Below are positions 1 through 64,000 of a stretch of DNA of 64,000 bases, in pieces. The DNA lies in NCBI RefSeq assembly GCF_002332425.1, contig NZ_NRGS01000005.1, forward strand, positions 284,114 through 348,113, written 5' to 3'. Numbering within the stretch: the stretch's first letter is position 1; each line of letters starts with the position of its first letter. The position numbers were made by a program, and so were the translations under genes. Below the pieces are notes generated by a model. That model ran no database searches. It worked only from the letters and a program-made list of their open reading frames with translations, and was not told the DNA's origin. Source of the stretch: Brachybacterium alimentarium. Lineage in GTDB: Bacteria > Actinomycetota > Actinomycetes > Actinomycetales > Dermabacteraceae.

Positions 1-17
1 CTGCGAGGCGTTCGTCG

Positions 18-43
18 TGCGCGGGCGGCACAGCGCCCGCGCA
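18..43. terminator. Perfect 10-bp hairpin downstream of regX3
   Basis: TGCGCGGGCG (18-27) pairs exactly with CGCCCGCGCA (34-43) around a 6-base loop. It lies just past the regX3 stop, so it probably ends the senX3-regX3 transcript. There is no clear U-tract, which is common for terminators in GC-rich actinobacteria. Confidence 0.5.
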
Positions 44-50
44 GCGTCTC

Positions 51-743
51 TCAGGACCCGGCGGATTCGAACTTGTAGCCCAGTCCGCGGACGGTCACGA
101 GGTGGACCGGGTTCTTCGGGTCGTCCTCGATCTTGGCGCGCAGGCGCTTCACGTGCACGTCGAGAGTCTTGGTGTCCCCGACGTAGTTCGCGCCCCACAC
201 CCGGTCGATCAGCTGGCCGCGGGTGAGGACCCGGTCGACGTTGCGCAGCAGCATCTCCAGCAGCTCGAACTCCTTCAGCGGAAGGGCGACGTCCTCTCCG
301 CGCACCTGCACGACGTGCCGCTCCACATCCATCATGAGGTGGCCGGCCTGCAGGGTCGAGTCCTCGTCGGCGTCCGCGGAGTCCTGACCGCGACGCAGCA
401 CCGCCTTGATGCGAGCCAGCAGCTCACGGGAGGAGTAGGGCTTGGTGACGTAGTCGTCGGCGCCGAGCTCGAGCCCCAGCACCTTGTCGAACTCGTCGTC
501 CTTGGCGGTCAGCATGATGACCGGGACGCTCGAGGTGCGACGGATCTCGCGACACACCTCGGTGCCGCTCACCCCGGGGAGCATGAGGTCCAGGAGCACC
601 AGATCGGCCCCGTGCGCGGAGAAGATCCGCAGCCCGTCGGTGCCGTTGTCGGCGACTGCGACCTCGTACCCCTCCTTCCGGAGCGAGTACGACAGGGGAT
701 CGGAGAACGACTCCTCGTCCTCCACGATCAGGATGCGCGTCAT
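51..743 (-). CDS. regX3: Response regulator RegX3 (OmpR/PhoB family)
   Basis: DNA-binding response regulator of the phosphate-starvation system, 230 residues. The receiver domain (about 1-120) has acidic residues in VEDE (8-10), phospho-acceptor Asp52 in LLDLMLPG, and Lys101 in VTKPYSS. The C-terminal winged helix (about 130-225) ends with the family-typical VRGLGYKFE. I start at ATG 743, where the receiver fold begins (MTRILIVEDE); upstream in-frame sequence is proline-rich and unlike the family. The gene follows the kinase gene with a 1-base gap, so the two are co-transcribed. SenX3-RegX3 in other actinobacteria responds to phosphate limitation and works with PhoU, which here lies just across the divergent promoter region. 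Confidence 0.93.
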   Translation of the reverse strand: MTRILIVEDEESFSDPLSYSLRKEGYEVAVADNGTDGLRIFSAHGADLVLLDLMLPGVSGTEVCREIRRTSSVPVIMLTAKDDEFDKVLGLELGADDYVTKPYSSRELLARIKAVLRRGQDSADADEDSTLQAGHLMMDVERHVVQVRGEDVALPLKEFELLEMLLRNVDRVLTRGQLIDRVWGANYVGDTKTLDVHVKRLRAKIEDDPKNPVHLVTVRGLGYKFESAGS

Positions 744-744
744 G

Positions 745-2103
745 TCAGTCTCCCTTTCCCGGCCGGCGGTCATCCGCTGCGTGCCGTGAGGTGGTGCCGG
801 ATCCGTCGGATCCGGCTGCGTCGGTGGCCGCGGAGGCGCGGCCGTTCCTGGTCCGTGCGGCGTGCTCGGGGCCGGGCGGTCGCTCGGCACGGGCCCGGCT
901 CGCGGAGTGCGCGGCGGGCTCAGCGACGTCCTCTGCGGCGTGCGCCGTGATCGTTCCGGTCTCGCCCATCTCCGGCAGGCGCAGCGTGAACGTCGACCCC
1001 TGGCCGCGCATCGACCACGCCGTGACCTCGCCGCCGTGGTCGGTGGCGATGTGCTTGACGATCGCCAGTCCGAGGCCCGAGCCGCCGGTGCTGCGCGAGC
1101 GGGCGCGATCGACCCGGTAGAACCGCTCGAAGACCCGCTCGAGGTTCTCCTTGGAGATGCCGATGCCCTGGTCCTTGACGGAGAGCTCGACCATGCCGCC
1201 CTCGCGCCGCACCGACACCCCGATCCGGGTCTGCGGATCCGAATAGGAGATCGCGTTGGACACGAGGTTGGACAGGGCGGTGGTGAGCATCGACGCGGAG
1301 CCGAAGACCCGCAGTCCGCCGGCCCCGCCCACGGCGACCTCGATCGAGGAGCCGAGGGCGAAGTTCCGGTTCAGCGCGACGGCGTCGGCGACGACGTCAT
1401 CGATCTCGACCGCTTCCGCATCCGGCAGCGAGGAGTTTCCCTGCACCCGGGACAGCTCGATGATCTCCTGCACCAGGTGCGCGAGACGCCGCGATTCCGC
1501 CTGCATGCGATCGGCGAAACGGCGCACCGCGTCCGGATCCTCGGCCGCGTCCTCCATGGTCTCGGCGAGCAGCGTGATCGCCCCGACCGGGGTCTTCAAC
1601 TCATGGGACACATTGGCGACGAAGTCGCGTCGCGTCTCCTCCACGCGCACCGCGCGGGTGAGATCGTCCGCCAGGAGCAGTGCCCCGTGCTCACCGAGCG
1701 ATCCGATGCGCACGTCGATCACGGCGTCGGTGTCGGTCGCCGCCTGGCTCGAGCGGTGCAAGGACAGCCGCTCGTCGCGGAAGCCTCCGTTGCGGCCGAC
1801 GTCCGCCGCGAGCGCGATGAGCTCCTGGTTCGCCAGGCGCGGGTAATCGCCCTCGGCGGCACGCACGATCCCGTAGGCGTAGGCGAGGGGCGAGGCCCGC
1901 AGCACGTCGCCGCTCGCGTCGAGCACCACGTAGGCGGACGACAGAATCGCCAGCACCTCCATCGCGGGCTCGGGGATCCCCTGCCGCACCGCGAGGGGCG
2001 TGGCGGTCCGTCGGCGGTCCGAACGCAGGAACGCCAGCGTCGCTGCGCAGCCGATCACGAGACCGATCGCGCCGGCGAGCAGGAGGAGGACAGTCAGGGG
2101 CAC
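745..2103 (-). CDS. senX3: Sensor histidine kinase SenX3
   Basis: Membrane histidine kinase, partner of RegX3, 452 residues from a GTG start. One N-terminal membrane segment (about 3-26) is visible, then a PAS-like region (about 45-150), a HisKA domain with His167 in NVSHELKTPVGAI, and an HATPase_c domain with the N box (NLVSNAISYS), DQGIGI and GGSGLGLAIVKHI motifs. An approximately 65-residue Ala/Arg/Asp-rich tail follows the ATPase domain after FTLRLPEMGET. It looks disordered and is not part of the usual kinase. Family knowledge: SenX3 phosphorylates RegX3 when phosphate is scarce and is kept silent by PhoU and the Pst transporter in rich phosphate. Confidence 0.93.
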   Translation of the reverse strand: MPLTVLLLLAGAIGLVIGCAATLAFLRSDRRRTATPLAVRQGIPEPAMEVLAILSSAYVVLDASGDVLRASPLAYAYGIVRAAEGDYPRLANQELIALAADVGRNGGFRDERLSLHRSSQAATDTDAVIDVRIGSLGEHGALLLADDLTRAVRVEETRRDFVANVSHELKTPVGAITLLAETMEDAAEDPDAVRRFADRMQAESRRLAHLVQEIIELSRVQGNSSLPDAEAVEIDDVVADAVALNRNFALGSSIEVAVGGAGGLRVFGSASMLTTALSNLVSNAISYSDPQTRIGVSVRREGGMVELSVKDQGIGISKENLERVFERFYRVDRARSRSTGGSGLGLAIVKHIATDHGGEVTAWSMRGQGSTFTLRLPEMGETGTITAHAAEDVAEPAAHSASRARAERPPGPEHAARTRNGRASAATDAAGSDGSGTTSRHAADDRRPGKGD

Positions 2104-2174
2104 GAGGACAGCCTAGGCCTACAGCGCTGCGGCCTGCGCTTGCGTCGGTCGTTCCCGGACAACCGGGGAGAGGA

Positions 2175-2238
2175 GTTCATGACGGCGTCGCACGGAGTTC
2201 ACCGAGCGGATCTCTCCGTTCACCCGCGATTGCGATAC
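2175..2238 (+). promoter_or_regulatory. PHO-box-like direct repeats and -10 upstream of phoU
   Basis: Three direct repeats share a GTTCA core: GTTCATGACGG (2175-2185), GTTCACCGAGC (2197-2207) and GTTCACCCGCG (2218-2228). They are spaced 22 and 21 bp, about two helical turns. The last two match the GTTCACC unit of Streptomyces PHO boxes. A GATACT -10 candidate (2233-2238) sits just downstream, so the last repeat would take the place of a -35 element. The site is in the 173-bp gap between divergent senX3 and phoU and could control either side. Confidence 0.5.
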
Positions 2239-2276
2239 TTGCCGGCGATGGCCCACCGGACTGAGGAGTACTACCC

Positions 2277-2951
2277 ATGCGCGAGGCGTATCAGAGCGAC
2301 CTGCGGCACATCGTCGACGACCTGCTCGACATGGCCGACCTGGTCGGCAGGGCTCTCGAGGAGGCGACACAGGCGCTTCTCGAGGGCGACCTCGCCCTGG
2401 CGGAGCGGGTCATCGCCGCCGACCCCCACATCGATCGGCGCCAGATCGATCTCGACTCCAAGGCGGTCGAGCTGCTGGCGCGCCAGGCCCCGGTGGCCAC
2501 GGATCTGCGGCTGCTGGTCGCCTCCCTGCGCATGAGCTCGTCGCTCGAACGCATGGGGGACCTGTGCGCGCACGTCGCGCTCGTGGCCCGTCGGACGCAC
2601 CCGGAACCTGCCGTGCCCGAGCAGCACCGTGCGCAGATCGCCCGGATGTCCGAGCTGGGCGGCATCGCCCTCCGGGACGCCGCCCGTGTGATCGCCGAGC
2701 GGGATCTGGCCCTGGCGGCGCAGGTCGAGAAGGACGACGCCGAGCTCGATGACCTGATGCTCGAGGTCTCCCGCGAGATCGCCCGCGGCGACGGGTACAC
2801 CAACGCCCAGATCGTGGATCTGACGCTGCTGATCCGCTTCTACGAGCGACTGGGCGACCACGCCGTCTCCCTCGTGCGCCGCGTGGGCTTCCTCGTCACC
2901 GGGGACTCGCTGGATGCCTACCACGACGGGGTCGACGTCCCGGAGTTCTGA
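2277..2951 (+). CDS. phoU: Phosphate signalling protein PhoU
   Basis: Cytoplasmic regulator that links the Pst phosphate transporter to the SenX3 kinase, 224 residues, normal family length. It is almost all helical with the two repeated three-helix PhoU bundles (about 10-100 and 115-210). The recognisable stretches are LRHIVDDLLDMADLVGRALEEA at the N-terminus, then an RMGDLCAHVA and a matching RLGDHAVSLVRR helix, one per repeat, the metal-binding helices of the family. ATG 2277 is preceded by GAGGAG at good spacing. It is divergent from senX3-regX3, a standard actinobacterial arrangement, and is followed by a strong terminator hairpin. The pst genes are not in the window. Confidence 0.93.
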   Translation: MREAYQSDLRHIVDDLLDMADLVGRALEEATQALLEGDLALAERVIAADPHIDRRQIDLDSKAVELLARQAPVATDLRLLVASLRMSSSLERMGDLCAHVALVARRTHPEPAVPEQHRAQIARMSELGGIALRDAARVIAERDLALAAQVEKDDAELDDLMLEVSREIARGDGYTNAQIVDLTLLIRFYERLGDHAVSLVRRVGFLVTGDSLDAYHDGVDVPEF

Positions 2952-3002
2952 GCCTCACGACCGGGCTGGGCCCGACGCCGATCGGACACCACCCGCAGAC
3001 GC

Positions 3003-3037
3003 ACGGGGCACCCCGCGGACTCCGTGGGGCGCCCCGT
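3003..3037. terminator. Strong hairpin after phoU
   Basis: An inverted repeat of about 16 bp with few mismatches opens with ACGGGGC (3003-3009) and closes with GCCCCGT (3031-3037). It lies between the convergent phoU and DUF4235 genes and can serve both strands. Confidence 0.65.
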
Positions 3038-3093
3038 TGCGATCGCTGCGGCGGCACCGCGCCCGGCTGCACGACCGGTCAGCCGACAGGCGA

Positions 3094-3459
3094 TCAGCCG
3101 CGGTTGCTGCGCGGACGACGGTAGGTCAGCGAGTCGACGCCCTTGCGGGTGCCGCGCTCCGCGGCGAGCTTGATGCCCTGCAGCACGACGCCGGAGATGA
3201 GGGTCCACAGCAGGGCCTTCCAGATCGGCTGATCCTCGGCAGGATCCCGGATCGCCTCGATCTCGGGCTTCGGCTGGCCGTCCTTCTTCGCCTGCTTGCG
3301 CTGCTTCTTGACATCCTTCTGCGAGTTCTTGACGGTCTTCTCCGTCGGGGCGTCCTCGCCGAAGACTGCGCCCCATCCTGCTTCGGCCACCTTGTTCCCG
3401 ATGACGGCAGCGGCGACTCCGGCGAGCGGCACGGCGATCTTGACGAGTGGATTGGCCAC
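3094..3459 (-). CDS. DUF4235 family small membrane-associated protein
   Basis: Protein of 121 residues with the DUF4235 pattern: an N-terminal hydrophobic segment (PLVKIAVPLAGVAAAVIGNKVAEAGW), a charged Lys/Glu-rich middle, and a second hydrophobic helix (IWKALLWTLISGVVLQGIK) followed by a basic tail. Function is not known for the family. I start at GTG 3459, which has GGAGG just upstream; an in-frame TTG four codons earlier would overlap that ribosome binding site. It is transcribed in the same direction as the LCP gene behind it (57-base gap) and may be co-transcribed. Confidence 0.75.
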   Translation of the reverse strand: MANPLVKIAVPLAGVAAAVIGNKVAEAGWGAVFGEDAPTEKTVKNSQKDVKKQRKQAKKDGQPKPEIEAIRDPAEDQPIWKALLWTLISGVVLQGIKLAAERGTRKGVDSLTYRRPRSNRG

Positions 3460-3515
3460 GGGTTCCTCCAAGCGATGGGTGGTGCGACGGGCGGACAGGC
3501 TGATGGGGCCCGCGG

Positions 3516-4559
3516 TCAGTAAGCCCCTGCGTGCTCAGCGTAATAGGTTCCCATGTCGTCCTCGCGCAGTGCCTCGCGCAGGACGTCCATGGACTCCTCA
3601 TCAGTGGCGACGACGCTCGCGCCGCCCTGCGTGGTGTACGGGTCGCCGTAGGGGACCGACAGGAAATGGAGATCGCCGCCGCGCACGGAGCGCATCGACA
3701 GCCCCAGCTGGACCATCGCGGAGCCGCTGAGCCCGTCATCGGTGGTCAGGAACGGCGAGATCGACTCGACGGTGTCGGTGATCTTGGCCGGGGAGCTGAG
3801 GGTGTCGGCGCTGATCAGCTTGTCCGCGATGCCCTTGAGCACTGCCTGCTGGTTGCGGTTGCGCTGGAAGTCGCCGTCGGCGAACTGCTTGCGCTGGCGC
3901 ACGAAGGTCAGCGCCTCCTCGCCGTCCATGCTCTGGGTCCCTGCGGTGAACTGGTGGCCGCCCGCCTCGAAGTCCTGGGGGACCTGCACGTCGATGCCGC
4001 CGAGCGTGTCGACCATGCCCTCGATGCCGTCGAAGTCGATCAGGGCGACGTGGTCGACGGGCACCCCGACGTAATTCTCGACCGTCGACACGGCCAGGCT
4101 CGGGCCGCCGAAGGCGAGAGCCGCGTTGATGCGGTCCGTGCCATGGCCGGCGATCTCGACGTAGAGGTCGCGCGGGAACGACATGATGTAGGCCTCGGTG
4201 CCGTCGTCGGGGACGTGCACGAGCATCATCACGTCCGAGCGCTGGCCGCTGACCCCTTCGGCCTTCGCGGCCTCGGCGGAGCGCTTGTCCGAACCCAGCA
4301 GCAGGAAGTTCTGTCCGACGCCGTCCTCGGGACGCTCCCCGTCGGACGGCCCGCGGGAGATGTCCACGACCGTGCGCTTCTCATAGGCGCTGTTGAGGCC
4401 GTGGAGGTAGGAGGCGACCACGATCACGAGCCCGAGCACCAGCAGGGCGGCGAGGCCCAGGGCGATCAGGGCGATCCGGCGGCCGCGTCGCTGACCGGGA
4501 TCGGGCTGGTCGTCGTCCTCCCAGTCAGCGGGGAGATCGATGTTCTCGGGGGCGTTCAT
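3516..4559 (-). CDS. LytR-CpsA-Psr (LCP) family cell-wall protein
   Basis: Probable phosphotransferase that attaches wall polymers to peptidoglycan outside the membrane, 347 residues. A short acidic cytoplasmic N-terminus is followed by one membrane helix (about 28-49, IALIALGLAALLVLGLVIVV), then the LCP domain (about 85-250). Conserved features are NFLLLGSDKR, the RSDVMMLVHV strand, SFPRDLYVEI with the key Arg-Asp, a DRINAALAFGG helix and the ALTFVRQRK motif with arginines that bind polyprenyl phosphate. ATG 4559 is the only good start. The substrate cannot be told from sequence. Confidence 0.88.
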   Translation of the reverse strand: MNAPENIDLPADWEDDDQPDPGQRRGRRIALIALGLAALLVLGLVIVVASYLHGLNSAYEKRTVVDISRGPSDGERPEDGVGQNFLLLGSDKRSAEAAKAEGVSGQRSDVMMLVHVPDDGTEAYIMSFPRDLYVEIAGHGTDRINAALAFGGPSLAVSTVENYVGVPVDHVALIDFDGIEGMVDTLGGIDVQVPQDFEAGGHQFTAGTQSMDGEEALTFVRQRKQFADGDFQRNRNQQAVLKGIADKLISADTLSSPAKITDTVESISPFLTTDDGLSGSAMVQLGLSMRSVRGGDLHFLSVPYGDPYTTQGGASVVATDEESMDVLREALREDDMGTYYAEHAGAY

Positions 4560-4615
4560 ACGGACTCACTCTCAAGCAGGCGACGCGTCGGGCGCGGCGG
4601 AGATCCTGAGGCTCT

Positions 4616-5464
4616 TCACGAGGCTCCATGGGTGGCATCCGACGAGGGCCGAGGCACCCGTACGTACGCGAGGTCCCATATTAAGCGTCCGGCGGCGCGT
4701 CCCTTGTTCTCGAAGCTGGTCTTCACACGACCCTCGAATCGAGGTGCCCATCCTGTGTGCGCGAGCCCCTCGGGGAGCGTGTCGCTGCTCTCGGAGCCGG
4801 GGCGCGGGCCATCCGGATGCAGGAGCTCGAGCTCGTCGCGGGCATCGAGCTCGTGGCGCATGTGATGGGCGTACTGCGCCCAGTCGGTGGCCAGGCGGAA
4901 ATCGGCGCCATCGGCCAGCAGGGGCAGCACCGCGTCCAGGAACGGCGGGTTGATCAGGCGCCGCTTGTGGTGGCGGGCCTTGGGCCACGGATCGGCGAAG
5001 TAGACCCAGAGGTGCGAGATGGAGCCCTCGGGCAGCAGCACGGGCAGGCTGCGCTGGGCATCCAGGGGCAGCAGGCGCAGGTTCCGGGGCCGTCCGGCCT
5101 TGTCGATCCGGCTCAGCGTCTGGGCGAGGCCGGGCCGGTACACCTCGACGGCCAGGTGATCGCGCTCGGGATGGTCGACGGCCGCGGCGACGATGTTGTC
5201 GCCCAGGCCGCTGCCCACCTCGACCACGAGCTCGGCGCGCCGGCCGAACAGCTGCTCGAGGTCCAGGTACGCGGTCTCGTCGGGGACCGTGTCGCGCTCG
5301 CCGCGCGGGAGATCCAGCACGTAGTCCTCCGAGAGCCGGTCCCAGGCGTTCTGCCGACGCGGGGACAGGCGCTCGTCACGACGCACGAAGGAGACGATCT
5401 CCCGGGGAGGCTTCGCCTCGGTGGGACCGGTGCTGCCGGCGCCGGCCCGCGGATCAGCCCGCAC
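4616..5464 (-). CDS. trmB: tRNA (guanine-N7)-methyltransferase TrmB
   Basis: Makes m7G46 in the variable loop of tRNAs using S-adenosylmethionine, 282 residues. The SAM-binding motif VVEVGSGLGDN (about 77-87) and the TrmB signature YFADPWPKARHHKRRLI (about 151-168) followed by ATDWAQYA are clear. The N-terminal 40 residues (RREIVSFVRRDERLSPRRQNAW region) also fit the actinobacterial form. The GTG start at 5464 overlaps the 3' end of the Rieske gene by 11 bases, so the two are translationally close. A later start would still leave the catalytic domain whole. Confidence 0.93.
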   Translation of the reverse strand: MRADPRAGAGSTGPTEAKPPREIVSFVRRDERLSPRRQNAWDRLSEDYVLDLPRGERDTVPDETAYLDLEQLFGRRAELVVEVGSGLGDNIVAAAVDHPERDHLAVEVYRPGLAQTLSRIDKAGRPRNLRLLPLDAQRSLPVLLPEGSISHLWVYFADPWPKARHHKRRLINPPFLDAVLPLLADGADFRLATDWAQYAHHMRHELDARDELELLHPDGPRPGSESSDTLPEGLAHTGWAPRFEGRVKTSFENKGRAAGRLIWDLAYVRVPRPSSDATHGAS

Positions 5465-5879
5465 GACGCACGAGGCCTTCCTCGACGACGACGGAGACCT
5501 CGGGCAGCTGACGGGTGGCGGGGCCGACGAGCACCTCGCCGTTGGAGGAGTCGAACTTCGAGCCGTGGCACGGGCAGTCCAGCTCGTCCTGCTTCTGGCT
5601 CAGGGCGCAGCCGTTGTGGGTGCAGTAGCCCGAGTACGCGGTGATGTCCTCGCCGGTGCCCCGCACCAGCAGCACGAAGGGCTGCTCGCCGCCGAAGTTG
5701 ACCAGCGTGCTCTCGTTCTCGGGGACGTCGTCCAGCGAGACACCGCCGTCATCCGCGCGCAGGGGCTGTGCGTCACCGAAGCCCTCGTCCCCGGGGCCGC
5801 ACGCTGCGAGGGTGCCGAGCCCGGCGGCGGAGGCGGGCAGGAGGAGAGCATGACGACGAGAGAGGCACGGGCGTTCCAT
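5454..5879 (-). CDS. Rieske [2Fe-2S] lipoprotein
   Basis: Small secreted electron-transfer protein of 141 residues. The N-terminus has a twin-arginine-like SRRHALLLP and a lipobox LAAC with Cys27, so it is likely exported folded and lipid-anchored. The Rieske domain has CTHNGC (Cys86, His88) and CPCHGS (Cys102, His105) as cluster ligands; Cys91 and Cys104 would form the usual disulfide. It lacks the long membrane anchor of the bc1-complex subunit QcrA. Similar stand-alone Rieske lipoproteins are common in actinobacteria, with unknown partners. Its end overlaps trmB, an operon neighbour without an evident functional link. Confidence 0.88.
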   Translation of the reverse strand: MERPCLSRRHALLLPASAAGLGTLAACGPGDEGFGDAQPLRADDGGVSLDDVPENESTLVNFGGEQPFVLLVRGTGEDITAYSGYCTHNGCALSQKQDELDCPCHGSKFDSSNGEVLVGPATRQLPEVSVVVEEGLVRRAG

Positions 5880-5944
5880 GGATCCAGGATAGCCAGCGTT
5901 GCGCGGCGACAGCCATTCCCGGACCCGTGATGAGGGGTGGCTCC

Positions 5945-6050
5945 CACGACACGGCCGGACATCGCTCGACCCTGCACGCCCCCGCCCGACGCTGCCCGTC
6001 GCTGCAACGCTCCGCCCGGCACCGCACGGCCCGACACCGCTCTGCGGGGA
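5945..6050. repeat. Degenerate C-rich repeat in the Rieske/def gap
   Basis: The 190-base gap between def and the Rieske gene contains loosely repeated units around CGCCCGAC, GCCCGACAC and CGCCCGGCAC. No gene, tRNA or clear hairpin is seen. The period is irregular, so this is a weaker case than the other repeats in this window. Confidence 0.4.
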
Positions 6051-6070
6051 GCAGGCGGGCCCGGTCGGGA

Positions 6071-6637
6071 TCAGACGTCGGCCGCCTCGAGAGACGTGGG
6101 ATCCCAGGAGAGCAGGCCTCGGGATCTCCAGCCCCGTGCGGTCACCGCATCGAGCGCCTCGCGCTTGCGGGCCGGGGTGAGGCGGTCCAGATAGAGGGTG
6201 CCGTCGAGATGGTCGACCTCGTGCTGGAGGGCACGGGCGAGGACGCCGCCCTCGTCCTCGACGCTGACCGGCTCGCCCTCCAGGTCGATGCCGGTCACGC
6301 GAGCGCCGCGGTGCCGCGCCGCCGGGAAGCCCTCGCCCGGCACGGAGAGGCAGCCTTCGATGGTCTCCTCATCGAGCTCGATCCCGCCGAAGCGCTCGAG
6401 CTGCGGATTGATGACCACGCCGCGCTGCCGGACCTCGTCGACATCGGCGCAGGAATAGACGAACAGACGCCAGCGGGAGCCCACCTGGGTGGCTGCGAGC
6501 CCGGCGCCGTCGGCCGCGTCGTTGGTCTCGAACATGTCCGCGACCAGCGTGCGGATGTCGTCGGTGATCTCACGGACCTTGCGGGTGCGCTGCGCGAGCG
6601 CGCGGTGGCCGACGATGGTGATCGGGCGGACGGTCAT
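6071..6637 (-). CDS. def: Peptide deformylase
   Basis: Removes the formyl group from nascent protein N-termini in the cytoplasm, 188 residues. All three catalytic motifs are present: GAGLAATQVG (44-53), EGCLSVPG (94-101) with metal ligand Cys96, and HEVDHLDG (139-146) with ligands His139 and His143 and catalytic Glu140. The ATG at 6637 overlaps the end of the upstream YihY-family gene by 4 bases (ATGA), so the pair is one transcript with coupled translation. Confidence 0.95.
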   Translation of the reverse strand: MTVRPITIVGHRALAQRTRKVREITDDIRTLVADMFETNDAADGAGLAATQVGSRWRLFVYSCADVDEVRQRGVVINPQLERFGGIELDEETIEGCLSVPGEGFPAARHRGARVTGIDLEGEPVSVEDEGGVLARALQHEVDHLDGTLYLDRLTPARKREALDAVTARGWRSRGLLSWDPTSLEAADV

Positions 6638-7848
6638 GCGGGCGAATCTCCTGAGGCCGGCGGATCGGTGGGACCCGCAGTATCGGTGGTCGTTGGGGCA
6701 GGCGGTGCGGCAGGTGCCCCGTCGGGAGCATGGTCGGACCAGGTCATCGCACTATGACTGGTGGGCGGGTTCACGGCCAGCGGGCTGTCGGCGTCGACGA
6801 TCCACACGCTGCGCCGCCGGCGCAGCGGAGCCCCGGTCCTCGCGGCGTCGGCGACCTCACGACCGATGGCCTCCGCCTGCGCGGCATCCGCCGCGAGGAA
6901 GTCCAGGGCGTGCGTGGCATGGTGCTCGAGCGCGATGACGTCCCACGCCTCGGCGCCGCTGGCGATCTGGCGGGCCCGCAGGAACTCCGCGTCCAGCGCC
7001 GCTCCCGAGATGATCACGATGTTCGCCGCCCACAGCAGCAGCATGATCGCGATGAGGCCGTTCAGCACCGTCAGGACCTCCGCGAAACGGGTCGCGTAGA
7101 CCATCAGCTGCCCGGCCAGCAGCGCGGCGCCGAACAGCACCAGCACGGTGACCGTGGACCCCAGGGTCATGACCCGGTAGCGGGGCAGGCGCACGTTGGG
7201 GAAGTGGTAGTACGCCAGCGATACGGCGATGATCAGGATGACCAGGAGGATCGGCCACTTCACGAGGTTCCAGGCGTGGAAGGCGATCAGCGGGATCCCG
7301 ATGAACTCGCCGATCCGCTGCGAGGCCTCGCCGCCCACCACGATCATCCCGAAGGCCAGCATGATCACGGCGACGATCAGCACCGTCTCTCCGAACACGA
7401 TGGTGCGGAACCACAGGAACGGGCGGCCCTCGCGGGTGTCGTAGACGCGGTGCAGGGCCCGGTGGAAGGCGGCGACGCCGTTGGAAGCCGACAGCAGCGA
7501 ACCGATGGTGCCCAGGGTCAGCCCCAGCACACCGCCGCTGGTCGAGGACACGGCCTTGATCGCGGCGAGGAACGGGCCGGGATCCAGGGTCGGGAACACC
7601 TCGGCGAGCATCGAGGTGAAGGCATCGAGCGTCGCGCCCTCGACCCCGATGATCGACGTCATCGAGACCGCGGCGACCGCCCCGGGGAACACCGACAGCA
7701 GCAGGTAGAAGGTCATCGTGCCCGAGACGTCCCAGACCTGTATGTCCAGCAGCCTCATCCGCACCCGGTTCAGGACATGCAGGACGCTCAGCCGGGGTCG
7801 GGCGTACTCGACCATCGGCTGCGGTCGACGCAGGCGGGAAGGGGTCAC
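6634..7848 (-). CDS. YihY/BrkB-family membrane protein
   Basis: Integral membrane protein of 404 residues from a GTG start. About six hydrophobic segments span residues 40-275, with the family-typical start (WDVSGTMTFYLLLSVFPGAVA) and the central GAALLAGQLMVYATRF and LLLWAANIVIISGAALDAEF segments. The last 110 residues are a soluble Ala/Pro/Thr-rich tail. Members are often annotated as virulence factor BrkB or ribonuclease BN, but their real role is unresolved and the RNase BN label is known to be wrong. Overlaps def by 4 bases. Confidence 0.85.
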   Translation of the reverse strand: MTPSRLRRPQPMVEYARPRLSVLHVLNRVRMRLLDIQVWDVSGTMTFYLLLSVFPGAVAAVSMTSIIGVEGATLDAFTSMLAEVFPTLDPGPFLAAIKAVSSTSGGVLGLTLGTIGSLLSASNGVAAFHRALHRVYDTREGRPFLWFRTIVFGETVLIVAVIMLAFGMIVVGGEASQRIGEFIGIPLIAFHAWNLVKWPILLVILIIAVSLAYYHFPNVRLPRYRVMTLGSTVTVLVLFGAALLAGQLMVYATRFAEVLTVLNGLIAIMLLLWAANIVIISGAALDAEFLRARQIASGAEAWDVIALEHHATHALDFLAADAAQAEAIGREVADAARTGAPLRRRRSVWIVDADSPLAVNPPTSHSAMTWSDHAPDGAPAAPPAPTTTDTAGPTDPPASGDSPA

Positions 7849-7973
7849 CGTGTGCTCGTGCTCCGGGGATGGCGGATGGATGGGGCGCCGAGGAGGGCGC
7901 GGCGCGAGCCTATGCCACCGCGCCCCGGACCAGGGTGCTCAGGTGGGCCTTAGGGCCCGACGTCGCAGGCTGG

Positions 7974-10520
7974 TCAGCCTTCCTCGATGAGGTCGTCGGG
8001 GTCGGTCGTGACGGGGTACTCCCATGGATCCTCGGGGTCCTTGGGGACGTACGACGTCATGATCGATCCGTCGGCGCGCTGGTCGCCCAGGCCCACGGGC
8101 GTGGCGAGCACGGCGTCGTCGAGGATCGGCCCCTGGTCCGACAGGGGGGTGCTGACGCCGGCAGAGGTCACGAGGACCGGCTCGCCGCGGACGGAGACCT
8201 CGAGCTCGGCGCCCGTCTCGAGCGTGAAGGAGATCTCCTCGCGCTGCACCCGCACCCGGAAACGGGAGCCGCGCACGGTCAGCGGGAAGCTCAGCTCGGG
8301 CCAGTCCGCGGGCAGGCGAGGATCGAAGGAGACCCGCCCCTCGTCGTGCCGCATGCCGCCGAAACCGTGCACCAGGGCGTTCCACACCCCGCCAGCCGAG
8401 GCGATGTGCACGCCGTCGGAGGTGTTGTGGTGCAGATCCCCGAGGTCGACGAAGAGCCCGGCGCGGAAGTAGTCCAGGGCGGCCGTCTGGTGTCCCACCT
8501 CGGCGGCCATGATCGACTGCACCACGGCCGAGAGCGAGGAGTCGCCGGTGGTGATCGGGTCGTAGTACTCGAAGTCGGCGCGCTTCTCCTCCGCCGTGAA
8601 CTCGCTGCCGCGCAGGAACAGCGCGAGCACCACGTCCGCCTGCTTGAGGACCTGGAAGCGGTAGATCACCAGCGGGTGGAAGTTCAGCAGCAGCGGGAAC
8701 GCCTCCGGGGGAGTGCTGGAGAGGTCCCACACCTCGCGCTCCAGGAAGCGGTCCTCCTGCAGATGGATGCCCAGGGACTCGTCCTTGGCGACGTACATCC
8801 CCTCGGCGCAGGCGTCCCACTGCTCGAGCTCCAGCTCGTCGAGGTCGAGCTCGGTGCGCAGCACGGCGTACGCGGTGGCGTCCGCCCCGCGCAGCTCCCG
8901 CACGGCCCGGGCGGCACGACGCAGGTTGTACCGCGCCATGACGTTGGTGAACATGTTGTTGTTGACCACGGTCGTGTACTCGTCGGGCCCGGTGACGCCG
9001 TTGATGTGGAAGGACGTGCTGCCATCGGCCCGGAAGCGCCAGAAGCCCAGGTCCGCCCACATCCGGGCCGTCTCCACGAGGACCCGCACGCCGTCGCGGT
9101 GCTGGAAGTCCACATCTCCCGTGACGTCCACGTACTGCGAGAACGCATAGGCGACGTCGGCGTTGATGTGGTACTGCGCGGTGCCGGCCGCGTAGTAGGC
9201 CGAGGCCTCGTCGCCGTTGATGGTCCGCCAGGGGAACAGCGCCCCGCGCTGGTTGAGCTCACGGGCACGCTCGCGCGCCTTGGGCAGCAGGTTGCTGCGG
9301 AACCGCAGGGCGTTGCGGGCCCAGCGGGGCTCGGTGAAGGTCAGGAAGGGCACCACGTACACCTCGGTGTCCCAGAAGTAGTGGCCCTCGTACCCGGAGC
9401 CGGTCACGCCCTTGGCGGGGATGCCCCACTGGTCGGAGCGCGCGGAGGCCTGGGCGAGCTGGAACAGGCTCCACCGGGTCGCCTGCTGCTCCGCGGGCTG
9501 GCCCGGCAGCTGGACGTCCGATCGCTCCCAGAAGTCCGCGAGATAGTCGCGCTGGTCCTGGTACTGGACCTCGAAGCCCTCGTCGCGGACCCGGTCCAGG
9601 GTGCGGCGGCAGCGGTCGAACAGCTCACGATGGGGGACCGAGCGGGAGGAGTGATACGCGACCGCCTTGCGGACCGTCAGCGTGCTGCCCTCCTCGAGCT
9701 GGGCACGGATGACCTGGCGGCCGCGGTCCTCGCTGGTGTCCACCAGCTGCTCGACCTCGGCGTCGGACTCCACGGTGTGGTCGGCCCCCACGGCGAGGGT
9801 CATCCCGGAGGTCGAGGTGCGGTAGCCCAGCAGCATGCGACGTTCGCTGTGCCAGTTCTGCTGCGGCACCAGCACCCGGTGGGTGAAGTCGGTGGTCTGG
9901 CGCGGATCGTGCTTGTCGGTGATCGGGCCGCCGTCGACCCCCTTGCCGTAGTCGTCGGCCATGTCCTGGCGGTTGATGATCTGTGAGGAGACTGCGATGG
10001 GGGCGGACCCGTCGAGCATCGTGACCTCGAGGGTCATCAGGGCGAGGTGGCGCTGGGTGAAGGAGACCATGCGGGAGGTGGCGACCTTCACCCGCTTGCC
10101 GGCCGGGGTGCGCCAGATCAGCTCGCGGCGCAGCACGCCCTCGCGGAAGTCGATCCACCGCTCGTAGTCGACGAGGTCCGCGATCGACAGCAGCAGCGGC
10201 TCGTCGTCGACGTACAGCTTCATGACCGTCGAGTCCGGCACCGAGATCATGGTCTGCCCGGTGCGGGCGAAGCCGTAGGCGGACTCGGCGTGGTTGATCT
10301 GCCAGGTCTCGTGGAAGCCGTTGAGGAAGGTGCCGTGGCTGGACACGTCGCGGCCCTCCGGGGGCGTGCCGCGCATCCCCAGATAGCCGTTGGCGGTCGC
10401 GAACAGCGTCTCCAGATGCCCCAGGTCGCCTCCGGGCCGCGACTCCACGAGCCGCCATTCGTCCAGCGGCAGATGGGTGCGGTCGACGGGATCGGCGGGC
10501 AGCGAGCGCAGGCGGGTCAT
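7974..10520 (-). CDS. Glycoside hydrolase family 65 (disaccharide phosphorylase)
   Basis: Predicted to split an alpha-glucobiose (maltose, trehalose or kojibiose class) with phosphate, giving beta-glucose 1-phosphate and glucose; 848 residues, normal length. The N-terminal beta-sandwich (1-about 290) is followed by the (alpha/alpha)6 barrel with GYEGHYFWDTEVY (substrate site) and GVTGPDEYT, whose Glu514 is the predicted general acid. A C-terminal beta domain ends the protein. It overlaps by 4 bases the gene for a beta-phosphoglucomutase-like HAD enzyme, which would convert the released sugar phosphate to glucose 6-phosphate. Substrate cannot be fixed from sequence alone. Confidence 0.9.
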   Translation of the reverse strand: MTRLRSLPADPVDRTHLPLDEWRLVESRPGGDLGHLETLFATANGYLGMRGTPPEGRDVSSHGTFLNGFHETWQINHAESAYGFARTGQTMISVPDSTVMKLYVDDEPLLLSIADLVDYERWIDFREGVLRRELIWRTPAGKRVKVATSRMVSFTQRHLALMTLEVTMLDGSAPIAVSSQIINRQDMADDYGKGVDGGPITDKHDPRQTTDFTHRVLVPQQNWHSERRMLLGYRTSTSGMTLAVGADHTVESDAEVEQLVDTSEDRGRQVIRAQLEEGSTLTVRKAVAYHSSRSVPHRELFDRCRRTLDRVRDEGFEVQYQDQRDYLADFWERSDVQLPGQPAEQQATRWSLFQLAQASARSDQWGIPAKGVTGSGYEGHYFWDTEVYVVPFLTFTEPRWARNALRFRSNLLPKARERARELNQRGALFPWRTINGDEASAYYAAGTAQYHINADVAYAFSQYVDVTGDVDFQHRDGVRVLVETARMWADLGFWRFRADGSTSFHINGVTGPDEYTTVVNNNMFTNVMARYNLRRAARAVRELRGADATAYAVLRTELDLDELELEQWDACAEGMYVAKDESLGIHLQEDRFLEREVWDLSSTPPEAFPLLLNFHPLVIYRFQVLKQADVVLALFLRGSEFTAEEKRADFEYYDPITTGDSSLSAVVQSIMAAEVGHQTAALDYFRAGLFVDLGDLHHNTSDGVHIASAGGVWNALVHGFGGMRHDEGRVSFDPRLPADWPELSFPLTVRGSRFRVRVQREEISFTLETGAELEVSVRGEPVLVTSAGVSTPLSDQGPILDDAVLATPVGLGDQRADGSIMTSYVPKDPEDPWEYPVTTDPDDLIEEG

Positions 10521-11263
10521 GAGAGCTCCTCCAGATCCTGGACGACGAGATCGGCTCCGGCCCCGGCGAGCGCGTCGGCCCCAGCACCCCGATCCACGCC
10601 GACCACGGCCCCGAACCGGCCGGCGGCCCCGGCCTCCACACCGGAGACCGCGTCCTCGTAGACGACGCAGTCCGCTGCCCCCACGCCCAGCAGCCGGGCG
10701 GCGTGCAGGAAGGTGTCGGGGGAGGGCTTGCCGGGGATGCCGTCGCGGGCTGCGACGTTCCCGTCGACGATGTGCTCGAAGCGGTCGAGCAGACCGGCGC
10801 CGCGCAGCACCTCCTCGGCGTTGCGGGAGGAGGAGACGATCGCGAGCCGCGCACCCTCGGGCAGCGCATCGAGGTAGCGGACCGTGCCCGGGTAGGGCGC
10901 GACGCCCTCTGAGCGGATCAGCGCGAGCACCAGGTCGTTCTTGCGGTTCCCGAGCCCACGGACGGTCTCCTCGCCGACAGCCTGGTCTCCGGGATCGCCG
11001 TCCTCGCCCTCGGGCAGGGAGATGCCGCGGGACGCGAGGAAAGCACGGACCCCGTCGTAGCGGGGCCGCCCGTCGACGTGAGCGAAGTAGTCCGCATCGG
11101 TGTACGGCTCCGTCACGCCACGATCGGAGAGGAAGCCCTCGAACATGCGGGCCCAGGCCCGCATGTGGACCTCCGCCGTCGGCGTGATGACGCCGTCGAG
11201 GTCGAAGAGGTGAGCGGTGAGCTCGGACGGTCGCAAAGTGGTCTCGGCAGTCACGGCCGTCAT
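10517..11263 (-). CDS. pgmB: Beta-phosphoglucomutase-like HAD phosphatase/mutase
   Basis: HAD-superfamily enzyme of 248 residues. Motif I is FDLDGVITPTAEVH (19-32), where the two Asp are nucleophile and acid/base; motif II is IVSSSRNAEEVL, and motif III/IV is VVYEDAVSGVEAGAAGRFG. The family is the one regularly paired with GH65 phosphorylases and named beta-phosphoglucomutase, although several members are only phosphatases. I start at ATG 11263; the in-frame extension upstream is Arg/Ser-rich and unlike the family. It leads a two-gene operon with the GH65 gene, ending in a 4-base ATGA overlap. Confidence 0.85.
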   Translation of the reverse strand: MTAVTAETTLRPSELTAHLFDLDGVITPTAEVHMRAWARMFEGFLSDRGVTEPYTDADYFAHVDGRPRYDGVRAFLASRGISLPEGEDGDPGDQAVGEETVRGLGNRKNDLVLALIRSEGVAPYPGTVRYLDALPEGARLAIVSSSRNAEEVLRGAGLLDRFEHIVDGNVAARDGIPGKPSPDTFLHAARLLGVGAADCVVYEDAVSGVEAGAAGRFGAVVGVDRGAGADALAGAGADLVVQDLEELS

Positions 11264-11475
11264 GCTACGGGGAGGGCTCGCCGAAAGCTCACTCTGCCGC
11301 TCGACGTGGTCTCGAGTCACAAGGGCCGATCGAGAGCGCGGCGTGCGCGTCGGGATCGACGTCCAGGAAGTGCGCCGCGCCATGGCGCGGGCCCTGGCCG
11401 GTCGGCTACTCTGCGGGTGTCCGTGCCCGTGCGAGCGCGCCGGTGCGGAGCGGTTCCGACACTTCTGAGGAGAAG

Positions 11476-12132
11476 ATGGCTGTCACGGAGTCGCTGCCCG
11501 TGGTCGACGCGGTGCGACGCGAACTCGAGATCCATGAGCAGGTCCAGGACGGGCGCCCGGTCGTGCGCGCCTCGATGACCCTCACCACGAACATCACCCG
11601 GTCCCCGGCGCAGCTCTGGCCGCTGCTGACCCGACCCGAGCTGCTCGCGGGCTGGTTCGGTCCGGTCGTGGGTGACCTGCGTGAAGGAGGTGCCTTCGAG
11701 GCTCCCCGGGGCGCCCGAGGTCGCGTGCTCGCGGTCGAGGCACCGCACCGGATCTCCCTCACCTGGGAGCACGGCGGCAGCATCGATCCTCTGCTGATCC
11801 GGCTGGATCCGGAGGACGACGGCACCACCTCGCTGCTCCTGCGCCACACCCGGCTGGTTCCCCGCGAGGAGTTCGAGCGGGTGGGCCCCGGGCTGGGCGC
11901 GGTGCACTGGGAGATCGCGCTGCTCGCGCTCGCCGCGGAGACCGACGGGTGGCGGGCGAGCTGCCTGCTCGACGTCCCGGTGCCGACGCCCCAGTGGCTC
12001 GGCGGGGAGCAGGGGATCGAGCACGTGCGCGCCTGGTCGGTGCGCTGGGCCGCAGAGGCCATCGCCGCCGGGGTCGACGAAGCGGCCGCGCGCCGGGGCG
12101 AGGCCGCGACCACGCGCGCCTACCGCGGCTGA
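11476..12132 (+). CDS. SRPBCC/AHSA1-like domain protein
   Basis: Protein of 218 residues with a START-like (SRPBCC) hydrophobic-ligand fold, closest to the AHSA1 group: TNITRSPAQLWPLLTRPELLAGWFGPVVGDLREGG, then the RISLTWEHGG strand and a long C-terminal helix that packs on the pocket. Function is unknown; relatives include Aha1-like stress proteins and polyketide cyclases. ATG 11476 has AGGAG upstream, better than an in-frame ATG 11 codons earlier. It is divergent from the pgmB-like gene across a 212-base gap in which I see no further gene. Confidence 0.8.
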   Translation: MAVTESLPVVDAVRRELEIHEQVQDGRPVVRASMTLTTNITRSPAQLWPLLTRPELLAGWFGPVVGDLREGGAFEAPRGARGRVLAVEAPHRISLTWEHGGSIDPLLIRLDPEDDGTTSLLLRHTRLVPREEFERVGPGLGAVHWEIALLALAAETDGWRASCLLDVPVPTPQWLGGEQGIEHVRAWSVRWAAEAIAAGVDEAAARRGEAATTRAYRG

Positions 12133-12203
12133 CGTCCGCGGACGGACCGTCCGCTTCCTGGAAGTATTTGCCCAGGCTCAGTACCCGATGACATGCTCGC
12201 CGG

Positions 12204-13517
12204 GTGACCACTCCTGCGCCGACCGCCCCCGACGGGCGTCGGGCGGACGCGAAGCAGGTGCTGTGGTCGCTCGCCCCCTCGGTCTATGCGCCGACCCTGC
12301 TGGAGTTCGCGGGTCTGGCCGCTCTGATGCCGGTGATCCCGCTGATGGCCCTCGACCTGGGGTTCGCGGCCTGGCAGGCGGCCGCGATCACCACGATCTT
12401 CGGTCTGACCTCGTTCCTCGGACCCATCCCTGCGGGCCGCTTCATCTCGCGCGTGGGCGCCCGCCTCGCCCTGGTGAGCACCGGTGTGCTCCTGGTCGTC
12501 TCGAACCTCGCCGCCTACGTGCTGCTCGCCCCGGCATTGCACGGCGCGCCCGGCCTCGGGCACCAGGTGACCTTCATCGTGCTCCTGCTGGTGATGGCGG
12601 TCAGCATCCAGGTCTGGCAGCTGGGCCGGCAGGCGTATCTGGGAACGGCCCTGCCGGCCGCGATGCGTGCCAGGGGGATGACCCTGTTCGGCGGCGTGAT
12701 CCGCCTCGGCGAGGTGATCGGACCGCTCCTGGGCGCCCTGGTGATGGCTCTCGGGTCGGAGGCGGGGGTCTTCCTCCTGTTCGCCGTGACCGCCGCCGCG
12801 GGCACCGTGATGATCGCGGTGTTCCTGCCTCCCGGGGAGACGCAGCGGGCGCCCGGGCAGGGGAGCGGTCCGCGCTCCCGGCGCAGCCCGGCCCGCGTGC
12901 GTCTGGACCGCGCGGTGCTAGGCCGCATGGTGAGAGTGGGCCTCGGCATCGCCCCGGTGATGATGGCACGCGTGAACCGTCCGGTGATCGTGCCGCTGCT
13001 GGGCAGCTCGCTCGGAGTGGACTCGGTATGGATCTCGGTCGTGTTCGGTGTCAGCGCCGCTCTGGAGATCCTGCTGGTGATCCCCGCCGGAACGCTCATG
13101 GATCGTTTCGGTCGGGTGGCCGTCGCGGTCCCGTGCGCGCTGACGATGGGCGCCGGCTTCACGCTGCTCGCGATCCTCGGAACCGCGCTGGACGGGCGCG
13201 GCGAGGCCCTCGCGCTGATCGCGCTGCTCGTTCCCTGCCTGCTGATCGGCGTCGGCAACGGTCTGGGCTCGGGGATCGTGATGACGCTCGGCATCGACGT
13301 GTCGCCCGTGTACGGGCGCACCGGCTATCTCGCCTGGTGGAACACGATGCTCGGGGCAGGGAGGCTGGCCGCACCCCTGCTCGTGACGGGGATCGTGCTG
13401 GTCGCTCCGATCGTGGTGGCCAGCGCCGCCACCGGAGGACTGTGCCTGGTCGGCGGAGCCTGGCTCGCACGCACACTGCCCCGCGTCACGCCGTCCGGGG
13501 GAACCCGGAGTCCGTGA
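12204..13517 (+). CDS. MFS transporter
   Basis: Inner-membrane permease of the major facilitator superfamily, 437 residues from GTG, with 12 predicted helices. A typical MFS helix 1 (YAPTLLEFAGLAALMPVIPLMALDLG) is followed by the loop 2-3 region FLGPIPAGRFISRVGARLAL. A central basic loop (about 213-230) joins the two halves, and the second half repeats GTLMDRFGRVAVAVP. Substrate is unknown; neighbours give no clue. An exporter role is the usual inference for such stand-alone MFS genes. Confidence 0.85.
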   Translation: MTTPAPTAPDGRRADAKQVLWSLAPSVYAPTLLEFAGLAALMPVIPLMALDLGFAAWQAAAITTIFGLTSFLGPIPAGRFISRVGARLALVSTGVLLVVSNLAAYVLLAPALHGAPGLGHQVTFIVLLLVMAVSIQVWQLGRQAYLGTALPAAMRARGMTLFGGVIRLGEVIGPLLGALVMALGSEAGVFLLFAVTAAAGTVMIAVFLPPGETQRAPGQGSGPRSRRSPARVRLDRAVLGRMVRVGLGIAPVMMARVNRPVIVPLLGSSLGVDSVWISVVFGVSAALEILLVIPAGTLMDRFGRVAVAVPCALTMGAGFTLLAILGTALDGRGEALALIALLVPCLLIGVGNGLGSGIVMTLGIDVSPVYGRTGYLAWWNTMLGAGRLAAPLLVTGIVLVAPIVVASAATGGLCLVGGAWLARTLPRVTPSGGTRSP

Positions 13518-13589
13518 GGCGGGGCAGCAGGTGCGGCGGTGCGACCGGCGGGGCGACGCGACGACGGATGCGTCGTGCCCCGGAGGCGG

Positions 13590-14138
13590 TCAGGCGGCGG
13601 CAGGAGCTCCGGCGGCGACGGCGCGCTCCGCGGTCTCGTGCAGCAGGGCCTCGGCCTCGTCCTTGGTGACCTTGCGGGCGATGGCGATCTCCGCGGCCAG
13701 CGGACCGACGGCCTGCTTGAGCAGGTTCCGCTCGGCGAGGCTGGAGGGAGCGCCCCCGGAGTCCCCGAGGATTCCGCGGATCACGTCGATGCGGTCGGAG
13801 AGCCGACCGGACTGCAGCTGCATGGTCAGGGTCTTGATGCGGTGCGCCCAGGAGGCCTTCTTCTCGGGCGGCTCGATCGGCTGGGAGAGCTGTTCGATGA
13901 GCTCGCCGATCTGCTTCTCCTCGAGCAGAGCGCGCAGGCCGATGACGTCCTTGCCGTCGGCCGGCACCGAGATCCGCATCTCGTCCCCGATGACCTCCAT
14001 GTCGACGTACTCACGGTCCTCCCCGCGCACGACGCGGGTGCAGGAGTTGACGATGCGCACCGGGCCGTGGACCGGATGGGTGAGCACGTCTCCGGGCTTC
14101 GGGGCAGCGGTATCGACGGGGGGAGTGGCAACGGACAA
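13590..14138 (-). CDS. carD: CarD-family RNA polymerase-binding regulator
   Basis: Global transcription factor that binds the RNA polymerase beta subunit and stabilises the open complex at many promoters, 182 residues. The N-terminal RNA-polymerase-interacting domain (about 12-75: KPGDVLTHPVHGPVRIV, DMEVIGDEMRISVP) is followed by the helical DNA-binding domain with the KKASWAHRIKTL helix containing the conserved Trp. I choose TTG 14138 because AGGAGG lies just upstream; an in-frame ATG 17 codons earlier would bury that site. It is convergent with the MFS gene. Confidence 0.9.
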   Translation of the reverse strand: MSVATPPVDTAAPKPGDVLTHPVHGPVRIVNSCTRVVRGEDREYVDMEVIGDEMRISVPADGKDVIGLRALLEEKQIGELIEQLSQPIEPPEKKASWAHRIKTLTMQLQSGRLSDRIDVIRGILGDSGGAPSSLAERNLLKQAVGPLAAEIAIARKVTKDEAEALLHETAERAVAAGAPAAA

Positions 14139-14445
14139 GGGGGTACCTCCTCGGTGGGCCTGCGCGCGATCGGTACCGCAGGTCTGCATGACCCAGGGCG
14201 GTCGCTCCGTCCCGGGGCCGCGCTGGACCCGATGACGGGTTCGCGGACTGGGATCGGAAGCGGCTCGAGCGCTGCTCGACCTGCAGGAACAGGCTGGCAG
14301 CGCCTACGACAGCGCTTGCCCACCATCTCATGGTTCTGACACGATATCCAGAGCATGACGTTTCCGTGTACATCACACCGCGAGCGGACGGTTCACGGCG
14401 CACCGACAGCCTCCGCGGAACGTGGCGGATACGGCGCAGATCCGG

Positions 14446-14525
14446 TTCCGTCAGGGCGCCCGATCGGCCGGCGCCCGACGTCCGATGACCGCCGCCCGAC
14501 GTCCGGCGCCCGACGTCGAGATGCC
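14446..14525. repeat. Degenerate repeat in the carD/ABC gap
   Basis: The 443-base gap between carD (14138) and the ABC gene (14582) holds no gene that I can support. Within it, units of the form CGCCCGACGTC recur three to four times at irregular 14-18 base spacing. The rest of the gap should contain the two divergent promoters, but no convincing -35/-10 pair was found. Confidence 0.45.
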
Positions 14526-14581
14526 GCATCGTCGACCGAGGTCGGAGGCGCCGGCCGGCCGCCGTGGGGTGGAATGGGCCC

Positions 14582-15262
14582 ATGAGAACCCGCGTAGCAG
14601 ATGCCACCGGCGTCGACGATCCGTCGACGGGCCCGGTCCGCTTCGAGGGCGTCGGCGTCGTCTCCGACGGGAACGTGCTGCTGCTCGAGGCCTCCGGCAG
14701 CGTCCGGGCCGGCGAGGTGCTCGGCCTCACCGGAGCCAACGGGTCCGGGAAGACGACACTGCTGCGCGTGCTCGGCGGCCTCCTCGAGCCCACCGCCGGG
14801 AGCGTGGAGATCGTCGGCCGGCGTCCTGACGACCGCGACCCGGTCTTCCGCACCGCGCTGGCGGCTCTCATCGGAGCACCGCAGACCGCACGCGACCTCA
14901 CCGTCCTCGAGCACCTCCAGTTCATCGCCGCCACCTGGGGCACCGGTGCCGCGGCGGCCCGGTCCCGTGGAGAGGAGCTGCTCGCGGAGCTGAGGATCGA
15001 CGCCCTCGGTGCCCGCTTCCCGCACGAGCTCTCCAGCGGGCAGTCCCAGCTGGTGGCCCTGGCGCTCACCCTCGCCCGACCCTTCCGGGTGCTGCTGCTG
15101 GACGAACCCGAGCAGCGCCTGGATCCCGAGCGTCTCGACCTGGTGATCGGCGCGATCCGGGCGCGCGCCGAGAACGGGACCGCCGTCGTCCTGGCGAGCC
15201 ACAGTCCGCGCCTGCTCGGGGAGCTCGCCGGGTCCCGACTCCATCTCGAGGAGCAGCGGTGA
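14582..15262 (+). CDS. ABC transporter ATP-binding protein
   Basis: Cytoplasmic ATPase of an ABC transporter, 226 residues. Walker A is GANGSGKTTL; the Q-loop region is GAPQTARDLTVLEH; the signature is a divergent ELSSGQSQLVALA; Walker B is VLLLDEPEQRLD; and the switch His is in LASHSPRLLGEL. Its stop overlaps the start of the membrane protein downstream by 4 bases, so both form one exporter. Start is ATG 14582; a GTG six codons earlier is possible. Substrate is unknown. Confidence 0.88.
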   Translation: MRTRVADATGVDDPSTGPVRFEGVGVVSDGNVLLLEASGSVRAGEVLGLTGANGSGKTTLLRVLGGLLEPTAGSVEIVGRRPDDRDPVFRTALAALIGAPQTARDLTVLEHLQFIAATWGTGAAAARSRGEELLAELRIDALGARFPHELSSGQSQLVALALTLARPFRVLLLDEPEQRLDPERLDLVIGAIRARAENGTAVVLASHSPRLLGELAGSRLHLEEQR

Positions 15263-16917
15263 CCGGAAGCACCGGTGGCCCTCGTGGCACGAGCGGCCCT
15301 CGCACCGCCGGCGGCCCTCGCGGCGCCGGCAGCCCTCGTGGCGCGGTGGCCCGGAGGCGGCGCGAGGCGCGAGGTGGTCCACAGCGCCGCGGAGACTCCC
15401 GCATCGCCCTCGCCGCCGTGCGGGAGGTGTGGGCCCAGCGCAGCGGGACCCGCAGCCGGGGCGACCTGCTCTACGTCGTCTACCTCGTCGTCCTGACCCT
15501 GCTGCTCATCGGGGTCCCTGTGGTGCGCGCGGCGGGGCAGGCCCTCGCCCGTCCCGACGTGCTGCCCCTGCTCCTGCTGGATCGGGCACCGCAGGCGAGC
15601 ACGGCGATCCCGCTCGCCGCTGCCGCTGCACTCGTGCTGCTCGGCGCGGTGCGCGGCCCCGCTCTGCTCTCTCCCTTCTTCACTGCCTCGCTCGCCAGCA
15701 GCGGGATCCCCCGACGCGCCGTGCTGTGGCGCCCCTTCGCCCGTGCCCTGCTGGCGCCCGTGCTCGCCCTGACCGTCCCGGCCGTGCTGGTCGCCATCAC
15801 CCTCGTCGCGGTCTCCGCCAGCGACGTTGGAGACCTGCTGCTGTTCATGCTCGCCGCCGGCGGCGGAGGAATGCTGCTGGGCGTCGCCTGGCTCAGCGGT
15901 CAGCTGCTCGGAACCGCTGCTCGCCGCCTGCTCGCCCTGGGCCTCGCGGCGGCGTCGGGCGCCATCATGCTGCTGCCCGTCGGAGTCGGTCAGGGCGGCG
16001 CTTATCCGACGGGTGACGAGCATGCCGCGGCGTCGGCCGGAGGCCTGCTCGTCGCCGGGGCCCTGGCTGTCGGGATATCGGTGCCGCTCCTGGATCGGCT
16101 GCGTGGGGTCGTGCTGCGTGAGCAGGCCCTGCGCTGGGAGGCCGCGACCGTGGTCGCCTCGACCATGGACCTCGGCGGCACGGTCGGGGCGTTCCGGCTC
16201 CCGCCCTCGACCGGGCGCCGGCTGTGTGCGATCGGGTCCGGCCCGCTCGTGCTGCTCTATGCCCGACGGGATGCGATCGCCTGGCTGCGCAATCCCGAGC
16301 GTCTGGTGGGCGGGGTGCTCGGAGCGCTCCTCGCCGCCGCGGCGATCGGTGGATCGAGCATGATCACGGGCCCGTTGTCCTGGTTCCTCTTGGCGGCAGG
16401 AACCCTCGGCCTGTGGAGTGCCAGCGGCACCATGGTGGACGGCATCCGGCATGGGATCCAGACGCTCGGTGCGCCGCAGCTCTTCGGTCAGACGGCCGCT
16501 CGGCAGGTGCTCCTGCACGCGACCGCCCCCCTGCTGCTGCTCGCCGTGCTCGGGGCTGTCGGCGGTGCGGTCGGCGCCCTGGTGAGCGGCGGTTCGGGAG
16601 ACGCAAGCGGACTGGTCGACGCGGTGCTGCTGCCGCCGGCTCTCGCCCCGGTGCTGATCGCCGGACGGGCCCGCGACGCTGCCAAGGGGCAGATGCCGCT
16701 CGCGTTCAGCACCCCCATGCCGACCCCACAGGGAGACATCTCGGTGCTGCTGATGCTCGGCTGGCAGGCCGACGCCCTGGTGCTCGCGCTGTTGGCGGGC
16801 GGCCTGCTGCTAACGCTGGGGACGGCGGGCGCTGCCTGGCTCCTGGGCGCCTGCGCCGTGCTGACCGCCCTGCTGACCATGATGACCCGGGGGCGTCTGC
16901 GCGCCCTGCGGGCCTGA
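15259..16917 (+). CDS. Polytopic membrane subunit of ABC transporter (DUF6297-like)
   Basis: Membrane protein of 552 residues with about 12 hydrophobic segments, partner of the preceding ATPase (GTG start, 4-base overlap). The N-terminus carries about 35 residues of repeated Gly-Gly-Pro-Arg-Gly type units with basic residues before the first helix, a low-complexity expansion encoded by tandem DNA repeats. I recognise it tentatively as the DUF6297 group; no motif fixes the substrate. ABC-2 type permeases are the nearest comparison. Confidence 0.75.
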   Translation: MTGSTGGPRGTSGPRTAGGPRGAGSPRGAVARRRREARGGPQRRGDSRIALAAVREVWAQRSGTRSRGDLLYVVYLVVLTLLLIGVPVVRAAGQALARPDVLPLLLLDRAPQASTAIPLAAAAALVLLGAVRGPALLSPFFTASLASSGIPRRAVLWRPFARALLAPVLALTVPAVLVAITLVAVSASDVGDLLLFMLAAGGGGMLLGVAWLSGQLLGTAARRLLALGLAAASGAIMLLPVGVGQGGAYPTGDEHAAASAGGLLVAGALAVGISVPLLDRLRGVVLREQALRWEAATVVASTMDLGGTVGAFRLPPSTGRRLCAIGSGPLVLLYARRDAIAWLRNPERLVGGVLGALLAAAAIGGSSMITGPLSWFLLAAGTLGLWSASGTMVDGIRHGIQTLGAPQLFGQTAARQVLLHATAPLLLLAVLGAVGGAVGALVSGGSGDASGLVDAVLLPPALAPVLIAGRARDAAKGQMPLAFSTPMPTPQGDISVLLMLGWQADALVLALLAGGLLLTLGTAGAAWLLGACAVLTALLTMMTRGRLRALRA

Positions 16918-16934
16918 GAGGACGGACGACGACG

Positions 16935-17642
16935 ATGAACATCCGCACCACACCGAACCCCGTGATCCGCTGGACCGGTCGCCGTCTCGAGACGCTCAAC
17001 GCCCGGCATCCGTGGAGTCACAACCACCACTTCCACCCCTGGATCCTGCGCTCCCTGCCGCCACGCCCCGAACGTGTGCTGGACGTGGGCTGCGGCCGTG
17101 GGGACCTGGTGGCAGCGCTCGCGACGAGAGCCGGTCAGGTCGACGGCATCGATCCGGACCAGGAGATGGCCTACGCGACCGCCTTCCGCTTCCATGAGGA
17201 GCCGACCGTGCGCGTCCGCCGACGCACGCTGGCGGAGCACGCGGCGGAGCAGGACGTCGACGGCCTCTACGACGCGATCACCATGGTCGCCTCCCTGCAC
17301 CACATGGATCTGCCGCAGGCGCTGGCCGACGCCCGCGCCCTGCTGCGGCCCGGCGGGCGACTGCTCGTGGTCACCCTGACCGTGCCGCGGAGCGCGGTCG
17401 ACCAGGTCTGGGATGTGGCGAACGCGCTGACGAATCCGCTGATCGGTGTCGTGAAGCATCCTCGGCCCGTCCGCGATCCGGGGGAGGGGCTCCTGACCCC
17501 GGTCAAGGAGCCGGACTTCTCGCTCGACGATCTCCGGCGGATCGCGGAGCAGGTGCTGCCCGGTGCCTCGATCCGGCGTCGGGAGGGATTCCGGGTGACC
17601 CTGCGCTGGCAGAAGCCCGCGGAACGGGCAGCGGCGGCCTGA
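16935..17642 (+). CDS. Class I SAM-dependent methyltransferase
   Basis: Cytoplasmic methyltransferase of 235 residues. SAM motif I is VLDVGCGRGDLV (about 48-59), the acidic residue after strand 2 is in GIDPDQEM, and the motif IV region is LYDAITMVASLHHMDLP, as in the Methyltransf_11/25 families. ATG 16935 begins 17 bases after the ABC permease stop, so it is likely in the same operon. Substrate is not identifiable. A strong convergent terminator follows directly. Confidence 0.85.
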   Translation: MNIRTTPNPVIRWTGRRLETLNARHPWSHNHHFHPWILRSLPPRPERVLDVGCGRGDLVAALATRAGQVDGIDPDQEMAYATAFRFHEEPTVRVRRRTLAEHAAEQDVDGLYDAITMVASLHHMDLPQALADARALLRPGGRLLVVTLTVPRSAVDQVWDVANALTNPLIGVVKHPRPVRDPGEGLLTPVKEPDFSLDDLRRIAEQVLPGASIRRREGFRVTLRWQKPAERAAAA

Positions 17643-17670
17643 GGGCCCGAGACAGCGGCCCGGGCCCTCA
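17640..17670. terminator. Bidirectional hairpin between convergent genes
   Basis: TGAGGGCCCG (17640-17649) pairs perfectly with CGGGCCCTCA (17661-17670). The stem starts on the methyltransferase stop codon and ends just before the aminotransferase stop, so it can end both transcripts. Confidence 0.7.
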
Positions 17671-17672
17671 GA

Positions 17673-18899
17673 TCAGCGCTGTCCGTGCTGCGCGATGACT
17701 TCGCCGAGGCGGCCCACGGCGTCCTCGATGACCTCCGGCGAGTGCGTCACGAAGCTCAGGCGCATCGACGAGAGATCAGGGTGATCGGCGAAGAACGACC
17801 AGCCGGGCAGGTACGCGACACCGGCGGCGACGGCGTCGGCCAGCATGCGCTGGGCGTCGTAGCCCTCGCCGAGCGAGGCCCATAGGAACATGCCGCCCTC
17901 GGGGTGGGTGACATGGGCGCCGGCAGGCAGCACCGGCGCGATCGCCGTCGCCATCGCATCGCGGCGCTCGCGGTAGACCGCGCTGACCGTCGCCACATGG
18001 GCGTCGAGGTCCGCGGTCTCGAGATACCGGGCCACGGTGAGCTGGTCGACGACGGAGGACTGCATCGAGATCGCGGCCTTCGCGACGGCGAGGGTGTCCA
18101 GGATCGATCCCTCTGCCCGCATCCAACCGATGCGCACGCCCGGGCTCATGAGCTTGCTCATCGAGTTCAGCAGCAGGGTGCGCTCGCTCATCCCCGGCAG
18201 GGAGGCGATCGGGGCCCAGGTGCTGCCGGAGAAGCTCAGCGCGCCGTACGGATCATCCTCGATCAGCGGCACGTCGGTGCGCAGCAGCACCTCCGCCACG
18301 GCCTCGCGCCGCTCAGCGGGCATGGTGCGCCCGGTCGGGTTCTGGAAGGTGGGGATCAGGTAGACCATGCGCGGACGATGGGTGCGGATCGCCTCGTCGA
18401 GCGCTTCGGGCACGACTCCGTCGTCGTCCGTCTCCACCCCGATCATGCGGGCGCCGTGCACGGCGAAGGCCTGCACCGCGGCGAGATAGGTGGGCGACTC
18501 CACGAGGACCACGTCGCCCGGCTCGAGCAGGGCCTGCGCCACGACGAACAGCCCCTCCTGCGAGCCGGAGGTGACCCGGATCTGGGAGGCGTGGGTGGGA
18601 AGATCCCGAGAGAGCCGACGGGCGGCCTGCTCGCGCAGCTCGAGCTCGCCCTCGCTGACCCCGTACTGCAGCGCCCGGTGGCCCTGGTGCGCGAGCACCC
18701 ACTCGTAGCAGGAGGCGACCACGTCCAGGTCGAACAGCGCGGGGTCCGGGATGCCGCCGGCGAAGGAGACGACGTCCTTCCGGGCGGCGAGCGCGAAGAT
18801 GTCCTTCAGCGGGGAGGACGCCATCCCGGCGTAGCGGGCGGCGACGGGGAAGCGGAAGGGCTCAGGCGCGGTGGGCACGGAGGGCGAGGTCATGTCCAT
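17673..18899 (-). CDS. PLP-dependent aminotransferase (class I/II, 2-aminoadipate type)
   Basis: Fold-type I aminotransferase of 408 residues. Visible are the FAGGIPDPALFD start of the domain, QYGVSEGELELREQAARRL, the SGSQEGLFVVAQALLEPGD helix, PTFQNPTGRTMP, and the PLP-binding Lys in LLNSMSKLMSPGVRIGWMRA. It resembles the catalytic half of MocR regulators but has no GntR DNA-binding domain. The specific amino donor cannot be set. A second ATG two codons in (18893) is an equal start candidate. The ogt gene ends 6 bases upstream, so it is probably the last gene of the alkylation-repair operon. Confidence 0.87.
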   Translation of the reverse strand: MDMTSPSVPTAPEPFRFPVAARYAGMASSPLKDIFALAARKDVVSFAGGIPDPALFDLDVVASCYEWVLAHQGHRALQYGVSEGELELREQAARRLSRDLPTHASQIRVTSGSQEGLFVVAQALLEPGDVVLVESPTYLAAVQAFAVHGARMIGVETDDDGVVPEALDEAIRTHRPRMVYLIPTFQNPTGRTMPAERREAVAEVLLRTDVPLIEDDPYGALSFSGSTWAPIASLPGMSERTLLLNSMSKLMSPGVRIGWMRAEGSILDTLAVAKAAISMQSSVVDQLTVARYLETADLDAHVATVSAVYRERRDAMATAIAPVLPAGAHVTHPEGGMFLWASLGEGYDAQRMLADAVAAGVAYLPGWSFFADHPDLSSMRLSFVTHSPEVIEDAVGRLGEVIAQHGQR

Positions 18900-18905
18900 A
18901 TCGTG

Positions 18906-19469
18906 TCACGCGAGCAGGGCGCCCTCGAGGACCAGCAGTGCCTGTTTGGTCTCGATCCCCCCGGCGTATCCGGTCATGGCCCCGCCCGTGGCGAGCACGC
19001 GATGGCAGGGGACCACGATCGAGATCGGGTTCGAGCCGACGGCCGCGCCGACCGCCTGGGCCGCGCGGGGACGCCCGAGCTCCCGGGCGAGCTGCCCGTA
19101 GGTGGTGGTCGCGCCGCGCGGGATCTGCTGCAGCAGAGTCCAGACGGACTGCTGGAACGGGGTGCCCCGCGGCGCGAGGGGGAGGTCGAACCCGTCGCGC
19201 TCGCCGGCGATGTAGGCGAGCAGCTGGCTCTCGGCGGCGTCCAGCAGCGGGTCGCCGGACGGTGCTTCCTCGCCCAGTCGATCGGAGCTCGGGAAATGGG
19301 ACTGCTCCTCGCGCCACACTCCCGTGACCGCGCCCGACTCGGCAGCGATCAGGTACGAGCCCAGAGGGGTGCGGACCCGGCGGTGGCGGGCCCCGGGCGG
19401 GGTCGACGCAGCCGCTTCGGCGGTGCCGACGGGGAGGTCGGGATCTGGAGGGGTGTGCGGAGCCGTCAT
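18906..19469 (-). CDS. ogt: Methylated-DNA-[protein]-cysteine S-methyltransferase
   Basis: Suicide DNA repair protein that moves the methyl of O6-methylguanine to its own cysteine, 187 residues. The active site PCHRVL has Cys155; the preceding helix-turn-helix (PRGATTTYGQLARELGRPRAAQAVG) and NPISIVVP are family features. I start at ATG 19469, which overlaps the upstream ada-alkA stop by 4 bases (ATGA); an extended in-frame start would lie deep in that gene. Its position right behind an Ada-like activator implies control by alkylation damage. Confidence 0.93.
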   Translation of the reverse strand: MTAPHTPPDPDLPVGTAEAAASTPPGARHRRVRTPLGSYLIAAESGAVTGVWREEQSHFPSSDRLGEEAPSGDPLLDAAESQLLAYIAGERDGFDLPLAPRGTPFQQSVWTLLQQIPRGATTTYGQLARELGRPRAAQAVGAAVGSNPISIVVPCHRVLATGGAMTGYAGGIETKQALLVLEGALLA

Positions 19470-21100
19470 GAGCTGTGTCCTTCCGAGGGGGTGGTGTGCG
19501 CACTCTTCTGCGGGGCGTGGCCCGTGGTGCGGAGTGCGGCCTGGTGATGCCACAGGTGCAGCGCGGCGTAGGAGCGCCAGGGCGAGGCGACCTCGAGCGC
19601 GCGCAGGAGACCGGGATGGTCCTCGGCGAGTCCCAGGTCGCGGGCGGCGGAGAGCAGGGCGGCATCGCGCGCCGGGAGGACGTCGACGGCACGCACCCCG
19701 CGCAGCAGCACGTAGTCGGCCGTCCAGGGGCCGATCCCGCGCAGCGAGAGCAGCTGCCGGCGCAGCTCGGCGACGGGCTGCGCGGACCCGAACCCTCCGT
19801 CCGCCCAGGACCCTCCGTCCGCCCGGGCCCCTCCGTCCGCACGGCGCCCTCGGTCCTCACGGGACCCCTCGCCCGCTGGGGCGGCGTCGATGCCTGCGAC
19901 GTGCGCGACCGCGTGCCTCAGCGTGTCGCGGCGGGCCCGGGGCCCCCGGAACCACTGATCGGCCTCCTTCGCGGCGAGAACGGGATCCACCGGGGCGCGA
20001 TGAACCCCCGCCAGATGGAGCGCCGCCGGCAGCTCGGCGCCCAGCAGGTCGGTGGCGGCGATGATCAGCTCCCGGGCTCGCGAGGTCGCGATCTGCTGCC
20101 CGGTGATCGCCCAGAGCAGCGCCTCGGGGAGGCTCGATGTCCCGGGCAGGCGCACACCGGGCCGGGCGGAGAGCATCGGTGCGAGCCGAGGCAGCGCCGC
20201 CGCCAGGCCGTCATCGATGCCGATCGGATCCGCGTCCAGATCCAGCAGCCGACGGACCAGCGAGATCGCGGGCGCATGATCGCGCAGATCGGCCAGGCGC
20301 AGCGTGACCGGTAGCGGTCCGTCGGCCCCCAGGTCCACCTGCAGCACACCGGGACCGTGGGGGAGCCGCACCGCGCGCGTCCAGACCAGGCCGGTGACGT
20401 CCTCGACGCCGGGGACCGCGCGATGGGCGAACCAGGCAGCCAGACCTGCTCCGTCGAAGGGCCGGCGGACGGCGAGCCGTGCGGTGAGCACCGAGACCGC
20501 TTCGGGATCGTGGGGCTCCGCGCTCTGCCCCTGCCGGGCACGTTCGCGCACCACGGACGGCGCGTGGCCGAAGATCTGCGAGAAGGTCTCGTGGAACTGC
20601 CGTTCGCTGCGGAAGCCCGAGGCATGGGCGATCCGGGCCAGTGGGAGCGTCGAGCCGACCACCAGCTCGTGCGCCCGGCGCGCTCGGCGCATCCGGGCAT
20701 GGGCGAGGGCACCCGCGCCGGTGACGCCGACCAGCGCGCGATGCAGTGTGCGCTCGGAGACGGCGAGCCGTGCGGCGAGGTCGGGGACCGTGCCGTCCTC
20801 GTCGAGGAGCCCGTCGTCGATCAGCCGCAGTGCCCGCCCGGCGAGCGATCCCGACGGGTCGTCGTCGGGGCTGCCGGGAGGGGCCATCGGCCCGCAGCGC
20901 TTGCAGGCCCGGAACCCGCCGGCCACTGCCGCCGCGGCGGAGGGCACGAACTCGACCCCGTCGCGCCGCGGGGTGCGCGCCGGGCAGGAGGGGCGGCAGA
21001 AGATGCCCGTGGAGCGCACGCAGGTGAAGAACATGCCGTCGAAACGGGGGTCCCGGGCGCGGATCGCCGCATAGCGCTCGTCATCGGTCATCGGGGTCAT
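19466..21100 (-). CDS. Ada-type activator fused to AlkA 3-methyladenine glycosylase
   Basis: Three-domain alkylation-repair protein of 544 residues. Residues 1-75 are the Ada zinc domain with Cys35, Cys39, Cys66 and Cys69 at the same spacing as E. coli Ada, where Cys38 takes methyl from phosphotriesters. Residues about 85-190 are an AraC-type helix-turn-helix. The C-terminal half is AlkA: an N-terminal beta domain, then the helix-hairpin-helix LLSLRGIGPWTADYVLLRG with catalytic Asp in VDVLPARDAAL. Between the two AlkA parts is an Ala-Asp-Gly-Gly low-complexity insert encoded by an 18-bp tandem repeat (19792-19845). ATG 21100 chosen; ATG 21091 is also possible. Confidence 0.9.
   Translation of the reverse strand: MTPMTDDERYAAIRARDPRFDGMFFTCVRSTGIFCRPSCPARTPRRDGVEFVPSAAAAVAGGFRACKRCGPMAPPGSPDDDPSGSLAGRALRLIDDGLLDEDGTVPDLAARLAVSERTLHRALVGVTGAGALAHARMRRARRAHELVVGSTLPLARIAHASGFRSERQFHETFSQIFGHAPSVVRERARQGQSAEPHDPEAVSVLTARLAVRRPFDGAGLAAWFAHRAVPGVEDVTGLVWTRAVRLPHGPGVLQVDLGADGPLPVTLRLADLRDHAPAISLVRRLLDLDADPIGIDDGLAAALPRLAPMLSARPGVRLPGTSSLPEALLWAITGQQIATSRARELIIAATDLLGAELPAALHLAGVHRAPVDPVLAAKEADQWFRGPRARRDTLRHAVAHVAGIDAAPAGEGSREDRGRRADGGARADGGSWADGGFGSAQPVAELRRQLLSLRGIGPWTADYVLLRGVRAVDVLPARDAALLSAARDLGLAEDHPGLLRALEVASPWRSYAALHLWHHQAALRTTGHAPQKSAHTTPSEGHSS
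19792..19845. repeat. Three 18-bp tandem repeats inside ada-alkA
   Basis: Three near-identical 18-bp units, ACCCTCCGTCCGCCCAGG and two variants, lie head to tail. On the coding (minus) strand they specify repeated Ala-Asp-Gly-Gly-x-x blocks, keeping the frame. The insert falls in a surface loop region between AlkA subdomains. Confidence 0.7.
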
Positions 21101-21238
21101 GGACCCAGTGAACCGCGTCTCGGCCTGCGACACCAGCGGAATTCGGACAGGGTGGTGCGCACGATCCGCTCGCCGTGCGGGCCTCGCCGGTCACGCAGGG
21201 TCTGGCGCCGCGGGTCCCGGCGGGGAACACTGTGAGCG

Positions 21239-22087
21239 ATGACGACGCCGACGCGGGACCGCAGTGATCGGCTCGTCGCGCGCCTGCGCCGAGCCGGCTG
21301 CGTGTTCGCAGAGGACGAGGCCGCGATCCTGCGCCGGGCGGCCGCGGGCGATGACCTGGAACGACTGATCGTCCGCCGTGAGGCCGGGGAGTTCCTCGAG
21401 CATCTGGTCGGTGCTGTCGAGATCGCCGGAGAGGTCCTCGACGTCGGGCCGGGCGTCTTCGTGCCGCGTCAGCGCACGGTGCTGCTCATCGAGGCGGCGA
21501 TCGCCGAGGCTCGCACCCGGGTTCGACCAGTGGTCGTGGAGGCGTACTGCGGGGTCGCTCCCGTCGCCGCACTCGTCGGCCGCCGTGTGAGCGGCGTGCA
21601 GCTGCACGTGACCGACTGCGACGAACGGGCCCTTGCGTATGCCCGGACGAATCTTCCCTCCGCGGCCGCCGTGCACCACGGCGTCGGCCTCGGCGCCCTG
21701 CCGCAGGAGCTGGCTGGAAGCGTGGATCTCCTGGTGGCGGTCCCGCCCTATGTGCCGAGTGCGGCGGTCGATCTGCTGCCGCGCGAGGCCCGCGAGCACG
21801 AGGAGGCGGCGGCCCTGGTCTCCGGGGCCGACGGGCTGGACGAGGTGCGCGTGCTGGTCCGTGGGGCGCCGTCCTGGCTCGCCCCGGGTGGCGTGCTGCT
21901 GCTGGAGATGCATCGCCGGCAGGCCCCGTCCGCGCTCGCCGTCGCGCAGGCGACCTCTGCATGGGCGGAGCGGGGATTCGTCGTGGGGGAGGACGGGGAG
22001 ACCGCGATCGTCCGGCTCGTGCGCGCCGGGTGCGACGGCGCTCGGGCGGCGGGCGCGGCACCTTCCCCGGATGCCGAAGAGCCGTGA
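21239..22087 (+). CDS. PrmC/HemK-like putative protein N5-glutamine methyltransferase
   Basis: SAM-dependent methyltransferase-like protein of 282 residues. The domain order matches PrmC (helical N-terminus with FEHLVG-type FLEHLVGAVEIAG, then GVFVPRQRT), but key motifs are altered: the SAM loop reads VVEAYCGVAPVAALVG, and the catalytic NPPY is VPPYVPS, lacking the Asn that holds the glutamine. It is therefore likely a paralog with another substrate, or a weak enzyme, rather than the release-factor methylase. Divergent from ada-alkA by 138 bases. Confidence 0.8.
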   Translation: MTTPTRDRSDRLVARLRRAGCVFAEDEAAILRRAAAGDDLERLIVRREAGEFLEHLVGAVEIAGEVLDVGPGVFVPRQRTVLLIEAAIAEARTRVRPVVVEAYCGVAPVAALVGRRVSGVQLHVTDCDERALAYARTNLPSAAAVHHGVGLGALPQELAGSVDLLVAVPPYVPSAAVDLLPREAREHEEAAALVSGADGLDEVRVLVRGAPSWLAPGGVLLLEMHRRQAPSALAVAQATSAWAERGFVVGEDGETAIVRLVRAGCDGARAAGAAPSPDAEEP

Positions 22088-22107
22088 CCCGGAGGCCACG
22101 GCTCTTC
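22076..22107. terminator. Hairpin between prmC-like gene and tRNA-Gly
   Basis: GAAGAGCCGTG (22076-22086) pairs perfectly with CACGGCTCTTC (22097-22107), an 11-bp stem that includes the upstream stop codon. It sits 8 bases beyond the 3' end of the tRNA-Gly on the other strand and can end both. Confidence 0.75.
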
Positions 22108-22114
22108 GTCGGAG

Positions 22115-22185
22115 AGCGGGCGACGGGAATCGAACCCGCGTAATCAGTTTGGAAGACTGAGGCTCTACCATTGAGCTACGCCCGC
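22115..22185 (-). tRNA. tRNA-Gly (anticodon TCC)
   Basis: Reading the minus strand, the 7-bp acceptor GCGGGCG/CGCCCGC, D-arm TAGCTCAATGGTAGA, anticodon loop CTTCCAA with TCC, and T-arm GGTTCGATTCC form a complete 71-base cloverleaf. CCA is not encoded. Confidence 0.97.
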
Positions 22186-22302
22186 ATGACCTCCCCATTG
22201 AATCAGATCGGCGGCGTCGTCGCACATCGGAGTGTTCTCCACGCGACATGCATCTCCTCACAGGGCACGTGACCGATTCGAGCGTCGCGGCGGGGGAGCG
22301 GG

Positions 22303-22308
22303 TAATAT
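22303..22308 (+). promoter_or_regulatory. -10 element of tRNA-Pro
   Basis: TAATAT, 16 bases upstream of the mature tRNA 5' end, is a near-consensus -10 in a GC-rich setting. The matching -35 is not convincing. Confidence 0.5.
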
Positions 22309-22324
22309 CGCTGGGGTTGCCCTC

Positions 22325-22398
22325 CGGGGTGTAGCTCAGCTTGGTAGAGCACCCGCTTTGGGAGCGGGAAGTCGCAGGTTCAAATCCTGTCACCCCGA
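22325..22398 (+). tRNA. tRNA-Pro (anticodon TGG)
   Basis: Acceptor CGGGGTG/CACCCCG, D-arm TAGCTCAGCTTGGTAGAGC, anticodon loop TTTGGGA with TGG, T-arm AGGTTCAAATCCT. Seventy-four bases, discriminator A, CCA not encoded. It is 87 bases upstream of tig. Confidence 0.97.
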
Positions 22399-22484
22399 CT
22401 CCGCTTCGGGTGGCCGCCGCGTGCGAGCTCCGGAGCGCCGTGAGAACTGACCGTAGACCAACCATCCACAGGGAGACCTGACCA

Positions 22485-24080
22485 GTGAAGACCGAGTCCG
22501 AGAAGCTCAGCCCCACCCGGGTGAAGCTCACCGTCGAGGTGCCCTTCGACGAGCTCAAGCCGGCCATCGAGGCCGCCACCACGAAGATCGCCGACCAGGT
22601 GCAGATCCCCGGCTTCCGCAAGGGCAAGGTCCCCGCTCGCCTGGTGGAGCAGCGCTTCGGTCGCCCGGCGATCCTGCAGGAGGCCGTCAACGACTCCCTG
22701 CCGGACTTCTACCAGCAGGCCGCCGCCGAGGCGGAGATCAAGCCCGTCGGTCGCCCCGAGGTCGAGGTCAGCGATATTCCGGGCCTGGACGGCTCCGAGG
22801 AGGGCAACCTCGTCTTCGTCGTCGAGCAGGACGTGCGCCCCGAGATCGACCTGCCCGACTTCTCGACCCTCGAGGTCGAGATCGAGGAGCCGACCGTCGA
22901 CGACGACGCCGTCGACGTGCGTCTGGACGCCCTGCGCGAGCGCTTCGGCACCCTCGTGGGCGTCGACCGTCCCGCCGCGGACCGCGACTTCGTGTCCCTG
23001 GACATGACCGCGACCATCGACGACGAGGAGATCGAGTCCGTCGAGGGCGTCTCCTACCAGATCGGTGAGGGCAACATGCTCGAGGGCCTCGACGAGGCCC
23101 TCACCGGCCTCTCGGCCGGCGAGTCCACCACCTTCACCTCTCAGCTGGCCGGCGGCGACCGGGCGGGCGAGGACGCGGCGATCGCCGTGACCGCGCAGTC
23201 CGTCAAGGTGCGCGAGCTGCCCGAGGCCGACGACGAGTTCGCCGAGATGGCCTCCGAGTTCGACACGATCGACGAGCTGAAGGACGACCTGCGCACGCAG
23301 GCCGCCGCCGACGCCGAGGGCAACCGCGTGTCCCTGGCACGCAACGCCCTGCTCGAGAAGCTCCTGGAGGAACTCGAGATCCCGGTCCCCGACGCCCTGG
23401 TCGAGGACGAGATCAACGCTCACCTCGAGAACGAGGGCAAGGAGGCCGGCGACCCGCACGGCGAGGAGATCCGCGAGGACACCACCAAGGCCGTCCGCGC
23501 CCAGTTCCTGCTGGACGAGATCAACGCGACCCGCGAGGTCAGCGTCGAGCAGGACGATCTCATGAACTACATGACCCAGCTGTCGGCGCAGTACGGCATC
23601 GAGTCCAACCAGCTGCTGCAGATGCTGGCCCAGTCCGGCCAGCTCGAGCAGATCTTCGGCGAGGTGCAGCGCTCCAAGGCTCTCGAGGTCGTCCTGGCGG
23701 ACGTCACCGTGAAGAACGCCCAGGGCGATGTGCTGGACCTGGGCCTGGAGAAGGCCGAGGCCGAGGGCGAGTCCGCTGACGAGGCCGAGGCAGCGTCCGA
23801 GGACGCCGCGCCGGCCGAGAAGGCACCGGCCAAGAAGGCCCCGGCGAAGAAGGCTCCGGCGAAGAAGGCTGCTGCCTCCGAGGACGCCGAGCCGGCCAAG
23901 AAGACGCCCGCGAAGAAGGCGCCGGCCAAGAAGGCCGCAGCCTCCGAGGAGGCGTCGGCCGAGGGCGAGGCCACCGAGGCTGAGCCGAAGAAGGCTGCTG
24001 CCAAGAAGGCTCCGGCGAAGAAGGCTCCGGCCAAGAAGGCCGAGTCCGCTGAGAAGGCTGAGAAGTCCGAGGACAAGTGA
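22485..24080 (+). CDS. tig: Trigger factor with histone-H1-like tail
   Basis: Ribosome-bound chaperone and peptidyl-prolyl isomerase, 531 residues from GTG. The N-terminal ribosome-binding domain has the FRKGKVP signature (GFRKGKVPARLVEQRFG, about 44-60), followed by the FKBP-like domain (about 160-240) and the helical C-domain to about 422. The last 109 residues are an added tail of Ala, Lys, Pro and Glu with repeated PAKKA units in blocks separated by acidic stretches, like bacterial histone-H1-like proteins. The core has normal length, so the tail is an extra. Relatives in some actinobacteria carry acidic or Ala-rich tails; a lysine-rich one this long is notable. Confidence 0.95.
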   Translation: MKTESEKLSPTRVKLTVEVPFDELKPAIEAATTKIADQVQIPGFRKGKVPARLVEQRFGRPAILQEAVNDSLPDFYQQAAAEAEIKPVGRPEVEVSDIPGLDGSEEGNLVFVVEQDVRPEIDLPDFSTLEVEIEEPTVDDDAVDVRLDALRERFGTLVGVDRPAADRDFVSLDMTATIDDEEIESVEGVSYQIGEGNMLEGLDEALTGLSAGESTTFTSQLAGGDRAGEDAAIAVTAQSVKVRELPEADDEFAEMASEFDTIDELKDDLRTQAAADAEGNRVSLARNALLEKLLEELEIPVPDALVEDEINAHLENEGKEAGDPHGEEIREDTTKAVRAQFLLDEINATREVSVEQDDLMNYMTQLSAQYGIESNQLLQMLAQSGQLEQIFGEVQRSKALEVVLADVTVKNAQGDVLDLGLEKAEAEGESADEAEAASEDAAPAEKAPAKKAPAKKAPAKKAAASEDAEPAKKTPAKKAPAKKAAASEEASAEGEATEAEPKKAAAKKAPAKKAPAKKAESAEKAEKSEDK

Positions 24081-24088
24081 TCCTCACG

Positions 24089-24151
24089 CCCGGCTGATCC
24101 AGCCGGGACGTCGTCGACGGGCCGTCACCCTGACCGGGGTGGCGGCCCGTC
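24089..24151 (+). terminator. Two hairpins after tig
   Basis: First hairpin: CCCGGCT (24089-24095) with AGCCGGG (24101-24107). Second: GACGGGCCG (24116-24124) with CGGCCCGTC (24143-24151). Both are perfect stems with no U-tract. The rest of the 240-base gap to the next gene holds nothing that I can name. Confidence 0.6.
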
Positions 24152-24320
24152 GGCCGTCCCCGTGGGGCGCCGAGGCCTCGGAGGCGCCCGGAGAACCCGT
24201 CGGTCTTGTGCCCCGGCACCCGGGGTGACAACGTGGCGCCACCGGCCCACGAGCCCGAGGGCCGGGACGAGGGTGCCCCGATGAGGGCGTCCCGACGGCG
24301 GAGGCGGGCACGGGGGAGAC

Positions 24321-24902
24321 ATGGGATCGGTGACCTGGGGTTTCACAGCATCATTGGACGGCTTCATCGCCGGTCCGGGGCACGACATGAGCTGGTTGGA
24401 GGAGGCCGCTGCCGAGAGTTCGCAGGGCGCGGAGAGCGTCGACGGCATCGCGGCCCTCGCGGAGCCCGTCGGCGTCATCATCTCGGGGCGCCGTGGGTAC
24501 GACGCGGCCCGCGCACAGGCCGACGAACGCGGTGAGCTGACCGCGGAGGCGTACGGAGGTGCCTGGTCCGGCACCGAGATCGTGCTGACCCATCGGCCTC
24601 ACGAGATCGCCGACGATCCGGCGATCGCGCCGATGGACTGCGATGTGCGCGAGGCGGTGCGCCGTGCCCGGCAGATCGCCGGGGAGAAGGACGTGCAGAT
24701 CATCAGCGCCGACATCGCTCGACAGGCGCTCGAGCATGACCTCCTCGACGAGATGCAGGTGTTCGTGGCGCCCGTCTTCCTGGGGGACGGCACCCGGATC
24801 TTCGACGTCCCGGGCGGACGGCGCGTGCGCTGGGAGCTCGTGGAGTGGCCACAGGGAGCAGTGAGCGCCGCAGGCGGACGCGTCTATCGCCCCCGGCGGT
24901 GA
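24321..24902 (+). CDS. Dihydrofolate reductase-family (RibD C-terminal) protein
   Basis: NADPH-dependent reductase-like protein of 193 residues. The N-terminal strand and loop (VTWGFTASLDGFIAGPGHDMSWL), the VIISGRRGYD strand, and the C-terminal VFVAPVFLGDGTRIFD match the RibD C-terminal domain family rather than folate-specific FolA. True substrates of these stand-alone proteins are mostly unknown. ATG 24321 follows GGGGGAG. It is convergent with the NlpC/P60 gene across an 18-bp terminator stem. Confidence 0.85.
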   Translation: MGSVTWGFTASLDGFIAGPGHDMSWLEEAAAESSQGAESVDGIAALAEPVGVIISGRRGYDAARAQADERGELTAEAYGGAWSGTEIVLTHRPHEIADDPAIAPMDCDVREAVRRARQIAGEKDVQIISADIARQALEHDLLDEMQVFVAPVFLGDGTRIFDVPGGRRVRWELVEWPQGAVSAAGGRVYRPRR

Positions 24903-24946
24903 GCCGGGCCGGTCGCCGCCGGCTCCGCGTCGAACGCCCCACCATG

Positions 24947-24990
24947 CACGAGGGCCCGGACTCCCTGCGCGTGGAGTCCGGGCCCTCGTG
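24947..24990. terminator. Perfect 18-bp bidirectional terminator
   Basis: CACGAGGGCCCGGACTCC (24947-24964) pairs with its exact complement at 24973-24990 around an 8-base loop, between two convergent genes. It is the strongest hairpin in the window. Confidence 0.85.
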
Positions 24991-25005
24991 AAGGTGCTGA
25001 GAGGA

Positions 25006-25839
25006 TCAGCGGTAGGTCACGAAGCCGATCGGGTTGCCCCAGAGGCCGCGCTCGACGACCTTGCCCTTGGAGCTGGAGGCGTCGATGATCTGGCCGTTGC
25101 CGGCGTAGATCGCGACGTGACCCGAGTAGGCCACGATGTCGCCGGGCTGGGCCTGGGACTGCGAGATCCACTTGCCGCCGTTGGCGATCTGGCTGCTCGT
25201 GCGGGGCAGGTCGATGCCGGCCGCCGAGTAGGCGTAGTTGACCAGGCCCGAGCAGTCCATGCCGCCGAGCGAGGAGCCGCCCCAGCTGTAGGGGGAGCCG
25301 ACCGCCGAACGCGCTGCGTTCACGATGGAGCTGGTGTTGCTCGAGGTCGAGGAGGTCGAGGCCGGAGCCGAGGCGCCGCCGCCGGAGGTCGCCGAGCCGC
25401 CGAGCGCACCGAAGGTCTTCGGGCCCACGACGCCGTCGACCTGCAGGCCCTGGGAGGACTGGAAGTTCTTGACGGCCGAGTGGGTGCGCGGGCCGAAGAC
25501 GCCGTCCTCAGCAAGGTTCGCGCCCTTGGCGTTCAGGGTGGACTGCAGGGCCTCGACCGCGTTGCCGCGCGAGCCCCAGCGCAGCTTGCTGCTGGTGTCG
25601 AGCTTGACCGAGGGGGCCGTCGCAGCGGGGGCGGCCGGAGCGGCCTGGGCTGCTGCCGCCGGGGCGGCCGGGGCGGCCGCGGGTGCCGGGGCCGCCTCAG
25701 CGGCGCTGCCGGCGAAGGCGGTGCCGACGACGACGGTGCCGAGGACGGCGGCGCCACCGAGACCACGAGCCGCGCGGGTGGTGTGGAGAGCGGGGGTCTG
25801 GGCGCGGCCCGCGATGCGGTGCGAGTTGTGCTTGGCCAT
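25006..25839 (-). CDS. Secreted NlpC/P60 peptidoglycan endopeptidase
   Basis: Cell-wall hydrolase of 277 residues. An N-terminal signal peptide (hydrophobic GLGGAAVLGTVVVGTAFAGSAAEA) is followed by an Ala/Pro linker, a PG_binding_1 domain (about 86-150: LRWGSRGNAVEALQSTLNAKG, VDGVVGPKTFGAL), a Ser/Thr-rich linker, and the C-terminal NlpC/P60 catalytic domain (about 175-277). Catalytic Cys is in MDCSGLVNYAYS and His in YSGHVAIYAG. Such enzymes cut the stem peptide between D-Glu and the diamino acid. A GGAAGGAA ribosome site precedes ATG 25839. It has an unusually long upstream gap to clpP1 that may hold a regulated leader. Confidence 0.92.
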   Translation of the reverse strand: MAKHNSHRIAGRAQTPALHTTRAARGLGGAAVLGTVVVGTAFAGSAAEAAPAPAAAPAAPAAAAQAAPAAPAATAPSVKLDTSSKLRWGSRGNAVEALQSTLNAKGANLAEDGVFGPRTHSAVKNFQSSQGLQVDGVVGPKTFGALGGSATSGGGASAPASTSSTSSNTSSIVNAARSAVGSPYSWGGSSLGGMDCSGLVNYAYSAAGIDLPRTSSQIANGGKWISQSQAQPGDIVAYSGHVAIYAGNGQIIDASSSKGKVVERGLWGNPIGFVTYR

Positions 25840-26155
25840 GTGTGTGGATCGTTCCTTCCGGTCCCGACTCGGTGCGCCGGAGTGACCTACGGGGTGATGC
25901 GTCTGGACTGTGGGGACGTGATCACCTGCGTCCGGCGATCACCGTGTTGCGATGAGACCAACGTAGGGGCCTGCGACCTGGAAAACAGCAGGCTTGGAAC
26001 AGCCGGGGATCGGACTTGACGGGATCTTTGCGCGACCGAGGGTCAACGTGACCAGAACCCGCCCGGGCTTGACGAACCGGCGAGATGGCAGCCACACGAC
26101 GAGCCCTGGTCGCGACCCTCCACCCGAAGGGGAGCCCGTCGGGATCCCCGGGGCA
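25840..26155. other. Long gap between NlpC/P60 gene and clpP1
   Basis: About 400 bases separate the divergent genes, with no open frame that looks real. On the NlpC side is an inverted repeat, GTGATC (25918-25923) with GATCAC (25937-25942), and a stretch CATCACCCCGTAGGTC (minus strand, near 25884-25899) that faintly recalls the 3' part of c-di-AMP riboswitches. The GGGGAACC-type core of that riboswitch is absent, so I leave it unassigned. Confidence 0.4.
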
Positions 26156-26206
26156 GTGCGCCTGCGGCGAACAGTGTCCCGCCCCTGTGCGCGCAGCGCC
26201 TAGAGT
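26156..26206 (+). promoter_or_regulatory. ClgR-like operator and -10 of clpP1P2
   Basis: GTGCGCCTGCGGCGAAC (26156-26172) is an imperfect palindrome with CGCC/GGCG arms, close to the actinobacterial ClgR site CGCYNANRGCG except for a G at the centre. It lies about 29 bases upstream of a TAGAGT -10 (26201-26206), i.e. where an activator would contact polymerase. ClgR controls clpP1P2 in Streptomyces and Corynebacterium. Confidence 0.4.
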
Positions 26207-26242
26207 CGTGCCATCGACGAATCCCGCTATGAAGGAGAACCC

Positions 26243-26884
26243 GTGACCTCCGTGTCCTCACAGAGCACCCACGCCTCCGCGCCCCGCGACGCGGCCGGTG
26301 ACACCCCGATGGGTCTGGACGACAACGTCTACCAGCGCCTTCTGCGCGAGCGCATCGTCTGGCTCGGTTCGGAGGTGCGCGACGAGAACGCCAACGCGAT
26401 CTGCGCGAAGATGCTCCTCCTCGCGGCAGAGGATCCCGACAAGGACATCTACCTCTACATCAACAGCCCCGGCGGCTCGATCACCGCCGGCATGGCCATC
26501 TACGACACCATGAAGTACATCCAGCCGGACGTGGTCACGGTCGCGATGGGCATGGCGGCGTCGATGGGGCAGTTCCTGCTGTCCTCGGGCACCAAGGGCA
26601 AGCGCTTCGCGACCCCGCACACGCGCGTGCTCATGCACCAGCCGCTGGGCGGCCTCGGCGGCACCGCGACCGACATCAAGATCCAGGCCGATCTCATCCT
26701 CTCGATGAAGAAGCAGCTGGCCGAGCTGATCGCCGAGCAGACCGACAAGAGCGTCGAGCAGATCACCGAGGACTCCGACCGCGACCGCTGGTTCACGGCG
26801 ACCGAGGCCCTCGAGTACGGCTTCATCGACAAGATCGTGACCGGGGCGAGCGACGTCACGGGCGGCGGCGGAACCGACGACTGA
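26243..26884 (+). CDS. clpP1: ATP-dependent Clp protease proteolytic subunit 1
   Basis: Serine protease subunit of the Clp complex, 213 residues from GTG with an AAGGAGA ribosome site. The oxyanion region [11 protein letters not shown] and catalytic Ser107 (GMAASMGQ), His132 (LMHQPLGG) and a C-terminal Asp in the [15 protein letters not shown] region are present. Actinobacterial ClpP1 and ClpP2 form a mixed double-ring tetradecamer. The N-terminal 20 residues are a Ser/Ala-rich propeptide likely removed. Forty-six bases ahead of clpP2, one operon. Confidence 0.96.
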
Positions 26885-26930
26885 CCGTCCCTCCCGGCAC
26901 CCTCAGACACCTCTCACGCAAGGAGACCCC

Positions 26931-27614
26931 GTGACTTTCGATCCCCGCACCATCGGCGCCATGCCGACCGCCCAGGCCGGCGGGATGCCCACCTCGCGCT
27001 ACGTGCTGCCGCAGTACGAGGAGCGCACGGCGTACGGCATGAAGCGCCAGGACCCGTACACCAAGCTGTTCGAGGACCGCATCATCTTCCTGGGCGTCCA
27101 GGTCGACGACGCCTCGGCGGACGATGTCATGGCCCAGCTGCTCGTCCTGGAATCCCAGGACCCTGACCGCGACATCACCCTCTACATCAACAGCCCCGGC
27201 GGCTCGTTCACGGCCCTCACGGCCATCTACGACACGATGCAGTACGTCAAGCCGGACATCACCACGGTGTGCCTCGGCCAGGCGGCGTCCGCCGCCGCGG
27301 TGCTACTGGCCGCGGGCGCCCCGGGCAAGCGCCTCGCGCTGCCCAACGCGCGCATCCTCATCCACCAGCCCGCCATGGGCGGCGAGGGCGGCGGCGGCCA
27401 GGCCTCGGACCTCGAGATCCAGGCCAACGAGATCATGCGCATGCGCGAATGGCTCGAGGAGACGCTCGCCGACCACACCGGCCGCACCAAGGAGCAGGTC
27501 AGCAAGGACATCGAGCGCGACAAGATCCTCACCGCGAAGTCGGCCCTCGATTACGGGCTGATCGACCAGGTGCTGGAATCCCGCAAGGAGCCCCGCGCGC
27601 AGCTCTCCCGCTGA
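26931..27614 (+). CDS. clpP2: ATP-dependent Clp protease proteolytic subunit 2
   Basis: Second Clp peptidase subunit, 227 residues from GTG with AAGGAGA upstream. Ser120 (GQAASAAAV), His145 (LIHQPAMGG) and the [10 protein letters not shown] strand are present. A 30-residue N-terminal extension before the folded part is typical of actinobacterial ClpP2. Co-transcribed with clpP1, then ended by a 15-bp hairpin, so clpX downstream has its own promoter. Confidence 0.96.
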
Positions 27615-27621
27615 CCGGGAA

Positions 27622-27673
27622 GACGTCGTCGGCCCCGTGGGTGCGCACCGCATTCCGCGGGGCCGACGACGTC
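27622..27673 (+). terminator. Terminator hairpin after clpP2
   Basis: GACGTCGTCGGCCCC (27622-27636) pairs perfectly with GGGGCCGACGACGTC (27659-27673) around a 22-base loop. It separates clpP1P2 from clpX. Confidence 0.75.
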
Positions 27674-27838
27674 GCCTCCAGGGCGGCCCGCCCGGCCGTC
27701 CGACGCAGCAGGATCCGAGGCCCAGCCTCCCGCGTCCCCGGCGCACGCCGGGGTACCGTGGTGCGGTCCGCAGATCCGGTTTCGGATCCCGGGCATGGAC
27801 GGATGACATGGTGAGGGCCTGACGAAAGGACACGGAGC

Positions 27839-29241
<1,403 letters not shown>

Positions 29242-29242
<1 letters not shown>

Positions 29243-29586
29243 TGAGCCAGCCCCCGCGCAGCGCCACGGTCGGCGAGGATCCCGTCGATCGTGCGCGCGA
29301 GATCCTCGTCGAGGAACGTCGCAGCATCGACAACATCGACGCCGCCCTCGTGCACCTGCTCGCCGAGCGCTTCGCGCACACCCAGCGGGTGGGCGTCCTC
29401 AAGGCGACCTACGGACTGCCCCCGGCGGATCCATCCCGCGAGCAGGAGCAGATCGCCCGCCTGCGCACCCTCGCCCATGACGCGGGCCTGGATCCGGTCT
29501 TCGCCGAGGCGTTCATGCGCTTCATCGTCACCGAGGTGATCCGCCATCACGAGCGGATCCGCGACGAGGGCCCCTCCCATGCCTGA
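29242..29586 (+). CDS. Monofunctional chorismate mutase (AroQ class)
   Basis: Converts chorismate to prephenate for Phe/Tyr synthesis, 114 residues, all helical. Helix 1 IDNIDAALVHLLAERFAHTQRVGVLKATYGLPPADPSRE matches the AroQ pattern with conserved Arg and Lys that bind substrate, and the helix 3 end is ITEVIRHHERI-like. ATG 29242 overlaps the clpX stop by one base, so it is translated from the same message. Linkage of clpX with a small chorismate mutase is an operon observation without a known functional reason. Confidence 0.88.
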
Positions 29587-29602
29587 CGCCCCCGCCGACT
29601 GG

Positions 29603-29608
29603 TAATGT
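29603..29608 (+). promoter_or_regulatory. Candidate -10 for a leaderless fdhA message
   Basis: TAATGT lies 7 bases upstream of the in-frame GTG at 29616. There is no Shine-Dalgarno before either candidate GTG (29607 or 29616). This spacing is typical of leaderless genes in actinobacteria, where transcription starts on the first base of the start codon. Confidence 0.35.
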
Positions 29609-32600
29609 GAGTCGCGTGACAAGCTTCCAGTTCCTCGAATGGCCGGTGATCCGGCAGCTTCGCGGCGCCGATCGACTCGGCCGGGGAGCTGCGGTCACCT
29701 CGAAGGCCACGCGGAGCACTGCGCCCCGCACCAGCGAGGCGGACACCGTGGTGCAGAGCGTGTGCCCGTACTGCGCCGTGGGCTGCGGTCAGAAGGTCTT
29801 CGCCAAGGACAACCGGGTCATCCAGATCGAGGGCGACCCTGATTCGCCGATCTCACGCGGTCGGCTGTGCCCCAAGGGCGCCGCGAGCGAGCAGCTGGTC
29901 AACTCCACGCGCCGCATCACGACCGTCCGCTACCGCCCCCCGTACGCCACGGACTGGCAGGATCTCGACCTCGACACCGCCATGGACATGATCGCGGACC
30001 GCTTCCTCGAGGCGCGCCGCAACCACTGGGAGGACGAGGACGAGAAGGGGCACCCGCTGAGGCGGGCGATGGGCATCGCGTCGCTGGGCGGCGCGACCAT
30101 CGACAACGAGGAGAACTACCTCGCGAAGAAGCTGTTCACCGCGGCCGGTGCCATCCAGATGGAGAACCAGGCCCGCATTTGACACTCCGCCACGGTCCCC
30201 GGTCTGGGGACCTCGTTCGGACGCGGTGGGGCCACGCAGTACCTGCAGGACATGGCCAACGCCGATTGCATCGTCATCCAGGGCTCCAACATGGCCGAGG
30301 CCCATCCGGTGGGCTACCAGTGGGTGATGGAGGCGCGCTCGCGCGGTGCTCGGGTGATCCATGTCGATCCGCGGTTCTCGCGCACCAGCGCCAACGCTGA
30401 CAAGCACCTGCCGATCCGAGCGGGAACGGACATCGTGCTGCTCGGCGCGCTCATCAACCACGTGATCGCGAATGACCTCTGGTTCACGGACTACGTCAAG
30501 GCGTTCACCAACGCCTCCTCGATCATCGAGGGCGACTTCGCCGACTCCGAGGACCTCGACGGGCTCTTCTCCGGTTTCGACCCCGCGACGGGCACCTACG
30601 ACAACGCCTCGTGGCAGTACGCCGATGCCTCTGCCGACGGAGCTGACGGAGCCGACGGAGGGCACGGTGCCTCGACGGCCACCGGCGTGCCTCACGGCGA
30701 ATCCCACGGAGAGTCCCACGGGTCCGGTGGCCCGCAGCTCGAGCACGGGGAGCCGGCCCGTGACGAGACGCTGCAGGACCCCCGGTGCGTCTTCCAGATC
30801 CTGAAGCGCCACTACGCCCGCTACACCGCCGAGATGGTCGAGGAGGCGTGCGGCATCTCCCGCGCGGACTTCGAGTACCTGGCGCGCTCGATGACGGACA
30901 ACTCCGGACCGGAGCGCACCACCTGCTTCGCCTATGCCGTGGGCTGGACGCAGCACGTCGGCGGTGCGCAGTTCATCCGCGCCGCCGGAGTGCTGCAGCT
31001 GCTGCTGGGCAACATGGGCCGCCCCGGCGGCGGCATCATGGCCCTGCGCGGCCACGCCACGATCCAGGGCTCCACGGACATCCCCACCCTGTTCAACCTC
31101 CTGCCCGGATACCTGCCCATGCCCAAGGCCGGCGCCCATGATTCGTTCGAGGACTACGTCGACTCGATCGGCTCGAAGTCCCAGAAGGGCTTCTGGGCGG
31201 AGTCCGAGGCGTACGCGGTGAACCTGCTGAAGGCCTGGTGGGGCGATGCCGCGACGGCGGAGAACGACTGGGCGTTCGACTACCTGCCGCGTTTGACCGG
31301 CGCCCACGGCACGTACCAGACCACGATGCGGATGCTCGAGGACGGGCTCGACGGATTCTTCCTGCTGGGTCAGAACCCGGCGGTGGGCTCCGCCAACGGC
31401 CGCATGCAGCGCCTGGGCATGTCGCACCTGAAGTGGATGGTGGTGCGCGACTTCTCCATGATCGAATCGGCCACCTGGTGGAAGGAGGGGCCGGAGATCG
31501 AGTCGGGCGAGCTGAAGACCGAGGACATCGCCACCGAGATGTTCTTCCTGCCCGCCGCGAACCACACCGAGAAGGCCGGATCGTTCACCCAGACCCAGCG
31601 CCTGGTGCAGTGGCGCCAGCAGGCCGTCACCCCGCCGGGGGACTGCCGCAGCGAGCTGGCGTTCATGTTCGAGCTCGGCCAGCGCCTCCGCGAGCGCCTG
31701 CGGGATTCGACCGACCCCCGAGACCGGCCGCTGCTCGACCTCACCTGGGACTACCCGACCGATGAGCACGGTGAGCCCGATCCGGAGTCCGTGCTCAAGG
31801 AGATCAACGGCTATCACGTCGGCGGCGAGCAGGACGGCGTGCCCCTGTCGTCCTACACCCAGATAACGGCCGACGGCACCACCGCGGGGGGCTGCTGGAT
31901 CTATACCGGCGTCTATGCGGACGGGGTCAACCAGGCTGCCCGGCGCAAGCCCGGCAGCGAGCAGGACAGCACCGCGGCCGAGTGGGCGTGGGCCTGGCCC
32001 GCGAACCGTCGGATCCTCTACAACCGCGCGTCCGCCGACGCCGACGGCAAGCCCTGGAGCGAGCGCAAGAAGTATGTGTGGTGGGACGAGGACACCCAGC
32101 GGTGGACCGGCAAGGACATCCCGGACTTCCCGGCGGACAAGCATCCGCACGACCTCGGGGATGCGGACGAGGGCGGCGCTGCCGCCCTCGCCGGGAACGA
32201 CGCATTCGTCATGCAGGCCGACGGCCGCGGCTGGCTGTTCGCGCCCTCGGGCATGGTCGACGGTCCTCTCCCCACGCACTACGAGACGGTCGAGTCGGCG
32301 ATCCCGAACCCGCTGTACGGCCAGCAGGCGAACCCCACCCAGATGACCATCACGGATCGCGACAACATGAACGCCCCGGGCATCACCGGTACGGCGGCCG
32401 AGGGCGAGGTCTACCCGTACGTGTTCACCACCTACCGCCTCACCGAGCACCACACCGCCGGCGGGATGAGCCGCTTCCTGCCGTACCTGGCCGAGCTGCA
32501 GCCCGAGCTGTTCTGCGAGGTCTCTCCGGAGCTCGCCGAGGAGGTCGGGCTGGAGCAGAACGGCTGGGCGACGGTGATCACCCCGCGGTCCGCGATCGAG

Positions 32601-32984
32601 GCCCGGGTGCTGGTCACCCGACGCATGAGGCCGCTCCAGGCGGCCGGCCGCACGGTGCACCAGATCGGGATCCCGTACCACTGGGCGCAGGGCACCGAGG
32701 CCGTGGTCTCCGGTGATGCGGTCAACGACCTGATCGGGATGAACCTCGATGCCAACACGCAGATCCAGAACTCCAAGGTGATCGCGTGCGCCCTGCGCCC
32801 CGGCCGTCGTCCGCGCGGGCCCGCCCTGCGTGATCTGGTGGCAGACTTCCAGGATCGGGCCGGGATCAGTCCGACGACGGCGGAGAGCACGCTGGACATC
32901 GGTCCGACCACGGCTGAGCCGTCCGCTGAGCTCGCGGTCGACGACCCCCGAGGGGCCGACACCGCCTCTGGAGAGGAGCACTGA
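29607..32984 (+). CDS. fdhA: Selenocysteine-containing formate dehydrogenase, catalytic subunit
   Basis: Molybdenum/tungsten-bis-MGD enzyme oxidising formate to CO2, 1125 residues when the in-frame TGA at 30180-30182 is read as selenocysteine (residue 192). Upstream are the [4Fe-4S] ligands in VCPYCAVGCGQ and GRLCPKG (Cys53, 56, 60, 88). Right after the TGA comes HSATVPGLGTSFGRGGAT, matching the conserved Sec-His region of FdnG-type enzymes, and the frame stays open to 32984. The molybdopterin dinucleotide-binding domain fills the C-terminus. No twin-arginine signal is seen, so the enzyme should face the cytoplasm. An Asp/Gly/His/Ser-rich insert (about 340-380) is extra. The start is GTG 29607 or 29616. 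First gene of fdhA-fdhB-nrfD; stop overlaps fdhB (TGATG). Confidence 0.95.
30180..30216 (+). promoter_or_regulatory. UGA selenocysteine codon with bacterial SECIS hairpin
   Basis: TGA (30180-30182) is followed after 11 bases by stem GGTCCCC (30194-30200), loop GGTCT (30201-30205) and stem GGGGACC (30206-30212). The loop matches the GGUCU of the E. coli fdhF SECIS, and the distance to UGA is the same as there. The bulged U of the E. coli stem is not present. This is the site SelB should bind during decoding. Confidence 0.85.
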
Positions 32985-34018
32985 TGGGATCGCTGATCGA
33001 ATCCGCAGGACGCCCGGGCGCCGATTCCGGCTGGGAGCACGAGCATCCGCGCAAGGGGTTCTTCACCGACACCTCCATCTGCATCGGCTGCAAGGCCTGC
33101 GAGGTGGCCTGCAAGGAATGGAACCAGAACCCGACCGACGGGGACCTCGAGCTGCTCGGCTCCTCCTTCGACAACACCGGGGAGCTGGGTGCGAACACGT
33201 GGCGCCACGTGGCCTTCGTGGAGCAGGATTCCGAGCGCATCGAAGAGGCCAAGGAGTCGGGCCGACGCCTCGTCAGCCTGGGCATGCCCACGGTGGGCCC
33301 CCGCTCCAGCGGACCGCGCCCCGGTGCCCCCTCCACCCCGGGCGGCCGTCCTGGCGATGACCTGACCGGTGAGGACACCACCCCGCCGGACACCCCCGAG
33401 TTCCGCTGGCTGATGTCCTCTGACGTCTGCAAGCACTGCACCAACGCCGGCTGCCTGGACGTGTGCCCGACCGGCGCGCTGCACCGCACCGAGTTCGGCA
33501 CCGTCGTGGTGCAGCAGGACGTCTGCAACGGCTGCGGGACCTGCGTGGGCGGTTGCCCGTTCGGCGTGATCGAGCGTCGGGACGACGGCACCATCTCCCC
33601 GCGCTCCTCCCGCGACGAGGGGGAGCAGAAGGATCCCGACCACGGGACCGCCAACAAGTGCACGCTCTGCTACGACCGGCTCGTCGTCGGCGAGACCCCC
33701 GCGTGCGCGCAGACCTGCCCGACCACCTCGATCAAGTTCGGCGACCGCGAGGACATGGTCGACAGCGCCGAGGAGCGTGTGCAGCAGCTGCACTCCCAGG
33801 GCATGACCGAGGCGCGCCTGTACGGCGCTAACCCGCACGACGGCGTGGGCGGGATCGGCTCGGTGTTCCTGCTGCTGGACGAGCCGGAGGTCTACGGCCT
33901 GCCGCCGGACCCCCAGGTGCCCACGAAGGAGCTCCCTCAGATGTACCGGACCGCCGGCGTCGCCGCTCTCGGGATGGTCGCCGCGACCGCCCTCGCCTTC
34001 CTCGGAGGGCGTCGGTGA
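32984..34018 (+). CDS. fdhB: Formate dehydrogenase iron-sulfur subunit
   Basis: Electron-transfer subunit of 344 residues with four [4Fe-4S] cluster motifs: CIGCKACEVACKEWN, CKHCTNAGCLDVCPTGAL, CNGCGTCVGGCPFGVI and CTLCYDRLVVGETPACAQTC. The C-terminus has a single hydrophobic helix (TAGVAALGMVAATALAFLG), which should anchor it to the membrane beside the NrfD subunit. An inserted Pro/Gly/Ser-rich loop lies between clusters 1 and 2 (about 95-130). ATG overlaps the fdhA stop by one base and the stop overlaps nrfD by 4 bases, so the three subunits are made in step. Confidence 0.95.
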   Translation: MGSLIESAGRPGADSGWEHEHPRKGFFTDTSICIGCKACEVACKEWNQNPTDGDLELLGSSFDNTGELGANTWRHVAFVEQDSERIEEAKESGRRLVSLGMPTVGPRSSGPRPGAPSTPGGRPGDDLTGEDTTPPDTPEFRWLMSSDVCKHCTNAGCLDVCPTGALHRTEFGTVVVQQDVCNGCGTCVGGCPFGVIERRDDGTISPRSSRDEGEQKDPDHGTANKCTLCYDRLVVGETPACAQTCPTTSIKFGDREDMVDSAEERVQQLHSQGMTEARLYGANPHDGVGGIGSVFLLLDEPEVYGLPPDPQVPTKELPQMYRTAGVAALGMVAATALAFLGGRR

Positions 34019-35211
34019 CGCACGCAGCCCATTCCGAGTACGACTCCTACCGGCCCCCGGAGCCGCCCCGGCGCAGGCGTCGACGCGGCGGGGGTCTCGG
34101 CAGCCGCTCCGGACGGCCGGGCCGCCCCGGCCAGGCCGGTGGTGGCGACGGCTCGCGCGAGATGCCGATGGTCGAGGACGTCGAGTTCAGCTCCTACTAC
34201 GGCCGTCCCGTCGTCAAGGCTCCGCCGTGGGAGTGGCCGATCGGCCTGTACCTCTTCGTCGGCGGGCTGGCGGGCGGTTCCGCGCTGCTCGGCGCCGGCG
34301 GATCCCTGACCGGCCGTGCCGGGCTGCGCCGCACGGCACGCCTCACCGCCGTCGGCGCCGTCGGGGTGGGCCTGCCGGCACTGGTCATGGACCTCGGGCG
34401 CCCGGAGCGGTTCTTGAACATGCTGCGCGTGTTCAAGCCGACCTCGCCGATGAGCATGGGCACCTGGCTGCTCTCGGCCTTCGGCACCGCTGCCGGTGTC
34501 GCCGCCGCAGGTGAGATGGACCGGATGACGGGGGAGCGGCTGCCGCTGGGCCGGCTCCGACCTCTGCTGCGCGTCGCGGAGGGCGCGGGCGGTGCAGGCG
34601 CCGCCGTGCTCGGCGCGCCGCTGGCGGCGTACACGGCCGTCCTGTTGGGCGATACTGCGGTGCCGACCTGGGCTGCCTCGCGCAAGGGTCTGGCCTATGT
34701 GTTCGTGTCCTCGGCCGGGATGGCCGCAGGCGGCGCAGCCATGATCACGACCCCGACGGCGGAGGCCGGACCTGCCCGAACCCTGGCCGTGCTCGGCGTC
34801 GCGGGGGACCTGATCGGGATGCGCTTCACGAAGGAGCAGATGCATCCGCTGGAAGCCGAACCGCTCGAGACCGGCGGCGCAGGGTGGAAGCTCCGCCTCT
34901 CCGAGGGCCTCGCGATCGCGGGCGGTCTCGGCACGCTCCTGGGAGGACGCCACCGGGGGATCGCGACCCTCAGCGGCCTCGCGCTCGCCTCGGCCTCGGC
35001 GCTGACTCGCTTCGGGGTGCTCGAGGCCGGGCTGGAATCGGTCAAGGATCCGCGCCGCGTCATCGAACCGCAGCGCGAGCGCCTCGAGAAGCGCCGTGCC
35101 GCCGGCATCACCGACGACTCGATCACCACCGGCCCCCGCCCGGCAGCTCCGGAGCAGCCCGGATCGGACTCCGAGTCGCAGGTGCCGGGGTCGGCAGCAC
35201 CGATGGAGTAG
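34015..35211 (+). CDS. nrfD: NrfD/PsrC-type membrane subunit of formate dehydrogenase
   Basis: Polytopic quinone-reactive subunit of 398 residues from GTG. After a basic, Gly/Arg-rich N-terminus come YYGRPVVKAPPWEWPIGLYLFVGGLAGGSALLG (the typical NrfD first helix) and about eight helices, with the conserved LVMDLGRPERFLNMLRVFKPTSPMSMGTW loop. It would take electrons from FdhB to menaquinone, in place of the cytochrome b subunit of E. coli FDH-N. The C-terminal 60 residues are hydrophilic. Its stop codon lies inside a 15-bp tandem repeat array. Confidence 0.93.
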   Translation: MTHAAHSEYDSYRPPEPPRRRRRRGGGLGSRSGRPGRPGQAGGGDGSREMPMVEDVEFSSYYGRPVVKAPPWEWPIGLYLFVGGLAGGSALLGAGGSLTGRAGLRRTARLTAVGAVGVGLPALVMDLGRPERFLNMLRVFKPTSPMSMGTWLLSAFGTAAGVAAAGEMDRMTGERLPLGRLRPLLRVAEGAGGAGAAVLGAPLAAYTAVLLGDTAVPTWAASRKGLAYVFVSSAGMAAGGAAMITTPTAEAGPARTLAVLGVAGDLIGMRFTKEQMHPLEAEPLETGGAGWKLRLSEGLAIAGGLGTLLGGRHRGIATLSGLALASASALTRFGVLEAGLESVKDPRRVIEPQRERLEKRRAAGITDDSITTGPRPAAPEQPGSDSESQVPGSAAPME

Positions 35212-35261
35212 TACCCGAAGGAGTGGGTCTCGAAGGGGTGGGCACCGATGGGGTGGGCTCC
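35202..35261. repeat. Four 15-bp tandem repeats across the nrfD stop codon
   Basis: Units GATGGAGTAGTACCC, GAAGGAGTGGGTCTC, GAAGGGGTGGGCACC and GATGGGGTGGGCTCC follow one another without gaps. The first contains the nrfD stop TAG (35209-35211). The array fills most of the short gap to the convergent selD gene. Confidence 0.75.
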
Positions 35262-35322
35262 GAGGAATCTCGCGTCGGAGCTCCGGGACCGCTGGCCGCG
35301 CCGGTCAGCGCGCGGGGACGGC

Positions 35323-36348
35323 TCAGCGCACGTCGATCCCCGCACCCTCCACCGTCTCGCCGATGATCGGGTACCCCGGGACCTCGCCGACCACGAGCAG
35401 CCCGCCGGACGTCTGGGCATCCGCGAGCAGCAGCAGATCGTCCTCCGTGATGCCCGCTCCGGGGCGCACGCTCTCGCGCACCCACTCGAGGTTGCGACGG
35501 GTCCCGCCGGAGACGTAGCCGTCGCGCAGCGCCTCGGCCGCCCCGTCGATCAGCGGCACGGAGGCCCGGTCGAGCACGACGCCCACACCGGAGGCCCGCG
35601 CCATCTTGTGCAGATGCCCGAGCAGACCGAAGCCGGTCACATCCGTCGCCGCTTCGGCCCCGGCGGCCAGCGCTGCCTTCGCGGCATCCCGGTTCAGGGA
35701 AGTCATGCTCGCGATCGCGGCCTGGGAGACGTCGCCGGTCGTCTTCATCCGGTTGTTCAGCAGGCCCACGCCGATCGGCTTGGTCAGCGTGATCGGCAGC
35801 CCGGCCCGGGCGGCGTCGTTGCGCAGCAGACGGTCCGGATCCGCAGTGCCGGTGACAGCCATGCCGTACTTGGGCTCGGGATCATCGACCGAGTGCCCGC
35901 CGATCACCGGTACGCCAGCCTCCTTCGCGACCTGCAGACCGCCCGCGAGGACCTCGCGGAGCAGGTCGAAGGACAGCACGCCGCGCGGCCAGCCCACCAG
36001 GTTGATCGCCACCACGGGGTCCCCGCCCATGGCGTAGATGTCCGACAGGGCGTTCGCGGCGGCGATGCGGCCCCAGTCGAAGGGGTCATCGACCACCGGC
36101 GTGAAGAAATCCGCGGTGGAGAGCACAGCGGTCCCGCCGTCGATGCGCACGGCCGCGGCGTCGTCGCCGTCGTCCAGTCCCACGATAACCGAGTCGTACT
36201 GCTGGCCGGACAGGGCCGCGACGACCTCCTCGAGCTCGCCGGGCGGGATCTTCGAGGCGCAGCCACCGCCGTGCGCCATCGTCGTCAGGCGGATCGTCGG
36301 AGTCGTGGCGGAGGGCGTGCTGACAGGAGAGATCGGGGAGTCGCTCAT
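35323..36348 (-). CDS. selD: Selenophosphate synthetase
   Basis: Makes selenophosphate from selenide and ATP, the selenium donor for SelA, 341 residues. The N-terminal glycine-rich loop is HGGGCASK with catalytic Cys30 and Lys33; many organisms have Sec in the Cys position, this one has Cys. The VGLDDGDDAAAVRID motif with ATP/Mg-binding Asp, the ALSDIYAMGG motif and TDVTGFGLLGHLHKM are conserved. It faces nrfD and is divergent from selC-selA-selB, so the selenium genes share a 221-base promoter region. Confidence 0.96.
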   Translation of the reverse strand: MSDSPISPVSTPSATTPTIRLTTMAHGGGCASKIPPGELEEVVAALSGQQYDSVIVGLDDGDDAAAVRIDGGTAVLSTADFFTPVVDDPFDWGRIAAANALSDIYAMGGDPVVAINLVGWPRGVLSFDLLREVLAGGLQVAKEAGVPVIGGHSVDDPEPKYGMAVTGTADPDRLLRNDAARAGLPITLTKPIGVGLLNNRMKTTGDVSQAAIASMTSLNRDAAKAALAAGAEAATDVTGFGLLGHLHKMARASGVGVVLDRASVPLIDGAAEALRDGYVSGGTRRNLEWVRESVRPGAGITEDDLLLLADAQTSGGLLVVGEVPGYPIIGETVEGAGIDVR

Positions 36349-36379
36349 GCTCGGAGCCTACCCATCCGCATGCCGTTCT

Positions 36380-36520
36380 CGACCTGATCCCAGCGGGCTC
36401 TCGGCCGGATCTCGGCCGTCCCTCGACGGGTTCTCGGCCGGATTCCGGCGGACAGGCCGGCATTCTCCCGGCACTCTCCCCAGCGCTGGTCCGAGTACCG
36501 TCCCCTGCACTCTCCCCAGC
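36380..36520. repeat. Degenerate repeats in the selD/selC promoter gap
   Basis: TCTCGGCCGGAT-like units recur (36400-36450), then CACTCTCCCCAGC-type units recur twice (36473-36520). Copies are imperfect and the period drifts. No gene is seen. A GATACC -10 candidate for selC follows at 36555-36560. Confidence 0.5.
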
Positions 36521-36569
36521 ACTGTCCTCAGTGCGGAGCACCTGGTGGGGCGGTGATACCTTGACCCGT

Positions 36570-36664
36570 GGAGGCGTACGTGTCCTGGTGGGCGCCCCGG
36601 TCTTCAAAACCGGTGAGACCGAGCATCTCGGTCTGGCGGGTTCGATTCCCGTCCGCCTCCGCCA
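36570..36664 (+). tRNA. selC: tRNA-Sec (anticodon TCA)
   Basis: Ninety-five bases including encoded CCA, discriminator G. Acceptor GGAGGCG/CGCCTCC with an eighth U-C apposition, a 6-bp D-stem (GTGTCC/GGGCGC), anticodon stem CCGGT/ACCGG with loop CTTCAAA (TCA anticodon), a long variable arm with the 8-bp stem AGACCGAG/CTCGGTCT and loop CAT, and a 5-bp T-arm (GCGGG/CCCGT) around TTCGATT. Long variable arm, 6-bp D-stem and UCA anticodon are diagnostic of bacterial tRNA-Sec. It lies 62 bases upstream of selA. Confidence 0.97.
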
Positions 36665-36726
36665 CCCGCCTGATGCCGCCGCGGGAGCGGCGAACCGCCG
36701 CCGTCGGCCCGAACGAGGAGGTTCCC

Positions 36727-38082
36727 GTGCCCGAGTCCGTGGAGCGCCCGGAGGCGGTCGAGGACCCCCGCCGTCGCATCCCGCGCACCGACCTCCTGCT
36801 CGCGCATCCGCAGGTCGCCCGTGCGAGCGCAACGATGAGCGACCTGGTGGTGCGGGACATCGTGCGCGCCGCGCAGGCCCGTGCACGAGCCGGTGAGATC
36901 GCCCCGGAGCAGGTGCTGGATGATGTGCGCGCCGCGATCGGGGACCGCCCGTCCTCCTCCCTGCGCCCGGTGCTCAACGCCACCGGGGTCATCGTGCACA
37001 CCAACCTCGGTCGGGCACCGCTGTCGGCCGCGGCGCGGGAGGCCGTCCTGGACGCCGCCGGATACACCGACGTCGAGTTCGACCTCGCCACGGGTGCTCG
37101 GGCTCGCCGCGGCGCCGGCGCCCGGGCCGCCCTGCTCGCCGCCTGCCCGGAGGCGGAGGACGCGCTCGTGGTGAACAACGGTGCCGCAGCCCTCGTGCTC
37201 GCCACCACCGCGTTGGCGGGGACGGCGGACGTCGTGATCAGCCGCGGCGAGCTGATCGAGATCGGGGCGGGCTTCCGTCTCCCGGACCTGATCGCCTCGG
37301 CCGGTGCCCGGATCCACGAGGTCGGCACCACCAATCGCACCCATCTGGCCGATTACACGGAAGCGCTCGGAGAGCGGACCGGCTGCGTGCTGCGCATCCA
37401 CACCAGCAACTACCGCATCATCGGTTTCACCAGCGAGGTCGGGATCGCTGAGCTCGCCGAGCCGTGCCGCGCGGCCGGAGTGCCGCTGCTCGCGGACCTC
37501 GGCAGCGGACTGCTCGCGCCCGACGTGCACCTGCCGGAGGAGCCCGATGCGGCCTCCGCACTCCGGGACGGCGCGGATCTGGTGATCGCCAGCGGGGACA
37601 AGCTGCTCGGCGGTCCCCAGGCCGGCATCCTGCTGGGCAGGGCCGACGTGATCGCCCGCCTGGCCCGCCACCCCCTGGCGCGGGCCGTGCGCGCGGACAA
37701 GCTCGCCCTGGCCGCTCTCGAGGCCACCCTGACCGGAACCGCCCCGCCGGTGATCGACTCCCTGCATGCGGACCCGGACCAGCTGCACCAGCGGACCGCT
37801 CGGGTCGCCGAGCGGCTCGGGGGCCGGCTCATCCCGCACGATGGCCGCGTGGGCGGGGGAGGAGGCGCCGAGGTGCCGTTGCCCGGCTGGGCCGTCGCCC
37901 TCGAGGCCGAGCTCGCTGCTCCCTTGCGCACCGGGGACCTCGCCGTCGTGGCCACCGTGCGCGACGGCGACTGCCTGCTGGACCTGCGCACCGTCCCGCC
38001 CGAGCAGGACGATCGCCTCGTCGCGGCCGTGGACTCGGCGCGCGCGGTTCTCGCGGCGGCGGGGGAGCCGGACCGCCGATGA
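36727..38082 (+). CDS. selA: L-seryl-tRNA(Sec) selenium transferase
   Basis: PLP enzyme converting Ser-tRNA-Sec to Sec-tRNA-Sec with selenophosphate, 451 residues. The N-terminal helical domain begins with RRIPRTDLLLAHP; the core has VLNATGVIVHTNLGRAPLS, the VGTTNRTHLADY loop, HTSNYRIIGFT and the PLP lysine Lys292 in SGDKLLGGPQAG. I start at GTG 36727, which has AGGAGG five bases upstream; a longer in-frame reading would run back through tRNA-Sec. The stop overlaps selB by 4 bases (ATGA). Confidence 0.96.
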   Translation: MPESVERPEAVEDPRRRIPRTDLLLAHPQVARASATMSDLVVRDIVRAAQARARAGEIAPEQVLDDVRAAIGDRPSSSLRPVLNATGVIVHTNLGRAPLSAAAREAVLDAAGYTDVEFDLATGARARRGAGARAALLAACPEAEDALVVNNGAAALVLATTALAGTADVVISRGELIEIGAGFRLPDLIASAGARIHEVGTTNRTHLADYTEALGERTGCVLRIHTSNYRIIGFTSEVGIAELAEPCRAAGVPLLADLGSGLLAPDVHLPEEPDAASALRDGADLVIASGDKLLGGPQAGILLGRADVIARLARHPLARAVRADKLALAALEATLTGTAPPVIDSLHADPDQLHQRTARVAERLGGRLIPHDGRVGGGGGAEVPLPGWAVALEAELAAPLRTGDLAVVATVRDGDCLLDLRTVPPEQDDRLVAAVDSARAVLAAAGEPDRR

Positions 38083-39869
38083 GGCAGGTGATCGCCACCG
38101 CCGGTCACGTCGACCACGGGAAGTCCACCCTGATCAGAGCGCTGACCGGGAGCGACCCCGACCGGTTCGCGGAGGAGAAGCAGCGCGGGCTGAGCATCGA
38201 TCTAGGCTTCGCCTGGACCGTGCTGCCCTCGGGACGCGAGGTGTCCTTCGTCGACGTCCCGGGCCATGAGCGGTTCCTGGGCAACATGCTCGCCGGGCTG
38301 GGCCCTGCCCCGATCGTGTGCTTCGTGATCGCGGCCGACGAGGGCTGGAGCGCGCAGTCCTCCGACCACCGCGACGCGATCGCGGCCCTCGGCATCGACC
38401 AGGGGATCCTCGTGATCACCCGCCTGGACCTGGCTCCCGACGGGGTCGGGGAGGTCCTCGCCGAGGCCCGTCGCGAGCTCGCCGGGACCGGCCTCGAGGA
38501 TGCTCCCGCCGTCGGGGTCGCCAGCACCACCGGGGAGGGTCTGGATGCGCTCCGGGACACGCTGGACGCTCTGGTCGCCACCGCACGCGAACCGTCCGCG
38601 CAGGAACGGGTGAGGCTGTGGGTGGACCGGTCCTTCACGATCGGAGGCGCGGGCACCGTGGTGACCGGGACCCTCGCCGCCGGGACCCTCACCCGGGGCC
38701 ACCGTCTGGAGCTGTGCGGCGAGCAGCGCGGCGGCGAGGTCACCGTGCGCGGGCTGCAGACCCGGGGCGACGCGGTGGAGTCGATCGGCCCCGTGAACAG
38801 GGTCGCCGTGAACCTGCGCGGGATCGGCACCGACGAGATCGGCCGCGGGGACGCACTGCTCACACCCGGTTCCTGGGCCACGTCCTCCCTGCTCGACGTG
38901 CGCCGGGTGGGCGGCGCGGGGCTCGCCGACGCGCCCGCGGAGCTCACGGTGCACATCGGCACCGCAGCCGTCCCCGCCCGGGTGCGGCCTCTCGGGGAGG
39001 GTCACGCCCGCCTCACCCTGTCCCGTGCGCTGCCACTGCGGGTGGGCGATCGGATGGTGCTGCGTGGCAGCGGGAGCGCATCGGTCCGCAGCGGTGTGCA
39101 GGTGCTGGACCTGGACCCTCCGCGCCTGGAACGTCGCGGCGACGGGACACGGCGCATCCGCACCCTCGAGGCGATGCCGGCCACCGGCGACGTCGGCATC
39201 GAGGTCTCCCGCCGGGGAGCGCTGCGACGCGAGCATCTCGCGCGCACCGGGATCCACGTGCCCTCGCAGCTGCCGACGAGCGTGCGCGCCGCCGGGGACT
39301 GGCTCGTCGACGCCGCGGCGCTGGAGGATTGGGCTGCTGGGCTGCGAGCACAGGTGGAGGCCGACCGTCGAGCCGACGCCCTCTCGCCCGGCGTGCCGAG
39401 GAAGGCCGCGATCGACGCGCTCGACCTGCCCGATCCGGTGCTGCTGGACGCCGTGGTGGGCGCCGCCGACCTGCGGTTCTGGGACGGCCGCGTGCAGGAC
39501 GCGCAGGAGACCTCCGGCCTCGGCGCTGCGGAGACCGGCATCGCCGAGCTGGAACGGCGTCTGGGGGACGGGCCCTTCCGGGCTCCGGAGGCCGACGACC
39601 TGGTGCAGCTGCGGCTGGGCGCTCGCGAGCTCGCCGCGGCGGCCCGTCAGGGACGCGTGCTGCGCCTGAGCGGGGAGGTGATCCTCCTGCCGAGCGCGCC
39701 CGCCCTCGCCATGCGGGAACTCGCTCGCCTGCCCCCGCCGTTCACGGCCTCCCAGGCCCGCCGAGCCCTCGGCACCACGCGCCGGGTCATGATCCCGCTG
39801 CTCGAGCATCTCGATGCGCGCGGGTGGACCCGGCGCGTGGACGCCGGGCACCGGGAGATCGTGCGCTGA
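38079..39869 (+). CDS. selB: Selenocysteine-specific translation elongation factor
   Basis: GTPase that carries Sec-tRNA-Sec to the ribosome at UGA codons next to a SECIS, 596 residues. G1 is GHVDHGKST (9-17), G3 DVPGHERF, G4 has TRLD in place of the usual NKxD, typical for SelB. Domains 2 and 3 (about 180-350) follow, then the C-terminal winged helices (about 370-596) that bind the SECIS hairpin, ending with RRVMIPLLEHLDARGWTRRVDAGHR. Overlaps selA by 4 bases. Convergent with valS, 27 bases away. Confidence 0.96.
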   Translation: MRQVIATAGHVDHGKSTLIRALTGSDPDRFAEEKQRGLSIDLGFAWTVLPSGREVSFVDVPGHERFLGNMLAGLGPAPIVCFVIAADEGWSAQSSDHRDAIAALGIDQGILVITRLDLAPDGVGEVLAEARRELAGTGLEDAPAVGVASTTGEGLDALRDTLDALVATAREPSAQERVRLWVDRSFTIGGAGTVVTGTLAAGTLTRGHRLELCGEQRGGEVTVRGLQTRGDAVESIGPVNRVAVNLRGIGTDEIGRGDALLTPGSWATSSLLDVRRVGGAGLADAPAELTVHIGTAAVPARVRPLGEGHARLTLSRALPLRVGDRMVLRGSGSASVRSGVQVLDLDPPRLERRGDGTRRIRTLEAMPATGDVGIEVSRRGALRREHLARTGIHVPSQLPTSVRAAGDWLVDAAALEDWAAGLRAQVEADRRADALSPGVPRKAAIDALDLPDPVLLDAVVGAADLRFWDGRVQDAQETSGLGAAETGIAELERRLGDGPFRAPEADDLVQLRLGARELAAAARQGRVLRLSGEVILLPSAPALAMRELARLPPPFTASQARRALGTTRRVMIPLLEHLDARGWTRRVDAGHREIVR

Positions 39870-39896
39870 CACCGACGAGCCGTCGGCCCCTGCGCC

Positions 39897-42572
39897 TCAG
39901 CCCTTCGCGCGCGGGGTCTTCACGGGCGGCTCGCCCAGCTCGACGTCCTCGGTGAGGATCTCGTCGGTCTCCGCAGCAACGAGCTCGAGCGACTCGATCC
40001 GCCCGAGCGCCGTGAGATCGGCCGAGGCCGCTTCGAGATGCGCGAGCACGGGCGCCGAGGCGACGACCTTGACCCGCAGGATCGGGGTCTTCTGCGAGAC
40101 CTTCGCGTCGGACTTGATGCGGCGCACGGAGATCGCGGCCTGGGCGACGGAGTCCGCCAACGAGGCGTCCTGCCCGGCGGCCGCGTCGAACAGCGGCTCG
40201 GCGACCGGCCAGGGCTGCGTGTGCACGCTGCCCTCGCGCCACCACGACCACACCTCTTCGGTCGCGAACACGATCACCGGGGCGAACAGGCGCAGCAGCA
40301 CCTCCAGCGAGATGGACAGCGCTGCGCGGGCCGAGGCCGCGCCGGCCTCGCCCGAGGGCGAGTTGCCGTGGGCGCGCTCCTTGACCAGCTCGATGTAGTC
40401 ATCGCAGAACGCCCAGAAGAAGGGCTCGGTGACCTCGAGCGCACGGGCGTAGTCCATGTCGTCGAAGGCGACCGTGGCCTGCTCGACGACCTTCCCGAGC
40501 TGGGCCAGGAGGGCGCGGTCTAAGGGCTCGGTGACCGCGGCCGGATCCGCGGCCAGACGACCGGCGGGATCGGCGGGCGCCTGACCGAAGCCGAAGGCGA
40601 ACTTCGAGGCGTTGAGGATCTTGATCGCGAGGCGTCGGCCGATCTTCATCTGGCCCTCGTCGAAGGCGGTGTCCACGCCCTGGCGGGCACGGCCCGCCCA
40701 GTAGCGCACGCCGTCGGAGCCGTGCTGCTCGAGCAGCCCGATCGGGGTGACCACGTTGCCCTTGGACTTGGACATCTTCTTGCGGTCCGGGTCCAGGATC
40801 CAGCCGTTGATCGAGGCGTGCTTCCACGGCAGGGAGTCCTGCTGGAGGTGGGAGCGCACGATGGTGGAGAACAGCCACGTGCGGATGATGTCGTGGCCCT
40901 GCGGCCGCACATCCATCGGGTACACGGTGTCGAAGAGGCCCGGGTCCGAGTTCCAGCCGCCCGCGAGCTGCGGGGTCAGCGAGGAGGTGGCCCAGGTGTC
41001 GAGGATGTCGGGGTCGGCGACGAAGCCGCCCGGCCGGTTCCGCTGCTCCTCGGTGAATCCGGCGGGCACGTCGATCGTGGGATCGATCGGGAGCTCCTCC
41101 AGGCCCGGGGTGAGCACAGTGCCGTAGTCCGTCTCGCCGCCCTCGCCCACCGCGTACCAGACCGGGAAGGGCACGCCGAAGAAGCGCTGGCGGGAGATCA
41201 GCCAGTCGCCGGCCAGGCCCTCGACCCAGTTGCGGTAGCGGGACTCCATGTACGCGGGGTGCCAGGTCAGCTCGCGTCCGCGCTCGATGAGCGCATCGCG
41301 CAGACCGCCCTCGGACTGGTCGCGGCCGCCGTTGGTGAGGTACCACTGGCGGGAGGTGACGAACTCGAGCGGCTTGTCGCCGTTCTCGTAGAACTTCACC
41401 GGGTGGCTGATCTTCTCGATCTCGCCGGTGAGGTCGCCGGACTCGGTGGCCATCTCCACCACGCGCTTCTGCGCGCTGAACACGGTCAGCCCGGCCAGCT
41501 CCGCATAGCGCTCCTGGCCCTCCGGGGTGGAGATCCACGGTGCCTCGGGCAGGAAGCGGCCGTCGCGGCCCACCACGGAGCGCGTGGGCAGTTCGAGCTC
41601 GCGCCACCAGGTCACGTCGTTCGCATCGCCGAAGGTGCAGATCATGGCGATGCCCGCGCCCTTGTCGGGCTGGGCGAGGGAATGCGCGAGCACCGGCACC
41701 TCGACGTCGAACAGGGGCGAGGTGACGGTGGTGCCGAACAGGGCCTGGTACCGCTCGTCGTCCGGGTGGGCGACGAGCGCGACGCACGCCGGCAGCAGCT
41801 CGGGACGGGTGGTGGCGATGACGACCTTCTCGCCGGTCCCGTCGGTGCGGGTGAAGCCGAGGCGATGGTAGGCGCCCTCGCGGTCGCGGTCCTCCTGCTC
41901 GGCCTGGGCCACCGCAGTGCGGTAGGTGACGTCCCACATGGTGGGGGCCTCGGCCTGGTACGCCTGGCCGGCCTCGAGGTTCTCGAGGAAGGCGCGCTGG
42001 CTGGTGGCCCGGGAGTGAGCGTTGATGGTCTGGTAGCTGTGATTCCAGTCCACGGACAGCCCGAGCGTGCGGAAGACGTCCTCGAAGGACTTCTCGTCGA
42101 TCTCGGTGAGTCGCTCGCACAGCTCGATGAAGTTGCGTCGTGAGACCGGCAGCTGGTTCGCGGCCTTCGAGGACTTGTTGTCGCCGCCCTCCTGCGGGGG
42201 CGTGAAGTCGGCGTCGTAGGGGAGCGAGGGATCGCAGCGCACCCCGAAGTAGTTCTGCACCCGGCGCTCGGTGGGCAGGCCATTGTCGTCCCAGCCCAGC
42301 GGGTAGAAGACGTTCTTCCCGCGCATGCGCTGGTAGCGGGCGATCATGTCGGCCTGGGAGTAGCCGAACACGTGACCCACGTGCAGGGAGCCGGAGGCCG
42401 TCGGCGGCGGGGTGTCGATGCTGAAGACCTGCTCGCGCGTGGTGTCGGACTCGAAGGCGTAGAGCTTCCGCTCGCTCCATACACCGTCCCACTTCTCCTC
42501 CAGACCCTCGAGGGAGGGACGGTCGGGGATCGTGGAGTCAGGGCGCGGCGCGATATCGGTCATGGGGCTCAT
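39897..42572 (-). CDS. valS: Valine-tRNA ligase, archaeal/type-2 form
   Basis: Charges tRNA-Val; 891 residues. The class I signature is HVGHVFGYSQ and the second is KMSKSKGNVVTP. The region FYPLGWDDNGLPTERRVQNYFGVRCDPS is that of the type-2 (archaeal-like) ValRS seen in archaea and a few bacteria, not the usual bacterial form, and the C-terminal coiled-coil arm of E. coli ValRS is missing. An editing domain (about 220-400) is present. Two in-frame ATGs (42572 and 42563) are close; upstream is only GGAAG. Sequence upstream of 42572 is not ValRS-like. Divergent from the phosphoesterase gene. Confidence 0.93.
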   Translation of the reverse strand: MSPMTDIAPRPDSTIPDRPSLEGLEEKWDGVWSERKLYAFESDTTREQVFSIDTPPPTASGSLHVGHVFGYSQADMIARYQRMRGKNVFYPLGWDDNGLPTERRVQNYFGVRCDPSLPYDADFTPPQEGGDNKSSKAANQLPVSRRNFIELCERLTEIDEKSFEDVFRTLGLSVDWNHSYQTINAHSRATSQRAFLENLEAGQAYQAEAPTMWDVTYRTAVAQAEQEDRDREGAYHRLGFTRTDGTGEKVVIATTRPELLPACVALVAHPDDERYQALFGTTVTSPLFDVEVPVLAHSLAQPDKGAGIAMICTFGDANDVTWWRELELPTRSVVGRDGRFLPEAPWISTPEGQERYAELAGLTVFSAQKRVVEMATESGDLTGEIEKISHPVKFYENGDKPLEFVTSRQWYLTNGGRDQSEGGLRDALIERGRELTWHPAYMESRYRNWVEGLAGDWLISRQRFFGVPFPVWYAVGEGGETDYGTVLTPGLEELPIDPTIDVPAGFTEEQRNRPGGFVADPDILDTWATSSLTPQLAGGWNSDPGLFDTVYPMDVRPQGHDIIRTWLFSTIVRSHLQQDSLPWKHASINGWILDPDRKKMSKSKGNVVTPIGLLEQHGSDGVRYWAGRARQGVDTAFDEGQMKIGRRLAIKILNASKFAFGFGQAPADPAGRLAADPAAVTEPLDRALLAQLGKVVEQATVAFDDMDYARALEVTEPFFWAFCDDYIELVKERAHGNSPSGEAGAASARAALSISLEVLLRLFAPVIVFATEEVWSWWREGSVHTQPWPVAEPLFDAAAGQDASLADSVAQAAISVRRIKSDAKVSQKTPILRVKVVASAPVLAHLEAASADLTALGRIESLELVAAETDEILTEDVELGEPPVKTPRAKG

Positions 42573-42660
42573 TCTTCCAGGTCTTCGTCTCAGTGCAACG
42601 CAGACGTCAGCAGTGTGAGCGCCCTCGCGTGCCGCCACGGCATCGACGTACCGTGACGGC

Positions 42661-43425
42661 ATGCCTGTCGAACGCATCGCCGTGGTCTCGGACGTGCACG
42701 GGAACCTCACCGCCTACGAGGCCGTCCTCGCCGATATCGCCTCTCGCGGTATCCATCGCGTGATCAATCTGGGCGATGTCGTGGGCAAGGGGCCGCGCGG
42801 CTCGGCCTGCACGGCGCTGACCCGCGAGCGCTGCGAGAGCACCGTGCGCGGGAACTGGGAGGCCTTCCTCGCCGGGGACGGAGAGCTGTCCGGCGACGGG
42901 CTGCGATGGTGGCGGGCCGAGCTCACGGCGCAGGACCGTGCGTGGCTCCATGCCCTCCCCGGCAGCCTCGACCTGCGGCTCTCGGGCCGACGGGTGCGCC
43001 TGGTCCACGCCTCGCCGATCGACGAGTTCACCCGAGTGCACCGCGAGCCCGACGACGAGACGTTCGCGATGATGTTCGAGCCGACGCCCTTCACCGGTGA
43101 TGCAGGGCGGGCCGACGTCGTCGCCTACGGCGACATCCATGACGCCTTCGTCTCGGCGCAGCCGGGCGCCACGCTCGTGAACGTCGGCAGCGTGGGCAAC
43201 CCGCTCGACGAGCCGACGCCCTCCTACGTGATCCTCGAAGGGGATCCCGACGGGGACGTCCAGGTCCCCTTCGGGATCCAGTTCGTCCGGGTGAGCTACG
43301 ACGCCGAGGCGGAGATCGAGGCAGCGGCCGCCTCCGGGATGCCGGCTCGGGAGATCCAGGCCTACGCGATCGAGCTGCGCACCGGGGTCTACCGCGGCCT
43401 CCACGCCCAGCTCGGACTGCGGTGA
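42661..43425 (+). CDS. Metallophosphoesterase (YfcE/ApaH-like)
   Basis: Calcineurin-like phosphoesterase of 254 residues. Metal-binding motifs are visible in order: VVSDVHGNL (Asp and His), NLGDVVGKGP, RGNWEAF (Asn in place of the usual GNHD), LVHASP and YGDIHDAF/VNVGSVG. The fold is complete. Substrate unknown; relatives act on phosphodiesters, nucleotides or protein phosphates. Divergent from valS with an 88-base gap. Confidence 0.87.
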   Translation: MPVERIAVVSDVHGNLTAYEAVLADIASRGIHRVINLGDVVGKGPRGSACTALTRERCESTVRGNWEAFLAGDGELSGDGLRWWRAELTAQDRAWLHALPGSLDLRLSGRRVRLVHASPIDEFTRVHREPDDETFAMMFEPTPFTGDAGRADVVAYGDIHDAFVSAQPGATLVNVGSVGNPLDEPTPSYVILEGDPDGDVQVPFGIQFVRVSYDAEAEIEAAAASGMPAREIQAYAIELRTGVYRGLHAQLGLR

Positions 43426-43500
43426 CGGGCTCGCGCTGCCGCACCGCTGCACCGCCGCACCAACGAATCTCCGCATTTCCGCATTTCCGCACCGATGGCC

Positions 43501-43550
43501 GACGGCCGACCACCGACGGCCGACCACCGACGGCCGACCACCGACGGCCG
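43501..43550. repeat. 14-bp perfect tandem repeat, 3.6 copies
   Basis: GACGGCCGACCACC is repeated exactly at 43501, 43515 and 43529, followed by a partial copy to 43550. Just before it, CCGCATTT is repeated twice. It lies between the convergent phosphoesterase and lipoate ligase genes. There are no spacers, so it is not a CRISPR. Confidence 0.85.
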
Positions 43551-43568
43551 GTGGCTGCGGGAGCCGGG

Positions 43569-44678
43569 TCAGGGCACGCGGTGGGTCCACTCCTCGGTGC
43601 TGAACTTGGTCGCCACCAGCTCGCGGGCCTTCGTGAGCTCGTCCTCGGTGTAGCCGGAGTCCACGGTGTCGTAGCGGGAGCGGAAGTAGTCCAGGAACCC
43701 CTCGATGATCTGGTCGCGGGGCAGACCGGTCTGTGAACGGATCGGGTCCACGCGCTTGTTCGCGCTGCGAGTGCCCTTGTCGGAGAGCTTCTCTCGACCG
43801 ATCCGCAGCACCTCGCCCATCTTGTCGGCGTCGATGTCGTAGCTCATCGTGACGTGGTGCAGCAGCACACCGCCGGCGAAGCGGCGCTGGGCGGCGCCTC
43901 CGATCTTGCCCTGCTCGGAGGCGATGTCGTTGAGCGGCACGTAGCGGGCCTTCACGCCGATCTCCGCGAGAGCGCCCATCACCCAGTCATCGAGATAGGC
44001 GTACGCCTGCTCGAAGCTGAGGCCCTCGACCAGGGAGGTGGGGACCACCAGCGAATAGGTGATGCAGTTGCCGTGCTCCATGAACATCGCGCCACCTCCG
44101 GTGATCCGACGCACCACCCCGATGTCGTGCTTCGCCGCCCCCTCGGCATCGATCTCGTTGCGCACCGACTGGTAGGAGCCGATCACCACCAGCGGAGTGT
44201 CCCAGTCCCAGATCCGGAAGTGCGGGCGTCGGCGGCCGGCGATCACCTCGAGCGGCAGCACCTCGTCCAGGGCGACATGCATGACCGGCGGCAGCACCTG
44301 CGGACCGATCACATCGAAGGTGAGGTCGTCCCAGCTGGAGGCATGACCCAACGCCCGGCGGGTGGCGATCGCGACGGCCTCGGCGTCGAAGCCGATCAGC
44401 TGCACGGGATAGGGGAGGGACTCGATCCGTGTGGTGAGCGCGGAGGCGAGCTCCGCGGCGGTGGCCTCTGTCGCCATACCGTTCAGGGCGGCATTGAGCT
44501 CCTCGAGAGCGTCATCGGGTTCGAGGAAGAAGTCACCGAACACGTGGGCGGTCGCGATCCGATCGTCCTGGACCGTGACGTCGACCGCGACCAGCTTCCC
44601 TCCGCGCACCTTGTACTCGCCGTGCATGACGGTGTTCTCGTTCGGATGCTGGTTCGTGTTCTCGTTCGTCTCCGCCAT
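43569..44678 (-). CDS. lplA: Lipoate-protein ligase with N-terminal accessory domain
   Basis: Attaches lipoate to E2/H proteins using ATP, 369 residues. The catalytic domain has VIGSYQSVRNEID, the RRITGGGAMFMEHGN signature and the lysine loop EQGKIGGAAQRRF. The first 90 residues (MHGEYKVRGGKLVAVDV, then DFFLEPDDALEELNAAL) are the small accessory domain that in E. coli LplA is at the C-terminus and in Thermoplasma is a separate protein LplB. Here it precedes the catalytic domain. I use ATG 44678; sequence before it is the 19-bp repeat array, which is open but not protein-like. ATG 44627, just before the accessory domain, is the alternative. Confidence 0.88.
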   Translation of the reverse strand: MAETNENTNQHPNENTVMHGEYKVRGGKLVAVDVTVQDDRIATAHVFGDFFLEPDDALEELNAALNGMATEATAAELASALTTRIESLPYPVQLIGFDAEAVAIATRRALGHASSWDDLTFDVIGPQVLPPVMHVALDEVLPLEVIAGRRRPHFRIWDWDTPLVVIGSYQSVRNEIDAEGAAKHDIGVVRRITGGGAMFMEHGNCITYSLVVPTSLVEGLSFEQAYAYLDDWVMGALAEIGVKARYVPLNDIASEQGKIGGAAQRRFAGGVLLHHVTMSYDIDADKMGEVLRIGREKLSDKGTRSANKRVDPIRSQTGLPRDQIIEGFLDYFRSRYDTVDSGYTEDELTKARELVATKFSTEEWTHRVP

Positions 44679-44708
44679 GGGACCATCTTCCCCCACGACG
44701 AGGTGCGT

Positions 44709-44830
44709 GAGCGATCCGGGAGTGCACGAGCGATCTGGGAGTGCACGAACACTCTGGGCGTGCACGAACGATCTGGGAGTGCACGAACACTCTGGGAGTG
44801 CGTGAACGCTCTGGAGTGCGTGAACGCTCA
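44709..44830. repeat. 19-bp tandem repeat, about 6.5 copies
   Basis: Units such as GAACACTCTGGGAGTGCAC and GAGCGATCTGGGAGTGCAC start at 44709, 44728, 44747, 44766, 44785 and 44804 (the last is 18 bp), with a partial unit to 44830. Two alternating forms differ at four positions (GAACACTCT or GAACGATCT). The array fills the gap between the unknown gene (ends 44843) and lplA, in the lplA upstream region. Confidence 0.9.
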
Positions 44831-44842
44831 AGGGCGCTCACC

Positions 44843-46138
44843 TCATACGATGGTCAGCGACCGCAGCGCGCGGTGGACCTCCCACACGAAGTCCGCTGTC
44901 GACTGGCTCTTGCGTGGTGCGACCGCGTAGGTCTCCTCGGCACGGTCCGTGGAGGCTTCGCGGGTGACGCGCGGGATGAGGTTGCTCCAGTCGCGGTCAC
45001 CGCCCACCCAGATCCGGTACAGCGTGCCGCTGTCGTCCCCGCGGCGCTGCAGGCGCAGGCTCAGAGTGGTCGAGGACAAGGCGGGCTGGCGCCGGGCCGG
45101 GGCCAGATCGAAGCCGCGATCCCGCAGCAGCAGGGGGTTGAAGATCGCCCACAGCAGCAGGCGCGCCCCCTCGACCTCGGGGGAGGCCGCCGTGCCGATC
45201 AGCTCGCCCAGATCGGGCAGGCCGGAGTTCTCACTGCGCCAGGCGCTGCGGCGATCGAGAACGGCGAGACGCTCGCGGGCGGCGTCGAGCTCCTCCTCGC
45301 TCTCGAGCAGACCGATCCCCAGTGGGATCGGTGTCGACCCGGTGCGCACCAGGTGCACGGGGGAGCCGTGCTCGACCTCGCTGAACTCGAGGCCCGTGCG
45401 AGTCCGGCTGACCCCGGCCTGGAGATGGGCCTCGGTCTGGCCACGACGGGTGGAGAAGCGGGGGCTCGCGCCGAGCACGGTACGGCTGGCCTGGTGGAGC
45501 ACGTCGAGGTGGGCGCGGAACTCGCGGGCGGTGCGGGTCTTGGTGAGCAGACGTTTGGGCTCGACGGGGAACTGCACGAGCGGTCGGCCTGCGTTCTCGC
45601 CCACCTCGCCGATCGTCGCCCACAGGTGCGCATGTCCCGGATCCGCCTTGGGCATCCGTCGGCCCAGCCGTCTCCAGCTGGTGACCACGACCCCCTCGGG
45701 CACCTGCCCATCGAGGTCTGAGTAATCGCTGCGGCGCGAGACCGCGAGGAGGAGGTGGTGCGGGGAGGTGCCGAGGGCGCCGCGCATGGCCCGCAGCTCC
45801 TTGGTGCTGAACGGCCCGCCCACTCGCAGGGCGACAGCGAGGCTGGCGCTGTCATCGGATTCGGAGCTGGTGGGCAGCATCTCCGCGAGCAGATCGGGGG
45901 AGACCCGGCGCAGCCGCGGCGAGGCCACGATGCTGCCGGTGGTGTGGTCGGTGCGGGCGATGGTGTGCAGGAAGGCATCACGGCTGCGCGGGGACATCAG
46001 GACGAATTCGAGCATGTTGCGCAGGATCACCTCGACCCGGGTGTGCTGCTCGGCGGAGGCCTCGAGGTCCGGGGAGCTCATCGATCGGTCCACGGCGTAG
46101 GTCAGCATCTGGCCGACGGTGGCGTACGAGCGGGCCAT
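44843..46138 (-). CDS. Unrecognised 431-residue protein
   Basis: I do not recognise this protein. It is soluble, without signal or membrane segments, mixed alpha/beta, with conserved-looking hydrophobic strands (HHLLLAVSRRS, GARLLLWAIFNPLLL, LYRIWVGGDRDWSNLIPRV). The N-terminus is helical and rich in Arg and Ser. Codon use and GC bias match its neighbours, so it is a real gene rather than a chance frame. It stands between an ABC exporter operon and lplA, all on the minus strand, with a 130-base gap upstream and the 19-bp repeat array downstream. Confidence 0.6.
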   Translation of the reverse strand: MARSYATVGQMLTYAVDRSMSSPDLEASAEQHTRVEVILRNMLEFVLMSPRSRDAFLHTIARTDHTTGSIVASPRLRRVSPDLLAEMLPTSSESDDSASLAVALRVGGPFSTKELRAMRGALGTSPHHLLLAVSRRSDYSDLDGQVPEGVVVTSWRRLGRRMPKADPGHAHLWATIGEVGENAGRPLVQFPVEPKRLLTKTRTAREFRAHLDVLHQASRTVLGASPRFSTRRGQTEAHLQAGVSRTRTGLEFSEVEHGSPVHLVRTGSTPIPLGIGLLESEEELDAARERLAVLDRRSAWRSENSGLPDLGELIGTAASPEVEGARLLLWAIFNPLLLRDRGFDLAPARRQPALSSTTLSLRLQRRGDDSGTLYRIWVGGDRDWSNLIPRVTREASTDRAEETYAVAPRKSQSTADFVWEVHRALRSLTIV

Positions 46139-46268
46139 GATCCTCCGTTCCGACCGGTGGGCAAGACACGGTTCCGGGTGCGCGATAGTCGGCCATTATC
46201 ACTCGCCCAGGTCGGTCATCACCGCAGGTAGGGACTGGCGGGCGTGTCGCACTGCGAGATGCGAGGGG

Positions 46269-47375
46269 CTATGCCCGTCCCGGGCGTGCCCCGTGCGTGT
46301 AGATCTGCCGCACCAGGTCCTCGATCGCGGGCTCGGTGAGGGAGAGGTCCCGCACGTCCGCCTCGGAGCTGATCGCGGACAGCAGCGTCGGGACGGTCAG
46401 CTCGGCACCCGCGAAGCGGATCCGGTGACGGATCCCGTCGGCCTCGCTCACCGAGGTGGTCGAGGCGCCGGGCAGGGTCAGCATGTCGACCGGTTCGGCC
46501 AGGTCCACGATCAGCTCGCGGGGCGCGCCGAGATGCTGCCGGAACGTCTCCAGGGCGCCGTCGTACGCGACCGTCCCGGAGTTGACCACGACGATCCGCT
46601 CGCACAGTCGTTCCACGTCGTTCATGTCGTGCGTCGTGAGGAAGAGCGTCGTCCCCCGCTCGGCGCGATCCTCGCGCAGGAAGCGGCGCAGCCCTTCCTT
46701 GGAGACCATGTCGAGCCCGATCGTCGGCTCATCGAGCACGACCAGGCGCGGGGAGTGCAGCAGTGCGGCCGCGACCTCGCCGCGCATGCGCTGGCCGAGC
46801 GAGAGCTGGCGCACCGGCCGCCCCAGGAACGGCCCGAGGTCCAGGCCGTCGACGAGGCGTGCCAGCCGCTCGTCGCGCCGGCGATCGGTGAGGCGGTGCA
46901 TCGAGCCGAGGATCCTGTAGCTGTCGCGCAGTGGGAGGTCCCACCAGAGCTGTGAGCGCTGGCCGAAGACCACCCCGATCTCCCGAGCCAGGTGGCGCCG
47001 TTCGGGGACGGGGTCCCTGCCCAGCACACGCAGGCTGCCGGAGCTGGGCCGGAGGATCCCGGTCATCATCTTGATCGTCGTCGACTTCCCGGCACCGTTC
47101 GCGCCGACGAAGCCCACCGCCTCACCGGGGGCGATCGCCAACGAGATCTCGTCGACTGCTCGCACTGTCTGCCGGCGTCGACGACGGGCCCCGGGGACGG
47201 GAGCGCGCACGACGTAGTCGCGACGCAGGCCGCGGAGCTCGATCACGGGGCCGTCGGCAGGTGCGGGGCCTTCGGTCGGCGCGCGGCCGTCGGCTGATGC
47301 GGGGCCGTCGGCTGATGCGCGTCCGCCGGACGTTGCCTCGGCAGGGTTCTCGGGCGTCGTGCTGGGCATGGTCAT
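46269..47375 (-). CDS. ABC-2 type exporter ATP-binding protein
   Basis: ATPase of 368 residues. After an Ala/Asp/Gly/Pro-rich N-terminus with repeated ADGPASADG-type units (about 18-42) comes the domain: Walker A GANGAGKST, a Q-loop VFGQRSQLWWDLP, signature LSLGQRMRGE, Walker B LVVLDEPTIGLD, switch His in TTHDMNDVE. The QRSQLWWDLP motif is typical of the ATPases paired with DUF990-like two-permease exporters. A C-terminal regulatory domain follows. The start ATG 47375 overlaps the upstream permease stop by 4 bases; ATG 47369 is possible. Confidence 0.9.
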   Translation of the reverse strand: MTMPSTTPENPAEATSGGRASADGPASADGRAPTEGPAPADGPVIELRGLRRDYVVRAPVPGARRRRRQTVRAVDEISLAIAPGEAVGFVGANGAGKSTTIKMMTGILRPSSGSLRVLGRDPVPERRHLAREIGVVFGQRSQLWWDLPLRDSYRILGSMHRLTDRRRDERLARLVDGLDLGPFLGRPVRQLSLGQRMRGEVAAALLHSPRLVVLDEPTIGLDMVSKEGLRRFLREDRAERGTTLFLTTHDMNDVERLCERIVVVNSGTVAYDGALETFRQHLGAPRELIVDLAEPVDMLTLPGASTTSVSEADGIRHRIRFAGAELTVPTLLSAISSEADVRDLSLTEPAIEDLVRQIYTHGARPGRA

Positions 47376-48214
47376 CCACCTGCTCCTGTATATCTGCGGA
47401 CCCCCGCGCGCCAGAGCAGGCCGGCCACGATCCAGACGAGGACCGCGGCGGGCAGACCCATCCAGCCGGCCCAGGACGGGACCAGCGCAGGCCCGGGCAT
47501 CTCCAGCAGCGCGAGGGTGGGGGCGTAGGCGATCAGCGTCGCCGGTACGACGAAGGTGAAGAAGGCGCGCATCGGCAGGGCGAAGACGGCGCCGGGTGTG
47601 GTGGCGACGTAGTTGCTGCCGTAGGTGAAGGCATTGGCGAACTCGCGTCCGTCCACGAGCCAGAACTGCAGGGCGCCGGCCATCGTGAAGAGGGCTCCGA
47701 ACAGCAGCGCGCCGGCGAGGGGAGCGAGCACGGCGAGCGCGAGGGCCGACGGCGTCGGGGAGAAGCCGGCGATCGCGAGGGCGGTCCCGTACATCGCGAG
47801 TCCCACCACGATGCGTCCGATCCGGCGCAGCGACAGGTCCAGGCTCGAGATCTGCAGGAGCAGCGGCACCGGGCGGATCATCAGGGTCTCGAGCTTCCCG
47901 GATCTGATGTATGAGGACAGGTTGTCGATCTCCCCGAAGAGGAGGTCTCCGATGCCGAAGGCCAGGGCTCCGAGACCGTAGACCACGGCGACCTGGGCGA
48001 GGGTCATCCCGCCCAGCGTGCCGACCTGCGAGAGGATCACCCACAGCTCGAGGAACTCGGTGGCCACGATGAGCACCTGCCCCGCGACGTCGGTGACGAA
48101 GCTGGTGCGGAACGTGGCCTGGGACCGGATCCGCGACCCGTAGAGGGTCGCCACCATCCTGGCGCTGGACACCTGACGATCCGCCGGATCGGGGCGTCGG
48201 GAACGCTCAGCCAC
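47372..48214 (-). CDS. ABC-2 family permease (second subunit)
   Basis: Membrane protein of 280 residues with six hydrophobic segments. The SFVTDVAGQVLIVATEFLELWVI first helix and the FGEIDNLSSYIRSGKLETLMIRP cytoplasmic loop are typical of the two-permease ABC-2 (DUF990-like) exporters. It overlaps its partner permease by 8 bases and the ATPase by 4. Exported substrate is unknown. Confidence 0.87.
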   Translation of the reverse strand: MAERSRRPDPADRQVSSARMVATLYGSRIRSQATFRTSFVTDVAGQVLIVATEFLELWVILSQVGTLGGMTLAQVAVVYGLGALAFGIGDLLFGEIDNLSSYIRSGKLETLMIRPVPLLLQISSLDLSLRRIGRIVVGLAMYGTALAIAGFSPTPSALALAVLAPLAGALLFGALFTMAGALQFWLVDGREFANAFTYGSNYVATTPGAVFALPMRAFFTFVVPATLIAYAPTLALLEMPGPALVPSWAGWMGLPAAVLVWIVAGLLWRAGVRRYTGAGG

Positions 48215-49001
48215 CCTGCACCTCCACGCTCCGCACGCCGGCCCGCAGCATCAGGTGAGCCATGAGGGCGAGGACGATCAGCCAGCCCGCCTGGGTCGCC
48301 ACCAGCGGGAGCGCCTCGAGCGGAGGGACTCTGCCGGAGAGGGTGTCGATCGGGGTCTGGATCATGGAGGGGAAGGGCGTGGCGCGGGCGATCGTCAGCA
48401 ACCAGTCGGGGAACCACAGGATCGGGATGAGGAAGCCCGAGAGCAGGTTCATCACGGCGTTGTAGACGATGGTGAGACCGCGGGTCTCCAGCAGCCAGAA
48501 CGCCGCGAGGTTCACCATCATGTCCGCCAGGAACGCCACGGTGATCGCCAGCAGCAGGGAGAAGGCGCCGAGGAGGTAGGACAGCGGGCTCTCGGGCAGG
48601 GCGAGGCCGGTGACGAGTGCTCCGACGACCAGGGGAGGGATGCCCCGTCCCAGCAGCAGGAATCCGGAGCGACCCAGCTTCTGTGCGTAGTGGAGGCCGA
48701 GGAATGACGTGGGACGCAGCAGGTCGATCGCCACATCGCCCTGGTGGACACGCTGGGAGACCTCGCGGGTGCCGAAGGCCTCGATCGGGGCCAGCAGCGC
48801 CTGACCGAGCCAGACATAGGTCGCGGCCTGCGCGATCGTGTACCCGTTGAGCTCGCCGCCGGCACTGGCGATCGCCGCGAACATGATCGAGGCCCGGATG
48901 AACCCGAAGACGGTGTTGGTGAAGACCCCTGCAGCGGTCGCCATCCGGTAGGTCGAGTACTGGCGGAATGATGCCGAGGCGATCGACCAGTACGTAGGCA
49001 C
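48207..49001 (-). CDS. ABC-2 family permease (first subunit)
   Basis: Membrane protein of 264 residues, first gene of a three-gene exporter operon. Six hydrophobic segments; the loop HQGDVAIDLLRPTSFLGLHYAQKLGR corresponds to the conserved cytoplasmic loop of its partner, showing the two permeases are ancient paralogs. ATG 49001 is the best start. The operon reads permease, permease, ATPase with overlaps at each junction. Confidence 0.87.
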   Translation of the reverse strand: MPTYWSIASASFRQYSTYRMATAAGVFTNTVFGFIRASIMFAAIASAGGELNGYTIAQAATYVWLGQALLAPIEAFGTREVSQRVHQGDVAIDLLRPTSFLGLHYAQKLGRSGFLLLGRGIPPLVVGALVTGLALPESPLSYLLGAFSLLLAITVAFLADMMVNLAAFWLLETRGLTIVYNAVMNLLSGFLIPILWFPDWLLTIARATPFPSMIQTPIDTLSGRVPPLEALPLVATQAGWLIVLALMAHLMLRAGVRSVEVQGG

Positions 49002-49084
49002 TCGCGCGAGCTTAGTGGGCTGAGAAGTGCTTCACAAGGTCTGCGAGAGCCGGGATCGAGCGGTTCGGCAAGGGCTGCTGTCTG

Positions 49085-50776
49085 TCAGAAGGGCGGGTCC
49101 CCGAGGTCCTCGGGCGGGGGAGGAGCGTCGTCGAGTGCGGGATCTTCCGGTCCGCCCTCGCGGAGGAACTGGTCGATGAATCCCGATCGGTCCAGGGCAT
49201 CCAGCTCGAGGAACCATTGATAGCGGTCCCAGGAATCAGCCAGGGCCGTGGAGATGAACGGCGTGAGCAGGTCCCGTCGTGGCGCGGTCGTGATCCGGGC
49301 GCGCACCGGCGTGCCGATGGTCCAGCTGGTCGAGCCGTCATCGTTCCGCTCGGGGTCTATCAGTCGACGGGTCTTGTCATCGTGATGGCCCCAGTGGAGT
49401 CGATGAAGATTCCTGATGCTGGTCGGTCCGCCTCGCGCGGGATGGGCGTGGTCGAACTCCTCGATGTGGTCGTTCTCGGCGTCACTGCTGGTTCTTCGCG
49501 TGCAGGTCGGCACGGCGCAGACGGGATCCCGCAGCCTCAGGTGCTCGACCATCGCGACGGTGGGCCGGTACTGATCAGCAGGTAGGGGGAGGAACTCGCC
49601 GCGCGTCGGATCGGTCAGCACCCGAAACCAGACGCTCTCCTGCGCAGCGAGCTTCCGAGCCATGTCGGCCGGCAGGGGGACCACGCCGTCATAGGTGGCA
49701 GGGGCATCGGAGAGTCCCATCAGGGTGAGCACCGGCACGACCACGTTGATGCGGTGCGCCGGTGCCGGGACATGCACGCCGCCGGTGTCCAGGACGGACC
49801 GGGTGATCACGGCGTATCGCAGTTCCGCCAGTGTCATCGCGGACAGTTCACGGGCGACGTCGCCATCGAGGTCGAACGGGATCGGAGTGCCATCCTCGAG
49901 CGCGTGGCGCTGCTGCGCCTGGATGGCTCTTGCCGCAGCGTCCAGACGCTGGGCGAGGGCGTGGATCTCGGGGATCGGTCCGGTGATGCGGAGGCAGGCC
50001 GTGCCGTCATCGACGGGAGAGCATTCCAGCGCCACGTCGCGCGTCTCCTCGGGGCGGGTGCGTGCCCCGTCGGCGTCGTACCAGGAGCGCAGCAGACGCA
50101 ATTCGTCGTAGAACCGCTCCGCGGGAATGGACGACAAGTCCCATTCGGAAATGATTTCGTCGAATTCGGAACGTTGGTCGATCGTCAGATCTCGCGCATT
50201 GCGGATAATCCGGTCGAACCATTCCGTCGGAATGTCGCCCTGGGAGAGGCGGGCGAAAGTGGCCGGAAGCCCGTCGACGGCGAGATGGGCATCCTGCAGC
50301 AGGCGCGTGGCTCGGGACGTGGTGGTGCGCAGGGCGATCGCGACGGCGAGATCCGATTCGGCTCGGTCGTCTGCCAGGCCGTCATCGTCACGATCGACCC
50401 AGAAGGCCGAGGCCTGGGCGAGCAGGGCGGCTCGGTCCCGTGATGCGGCACGCTGCATCTCCAACAGACGCTCTGCAGATGCGGCCGCGGCTGGCCTGGA
50501 CGTGAGCTTGCCACGCTTGACCAGTGATTCTCTGGTCAGTCGAGTGCGGGCGTTGACCGGGCGGCGAGGAGCGCGGCGAGTCGTCGTGCGTCGTGCGGTG
50601 CCACGCGGATCGCGGCCCGTGCTGAAGGCCGATGCGGGGGCGGAGGTGTCGATCGGGCCGACAGGTGATGCGGCAGATGGGGGCGTGCGGGATGCTGAGT
50701 CGTCGACGGGGGTGGACCGTGGTGCGGCAGGGCGCTCTGCAGAAATTGTCCTCACCTCCTTATCGATCAGCCTCAC
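49085..50776 (-). CDS. DUF222/HNH endonuclease-like protein
   Basis: Protein of up to 563 residues. A DUF222 helical region (about 130-390) precedes a C-terminal HNH motif: CAVPTCTRRTSSDAENDHIEEFDHA, then NLHRLHWGHHDDKT, with paired cysteines and His. These proteins are multi-copy and repeat-like in actinobacteria (13E12 family of mycobacteria); the role is unknown. The start is puzzling. GTG 50776 has no ribosome site, while a perfect AAGGAGGTGA lies inside the frame (50753-50762), 5 bases before an in-frame ATT (50745-50747). If ATT is the start the protein has 553 residues. A TATAGAAT -10 (50852-50859) is found upstream. Confidence 0.82.
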   Translation of the reverse strand: MRLIDKEVRTISAERPAAPRSTPVDDSASRTPPSAASPVGPIDTSAPASAFSTGRDPRGTARRTTTRRAPRRPVNARTRLTRESLVKRGKLTSRPAAAASAERLLEMQRAASRDRAALLAQASAFWVDRDDDGLADDRAESDLAVAIALRTTTSRATRLLQDAHLAVDGLPATFARLSQGDIPTEWFDRIIRNARDLTIDQRSEFDEIISEWDLSSIPAERFYDELRLLRSWYDADGARTRPEETRDVALECSPVDDGTACLRITGPIPEIHALAQRLDAAARAIQAQQRHALEDGTPIPFDLDGDVARELSAMTLAELRYAVITRSVLDTGGVHVPAPAHRINVVVPVLTLMGLSDAPATYDGVVPLPADMARKLAAQESVWFRVLTDPTRGEFLPLPADQYRPTVAMVEHLRLRDPVCAVPTCTRRTSSDAENDHIEEFDHAHPARGGPTSIRNLHRLHWGHHDDKTRRLIDPERNDDGSTSWTIGTPVRARITTAPRRDLLTPFISTALADSWDRYQWFLELDALDRSGFIDQFLREGGPEDPALDDAPPPPEDLGDPPF

Positions 50777-51109
50777 GGATGTTCGACGCGCCTCAGAGCA
50801 TTCTGATGAGTGTCAAATAAGCATCTGAGTGGCGCCCTCTGATGTCTCTCGATTCTATAGCGTGGGCCTCGCGGGAACAAGACTTTGGGCTGATTTGGGG
50901 AAAGGTGTGGATAACCCGTATGTGTGGAGGAAAGGTCGCGACATGTGTGCGCGGGTGGTCGTGGCGGTCGGGTCAGCAGGCCGGGCCGACGGTGCGGGCG
51001 GCCTGATCGGGCGGCTCGCCCGGCCCGGTTCGAGGCGCTGCGGCGCGGCGCGGCCTTCGATCCGTCTACGCTGTGGCGGTCCCCGCCCCCGTACAGGAAC
51101 CGGACCCCC
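50777..51109. other. Divergent promoter region of HNH gene and symporter
   Basis: About 330 bases, AT-richer than the surroundings. On the minus strand TATAGAAT (50852-50859) with TTGTTC (50875-50880) makes a candidate promoter for the HNH gene. Toward the symporter I see no clear promoter; AGGAA at 51095-51099 is the probable ribosome site. No open frame looks real. Confidence 0.4.
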
Positions 51110-52378
51110 ATGAACAGCGCTGCCCGATCTCTGGACGGTGAGCGCGCGACCAGCGCTGCTCCCGTCCCTCGCCGTCCCCGTTTCGGGCTCCTGCCGCGGA
51201 TCCTCGTGGCCATCGTGCTCGGAATCCTGCTCGGGCTCGTGATGCCCGAGGCCGTCGCCCGGGTCTTCACGACCTTCAACGGACTGTTCTCCGGATTCCT
51301 CGGGTTCCTCATCCCGCTGATCATCGTGGGGCTGGTGACGCCGGCGATCGGCGAGCTCGGCAGCGGTGCGGGGAAGATGCTGGCTGCGACCGCTGGGATC
51401 GCGTACCTGTCGACAGTCCTGTGCGGCATGTTCGCGCTCGGCCTGTCGCTGCTCCTGCTGCCGATGATGCTGAACGGAGAGAGCATCGGCTCGCTCGAGA
51501 ACCCGGAGGATTCTGCGATCGCGGCGTACTTCGAGGTCGAGGTCCCGCCGGTGTTCGACGTGATGACGGCGCTGATCCTGTCCTTCTGCCTGGGGATCGG
51601 CCTGACCCTGGTGAAGCGAGGTGCGCTGCAGGAGTCCTTCGAGCAGCTGCGCACCATCATCGTGCGGATCATCGAGGCGATCATCATCCCGCTGCTGCCG
51701 ATCTACATCTTCGGCATGTTCCTCGGGCTGACCATGAACGGTCAGATCTGGACCGTGATCGGCACCTTCCTCGCCGTGATCCTGCTGGTGTTCGCCATGA
51801 CCGTGGTGGTGCTCCTGGGGCAGTACGGCGTGGCCGGCTGGGCGATGGGCCGCAATCCGTTCAAGATGCTCTGGACCATGCTCCCGGCGTACATGACGGC
51901 GCTGGGCACCAGTTCGTCGGCCGCGACGATCCCGGTGACCACGGAATGCGCGAAGCGCAACGGGATCCCCGATGCGATCGCCGACTTCGTGGTGCCGCTG
52001 TGCGCCACGATCCACCTGGCCGGGTCGACGCTGAAGATCACCACCTTCGCCGTGGCGATCATGATCGTCACCGGTATGCCGCTGAACGTGGGTGCCCTGG
52101 TGGGCTTCGTATTCATGCTGGGTGTCGTGATGATCGCGGCGCCGGGCGTGCCGGGTGGCGCGATCATGGCGGCAGCAGGCGTGCTGTCCTCGATCCTCGG
52201 GTTCGGCGAAGCCGCCGTCGGTCTCATGATCGCGGCGTACATCGCGATCGATTCCTTCGGCACCGCTACCAATGTCACCGGCGACGGAGCGATCGCCGCG
52301 GTGATGACGAAACTGTCGAAGGGGCGCGTCTCCGGCGACCTCGAGGTGGCGGGTGAGACGCAGTTGCAGGGCGTCTGA
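51110..52378 (+). CDS. Dicarboxylate/amino acid:cation symporter
   Basis: Sodium- or proton-coupled importer of the DAACS family, 422 residues. Eight helices and two re-entrant hairpins are recognisable: the SSS hairpin ALGTSSSAATIPVTTECAKRNGI, the TLPLC-like VPLCATIHLAGST, the APGVPGGAI hairpin 2, and the substrate/cation motif DSFGTATNVTGDG (NxxxD variant). It probably takes up C4-dicarboxylates or acidic amino acids. ATG 51110 chosen for its AGGAA and because the frame upstream is Arg-rich and not family-like. Confidence 0.92.
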   Translation: MNSAARSLDGERATSAAPVPRRPRFGLLPRILVAIVLGILLGLVMPEAVARVFTTFNGLFSGFLGFLIPLIIVGLVTPAIGELGSGAGKMLAATAGIAYLSTVLCGMFALGLSLLLLPMMLNGESIGSLENPEDSAIAAYFEVEVPPVFDVMTALILSFCLGIGLTLVKRGALQESFEQLRTIIVRIIEAIIIPLLPIYIFGMFLGLTMNGQIWTVIGTFLAVILLVFAMTVVVLLGQYGVAGWAMGRNPFKMLWTMLPAYMTALGTSSSAATIPVTTECAKRNGIPDAIADFVVPLCATIHLAGSTLKITTFAVAIMIVTGMPLNVGALVGFVFMLGVVMIAAPGVPGGAIMAAAGVLSSILGFGEAAVGLMIAAYIAIDSFGTATNVTGDGAIAAVMTKLSKGRVSGDLEVAGETQLQGV

Positions 52379-52416
52379 GCTCTCCCGCAGTGCCGACGAT
52401 CTATGCGACACTGAAC

Positions 52417-52436
52417 ATATGAACACTTCTTCAGAT
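52417..52436 (+). promoter_or_regulatory. Candidate ArsR-type operator at the arsR start
   Basis: ATATGAA (52417-52423) and TTCAGAT (52430-52436) form an inverted repeat with one mismatch and a 6-base spacer. It covers the start codon of the ArsR-family gene. The shape fits sites of metal-sensing ArsR repressors such as NmtR and CzrA, suggesting self-control. Confidence 0.4.
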
Positions 52437-52901
52437 GTGCGTGAGGTGATCGCATCCGGCCCGCTCGACACCCACGCACGGGTCGAACCGGCCGCGGCGA
52501 TCAGCGCCGCATCCCGCCTCGCCGAGCATCTCGAGGAGGTGCGCGGCAGGCTCCCGGGGTCGTCCGCGATGGCCGACCTGGCTGATGTCTTCTCCCTGCT
52601 CGGCGACCCGTCGCGGTTGGGACTGCTGATCGCGCTGCTCGAGGAGGAGCTGTGCGTGAGCGACCTTGCACAGGTCACCCAGCACTCCGAATCCTCGGTC
52701 TCCCATGCGCTCAAGCTGCTGCGCGCGCACCGCATCGTCGCTGTGCGCCGCGCCGGCAGGAGGGCGTTCTATCGGCTCGATGACCCGCATGTGCGGCTGC
52801 TGCTGGAGCTCGCGATCTCCCACGCCGCCCACAGCGACATGCAGCACCCGGAACGGGAGCCGGAGGAGTCGAGGGAGCTGGGAGAGCAGGAGGCGTCATG
52901 A
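52419..52901 (+). CDS. ArsR-family metal-responsive repressor
   Basis: Winged-helix repressor of 160 residues. The helix-turn-helix is FSLLGDPSRLGLLIALLEEELCVSDLAQVTQHSESSVSHALKLLRAHRIV, and the wing is VRRAGRRAFYRLDD. The C-terminal helix has His residues (LELAISHAAHSDMQHPE) that may bind Zn or Ni/Co at the alpha5 site. It overlaps the CDF transporter gene by 4 bases, so it most likely controls its own operon by metal. ATG 52419 chosen; the upstream in-frame sequence is Arg/Ser-rich. Confidence 0.9.
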   Translation: MNTSSDVREVIASGPLDTHARVEPAAAISAASRLAEHLEEVRGRLPGSSAMADLADVFSLLGDPSRLGLLIALLEEELCVSDLAQVTQHSESSVSHALKLLRAHRIVAVRRAGRRAFYRLDDPHVRLLLELAISHAAHSDMQHPEREPEESRELGEQEAS

Positions 52902-53809
52902 CGCACGGTCATGGCTCGGTCCCGGCCGCCGGGCACGCCGGCGCTGCTCATCGCTGGCGCCTCGCCGTCGCCGTCGCGCTGATCGGTGTCTTCTTCGTCG
53001 TTGAGCTGATCGCCGGGCTGCTGTCCGGATCCCTCGCGCTCATCTCGGACGCCGGCCACATGGCGGCCGACGTCGTGACCCTGGCAGCGGCGCTCAGCGC
53101 GACGGTCCTCGCCGCCCGACCCGATCGCAGCGGCCGTCGCACCTTCGGCAACTATCGCCTGGAGGTGTTCGCCTCGCTGCTCGCGGTGCTGATCATGCTC
53201 GGCGTCGCGCTCTTCGTCGTGATCGGCGGAATCGGGCGCATCGGCAGCGCGGTCGAGATCGACACCGGGCCCATGCTCGTCGTGGGTGTGCTCGGCCTGA
53301 TCGTGAACCTCATCGTGCTGCGGATGCTCCAGGGCGGGGCGGGAGAGAGCCTCAACGTCAAGGGCGCCTACCTCGAGGTCCTGGCGGACACCGTCGGCTC
53401 CGTCGGAGTGGTGGTGGCGGCGCTGCTGATCAGGTGGACGGGAGCGACCTGGATCGACACGGCGGTGGCGCTCGCCGTGGGTGCGTTCATCGCGGTGCGC
53501 GCCGTGATCTTGGCGAAGGAGGTGCTGGGCGTGCTCGGTCAGTCCGCTCCCCGCGACATCGATCCGAGCCGGGTGCAGTCCGAGCTCGAGGAGATCGACG
53601 GGGTCGCCGACGTGCACGACCTGCACCTGTGGACCCTCACTTCGGGGATGGAGGTCGCCACCGTGCATCTCGTCGTCGCCCCCGGTGTGGATCCCCACCC
53701 CGTGCTCGATGCCGCCCAGGAGCTGCTCGAATCCCGGCATGGCATCGCCCATGCCACGGTGCAGACGGAGCCGACCGATCACCACGGCTGCCTCGAGATC
53801 GGGTGGTGA
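52898..53809 (+). CDS. Cation diffusion facilitator metal exporter
   Basis: Proton-coupled divalent metal exporter, ZitB/CzcD type, 303 residues. The N-terminus starts with a His-rich MTHGHG, six helices follow, with metal ligands in LISDAGHMAADVVTL (helix 2, Asp and His) and the matching GAYLEVLADTVGSVGVV (helix 5). A His-rich C-terminal cytoplasmic domain has VHDLHLWTLTSGMEVATVHLVV. Operon with the ArsR repressor (4-base overlap). Zinc is the most likely substrate; cobalt or nickel cannot be excluded. Confidence 0.93.
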   Translation: MTHGHGSVPAAGHAGAAHRWRLAVAVALIGVFFVVELIAGLLSGSLALISDAGHMAADVVTLAAALSATVLAARPDRSGRRTFGNYRLEVFASLLAVLIMLGVALFVVIGGIGRIGSAVEIDTGPMLVVGVLGLIVNLIVLRMLQGGAGESLNVKGAYLEVLADTVGSVGVVVAALLIRWTGATWIDTAVALAVGAFIAVRAVILAKEVLGVLGQSAPRDIDPSRVQSELEEIDGVADVHDLHLWTLTSGMEVATVHLVVAPGVDPHPVLDAAQELLESRHGIAHATVQTEPTDHHGCLEIGW

Positions 53810-53866
53810 GCGCCGGGTGGTGAACTCTGCCGTCCCGGGCCCGGCCCGCCCGCGTACCCTGAGGTC

Positions 53867-54691
53867 ATGACCTCTTCTGCAGCAGATTCCGCCTCCTCGT
53901 CCGCGTCGTCGTCCGCTCCGGGCGCACCGTCCGCGGATGCGCTGACCGCTGTCGTTACGGGAGCCTCCTCGGGCATCGGCCGCGCCACCGCCGCCCGCCT
54001 GGTCGCCGACGGATGGCGGGTGCTGGCGGTCGCCCGCCGCGAGGAGAAGCTCGAGCAGCTCGCCGCCGACACCGGCTGCGAGGTGCTCGCGGTGGACGTC
54101 ACCTCGGACGAGTCCGTCCAGGGGCTCGTGGCCCGCACCGAGGAGCTGTTCGGCGGCTCCCTGAACGCGGTCGTCCACGTTGCGGGAGGGGCCCTCGGCG
54201 TCGAGCACGCGGCCGACGCGGACCTCGAGAAGTGGCAGCGCATGTACGACATCAACGTGCTCGGTGCTGTCCGCGTCACCCGCGCGCTGCTGCCCGCGAT
54301 CCGGGAGAGCCGGCGCGGGGACCTGCTGTTCGTCACCTCCGTCGCCGCGCAGGAGGCCTACCCGGGCGGTTCCGGGTACAACGCGGCCAAGGCCGGGGAG
54401 CACATGCTGGCCAATGCCCTGCGGCTCGAGCTGAACGGCGAGCCGATCCGGGTCATCGAGATCGCCCCTGGCATGGTGCGCACCGAGGAGTTCTCGCTCG
54501 TGCGGCTCGGGGACCAGGATGCGGCGGACAAGGTCTACGACGGTGTCGAGCGACCGCTGACCGCGGAGGACTGCGCCGACGTCATCTCGTACGCGTTGGG
54601 CGCTCCGCACCACGTGAACCTCGATCTGGTCACCGTCCGGCCGCTGGCACAGGCGGCCGCGCACCGCGTCGCCCGCCACCAAGGGGTCTGA
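53867..54691 (+). CDS. SDR family oxidoreductase
   Basis: Short-chain dehydrogenase of 274 residues. The NADP-binding loop is VVTGASSGIGRATAAR, and the active site has Ser in LFVTSVAAQ and Tyr-x-x-x-Lys in SGYNAAKAG. A Ser/Ala-rich N-terminal 25 residues precede the domain. It has the C-terminal layout of the YdfG-type 3-hydroxy acid dehydrogenases. Substrate unknown. Stop overlaps the next ABC gene by one base (TGATG). Confidence 0.88.
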   Translation: MTSSAADSASSSASSSAPGAPSADALTAVVTGASSGIGRATAARLVADGWRVLAVARREEKLEQLAADTGCEVLAVDVTSDESVQGLVARTEELFGGSLNAVVHVAGGALGVEHAADADLEKWQRMYDINVLGAVRVTRALLPAIRESRRGDLLFVTSVAAQEAYPGGSGYNAAKAGEHMLANALRLELNGEPIRVIEIAPGMVRTEEFSLVRLGDQDAADKVYDGVERPLTAEDCADVISYALGAPHHVNLDLVTVRPLAQAAAHRVARHQGV

Positions 54692-56568
54692 TGACGGCCG
54701 GGGGCATGGGGCTCGCAGGCGGCATGGGCAGAGGGATGCGCGGCGGCGGACCGCGGGGCCCGCAGCAGAAGCTGGAGCCTGGTCAGCGACCGGACACACG
54801 TCGCGTGCTCTCCCTGTTCGCCCCCTACCGCGGCACTCTGCTCGTGGTGCTCGCCCTCATCGCCCTCGGCGCCGCGGCCGGGGTCGTCTCCCCGTTCCTG
54901 ATCCGGGAGATCGTCGACGTCGCCCTGCCGGAGCAGCGGGCGGACGTGCTCGGCTGGTCCGTCGGCGGACTGGTCGCGGTGACCGTGGTCTCCAGCGCCC
55001 TCGGCGTCAGCCAGGCGATGCTGTCGACCCGGGTGGGCCAGGCGGTCATGCACGATCTGCGCGTCTCCGTCTACGCGCACCTGCAGCGCATCGGGCTCGG
55101 ATTCTTCACGCGCACCCGCACCGGCGAGATCCAGTCCCGCATCTTCTCCGACATCGGATCCATGCAGGCCGTGGTCACCTCGGTGATGACCCAGATCGTC
55201 TCCTCCGCGGCCGGCGTGCTGATGGCACTGGTGGCGATGGTCGCCCTCGACTGGCGCCTCACGCTGTTCTCCCTCGTCGCCCTGCCGCTCGCGGTGTGGA
55301 TGAACCGACGGGTGGGCCGACGCCGACGCGAGATCGTGCGCATTCGCCAGGAGAAGGCCGCAGACCTCTCCGCGGGCATCCAGGAGTCGCTGTCGGTTTC
55401 GGGGATCCTCCTGGGCCTGACCATGGGGCGCTCGCAGGCCCTCACCGAGGCCTTCACCGATGACTCCCGGGGTCTCGCCGATCTCGAGGTGCGCTCGGAG
55501 ATGGCCGGTCGCTGGCAGATGGCTGTCTTCACCACGCTGATGGCCCTGTTCCCGGCGCTGACGTACCTGTTGGGCGGCCACCTCCTGTTCGCCGACCCCA
55601 GCGGCAGCGGCGTCACCATCGGCACCCTGGTCGCCTTCATCGCCCTGCAGTCCGGGCTGTTCCCCCAGATCAACGGTCTGCTGCGGGTCGCCACCCAGGT
55701 CAACAGCTCGCTCGCCCTGTTCACCCGGGTCTTCGAATACCTCGACATCCCGGTGAGCATCCAGGATGCGCCCGACGCGGTCGCCCTCGACGCCGACGAG
55801 GTGCGCGGTGTGATCCGCTTCGAGGGCGTCACCTTCGCCTATCCCGGCGCCGATGCCCCTGCGCTGGACGACGTGGATCTCGTGGCGCCGGCGGGGAAGC
55901 ACACAGCGCTGGTGGGGGCCACCGGCTCGGGCAAGACCAGCACCGGCTATCTCATGGCGCGGCTGTACGACCCCGACTCCGGACGGATCACCCTGGACGG
56001 CCACGATCTGCGGAAGATCACCCGCAGCTCCCTGGCGGACAGCCTCGGCGTCGTCACCCAGGAGACCTACCTGCTGCACTCCACGATCGCCGAGAACCTG
56101 CGGTTCGCACGGCCCGACGCCAGCGACGAGGAGGTGGAGCGGGCCTGCCGGATCGCGCAGATCCATGACCACGTCGTCGGCCTCCCAGAGGGCTACGCCA
56201 CGGTGGTGGGGGAGCGCGGCTACCGCTTCTCCGGCGGGGAGAAGCAGCGACTCGCGCTGGCCCGCACGATCCTCCGCGACCCGCCCGTGCTCCTGCTGGA
56301 CGAGGCGACCTCAGCGCTCGACGTCGCGACCGAGCGGGCGATGTCCGGCGCGCTGGACGCCGTCGCGCGGGGACGGACCACGATCTCGATCGCACACCGC
56401 CTCTCGACCGTGCGCCGCGCCGACCAGATCCTGGTCATGTCGCACGGGCAGATCGTCGAACGCGGGACCTACGACGAGCTGGTCACCCGCGGGGGAGTGT
56501 TCGCGCAGCTCGCAGCGCAGGACTCGGACCAGGAGGACGGCGCGCCGGTGCCGGAGCCTGGGACCTGA
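54691..56568 (+). CDS. ABC exporter, fused membrane and ATPase half-transporter
   Basis: Single-chain half-transporter of 625 residues that works as a dimer. A Gly/Met-rich start is followed by six membrane helices (about 40-340) and the ATPase: Walker A GATGSGKTSTG, signature RFSGGEKQRLALAR, Walker B VLLLDEATSALD, switch His in SIAHRLSTV. It is in the multidrug/lipid exporter class (MsbA/LmrA-like). ATG 54691 overlaps the SDR stop. Substrate unknown. Confidence 0.92.
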   Translation: MTAGGMGLAGGMGRGMRGGGPRGPQQKLEPGQRPDTRRVLSLFAPYRGTLLVVLALIALGAAAGVVSPFLIREIVDVALPEQRADVLGWSVGGLVAVTVVSSALGVSQAMLSTRVGQAVMHDLRVSVYAHLQRIGLGFFTRTRTGEIQSRIFSDIGSMQAVVTSVMTQIVSSAAGVLMALVAMVALDWRLTLFSLVALPLAVWMNRRVGRRRREIVRIRQEKAADLSAGIQESLSVSGILLGLTMGRSQALTEAFTDDSRGLADLEVRSEMAGRWQMAVFTTLMALFPALTYLLGGHLLFADPSGSGVTIGTLVAFIALQSGLFPQINGLLRVATQVNSSLALFTRVFEYLDIPVSIQDAPDAVALDADEVRGVIRFEGVTFAYPGADAPALDDVDLVAPAGKHTALVGATGSGKTSTGYLMARLYDPDSGRITLDGHDLRKITRSSLADSLGVVTQETYLLHSTIAENLRFARPDASDEEVERACRIAQIHDHVVGLPEGYATVVGERGYRFSGGEKQRLALARTILRDPPVLLLDEATSALDVATERAMSGALDAVARGRTTISIAHRLSTVRRADQILVMSHGQIVERGTYDELVTRGGVFAQLAAQDSDQEDGAPVPEPGT

Positions 56569-56575
56569 CGTCGCC

Positions 56576-56722
56576 GGGCCTGTCGACGATCGCACCGGCG
56601 GCGTCGACGATCGCGCCGGGCCTGTCGACGATCGCACCGGCGGCGTTGACGATCGCGCCGGGCCGGTCGATGACCATGCCGGCGCTGTCGACGATGATCT
56701 CGGGCGCGTCTACGACGAAAGG
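56576..56722. repeat. Seven 21-bp tandem repeats after the ABC gene
   Basis: Seven units of exactly 21 bp start at 56576. Read in one plus-strand frame (not that of the ABC gene) they give Gly-Pro-Val-Asp-Asp-Arg-Thr, Gly-Gly-Val-Asp-Asp-Arg-Ala and variants, with an alternating two-form pattern. The frame is open but no start or ribosome site precedes it, so I call it repeat DNA rather than a gene. The remaining gap to 56907 shows nothing else. Confidence 0.85.
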
Positions 56723-56907
56723 CGGGGGGAGAGCACGGGGATGTCCGCCTCCCGCGGGATGTGCGCGGCTCGCCGCCGGGAGAGGATTCTCGGAGTGTTC
56801 GAGCAGACGCCTGCGAGCAGAGACCCGGCTGGAGCAGGGAATCGAGCGGGACTCGGCACGGCCTCCCGTTCGGCGGCCGGTGCCCACCACGGAGGAAGGA
56901 CAGCAGG

Positions 56908-57132
56908 ATGACGACGACGCAGCTGCACAGCCCGTCGCGCGCACGGCGCCGGGGCAAGCCGGCGGTCGGCCGCCCGTCGCTCTTCGTCCTGCTGCTGGGC
57001 TTCGCTGCGCTCGGCGTGATGGGCCTGCTCATCGCCGGTCCCAGCCTCGGGGTGCCGGTGTCGATCGGTGCGGCGGCCGGGCTGATGGGTCTGGTCGCCT
57101 TCGCCTGGGTGGTCGCGGGCCCGCGGCTCTGA
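56908..57132 (+). CDS. Small two-helix membrane protein
   Basis: Protein of 74 residues. A basic, Ser/Arg-rich N-terminus (about 25 residues) is followed by two hydrophobic segments (LFVLLLGFAALGVMGLLIAGP and IGAAAGLMGLVAFAWVVAGP). ATG 56908 has GGAAGGA upstream. I do not recognise the family; similar small double-helix proteins are common near actinobacterial transport genes. Confidence 0.65.
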   Translation: MTTTQLHSPSRARRRGKPAVGRPSLFVLLLGFAALGVMGLLIAGPSLGVPVSIGAAAGLMGLVAFAWVVAGPRL

Positions 57133-57197
57133 GCTGCCGGACCGACCGGGCCGGCTGACCAGGCGGAGAGGGGACTCTTCGCGGGTGAGGGCGCAGC

Positions 57198-57222
57198 TAC
57201 CGACGACGTGGGCTCGTCGGTA
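57198..57222. terminator. Hairpin between convergent small genes
   Basis: TACCGACGA (57198-57206) pairs with TCGTCGGTA (57214-57222), a perfect 9-bp stem between the small membrane protein gene and the ferredoxin gene. Confidence 0.55.
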
Positions 57223-57278
57223 CGGGGACGGACGTCTCGATCTCCCGAGCTGATGCCGATCGACCAGATGTCGATCGA

Positions 57279-57551
57279 TCAGATGTCGATCTCGATCTCG
57301 CCCTCGCCGCGCGACACGCACGTGATCATCTGGTCCTCGTGCTCGTCGTCCATGAGGAACTCGTCCATGTGCTCGACCTCGCCCGAGACCAGCGGGACCA
57401 CGCAGGTCCCGCACACGCCTCCTTCGCAGGAGTAGTCCATGTCGATGCCGGCGTCGAGCAGAGCCTGCAGGAGGGATTGGCCCTCCTCGACCTCGACCGT
57501 CATCCCGGACTTGAGGCACTTGGCGGTGAACGGCTCTCCGAACAGCGACAT
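57279..57551 (-). CDS. Plant-type [2Fe-2S] ferredoxin
   Basis: Small electron carrier of 90 residues. Cluster ligands are Cys42, Cys47, Cys50 (CEGGVCGTC) and Cys78 (ITCVS). It matches the C-terminal ferredoxin domain of phthalate/vanillate oxygenase reductases, but stands alone with no reductase in reach. I start at ATG 57551, where the fold begins; longer in-frame readings are Arg-rich. Its stop lies in a short GATCGAYCAGATGTC repeat (57247-57285). Confidence 0.85.
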   Translation of the reverse strand: MSLFGEPFTAKCLKSGMTVEVEEGQSLLQALLDAGIDMDYSCEGGVCGTCVVPLVSGEVEHMDEFLMDDEHEDQMITCVSRGEGEIEIDI

Positions 57552-57701
57552 CTCGCTCCTTCTGCGTCGATCGCCCCGTGGGGCACAACCGTGGGACGTC
57601 CAGTTTCCCACGGGGGCGGCACGAGCCGGGAGTGAGGCCTGCCTCACTTCGGAGCGGCAGGTCGCGGGACGGCGCGGATCCACCAGGTCTCGGAGGACGG
57701 G

Positions 57702-58013
57702 TCAGTCCGCGTCCGTCGACCCCTCGGGGCCGATGGCCGGGCCGATCTCGAGCGGGAGGCTCCACATGCTGTCCTCGCCCGTCCGGGTGCCGGGCGGCGA
57801 GGGATCGAGGGCGAGCGCGGCCGGCCCGAAGGTCAGTACCAGCAGGGCGGAGGCGCCGAGCGCTGCGGCGCCGGCGGTGGCCCGACGGCCCAGGCGCGAT
57901 GCGGGCTGGGGCACGATCTCGCGGCGGGACGTCGTCTCGAATGCCTCCGAGGCGCGGTCGGACGTGGAGGGCTCTGTCGGCGGGCGGTGTGCACCGCGGC
58001 GTTCGTCGTCCAT
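57702..58013 (-). CDS. Small membrane or secreted protein, unknown
   Basis: Protein of 103 residues: a polar N-terminus of about 45 residues, one hydrophobic segment (ATAGAAALGASALLVLTFGPAALA), and an acidic Pro/Gly-rich C-terminus. Not recognised. It is divergent from the two-component operon downstream and may be a cell-surface input for it, which is only a guess from position. Confidence 0.55.
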   Translation of the reverse strand: MDDERRGAHRPPTEPSTSDRASEAFETTSRREIVPQPASRLGRRATAGAAALGASALLVLTFGPAALALDPSPPGTRTGEDSMWSLPLEIGPAIGPEGSTDAD

Positions 58014-58219
58014 GTCAGCTCCTTCTCCGGGGCCTGCCGGCTCTCTGCCGATGCCCCCATCTCAGATCCTCGACCTGTGCTCACCCTGTGCGTGCGGACC
58101 GGGTTCTCTGTGACATGGCCGCCCGGACCCCGCAACGCGTGGTCGAGCGTGCCTGCGGGGCTAGTGTCGACACGACATCCGTCATCGCCGTTCACCGATC
58201 CCTCACCAGGAGCCCGCCA

Positions 58220-58963
58220 GTGTCCGACTCCGCGAAGTCCGCTCTCGCCGCACTGCCCGCGCTCGCGCACCCCGACGGCAGCCCCGTCCGGGTGCTCGTG
58301 GTCGAGGACGAGCCGACCATCGCCGATCTGCTGCGGTTCCCGCTGCAGATGGTGGGCTGGGAGGTGACGCTGAGCGGCGACGGGCTGGCCGCGGTGCGAC
58401 TGGCACGGGAACGGATGCCCGACGTCCTCGTCCTCGATCGGATGCTGCCGGGGATCGACGGGGTCGAGGTGCTGCGTCGGATCCGTGCGATGCAGCCCGA
58501 CATCCCTGCCCTGCTGCTGACCGCCATGGACGCCCCCTCCGATCGCATCGATGGTCTCGCTGCCGGCGCCGACGACTACGTGACCAAGCCGTTCACGATC
58601 GAGGAGGTGCTGCTGCGCCTGCATCGCCTGGTCCAGCGCTCCGGCGCGGTGGCGCAGGGCAGCAACGAGCTCGTGGGCGGGGATCTGGTGATGAACCTCG
58701 ACACCCACGAGGTCTCCCGCAGCGGGGAGGCCGTCGCGCTGACCGCCACCCAGTTCCAGCTGCTGCACTACCTCATGGAGAACCCGCAGAAGGTGCTGTC
58801 GAAGACGCAGATCCTCGAGGCGGTGTGGAACTACGACTTCGGCGGCCAGGCCAACATCGTCGAGCTGTACATCTCCTACCTGCGCAAGCGGATCGATCTC
58901 GGCCGCGAGCCGATGATCCATACCGTGCGCGGTGCCGGTTATGTGCTCAAGCCGGCTTTCTGA
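58220..58963 (+). CDS. Response regulator, OmpR family
   Basis: DNA-binding response regulator of 247 residues. The receiver domain has VVEDEPT, Asp73 in LVLDRMLPG and Lys123 in VTKPFTI; the winged helix ends with VRGAGYVLKP. About 20 residues precede the receiver, longer than usual. GTG 58220 has AGGAG upstream. The kinase gene starts 10 bases after the stop. It resembles the TrcR/MprA group, without certainty; target genes are not evident. Confidence 0.9.
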   Translation: MSDSAKSALAALPALAHPDGSPVRVLVVEDEPTIADLLRFPLQMVGWEVTLSGDGLAAVRLARERMPDVLVLDRMLPGIDGVEVLRRIRAMQPDIPALLLTAMDAPSDRIDGLAAGADDYVTKPFTIEEVLLRLHRLVQRSGAVAQGSNELVGGDLVMNLDTHEVSRSGEAVALTATQFQLLHYLMENPQKVLSKTQILEAVWNYDFGGQANIVELYISYLRKRIDLGREPMIHTVRGAGYVLKPAF

Positions 58964-58973
58964 GGGGCATACG

Positions 58974-60494
58974 GTGAGCACCGTCCCGTCGTCGACGGAG
59001 GGCTCCGCCCCCGACGCTCTCCCCGGCCGTCGGCGAGCCGGGCTGCGGACCACGCTGGTGGCCCTACTGGTCGTGACGGTCGCCGTGGTGTGCCTGGCGC
59101 TGGGCCTGCTGACCCACGCGAGCCTCAGCAACCAGCTCGACGCGGAGCTCGATGCCCAGCTGCAGCGCGCCGCCGATCGTGCCGTCGGCCGCGAGCAGCT
59201 GCAGGACGCTGGTCCCACCGAAGCACCGGACCCGCACGGGCCGCCGTCCGGCGAGGGCCCGGACAGCGGAGAGTTCGAGCTCACCGCCCGTGGCGAGCGC
59301 AAGGGCGGGAGCGGCGGCACGCTCGACTCGGCCGTCTGGCGCGATCAGGACGGTGAGGTGCGCGAGCTCCCCGCCGCGGACCTCCGTGAGCTCGAGGGGG
59401 TGATGGCGGAGGCCGAGCGCGCTGGGGCGGCGCCGGTGTCCCTCTCCCTCGGCACGTACCGGGTGGTCGTGCGCCCGGTCGACCAGGGCGCCGTCGTCGT
59501 CACCGGGCTGCCGACCGATTCCCTGCGCTCGACGCTGCTGCGCCTGGACCTCACCCTGCTGGCCGCCGGGGCCGTCGCGCTCGCCGTGACCGGCATCGGC
59601 GGGTCACTCATCATCCGTCGCACCCTGCGCCCGCTCGAAGGCGTCGCCGATCTCGCCTCCGATGTGGCCCGCACACCGCTGGGCAGCGGGACCGTGAGCA
59701 TCGACGGTCGCGTGCCCGTCGAGCACTCGACCCCGGGGACCGAGGTGGGGGACGTCGGCCGGGCTCTGAACCTCCTGCTGGACAACGTGGAGGAGGCGAT
59801 CGAGGTGCGCCAGCGCAGCGAGGACGGGATGCGCCGTTTCATCGCGGACGCCTCCCACGAGCTGCGCACGCCGCTGACCGCGATCCGCGGCTACACCGAG
59901 ATGCTGCGGCTGACCGAGGACCTCGGCGAGCGCGGCCAGCAGTCCGTGGACCGGCTCGAGGTGCAGTCCGCCCGGATGACCTCGCTCGTGGAGGACCTGC
60001 TGCTCCTGACCCGGCTCGACGACCGAGCTCCGCAGGTCCAGGACGAGGTGGACCTCGGCGAGATCGCCCTGGAGGCCGTGATGGACGCCCGCGCCGCCGC
60101 CCAGGACCACCCGGTGGACGTGCGCGTGCCCGACGAGCCCGTCGTGGTGCTCGGGGATCCCCGTCAGCTCAGCCAGGTCGTCGCGAACCTGCTGTCCAAC
60201 GCGCGCAAGCACACCCCGGAGGGCACCGAGATCGAGGTGAAGCTGCGCTCGCAGGAGGGACGGGCGGAGCTGACGGTCCTCGATGCAGGACCCGGCATCG
60301 ACCCTGCGCTGGTCCCCGAGGTGTTCTCGCGGTTCACCCGTGCCGACCGCGCCCGCTCCGGTGCCGAGGGCACGACGGGCCTGGGGCTGTCCATCGTCCG
60401 GGCGATCGCCGAGGCGCACCACGGCACCATCGACCTCAGCTCCTCGCCCGGTCGCACCGTGTTCACCGTGTCTCTTCCGCTCGCGGGCGGATGA
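58974..60494 (+). CDS. Sensor histidine kinase
   Basis: Membrane kinase of 506 residues from GTG. Two membrane helices (about 25-47 and 192-214) flank an extracellular domain of about 145 residues rich in Asp, Glu and Pro. A HAMP domain (about 215-285), HisKA with His295 (ADASHELRTPLTAI) and HATPase_c (NLLSNARKHT, DAGPGI, TGLGLSIV) follow. Partner of the preceding response regulator. Its stop codon is within the ileS promoter. Confidence 0.92.
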   Translation: MSTVPSSTEGSAPDALPGRRRAGLRTTLVALLVVTVAVVCLALGLLTHASLSNQLDAELDAQLQRAADRAVGREQLQDAGPTEAPDPHGPPSGEGPDSGEFELTARGERKGGSGGTLDSAVWRDQDGEVRELPAADLRELEGVMAEAERAGAAPVSLSLGTYRVVVRPVDQGAVVVTGLPTDSLRSTLLRLDLTLLAAGAVALAVTGIGGSLIIRRTLRPLEGVADLASDVARTPLGSGTVSIDGRVPVEHSTPGTEVGDVGRALNLLLDNVEEAIEVRQRSEDGMRRFIADASHELRTPLTAIRGYTEMLRLTEDLGERGQQSVDRLEVQSARMTSLVEDLLLLTRLDDRAPQVQDEVDLGEIALEAVMDARAAAQDHPVDVRVPDEPVVVLGDPRQLSQVVANLLSNARKHTPEGTEIEVKLRSQEGRAELTVLDAGPGIDPALVPEVFSRFTRADRARSGAEGTTGLGLSIVRAIAEAHHGTIDLSSSPGRTVFTVSLPLAGG

Positions 60495-60519
60495 CCACGC
60501 AGCAGCCGCCGCGTACACT
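60491..60519 (+). promoter_or_regulatory. ileS promoter
   Basis: ATGACC (60491-60496) and TACACT (60514-60519) with 17-bp spacing fit a housekeeping promoter. The -35 overlaps the kinase stop codon. Transcription would start near 60526, at the head of the T-box leader. Confidence 0.55.
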
Positions 60520-60525
60520 GGCCCG

Positions 60526-60784
60526 CATCGGCATCGACCCGGCCATCACCGGAGAGCCGCGGGAAGAACAGCCCGTCGCCCGCTCGCGGGCGCAGGTCCA
60601 GTAGAACCCGCCGGGACCAGCCCGTCATCGCTGAGGAACAAGGGGGCGCCCCTGCATCGGTCCGCCGGTGCGGACCAGGCGTCAACCGAGGTGGTACCGC
60701 GCCACCGGCCCTGCGCCGGAGAGCGTCCTCGGACATCGTGATGTCCCAGCCGTCGTCCCCTGTTCTTCCTCGGAGGTCCGTCCC
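60526..60784 (+). promoter_or_regulatory. T-box riboswitch (isoleucine)
   Basis: The 259-base leader of ileS carries the T-box sequence AACCGAGGTGGTACCGCG (60684-60701), whose TGGT pairs with the ACCA end of uncharged tRNA-Ile. Upstream, CCATCACCGGAGAGCC holds the ATC specifier (60545-60547), followed by GGGAAGAAC and CAGTAGAACCC, all as in the ultrashort stem I leaders of actinobacterial ileS. The ribosome site CGGAGGT (60771-60777) close to the ATG suggests control of translation rather than of termination. Confidence 0.93.
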
Positions 60785-63700
60785 ATGGTCTACCCGGTCA
60801 GCGGAGACCCGCTCGTCCCCTCGCCGAACCTGCCCGCGCTCGAGAACGCCATCCAGGAGTTCTGGCGGACCGACGACACCTTCCGCGCCTCGATCGCCCA
60901 GCGCGAGGGCGCCGAGGAGTTCGTCTTCTACGACGGCCCTCCCTTCGCCAACGGTCTGCCCCACTACGGCCACCTGCTGACCGGTTTCGTCAAGGACGTC
61001 ATCCCGCGTTTCCGCACGATGTGCGGCGACAAGGTCGATCGCCGCTTCGGCTGGGACACCCACGGCCTGCCCGCCGAGCTCGAGGCGATGCGAGAGCTCG
61101 GCATGACCGAGAAGTCCGAGATCGAGGAGATGGGCCTGCAGGCCTTCAACAACGCCGCGCGCAACTCGGTGCTGAAGTACACGAAGGAGTGGGAGGACTA
61201 CGTCACCCGCCAGGCCCGCTGGGTCGACTTCGAGAACGACTACAAGACCCTCGACGTCACGTTCATGGAGTCCGTGCTGTGGGCGTTCAAGACCCTCCAC
61301 GACAAGGGCCGCGCCTACGAGGGCTATTACGTGCTGCCCTACTGCTGGAAGGACCAGACACCGCTGAGCGCGCACGAGCTGCGCATGGACGACGACGTCT
61401 ATCAGGAGCGCCAGGACCAGACCGTCACGGTCACCTTCCCGTTCGTGGGCGAGAAGGCTCGTGAGCTGGACCTCGAGGGTGTCAAGGCCCTCGCCTGGAC
61501 CACGACACCGTGGACCCTGCCGACGAACTTCTCGCTCGCTGTGGGCCCCGAGCTCGAGTACTCGGTGGTCGCCGCCGGTCCGCTCGGCGCGGCCGACGGC
61601 ACCGCCGCCGGGGAGGGCCGCTTCCTGATGGCCACGTCGCTCGTCGGCTCCTACGCCAAGGAGCTCGGCTACGAGAGCGCTGAGGACGCCGTGGCCGCGC
61701 TCGACGGGCGCAGGATCACCGGCGAGCTGCTCGAGCACGTCCAGTACGAGCCACTGTGGACCATCTACTCCGAGGACCGCGAGAAGTGGGGAACGCAGAA
61801 CGCCTGGATCGTCACGGTCGCGGACTACGTCTCCACCGACGACGGCACCGGCGTCGTCCATCAGGCCACCGCCTACGGTGAGATCGACCAGCAGGTCAAC
61901 GCCGAGTACGGCATCCCCGTGATCGTCTCGGTGGACGAAGGCGCCCAGTTCCTGGACTACTTCGCCGGCACGGGACTCGACGAGATCGCCGGGGTCCAGG
62001 TGTTCGAGGCGAACCGTCCGATCATCCGCAATCTCCAGCGCGCCGGCCGCCTGCTGCGCGAGGCCAGCTATGTGCACTCCTACCCGCACTGCTGGCGCTG
62101 CCGGAACCCGCTGATCTACAAGGCCGTCAGCTCCTGGTACGTGAAGGTCGCCGATCAGCGCCAGCGCATGCTCGAGCTGAACGAGCAGATCGACTGGGTC
62201 CCCGGCAACGTGAAGGACGGGCAGTTCGGGCGCTGGCTCGAGGGTGCCCGCGACTGGGCGATCTCCCGCAACCGCTACTGGGGCTCCCCGATCCCGGTGT
62301 GGAAGAGCGACGATCCGAACCATCCCCGCGTCGACGTGTACGGCTCTCTGGCCGAGCTCGAGGAGGCCTTCGGCACCCTCCCGCGCGATGAGCACGGCGA
62401 GGTCAACCTCCACCGCCCGTACATCGACGAGCTCACCCGGCCGAACCCGGACGATCCCACCGGGAGCTCGACCATGCGCCGCGTCGAGGAGGTCTTCGAC
62501 GTCTGGTTCGACTCCGGCTCGATGCCCTACGCGCAGGTGCACTACCCCTTCGAGAACACCGACTGGTTCGAGAGCCACAACCCGGCGGACTTCATCGTGG
62601 AGTACATCGGTCAGACCCGCGGCTGGTTCTACGTCATGCACGTGCTCTCCACCGCGCTGTTCGATCGCCCGGCGTTCAAGTCGGTGATCTGCCACGGCAT
62701 CGTGCTCGGCGAGGACGGGCAGAAGATGTCCAAGTCGCTGCGCAACTACCCCGACGTGCGCGAGATGTACGACAAGTACGGGGCGGACGCACTGCGCTGG
62801 TTCCTCATGAGCTCGCCCATCCTGCGCGGCGGCAACCTCATCGTCGACGAGCCGAAGATCCGCGACGCCACACGCCATGTGGTGCTGCCGCTGTGGAACG
62901 TCTGGTACTTCCTGGGGCTGTACGCCAACGCGGCGGGGGAGAAGGACGCACAGGGGCGGCCGACGGGCTACCGGGGTCGGACCCGCTACGAGTCCACCGA
63001 CGTCATGGACACCTACCTCCTGGCACGCACCGGCGACCTGGTGCGGGACGTCAAGGACTCCATGACCGCGCTCGCGATCGCGGACGCGGCCGAGCTGATC
63101 CAGGACTACCTGGACATGCTCACCAACTGGTACGTGCGCCGCTCGCGGGACCGCTTCTGGGAGGGGGACGAGCAGGCCATCGACGTGCTCTCCACCTGCC
63201 TGGAGACGCTCTGCCAGGTGGCCGCACCGCTGCTGCCCATGGTCACCGAGGAGATCTGGAAGCAGCTGACCGGCGGCCGCTCGGTGCACCTCACCGACTG
63301 GCCCGATGCCGATCTCTTCCCCCGCGACGAGGAGCTGGTGGCCCGGATGGATGCCGTGCGCCAGATCGCCGGCGTCGGCAACTCCCTGCGCAAGAAGGAG
63401 CAGCTGCGTGCACGCCTGCCGCTCGCGGAGCTCACCGTGGTCCATCACGATCCGACCGGGCTCGAGGCCTTCTCGGCGCTCATCGCCGACGAGCTCAACG
63501 TCAAGTCCGTGCGTCTGCTGGACGTGGCGAGCCAGGAGGCCCAGGGCATGGGCGTCGAGCAGCGTCTGAGCGTGAACGCCCGTGCTGCGGGCCCGCGTCT
63601 GGGCAAGCAGGTCCAGACGGTCATCAAGGGCGCGAAGAGCGGCGACTGGTCGCTCGACGAGGCGGGCGTGGTCACCTCCGGCGGCATCGAGCTGGCAGCG

Positions 63701-64000
63701 GGCGAGTACTCGCTGGACCTCGTGGCGGGGGAGACGTCCGCGATGGAGGGTCGCGCCGTCGGCGTGCTGCGCGGTGGTGACTTCGTCGCGCTCGACACCC
63801 GGGTGAGTCCCGAGCTCGAGGCCGAGGGCACTGCACGCGATGTGGTGCGGGCGATCCAGTCCGCGCGTCGTGGAGCCGGGTTCGATGTCTCCGATCGCAT
63901 CCGTCTCACCGTGGACGGCGACGAGCAGGTCGTCGCCGCCGTCTCGACCCACCGCGAGCTGGTCGCCGCCGAGGTGCTGGCCGTGGAGCTCGAGGTCCCG
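60785..64000 (+). CDS. ileS: Isoleucine-tRNA ligase, type 2 (partial at window end)
   Basis: Charges tRNA-Ile; 1072 codons are in the window and no stop is reached, so only a short C-terminal part is missing. The class I signature is the HYGH form (PHYGHLL, His60-His63) typical of type-2 (eukaryote-like) IleRS; the second is KMSKS at about 647-651 (GQKMSKSLRNYP). The CP1 editing domain (about 190-400) has LAWTTTPWTLPTN. ATG 60785 follows CGGAGGT. Type-2 IleRS is less sensitive to mupirocin than the common bacterial type. Expression is under the upstream T-box. Confidence 0.97.
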   Translation, partial: MVYPVSGDPLVPSPNLPALENAIQEFWRTDDTFRASIAQREGAEEFVFYDGPPFANGLPHYGHLLTGFVKDVIPRFRTMCGDKVDRRFGWDTHGLPAELEAMRELGMTEKSEIEEMGLQAFNNAARNSVLKYTKEWEDYVTRQARWVDFENDYKTLDVTFMESVLWAFKTLHDKGRAYEGYYVLPYCWKDQTPLSAHELRMDDDVYQERQDQTVTVTFPFVGEKARELDLEGVKALAWTTTPWTLPTNFSLAVGPELEYSVVAAGPLGAADGTAAGEGRFLMATSLVGSYAKELGYESAEDAVAALDGRRITGELLEHVQYEPLWTIYSEDREKWGTQNAWIVTVADYVSTDDGTGVVHQATAYGEIDQQVNAEYGIPVIVSVDEGAQFLDYFAGTGLDEIAGVQVFEANRPIIRNLQRAGRLLREASYVHSYPHCWRCRNPLIYKAVSSWYVKVADQRQRMLELNEQIDWVPGNVKDGQFGRWLEGARDWAISRNRYWGSPIPVWKSDDPNHPRVDVYGSLAELEEAFGTLPRDEHGEVNLHRPYIDELTRPNPDDPTGSSTMRRVEEVFDVWFDSGSMPYAQVHYPFENTDWFESHNPADFIVEYIGQTRGWFYVMHVLSTALFDRPAFKSVICHGIVLGEDGQKMSKSLRNYPDVREMYDKYGADALRWFLMSSPILRGGNLIVDEPKIRDATRHVVLPLWNVWYFLGLYANAAGEKDAQGRPTGYRGRTRYESTDVMDTYLLARTGDLVRDVKDSMTALAIADAAELIQDYLDMLTNWYVRRSRDRFWEGDEQAIDVLSTCLETLCQVAAPLLPMVTEEIWKQLTGGRSVHLTDWPDADLFPRDEELVARMDAVRQIAGVGNSLRKKEQLRARLPLAELTVVHHDPTGLEAFSALIADELNVKSVRLLDVASQEAQGMGVEQRLSVNARAAGPRLGKQVQTVIKGAKSGDWSLDEAGVVTSGGIELAAGEYSLDLVAGETSAMEGRAVGVLRGGDFVALDTRVSPELEAEGTARDVVRAIQSARRGAGFDVSDRIRLTVDGDEQVVAAVSTHRELVAAEVLAVELEVP

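Follow-up and report, generated by a model that had tools for sequence, protein, structure and literature searches.

Probable replacement of the fdhABC operon beside resident selenocysteine genes in Brachybacterium

Do the genes for making selenocysteine (Sec) and the enzyme that needs it travel between genomes together? The question is raised by a 64 000-nucleotide stretch of the Brachybacterium alimentarium genome (contig NZ_NRGS01000005.1; hereafter the window), in which a preliminary description placed selA, selB, selC and selD beside a formate dehydrogenase (FDH) operon and proposed that the block could move as a unit. The joint reading that we consider very probable is that of a resident sel machinery serving one selenoenzyme, whose operon, fdhABC, was replaced by homologous recombination.

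Content of the locus

Profile, ARAGORN and Rfam matches at positions 29607–39869 of the window confirm that the four sel genes adjoin the FDH operon. The features are as follows.

29607..32984, + strand: fdhA, formate dehydrogenase catalytic subunit, a selenoprotein with UGA = Sec at residue 192 (counted from the GTG at 29607, taken as the start)
30180..30182, + strand: in-frame UGA (Sec codon) of fdhA
30194..30212, + strand: apical hairpin of the SECIS (stem of 7 bp, loop RGUYU), nt 15–33 from the U of the UGA
32984..34018, + strand: fdhB, iron–sulphur electron-transfer subunit, Fer4 domains
34015..35211, + strand: fdhC, NrfD-type membrane subunit (PF03916, 63.0 bits)
35323..36348, − strand: selD, selenophosphate synthetase (TIGR00476, 383 bits; cut-off 125)
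36570..36664, + strand: selC, tRNA-Sec, anticodon UCA (ARAGORN; Rfam RF01852, 81.5 bits)
36727..38082, + strand: selA (TIGR00474, 417 bits; cut-off 267.9)
38082..39869, + strand: selB, Sec-specific elongation factor (TIGR00475; PF09107 winged helix)
29600..35320, no strand: tract very probably replaced (the fdhABC operon), from DNA identity, triplet site counts and AU tests

FdhA scores 1895.9 bits against NF041513 (curated cut-off 1400), a family already in NCBIfam, and its catalytic UGA comes after the conserved QARI motif of that family. It also matches TIGR01553 (903.3 bits), PF00384, PF04879 and PF01568. Its best solved relatives, formate dehydrogenase N (FDH-N) of Escherichia coli (1kqf) and a formate dehydrogenase alpha subunit (1h0h), are homologous to it over most of its length. 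The membrane subunit of the window is of the NrfD type, unlike that of E. coli FDH-N, which is a cytochrome b. FdhB reaches 167.9 bits with TIGR01582, short of the equivalog cut-off of 334.7, and SelB barely passes TIGR00475 (243.2 bits; cut-off 242.25). selD has no in-frame UGA, its translation carrying Cys in GGGCASK; selA starts with GTG, with a Shine–Dalgarno-like AGGAGG ahead. There is no obvious Tat signal in FdhA, as no RR pair is present in its first 60 residues. Pattern scans found 0 promoters and 3 terminators (1.0 expected) and were uninformative.

Gene overlaps, described on both sides of the block, exist inside the two operons (fdhA/fdhB, 1 nt; fdhB/fdhC, 4 nt; selA/selB, 1 nt), but the genes on either flank stay clear of it: the chorismate mutase gene upstream ends at 29586, and a gap of 27 nt separates the end of selB from the end of valS. 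clpX and a metallophosphatase gene were also identified beside the block.

The window thus contains the components of the Sec-decoding trait: SelB and tRNA-Sec, SelA and SelD, and a gene whose in-frame UGA is followed by a SECIS hairpin. This hairpin is conserved and covarying. fdhA has an in-frame TGA in 42/42 SelA-positive genomes of the family. The stem is paired at 98% across 68 distinct sequences, and in a 40-sequence set 17 cells are altered on both stem sides, against 2.8 in shuffles. When the 3′ partner was slid by +3, both-side changes numbered 13 in the 68-sequence set and 9 in the 40-sequence set, with just 29% paired. RNAalifold, applied to 38 sequences (22 distinct), returned the identical hairpin plus one pair, together with two weak stems; judged by its folding only, the SECIS stretch of 61 nt did no better than shuffles (z 0.30).

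On the basis of these genes, SelA would use selenophosphate from SelD to convert Ser-tRNA-Sec into Sec-tRNA-Sec, which SelB would deliver to ribosomes that have reached the UGA of fdhA, the hairpin just 3′ of it marking the codon for recoding. The predicted product is a molybdenum formate dehydrogenase passing electrons through FdhB to the NrfD-type membrane subunit and probably on to quinone.

The term 'self-contained' used for the block is apt in that the sel genes lie beside their client, and too strong in that FdhD and MoaA lie elsewhere. A genome search for cofactor genes, covering FdhD and the MoaA C-terminal domain, gave one match for each outside the window (FdhD, G000:C11:74503-75264; MoaA, G000:C5:203444-203839); an NF041513 enzyme would be expected to have FdhD and molybdenum-cofactor synthesis available in its genome, as these two matches indicate. 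In one genus member, G006, the block, FdhD and MoaA are missing together, and the interval that separates valS from chorismate mutase yielded no remnant of the block. There is one fdhA place in each of 42 positive genomes (E<=1e-20), the exceptions being weak 33–35% matches in G019 and G024. No PF00384 enzyme other than FdhA was found in the window's genome, and the SECIS model gave one match, 150 of 6265 first-look candidates being scored. As far as these searches reach (fdhA homologues, PF00384 enzymes and the present SECIS type; selenoproteins with another SECIS type could escape), they support the predicted single client of the preliminary description.

Residence in the genus and wider distribution

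The locus is an ordinary actinobacterial Sec/formate dehydrogenase block, an arrangement already known. Gene order is identical in 80 of the 100 actinobacterial loci examined, with changing flanks, and in two other genera of the family (g2 and g4) the block lies at other sites. Across orders, Mycobacteriales as one clade is rejected by both sel (p=0.001) and fdh (p=1.4e-6), as is the window's order (sel, p=9e-76; fdh, p=2.6e-4); the order as constrained contains three rows grouping with Propionibacterium, so this second rejection need not stem from Mycobacterium alone. For the Brevibacterium blocks there is no significant sign of polyphyly (p=0.295 with sel and 0.133 with fdh). Whole-block transfer between distant actinobacterial lineages remains likely.

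Within the genus, SelA is present in 37/38 genomes, including the window's own. The block occupies a common site in 29 of the 35 fetched relatives, namely those with both flanks seen; of the other six, five are cut by contig ends, and in one (L049, from G016) neither flank is seen in the stretch fetched. Universal presence in close relatives had been named beforehand as an argument against mobility, and this is largely what was observed. Unlike what is expected of a mobile unit, presence in the genus is not patchy, and the sel and fdh genes differ in history.

Histories of fdhABC and the sel genes

The identity of selD, selA and selB to the window's genes follows that of valS (rho 0.59, 0.54 and 0.71; n=29, 30 and 30), whereas that of fdhA, fdhB and fdhC is unrelated to it (rho −0.04, 0.04 and −0.01; n=28). 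Genes clpX and valS, the sole basis of the core grouping, unite the window with G036, G020, G008 and G023 (support 93/98.5, unstarred). In AU tests (LG+G4), fdhABC rejects this core clade (lnL −354, p=2.5e-71), and the fdhABC tree unites the window, G008 and G023 (support 100/100), a grouping that was named only after this tree was seen. This trio is rejected by clpX+valS (p=0.006) and by selDAB (p=1.8e-4), which does not reject the core clade (p=0.436). Agreement of the sel trees with core genes, set out beforehand as a check on mobility, thus speaks against it.

Informative sites reveal the same discordance. With G036 as sister and G008 as partner, 937 fdh sites favour the partner and 311 the sister, against 617 and 771 in the other genes (p=1.6e-58). 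Sliding DNA identity shows sharp steps, with breaks near the operon edges, placed to about 100–200 bp; in this comparison L060, whose contig ends to the left of fdhA, is usable only from fdhA rightwards. The left edge of the window's tract rests on sliding identity because the max-sum segments extend into the clp genes without a clear signal. A FdhA linker 21–36 residues longer than the common form is found in 10/33 genus sequences, the window's included, and is absent from G036, the window's core sister. As a marker of that fdh-tree clade it is imperfect, since G022 carries the longer linker while falling outside. Origin of the G022 fdhABC in genus g2, considered as a possible third swap, is not significant (p=0.177).

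A second, recent swap of fdhABC links G003 and G033. Their DNA identity is 92–99% inside fdhABC and mostly 65–81% over selDAB; the corresponding distances are 0.024 for fdhABC, 0.126 for the core and 0.302 for sel. With G025 as sister, 407 sites favour G033 and 85 the sister inside fdh, against 424 and 1148 outside (p=1.1e-109). Among all 378 genome pairs there is no comparable closeness of sel, the lowest gene/core ratio relative to the median being 0.76 for sel and 0.12 for fdh. The window–G008 fdh distance is 0.62 of the median ratio, the 14th lowest; as 13 other pairs are lower, it cannot serve as a date for the exchange. Over the same pairs fdh tracks valS nearly as sel does (r 0.62–0.64 and 0.65–0.70, respectively). 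The swaps are therefore a minority, and since this correlation fails to separate fdh from sel we rely on trees, triplets and tracts.

In all likelihood, then, fdhABC has been exchanged between species beside sel genes that were kept: the client is exchangeable and the machinery stays. The locus would be resident in Brachybacterium and passed on with the chromosome, fdhABC having probably been brought in from another species by homologous recombination with edges near those of the operon, and selD-selC-selA-selB retained. A foreign client might work because its SECIS hairpin is nearly unchanged across the family and could thus be read by the resident SelB. We lean, with less confidence, towards a broader reading: the sel locus may be a fixed docking site at which client operons carrying their own SECIS are repeatedly swapped at operon edges over vertically inherited machinery. 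If so, the uniform SECIS is what makes client exchange possible.

Alternative explanations and known systems

Horizontal acquisition of the whole 10-kb block by the window's lineage would fit the compact order kept despite changing flanks, the other sites in g2 and g4, the clades rejected by sel and fdh alike, and the unit transfer tabulated for other actinobacteria (PMC5029168, Table 2). It is nevertheless very unlikely, and the recent transfer proposed at first is not upheld, given near-universal SelA, the common site, and sel genes that agree with the core and disagree with fdh. Similar trees for the window would also result, with no swap in its lineage, had fdhABC undergone an ancient duplication within the genus and its copies, some of them now extinct, been lost differentially; the discordance spans exactly one operon, and genus FdhA occurs with and without the longer linker. 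Apart from the weak matches mentioned, however, fdhA has a single place in the positive genomes, and G003 and G033 are almost identical over fdhABC though their core genes are not close. We accordingly give this duplication little credit. Least credible is vertical inheritance of the whole block, the fdh discordance being an artefact of rate or alignment. The overall fdh–valS correlation, almost as high as that of sel, would suit it, but the lnL difference of 354, site counts in four triplets, sharp identity steps and the G003/G033 tract contradict it.

Replacement of fdhABC beside resident sel genes differs from published transfers of the Sec trait, for which joint movement of the sel cluster with one fdhA client has been proposed, Arthrobacter being among the recipients (PMC1794560 and PMC5029168, in the parts cited here). 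In Brachybacterium the selenoprotein operon would travel alone, replaced within a genus whose members almost all have the trait and in which the machinery is kept, so that client and machinery are separated in evolution. Resident SelB and foreign fdhA/SECIS could serve as natural pairs for testing SelB–SECIS limits on selenoprotein transfer. Searches of open-licence literature listed no paper dealing, by its title or abstract opening, with a selenoprotein operon replaced independently while the sel genes stay resident, or with the present locus in Brachybacterium.

Apart from the client swap, the locus is ordinary. In Corynebacterium aurimucosum (2010), fdnG/fdxH are clustered with selABCD: the genes for Sec synthesis and incorporation lie beside a selenol FDH with an internal UGA in fdnG, and fdhD is elsewhere on the chromosome. 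The cited part of that work describes one genome, and does not compare the histories of client and machinery (PMC2830990). A. chiangmaiensis DSM 45062, in which formate removal is selenium-dependent, has a membrane-bound FDH1 (FdhA1-B1-C1) whose cluster, in the cited portion of the report, includes SelA and SelB but does not list SelD; three Sec-FDH systems are described there, against one in the window's genome (PMC7176365).

Gene content and genomic site

The fdh-sel block of Brachybacterium alimentarium (29607-39869) is a locus of known kind. From chorismate mutase to valS the gene order is fdhA, fdhB, fdhC, selD (minus strand), selC, selA and selB; the preliminary description had the gene content right. 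The window is G000:C5:284114-348113 in its own genome. The encoded proteins have strong family matches, SelB being just one bit above the cut-off. Formate dehydrogenases are the nearest solved chains, and the closest named relatives belong to Brachybacterium (e.g. FME24 and B. tyrofermentans FME25).

Ends at 29586: chorismate mutase (PF01817), left neighbour of the block
30180-30182: in-frame TGA of fdhA, the sole one in its frame, preceded by the motif NQARI
39897-42710, minus strand: valS, right neighbour of the block

SelA is found in 37 of the 38 genus genomes, own included, and in 42 of the 47 family genomes (three of six genera). Both flanks (clpX-chorismate mutase and valS) were seen at 29 of the 35 loci compared from genus relatives, G032 being left out; five of the other six are interrupted by contig ends, and locus L049 (genome G016) has neither flank within its stretch. 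The proposed transfer of the block as a unit fails for this genus, given this presence, the shared site and the differing histories of the sel and fdh genes. In the other family genera g2 and g4 the block adjoins other genes; valS and the block are on separate contigs in G038, G040 and G043.

In L049, selD and selA are about 4 kb apart (about 6724-10783), and its stretch contains neither clpX nor valS. The fdhA match of L037 (genome G002) has an extra in-frame TGA and a frame change near its end, which may reflect a broken gene or an error in the sequence. G006 is the sole genus member without SelA, and fdhA, FdhD and MoaA are absent there too. Its interval between valS and chorismate mutase (L086:3600-5100) holds a methyltransferase and a YefM/YoeB-like toxin-antitoxin pair (PF02604, PF06769); no trace of sel or fdh genes was detected there.

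A probable single client and its recoding signal

The block had been described as serving one client, and this holds within reach of our searches: a single fdhA match was obtained in the own genome (E<=1e-20), no further PF00384 protein was found there beside FdhA, and the SECIS covariance model gives one strong match, the fdhA site (79.6 bits; the next among seven matches has 18.1 bits, E about 3). Every one of the 42 SelA-positive family genomes has an fdhA gene containing an in-frame TGA, and none of the five SelA-negative ones has an fdhA match.

In the own genome, FdhD and the C-terminal domain of MoaA are encoded elsewhere, away from the block. Among the 47 family genomes, FdhD is absent from G006 and the SelA-positive G030 (520 contigs), and MoaA from G006 and the SelA-positive G014, G029 and G032, so that single absences also arise in draft genomes. 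Both FdhD and MoaA are retained, without sel genes and fdhA, by the four remaining SelA-negative genomes (G042, G044, G045 and G046), and the two proteins may therefore serve something else there.

A TGA occupies the Sec site in the window and 95 loci. Four loci had no match to the motif; six further matches have another residue at the Sec site and are probably chance matches in other frames. The 96 sequences with TGA comprise 68 distinct ones of 54 nt. A 7-bp stem (positions 15-33, with the U of UGA as position 1) is 98% paired in these, and 19 cells have changed on both stem sides versus 2.2 in shuffles; a control with the partner slid by +3 has 13 such cells, yet is just 29% paired. In a 40-sequence subset the stem is 97.1% paired and 17 cells changed on both sides, versus 2.8 shuffled (0 of 500 shuffles as high); three stem pairs have both-side changes, a number reached by 122 of 500 shuffles. 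The hairpin loop occurs as GGUCU, AGUCU and AGUUU.

Probable exchange of fdhABC under resident sel genes

The client operon has very probably been exchanged independently, under resident Sec machinery. Relatives closer to the window in valS are also closer to it in selD (rho 0.59, n=29), selA (0.54, n=30) and selB (0.71, n=30), but not in fdhA (-0.04), fdhB (0.04) or fdhC (-0.01; n=28). Trees were compared for the 28 genomes common to the clpX+valS (core), fdhABC and selDAB sets. The core tree groups the window with its sister G036 and with G020, G008 and G023 (93/98.5, not starred). This group is rejected by fdhABC (lnL -354, p=2.5e-71), whose tree unites the window, G008 and G023 (100/100). 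In the selDAB set the trio is rejected (p=1.8e-4) and the core group is not (p=0.436).

DNA identity over fdhABC was taken in 19 windows of 300 bases (29639 to 35338). With G008 it is 79-92% in 17 of these and 75 and 66% in the others; with G036 it is 65-82% in 17 and 50 and 36% in the others. The two genomes give similar values over clpX, chorismate mutase and selD. Triplet site counts concur, whether the window is paired with G008 or with G023, or G023 is tested with the window in the partner's role. Of the genes beyond fdhABC, valS is on the sister's side, and clpX sites are neutral, with 75 to 63 and 73 to 70 in the partner's favour.

The window FdhA has a linker with glycine and histidine (about 30640-30790), 33 residues longer than in G036. 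Between the Sec codon and the HYxRYT motif, 10 of the 33 genus sequences have a longer linker (spacing 197-212); the remaining 23, G036 included, lack it (spacing 176). In the fdh tree nine of the ten belong to one clade, and G022 falls outside it.

Since the core tree does not make the window a sister of G008/G023, at least two fdhABC changes, in whichever order and direction, would be needed. An old fdhABC duplicate with differential loss is a possible explanation of the window's case, but it needs losses leaving a single copy in every genome. Over all pairs, valS distances are tracked almost equally well by fdh (r 0.62-0.64) and sel distances (r 0.65-0.70), so that swaps are a minority. Relative to core, the fdh distance between the window and G008 is just the 14th lowest (0.62 of the median), a rank that rules it out for dating the exchange.

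The relatives G003 and G033 are a second case of fdhABC swap, and a recent one. Their DNA identity is 92-99% over fdhABC (at least 96% in 13 of the 18 300-base windows), 65-81% within selD-selA-selB (17-56% in the selD-selA gap) and 85-91% over valS. In the triplet of G003, its core sister G025 and G033, 407 sites favour G033 and 85 G025 inside fdhABC, versus 424 and 1148 outside; the best segment (2866-8429 of the locus stretch compared) runs from the chorismate mutase end to the fdhC end. No unusually low sel distance was found among 378 pairs, the minimum being 0.76 of the median ratio versus 0.12 for fdh. It is this client operon exchange, separate from the resident Sec machinery, that is worth following.

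The block across actinobacterial orders

SelA matches over the cut-off, some weak and partial, occur in 132 of 396 genomes of the order, and 39 of its 110 genera have a match at E<=0.001. The full order fdhA-fdhB-fdhC-selD(minus)-selA-selB is present at 80 of 100 loci, 15 of the 100 having afterwards been classed as duplicates. In cross-order trees, which contain long branches, Mycobacteriales as a single clade (65 of 94 rows) is rejected by sel (p=0.001) and fdh (p=1.4e-6), as is the window's order (47 of 94 rows, Corynebacterium excluded; p=9e-76 and p=2.6e-4). Both rejections fit transfers of the block between distant actinobacteria, such as have been reported for Arthrobacter (PMC5029168).
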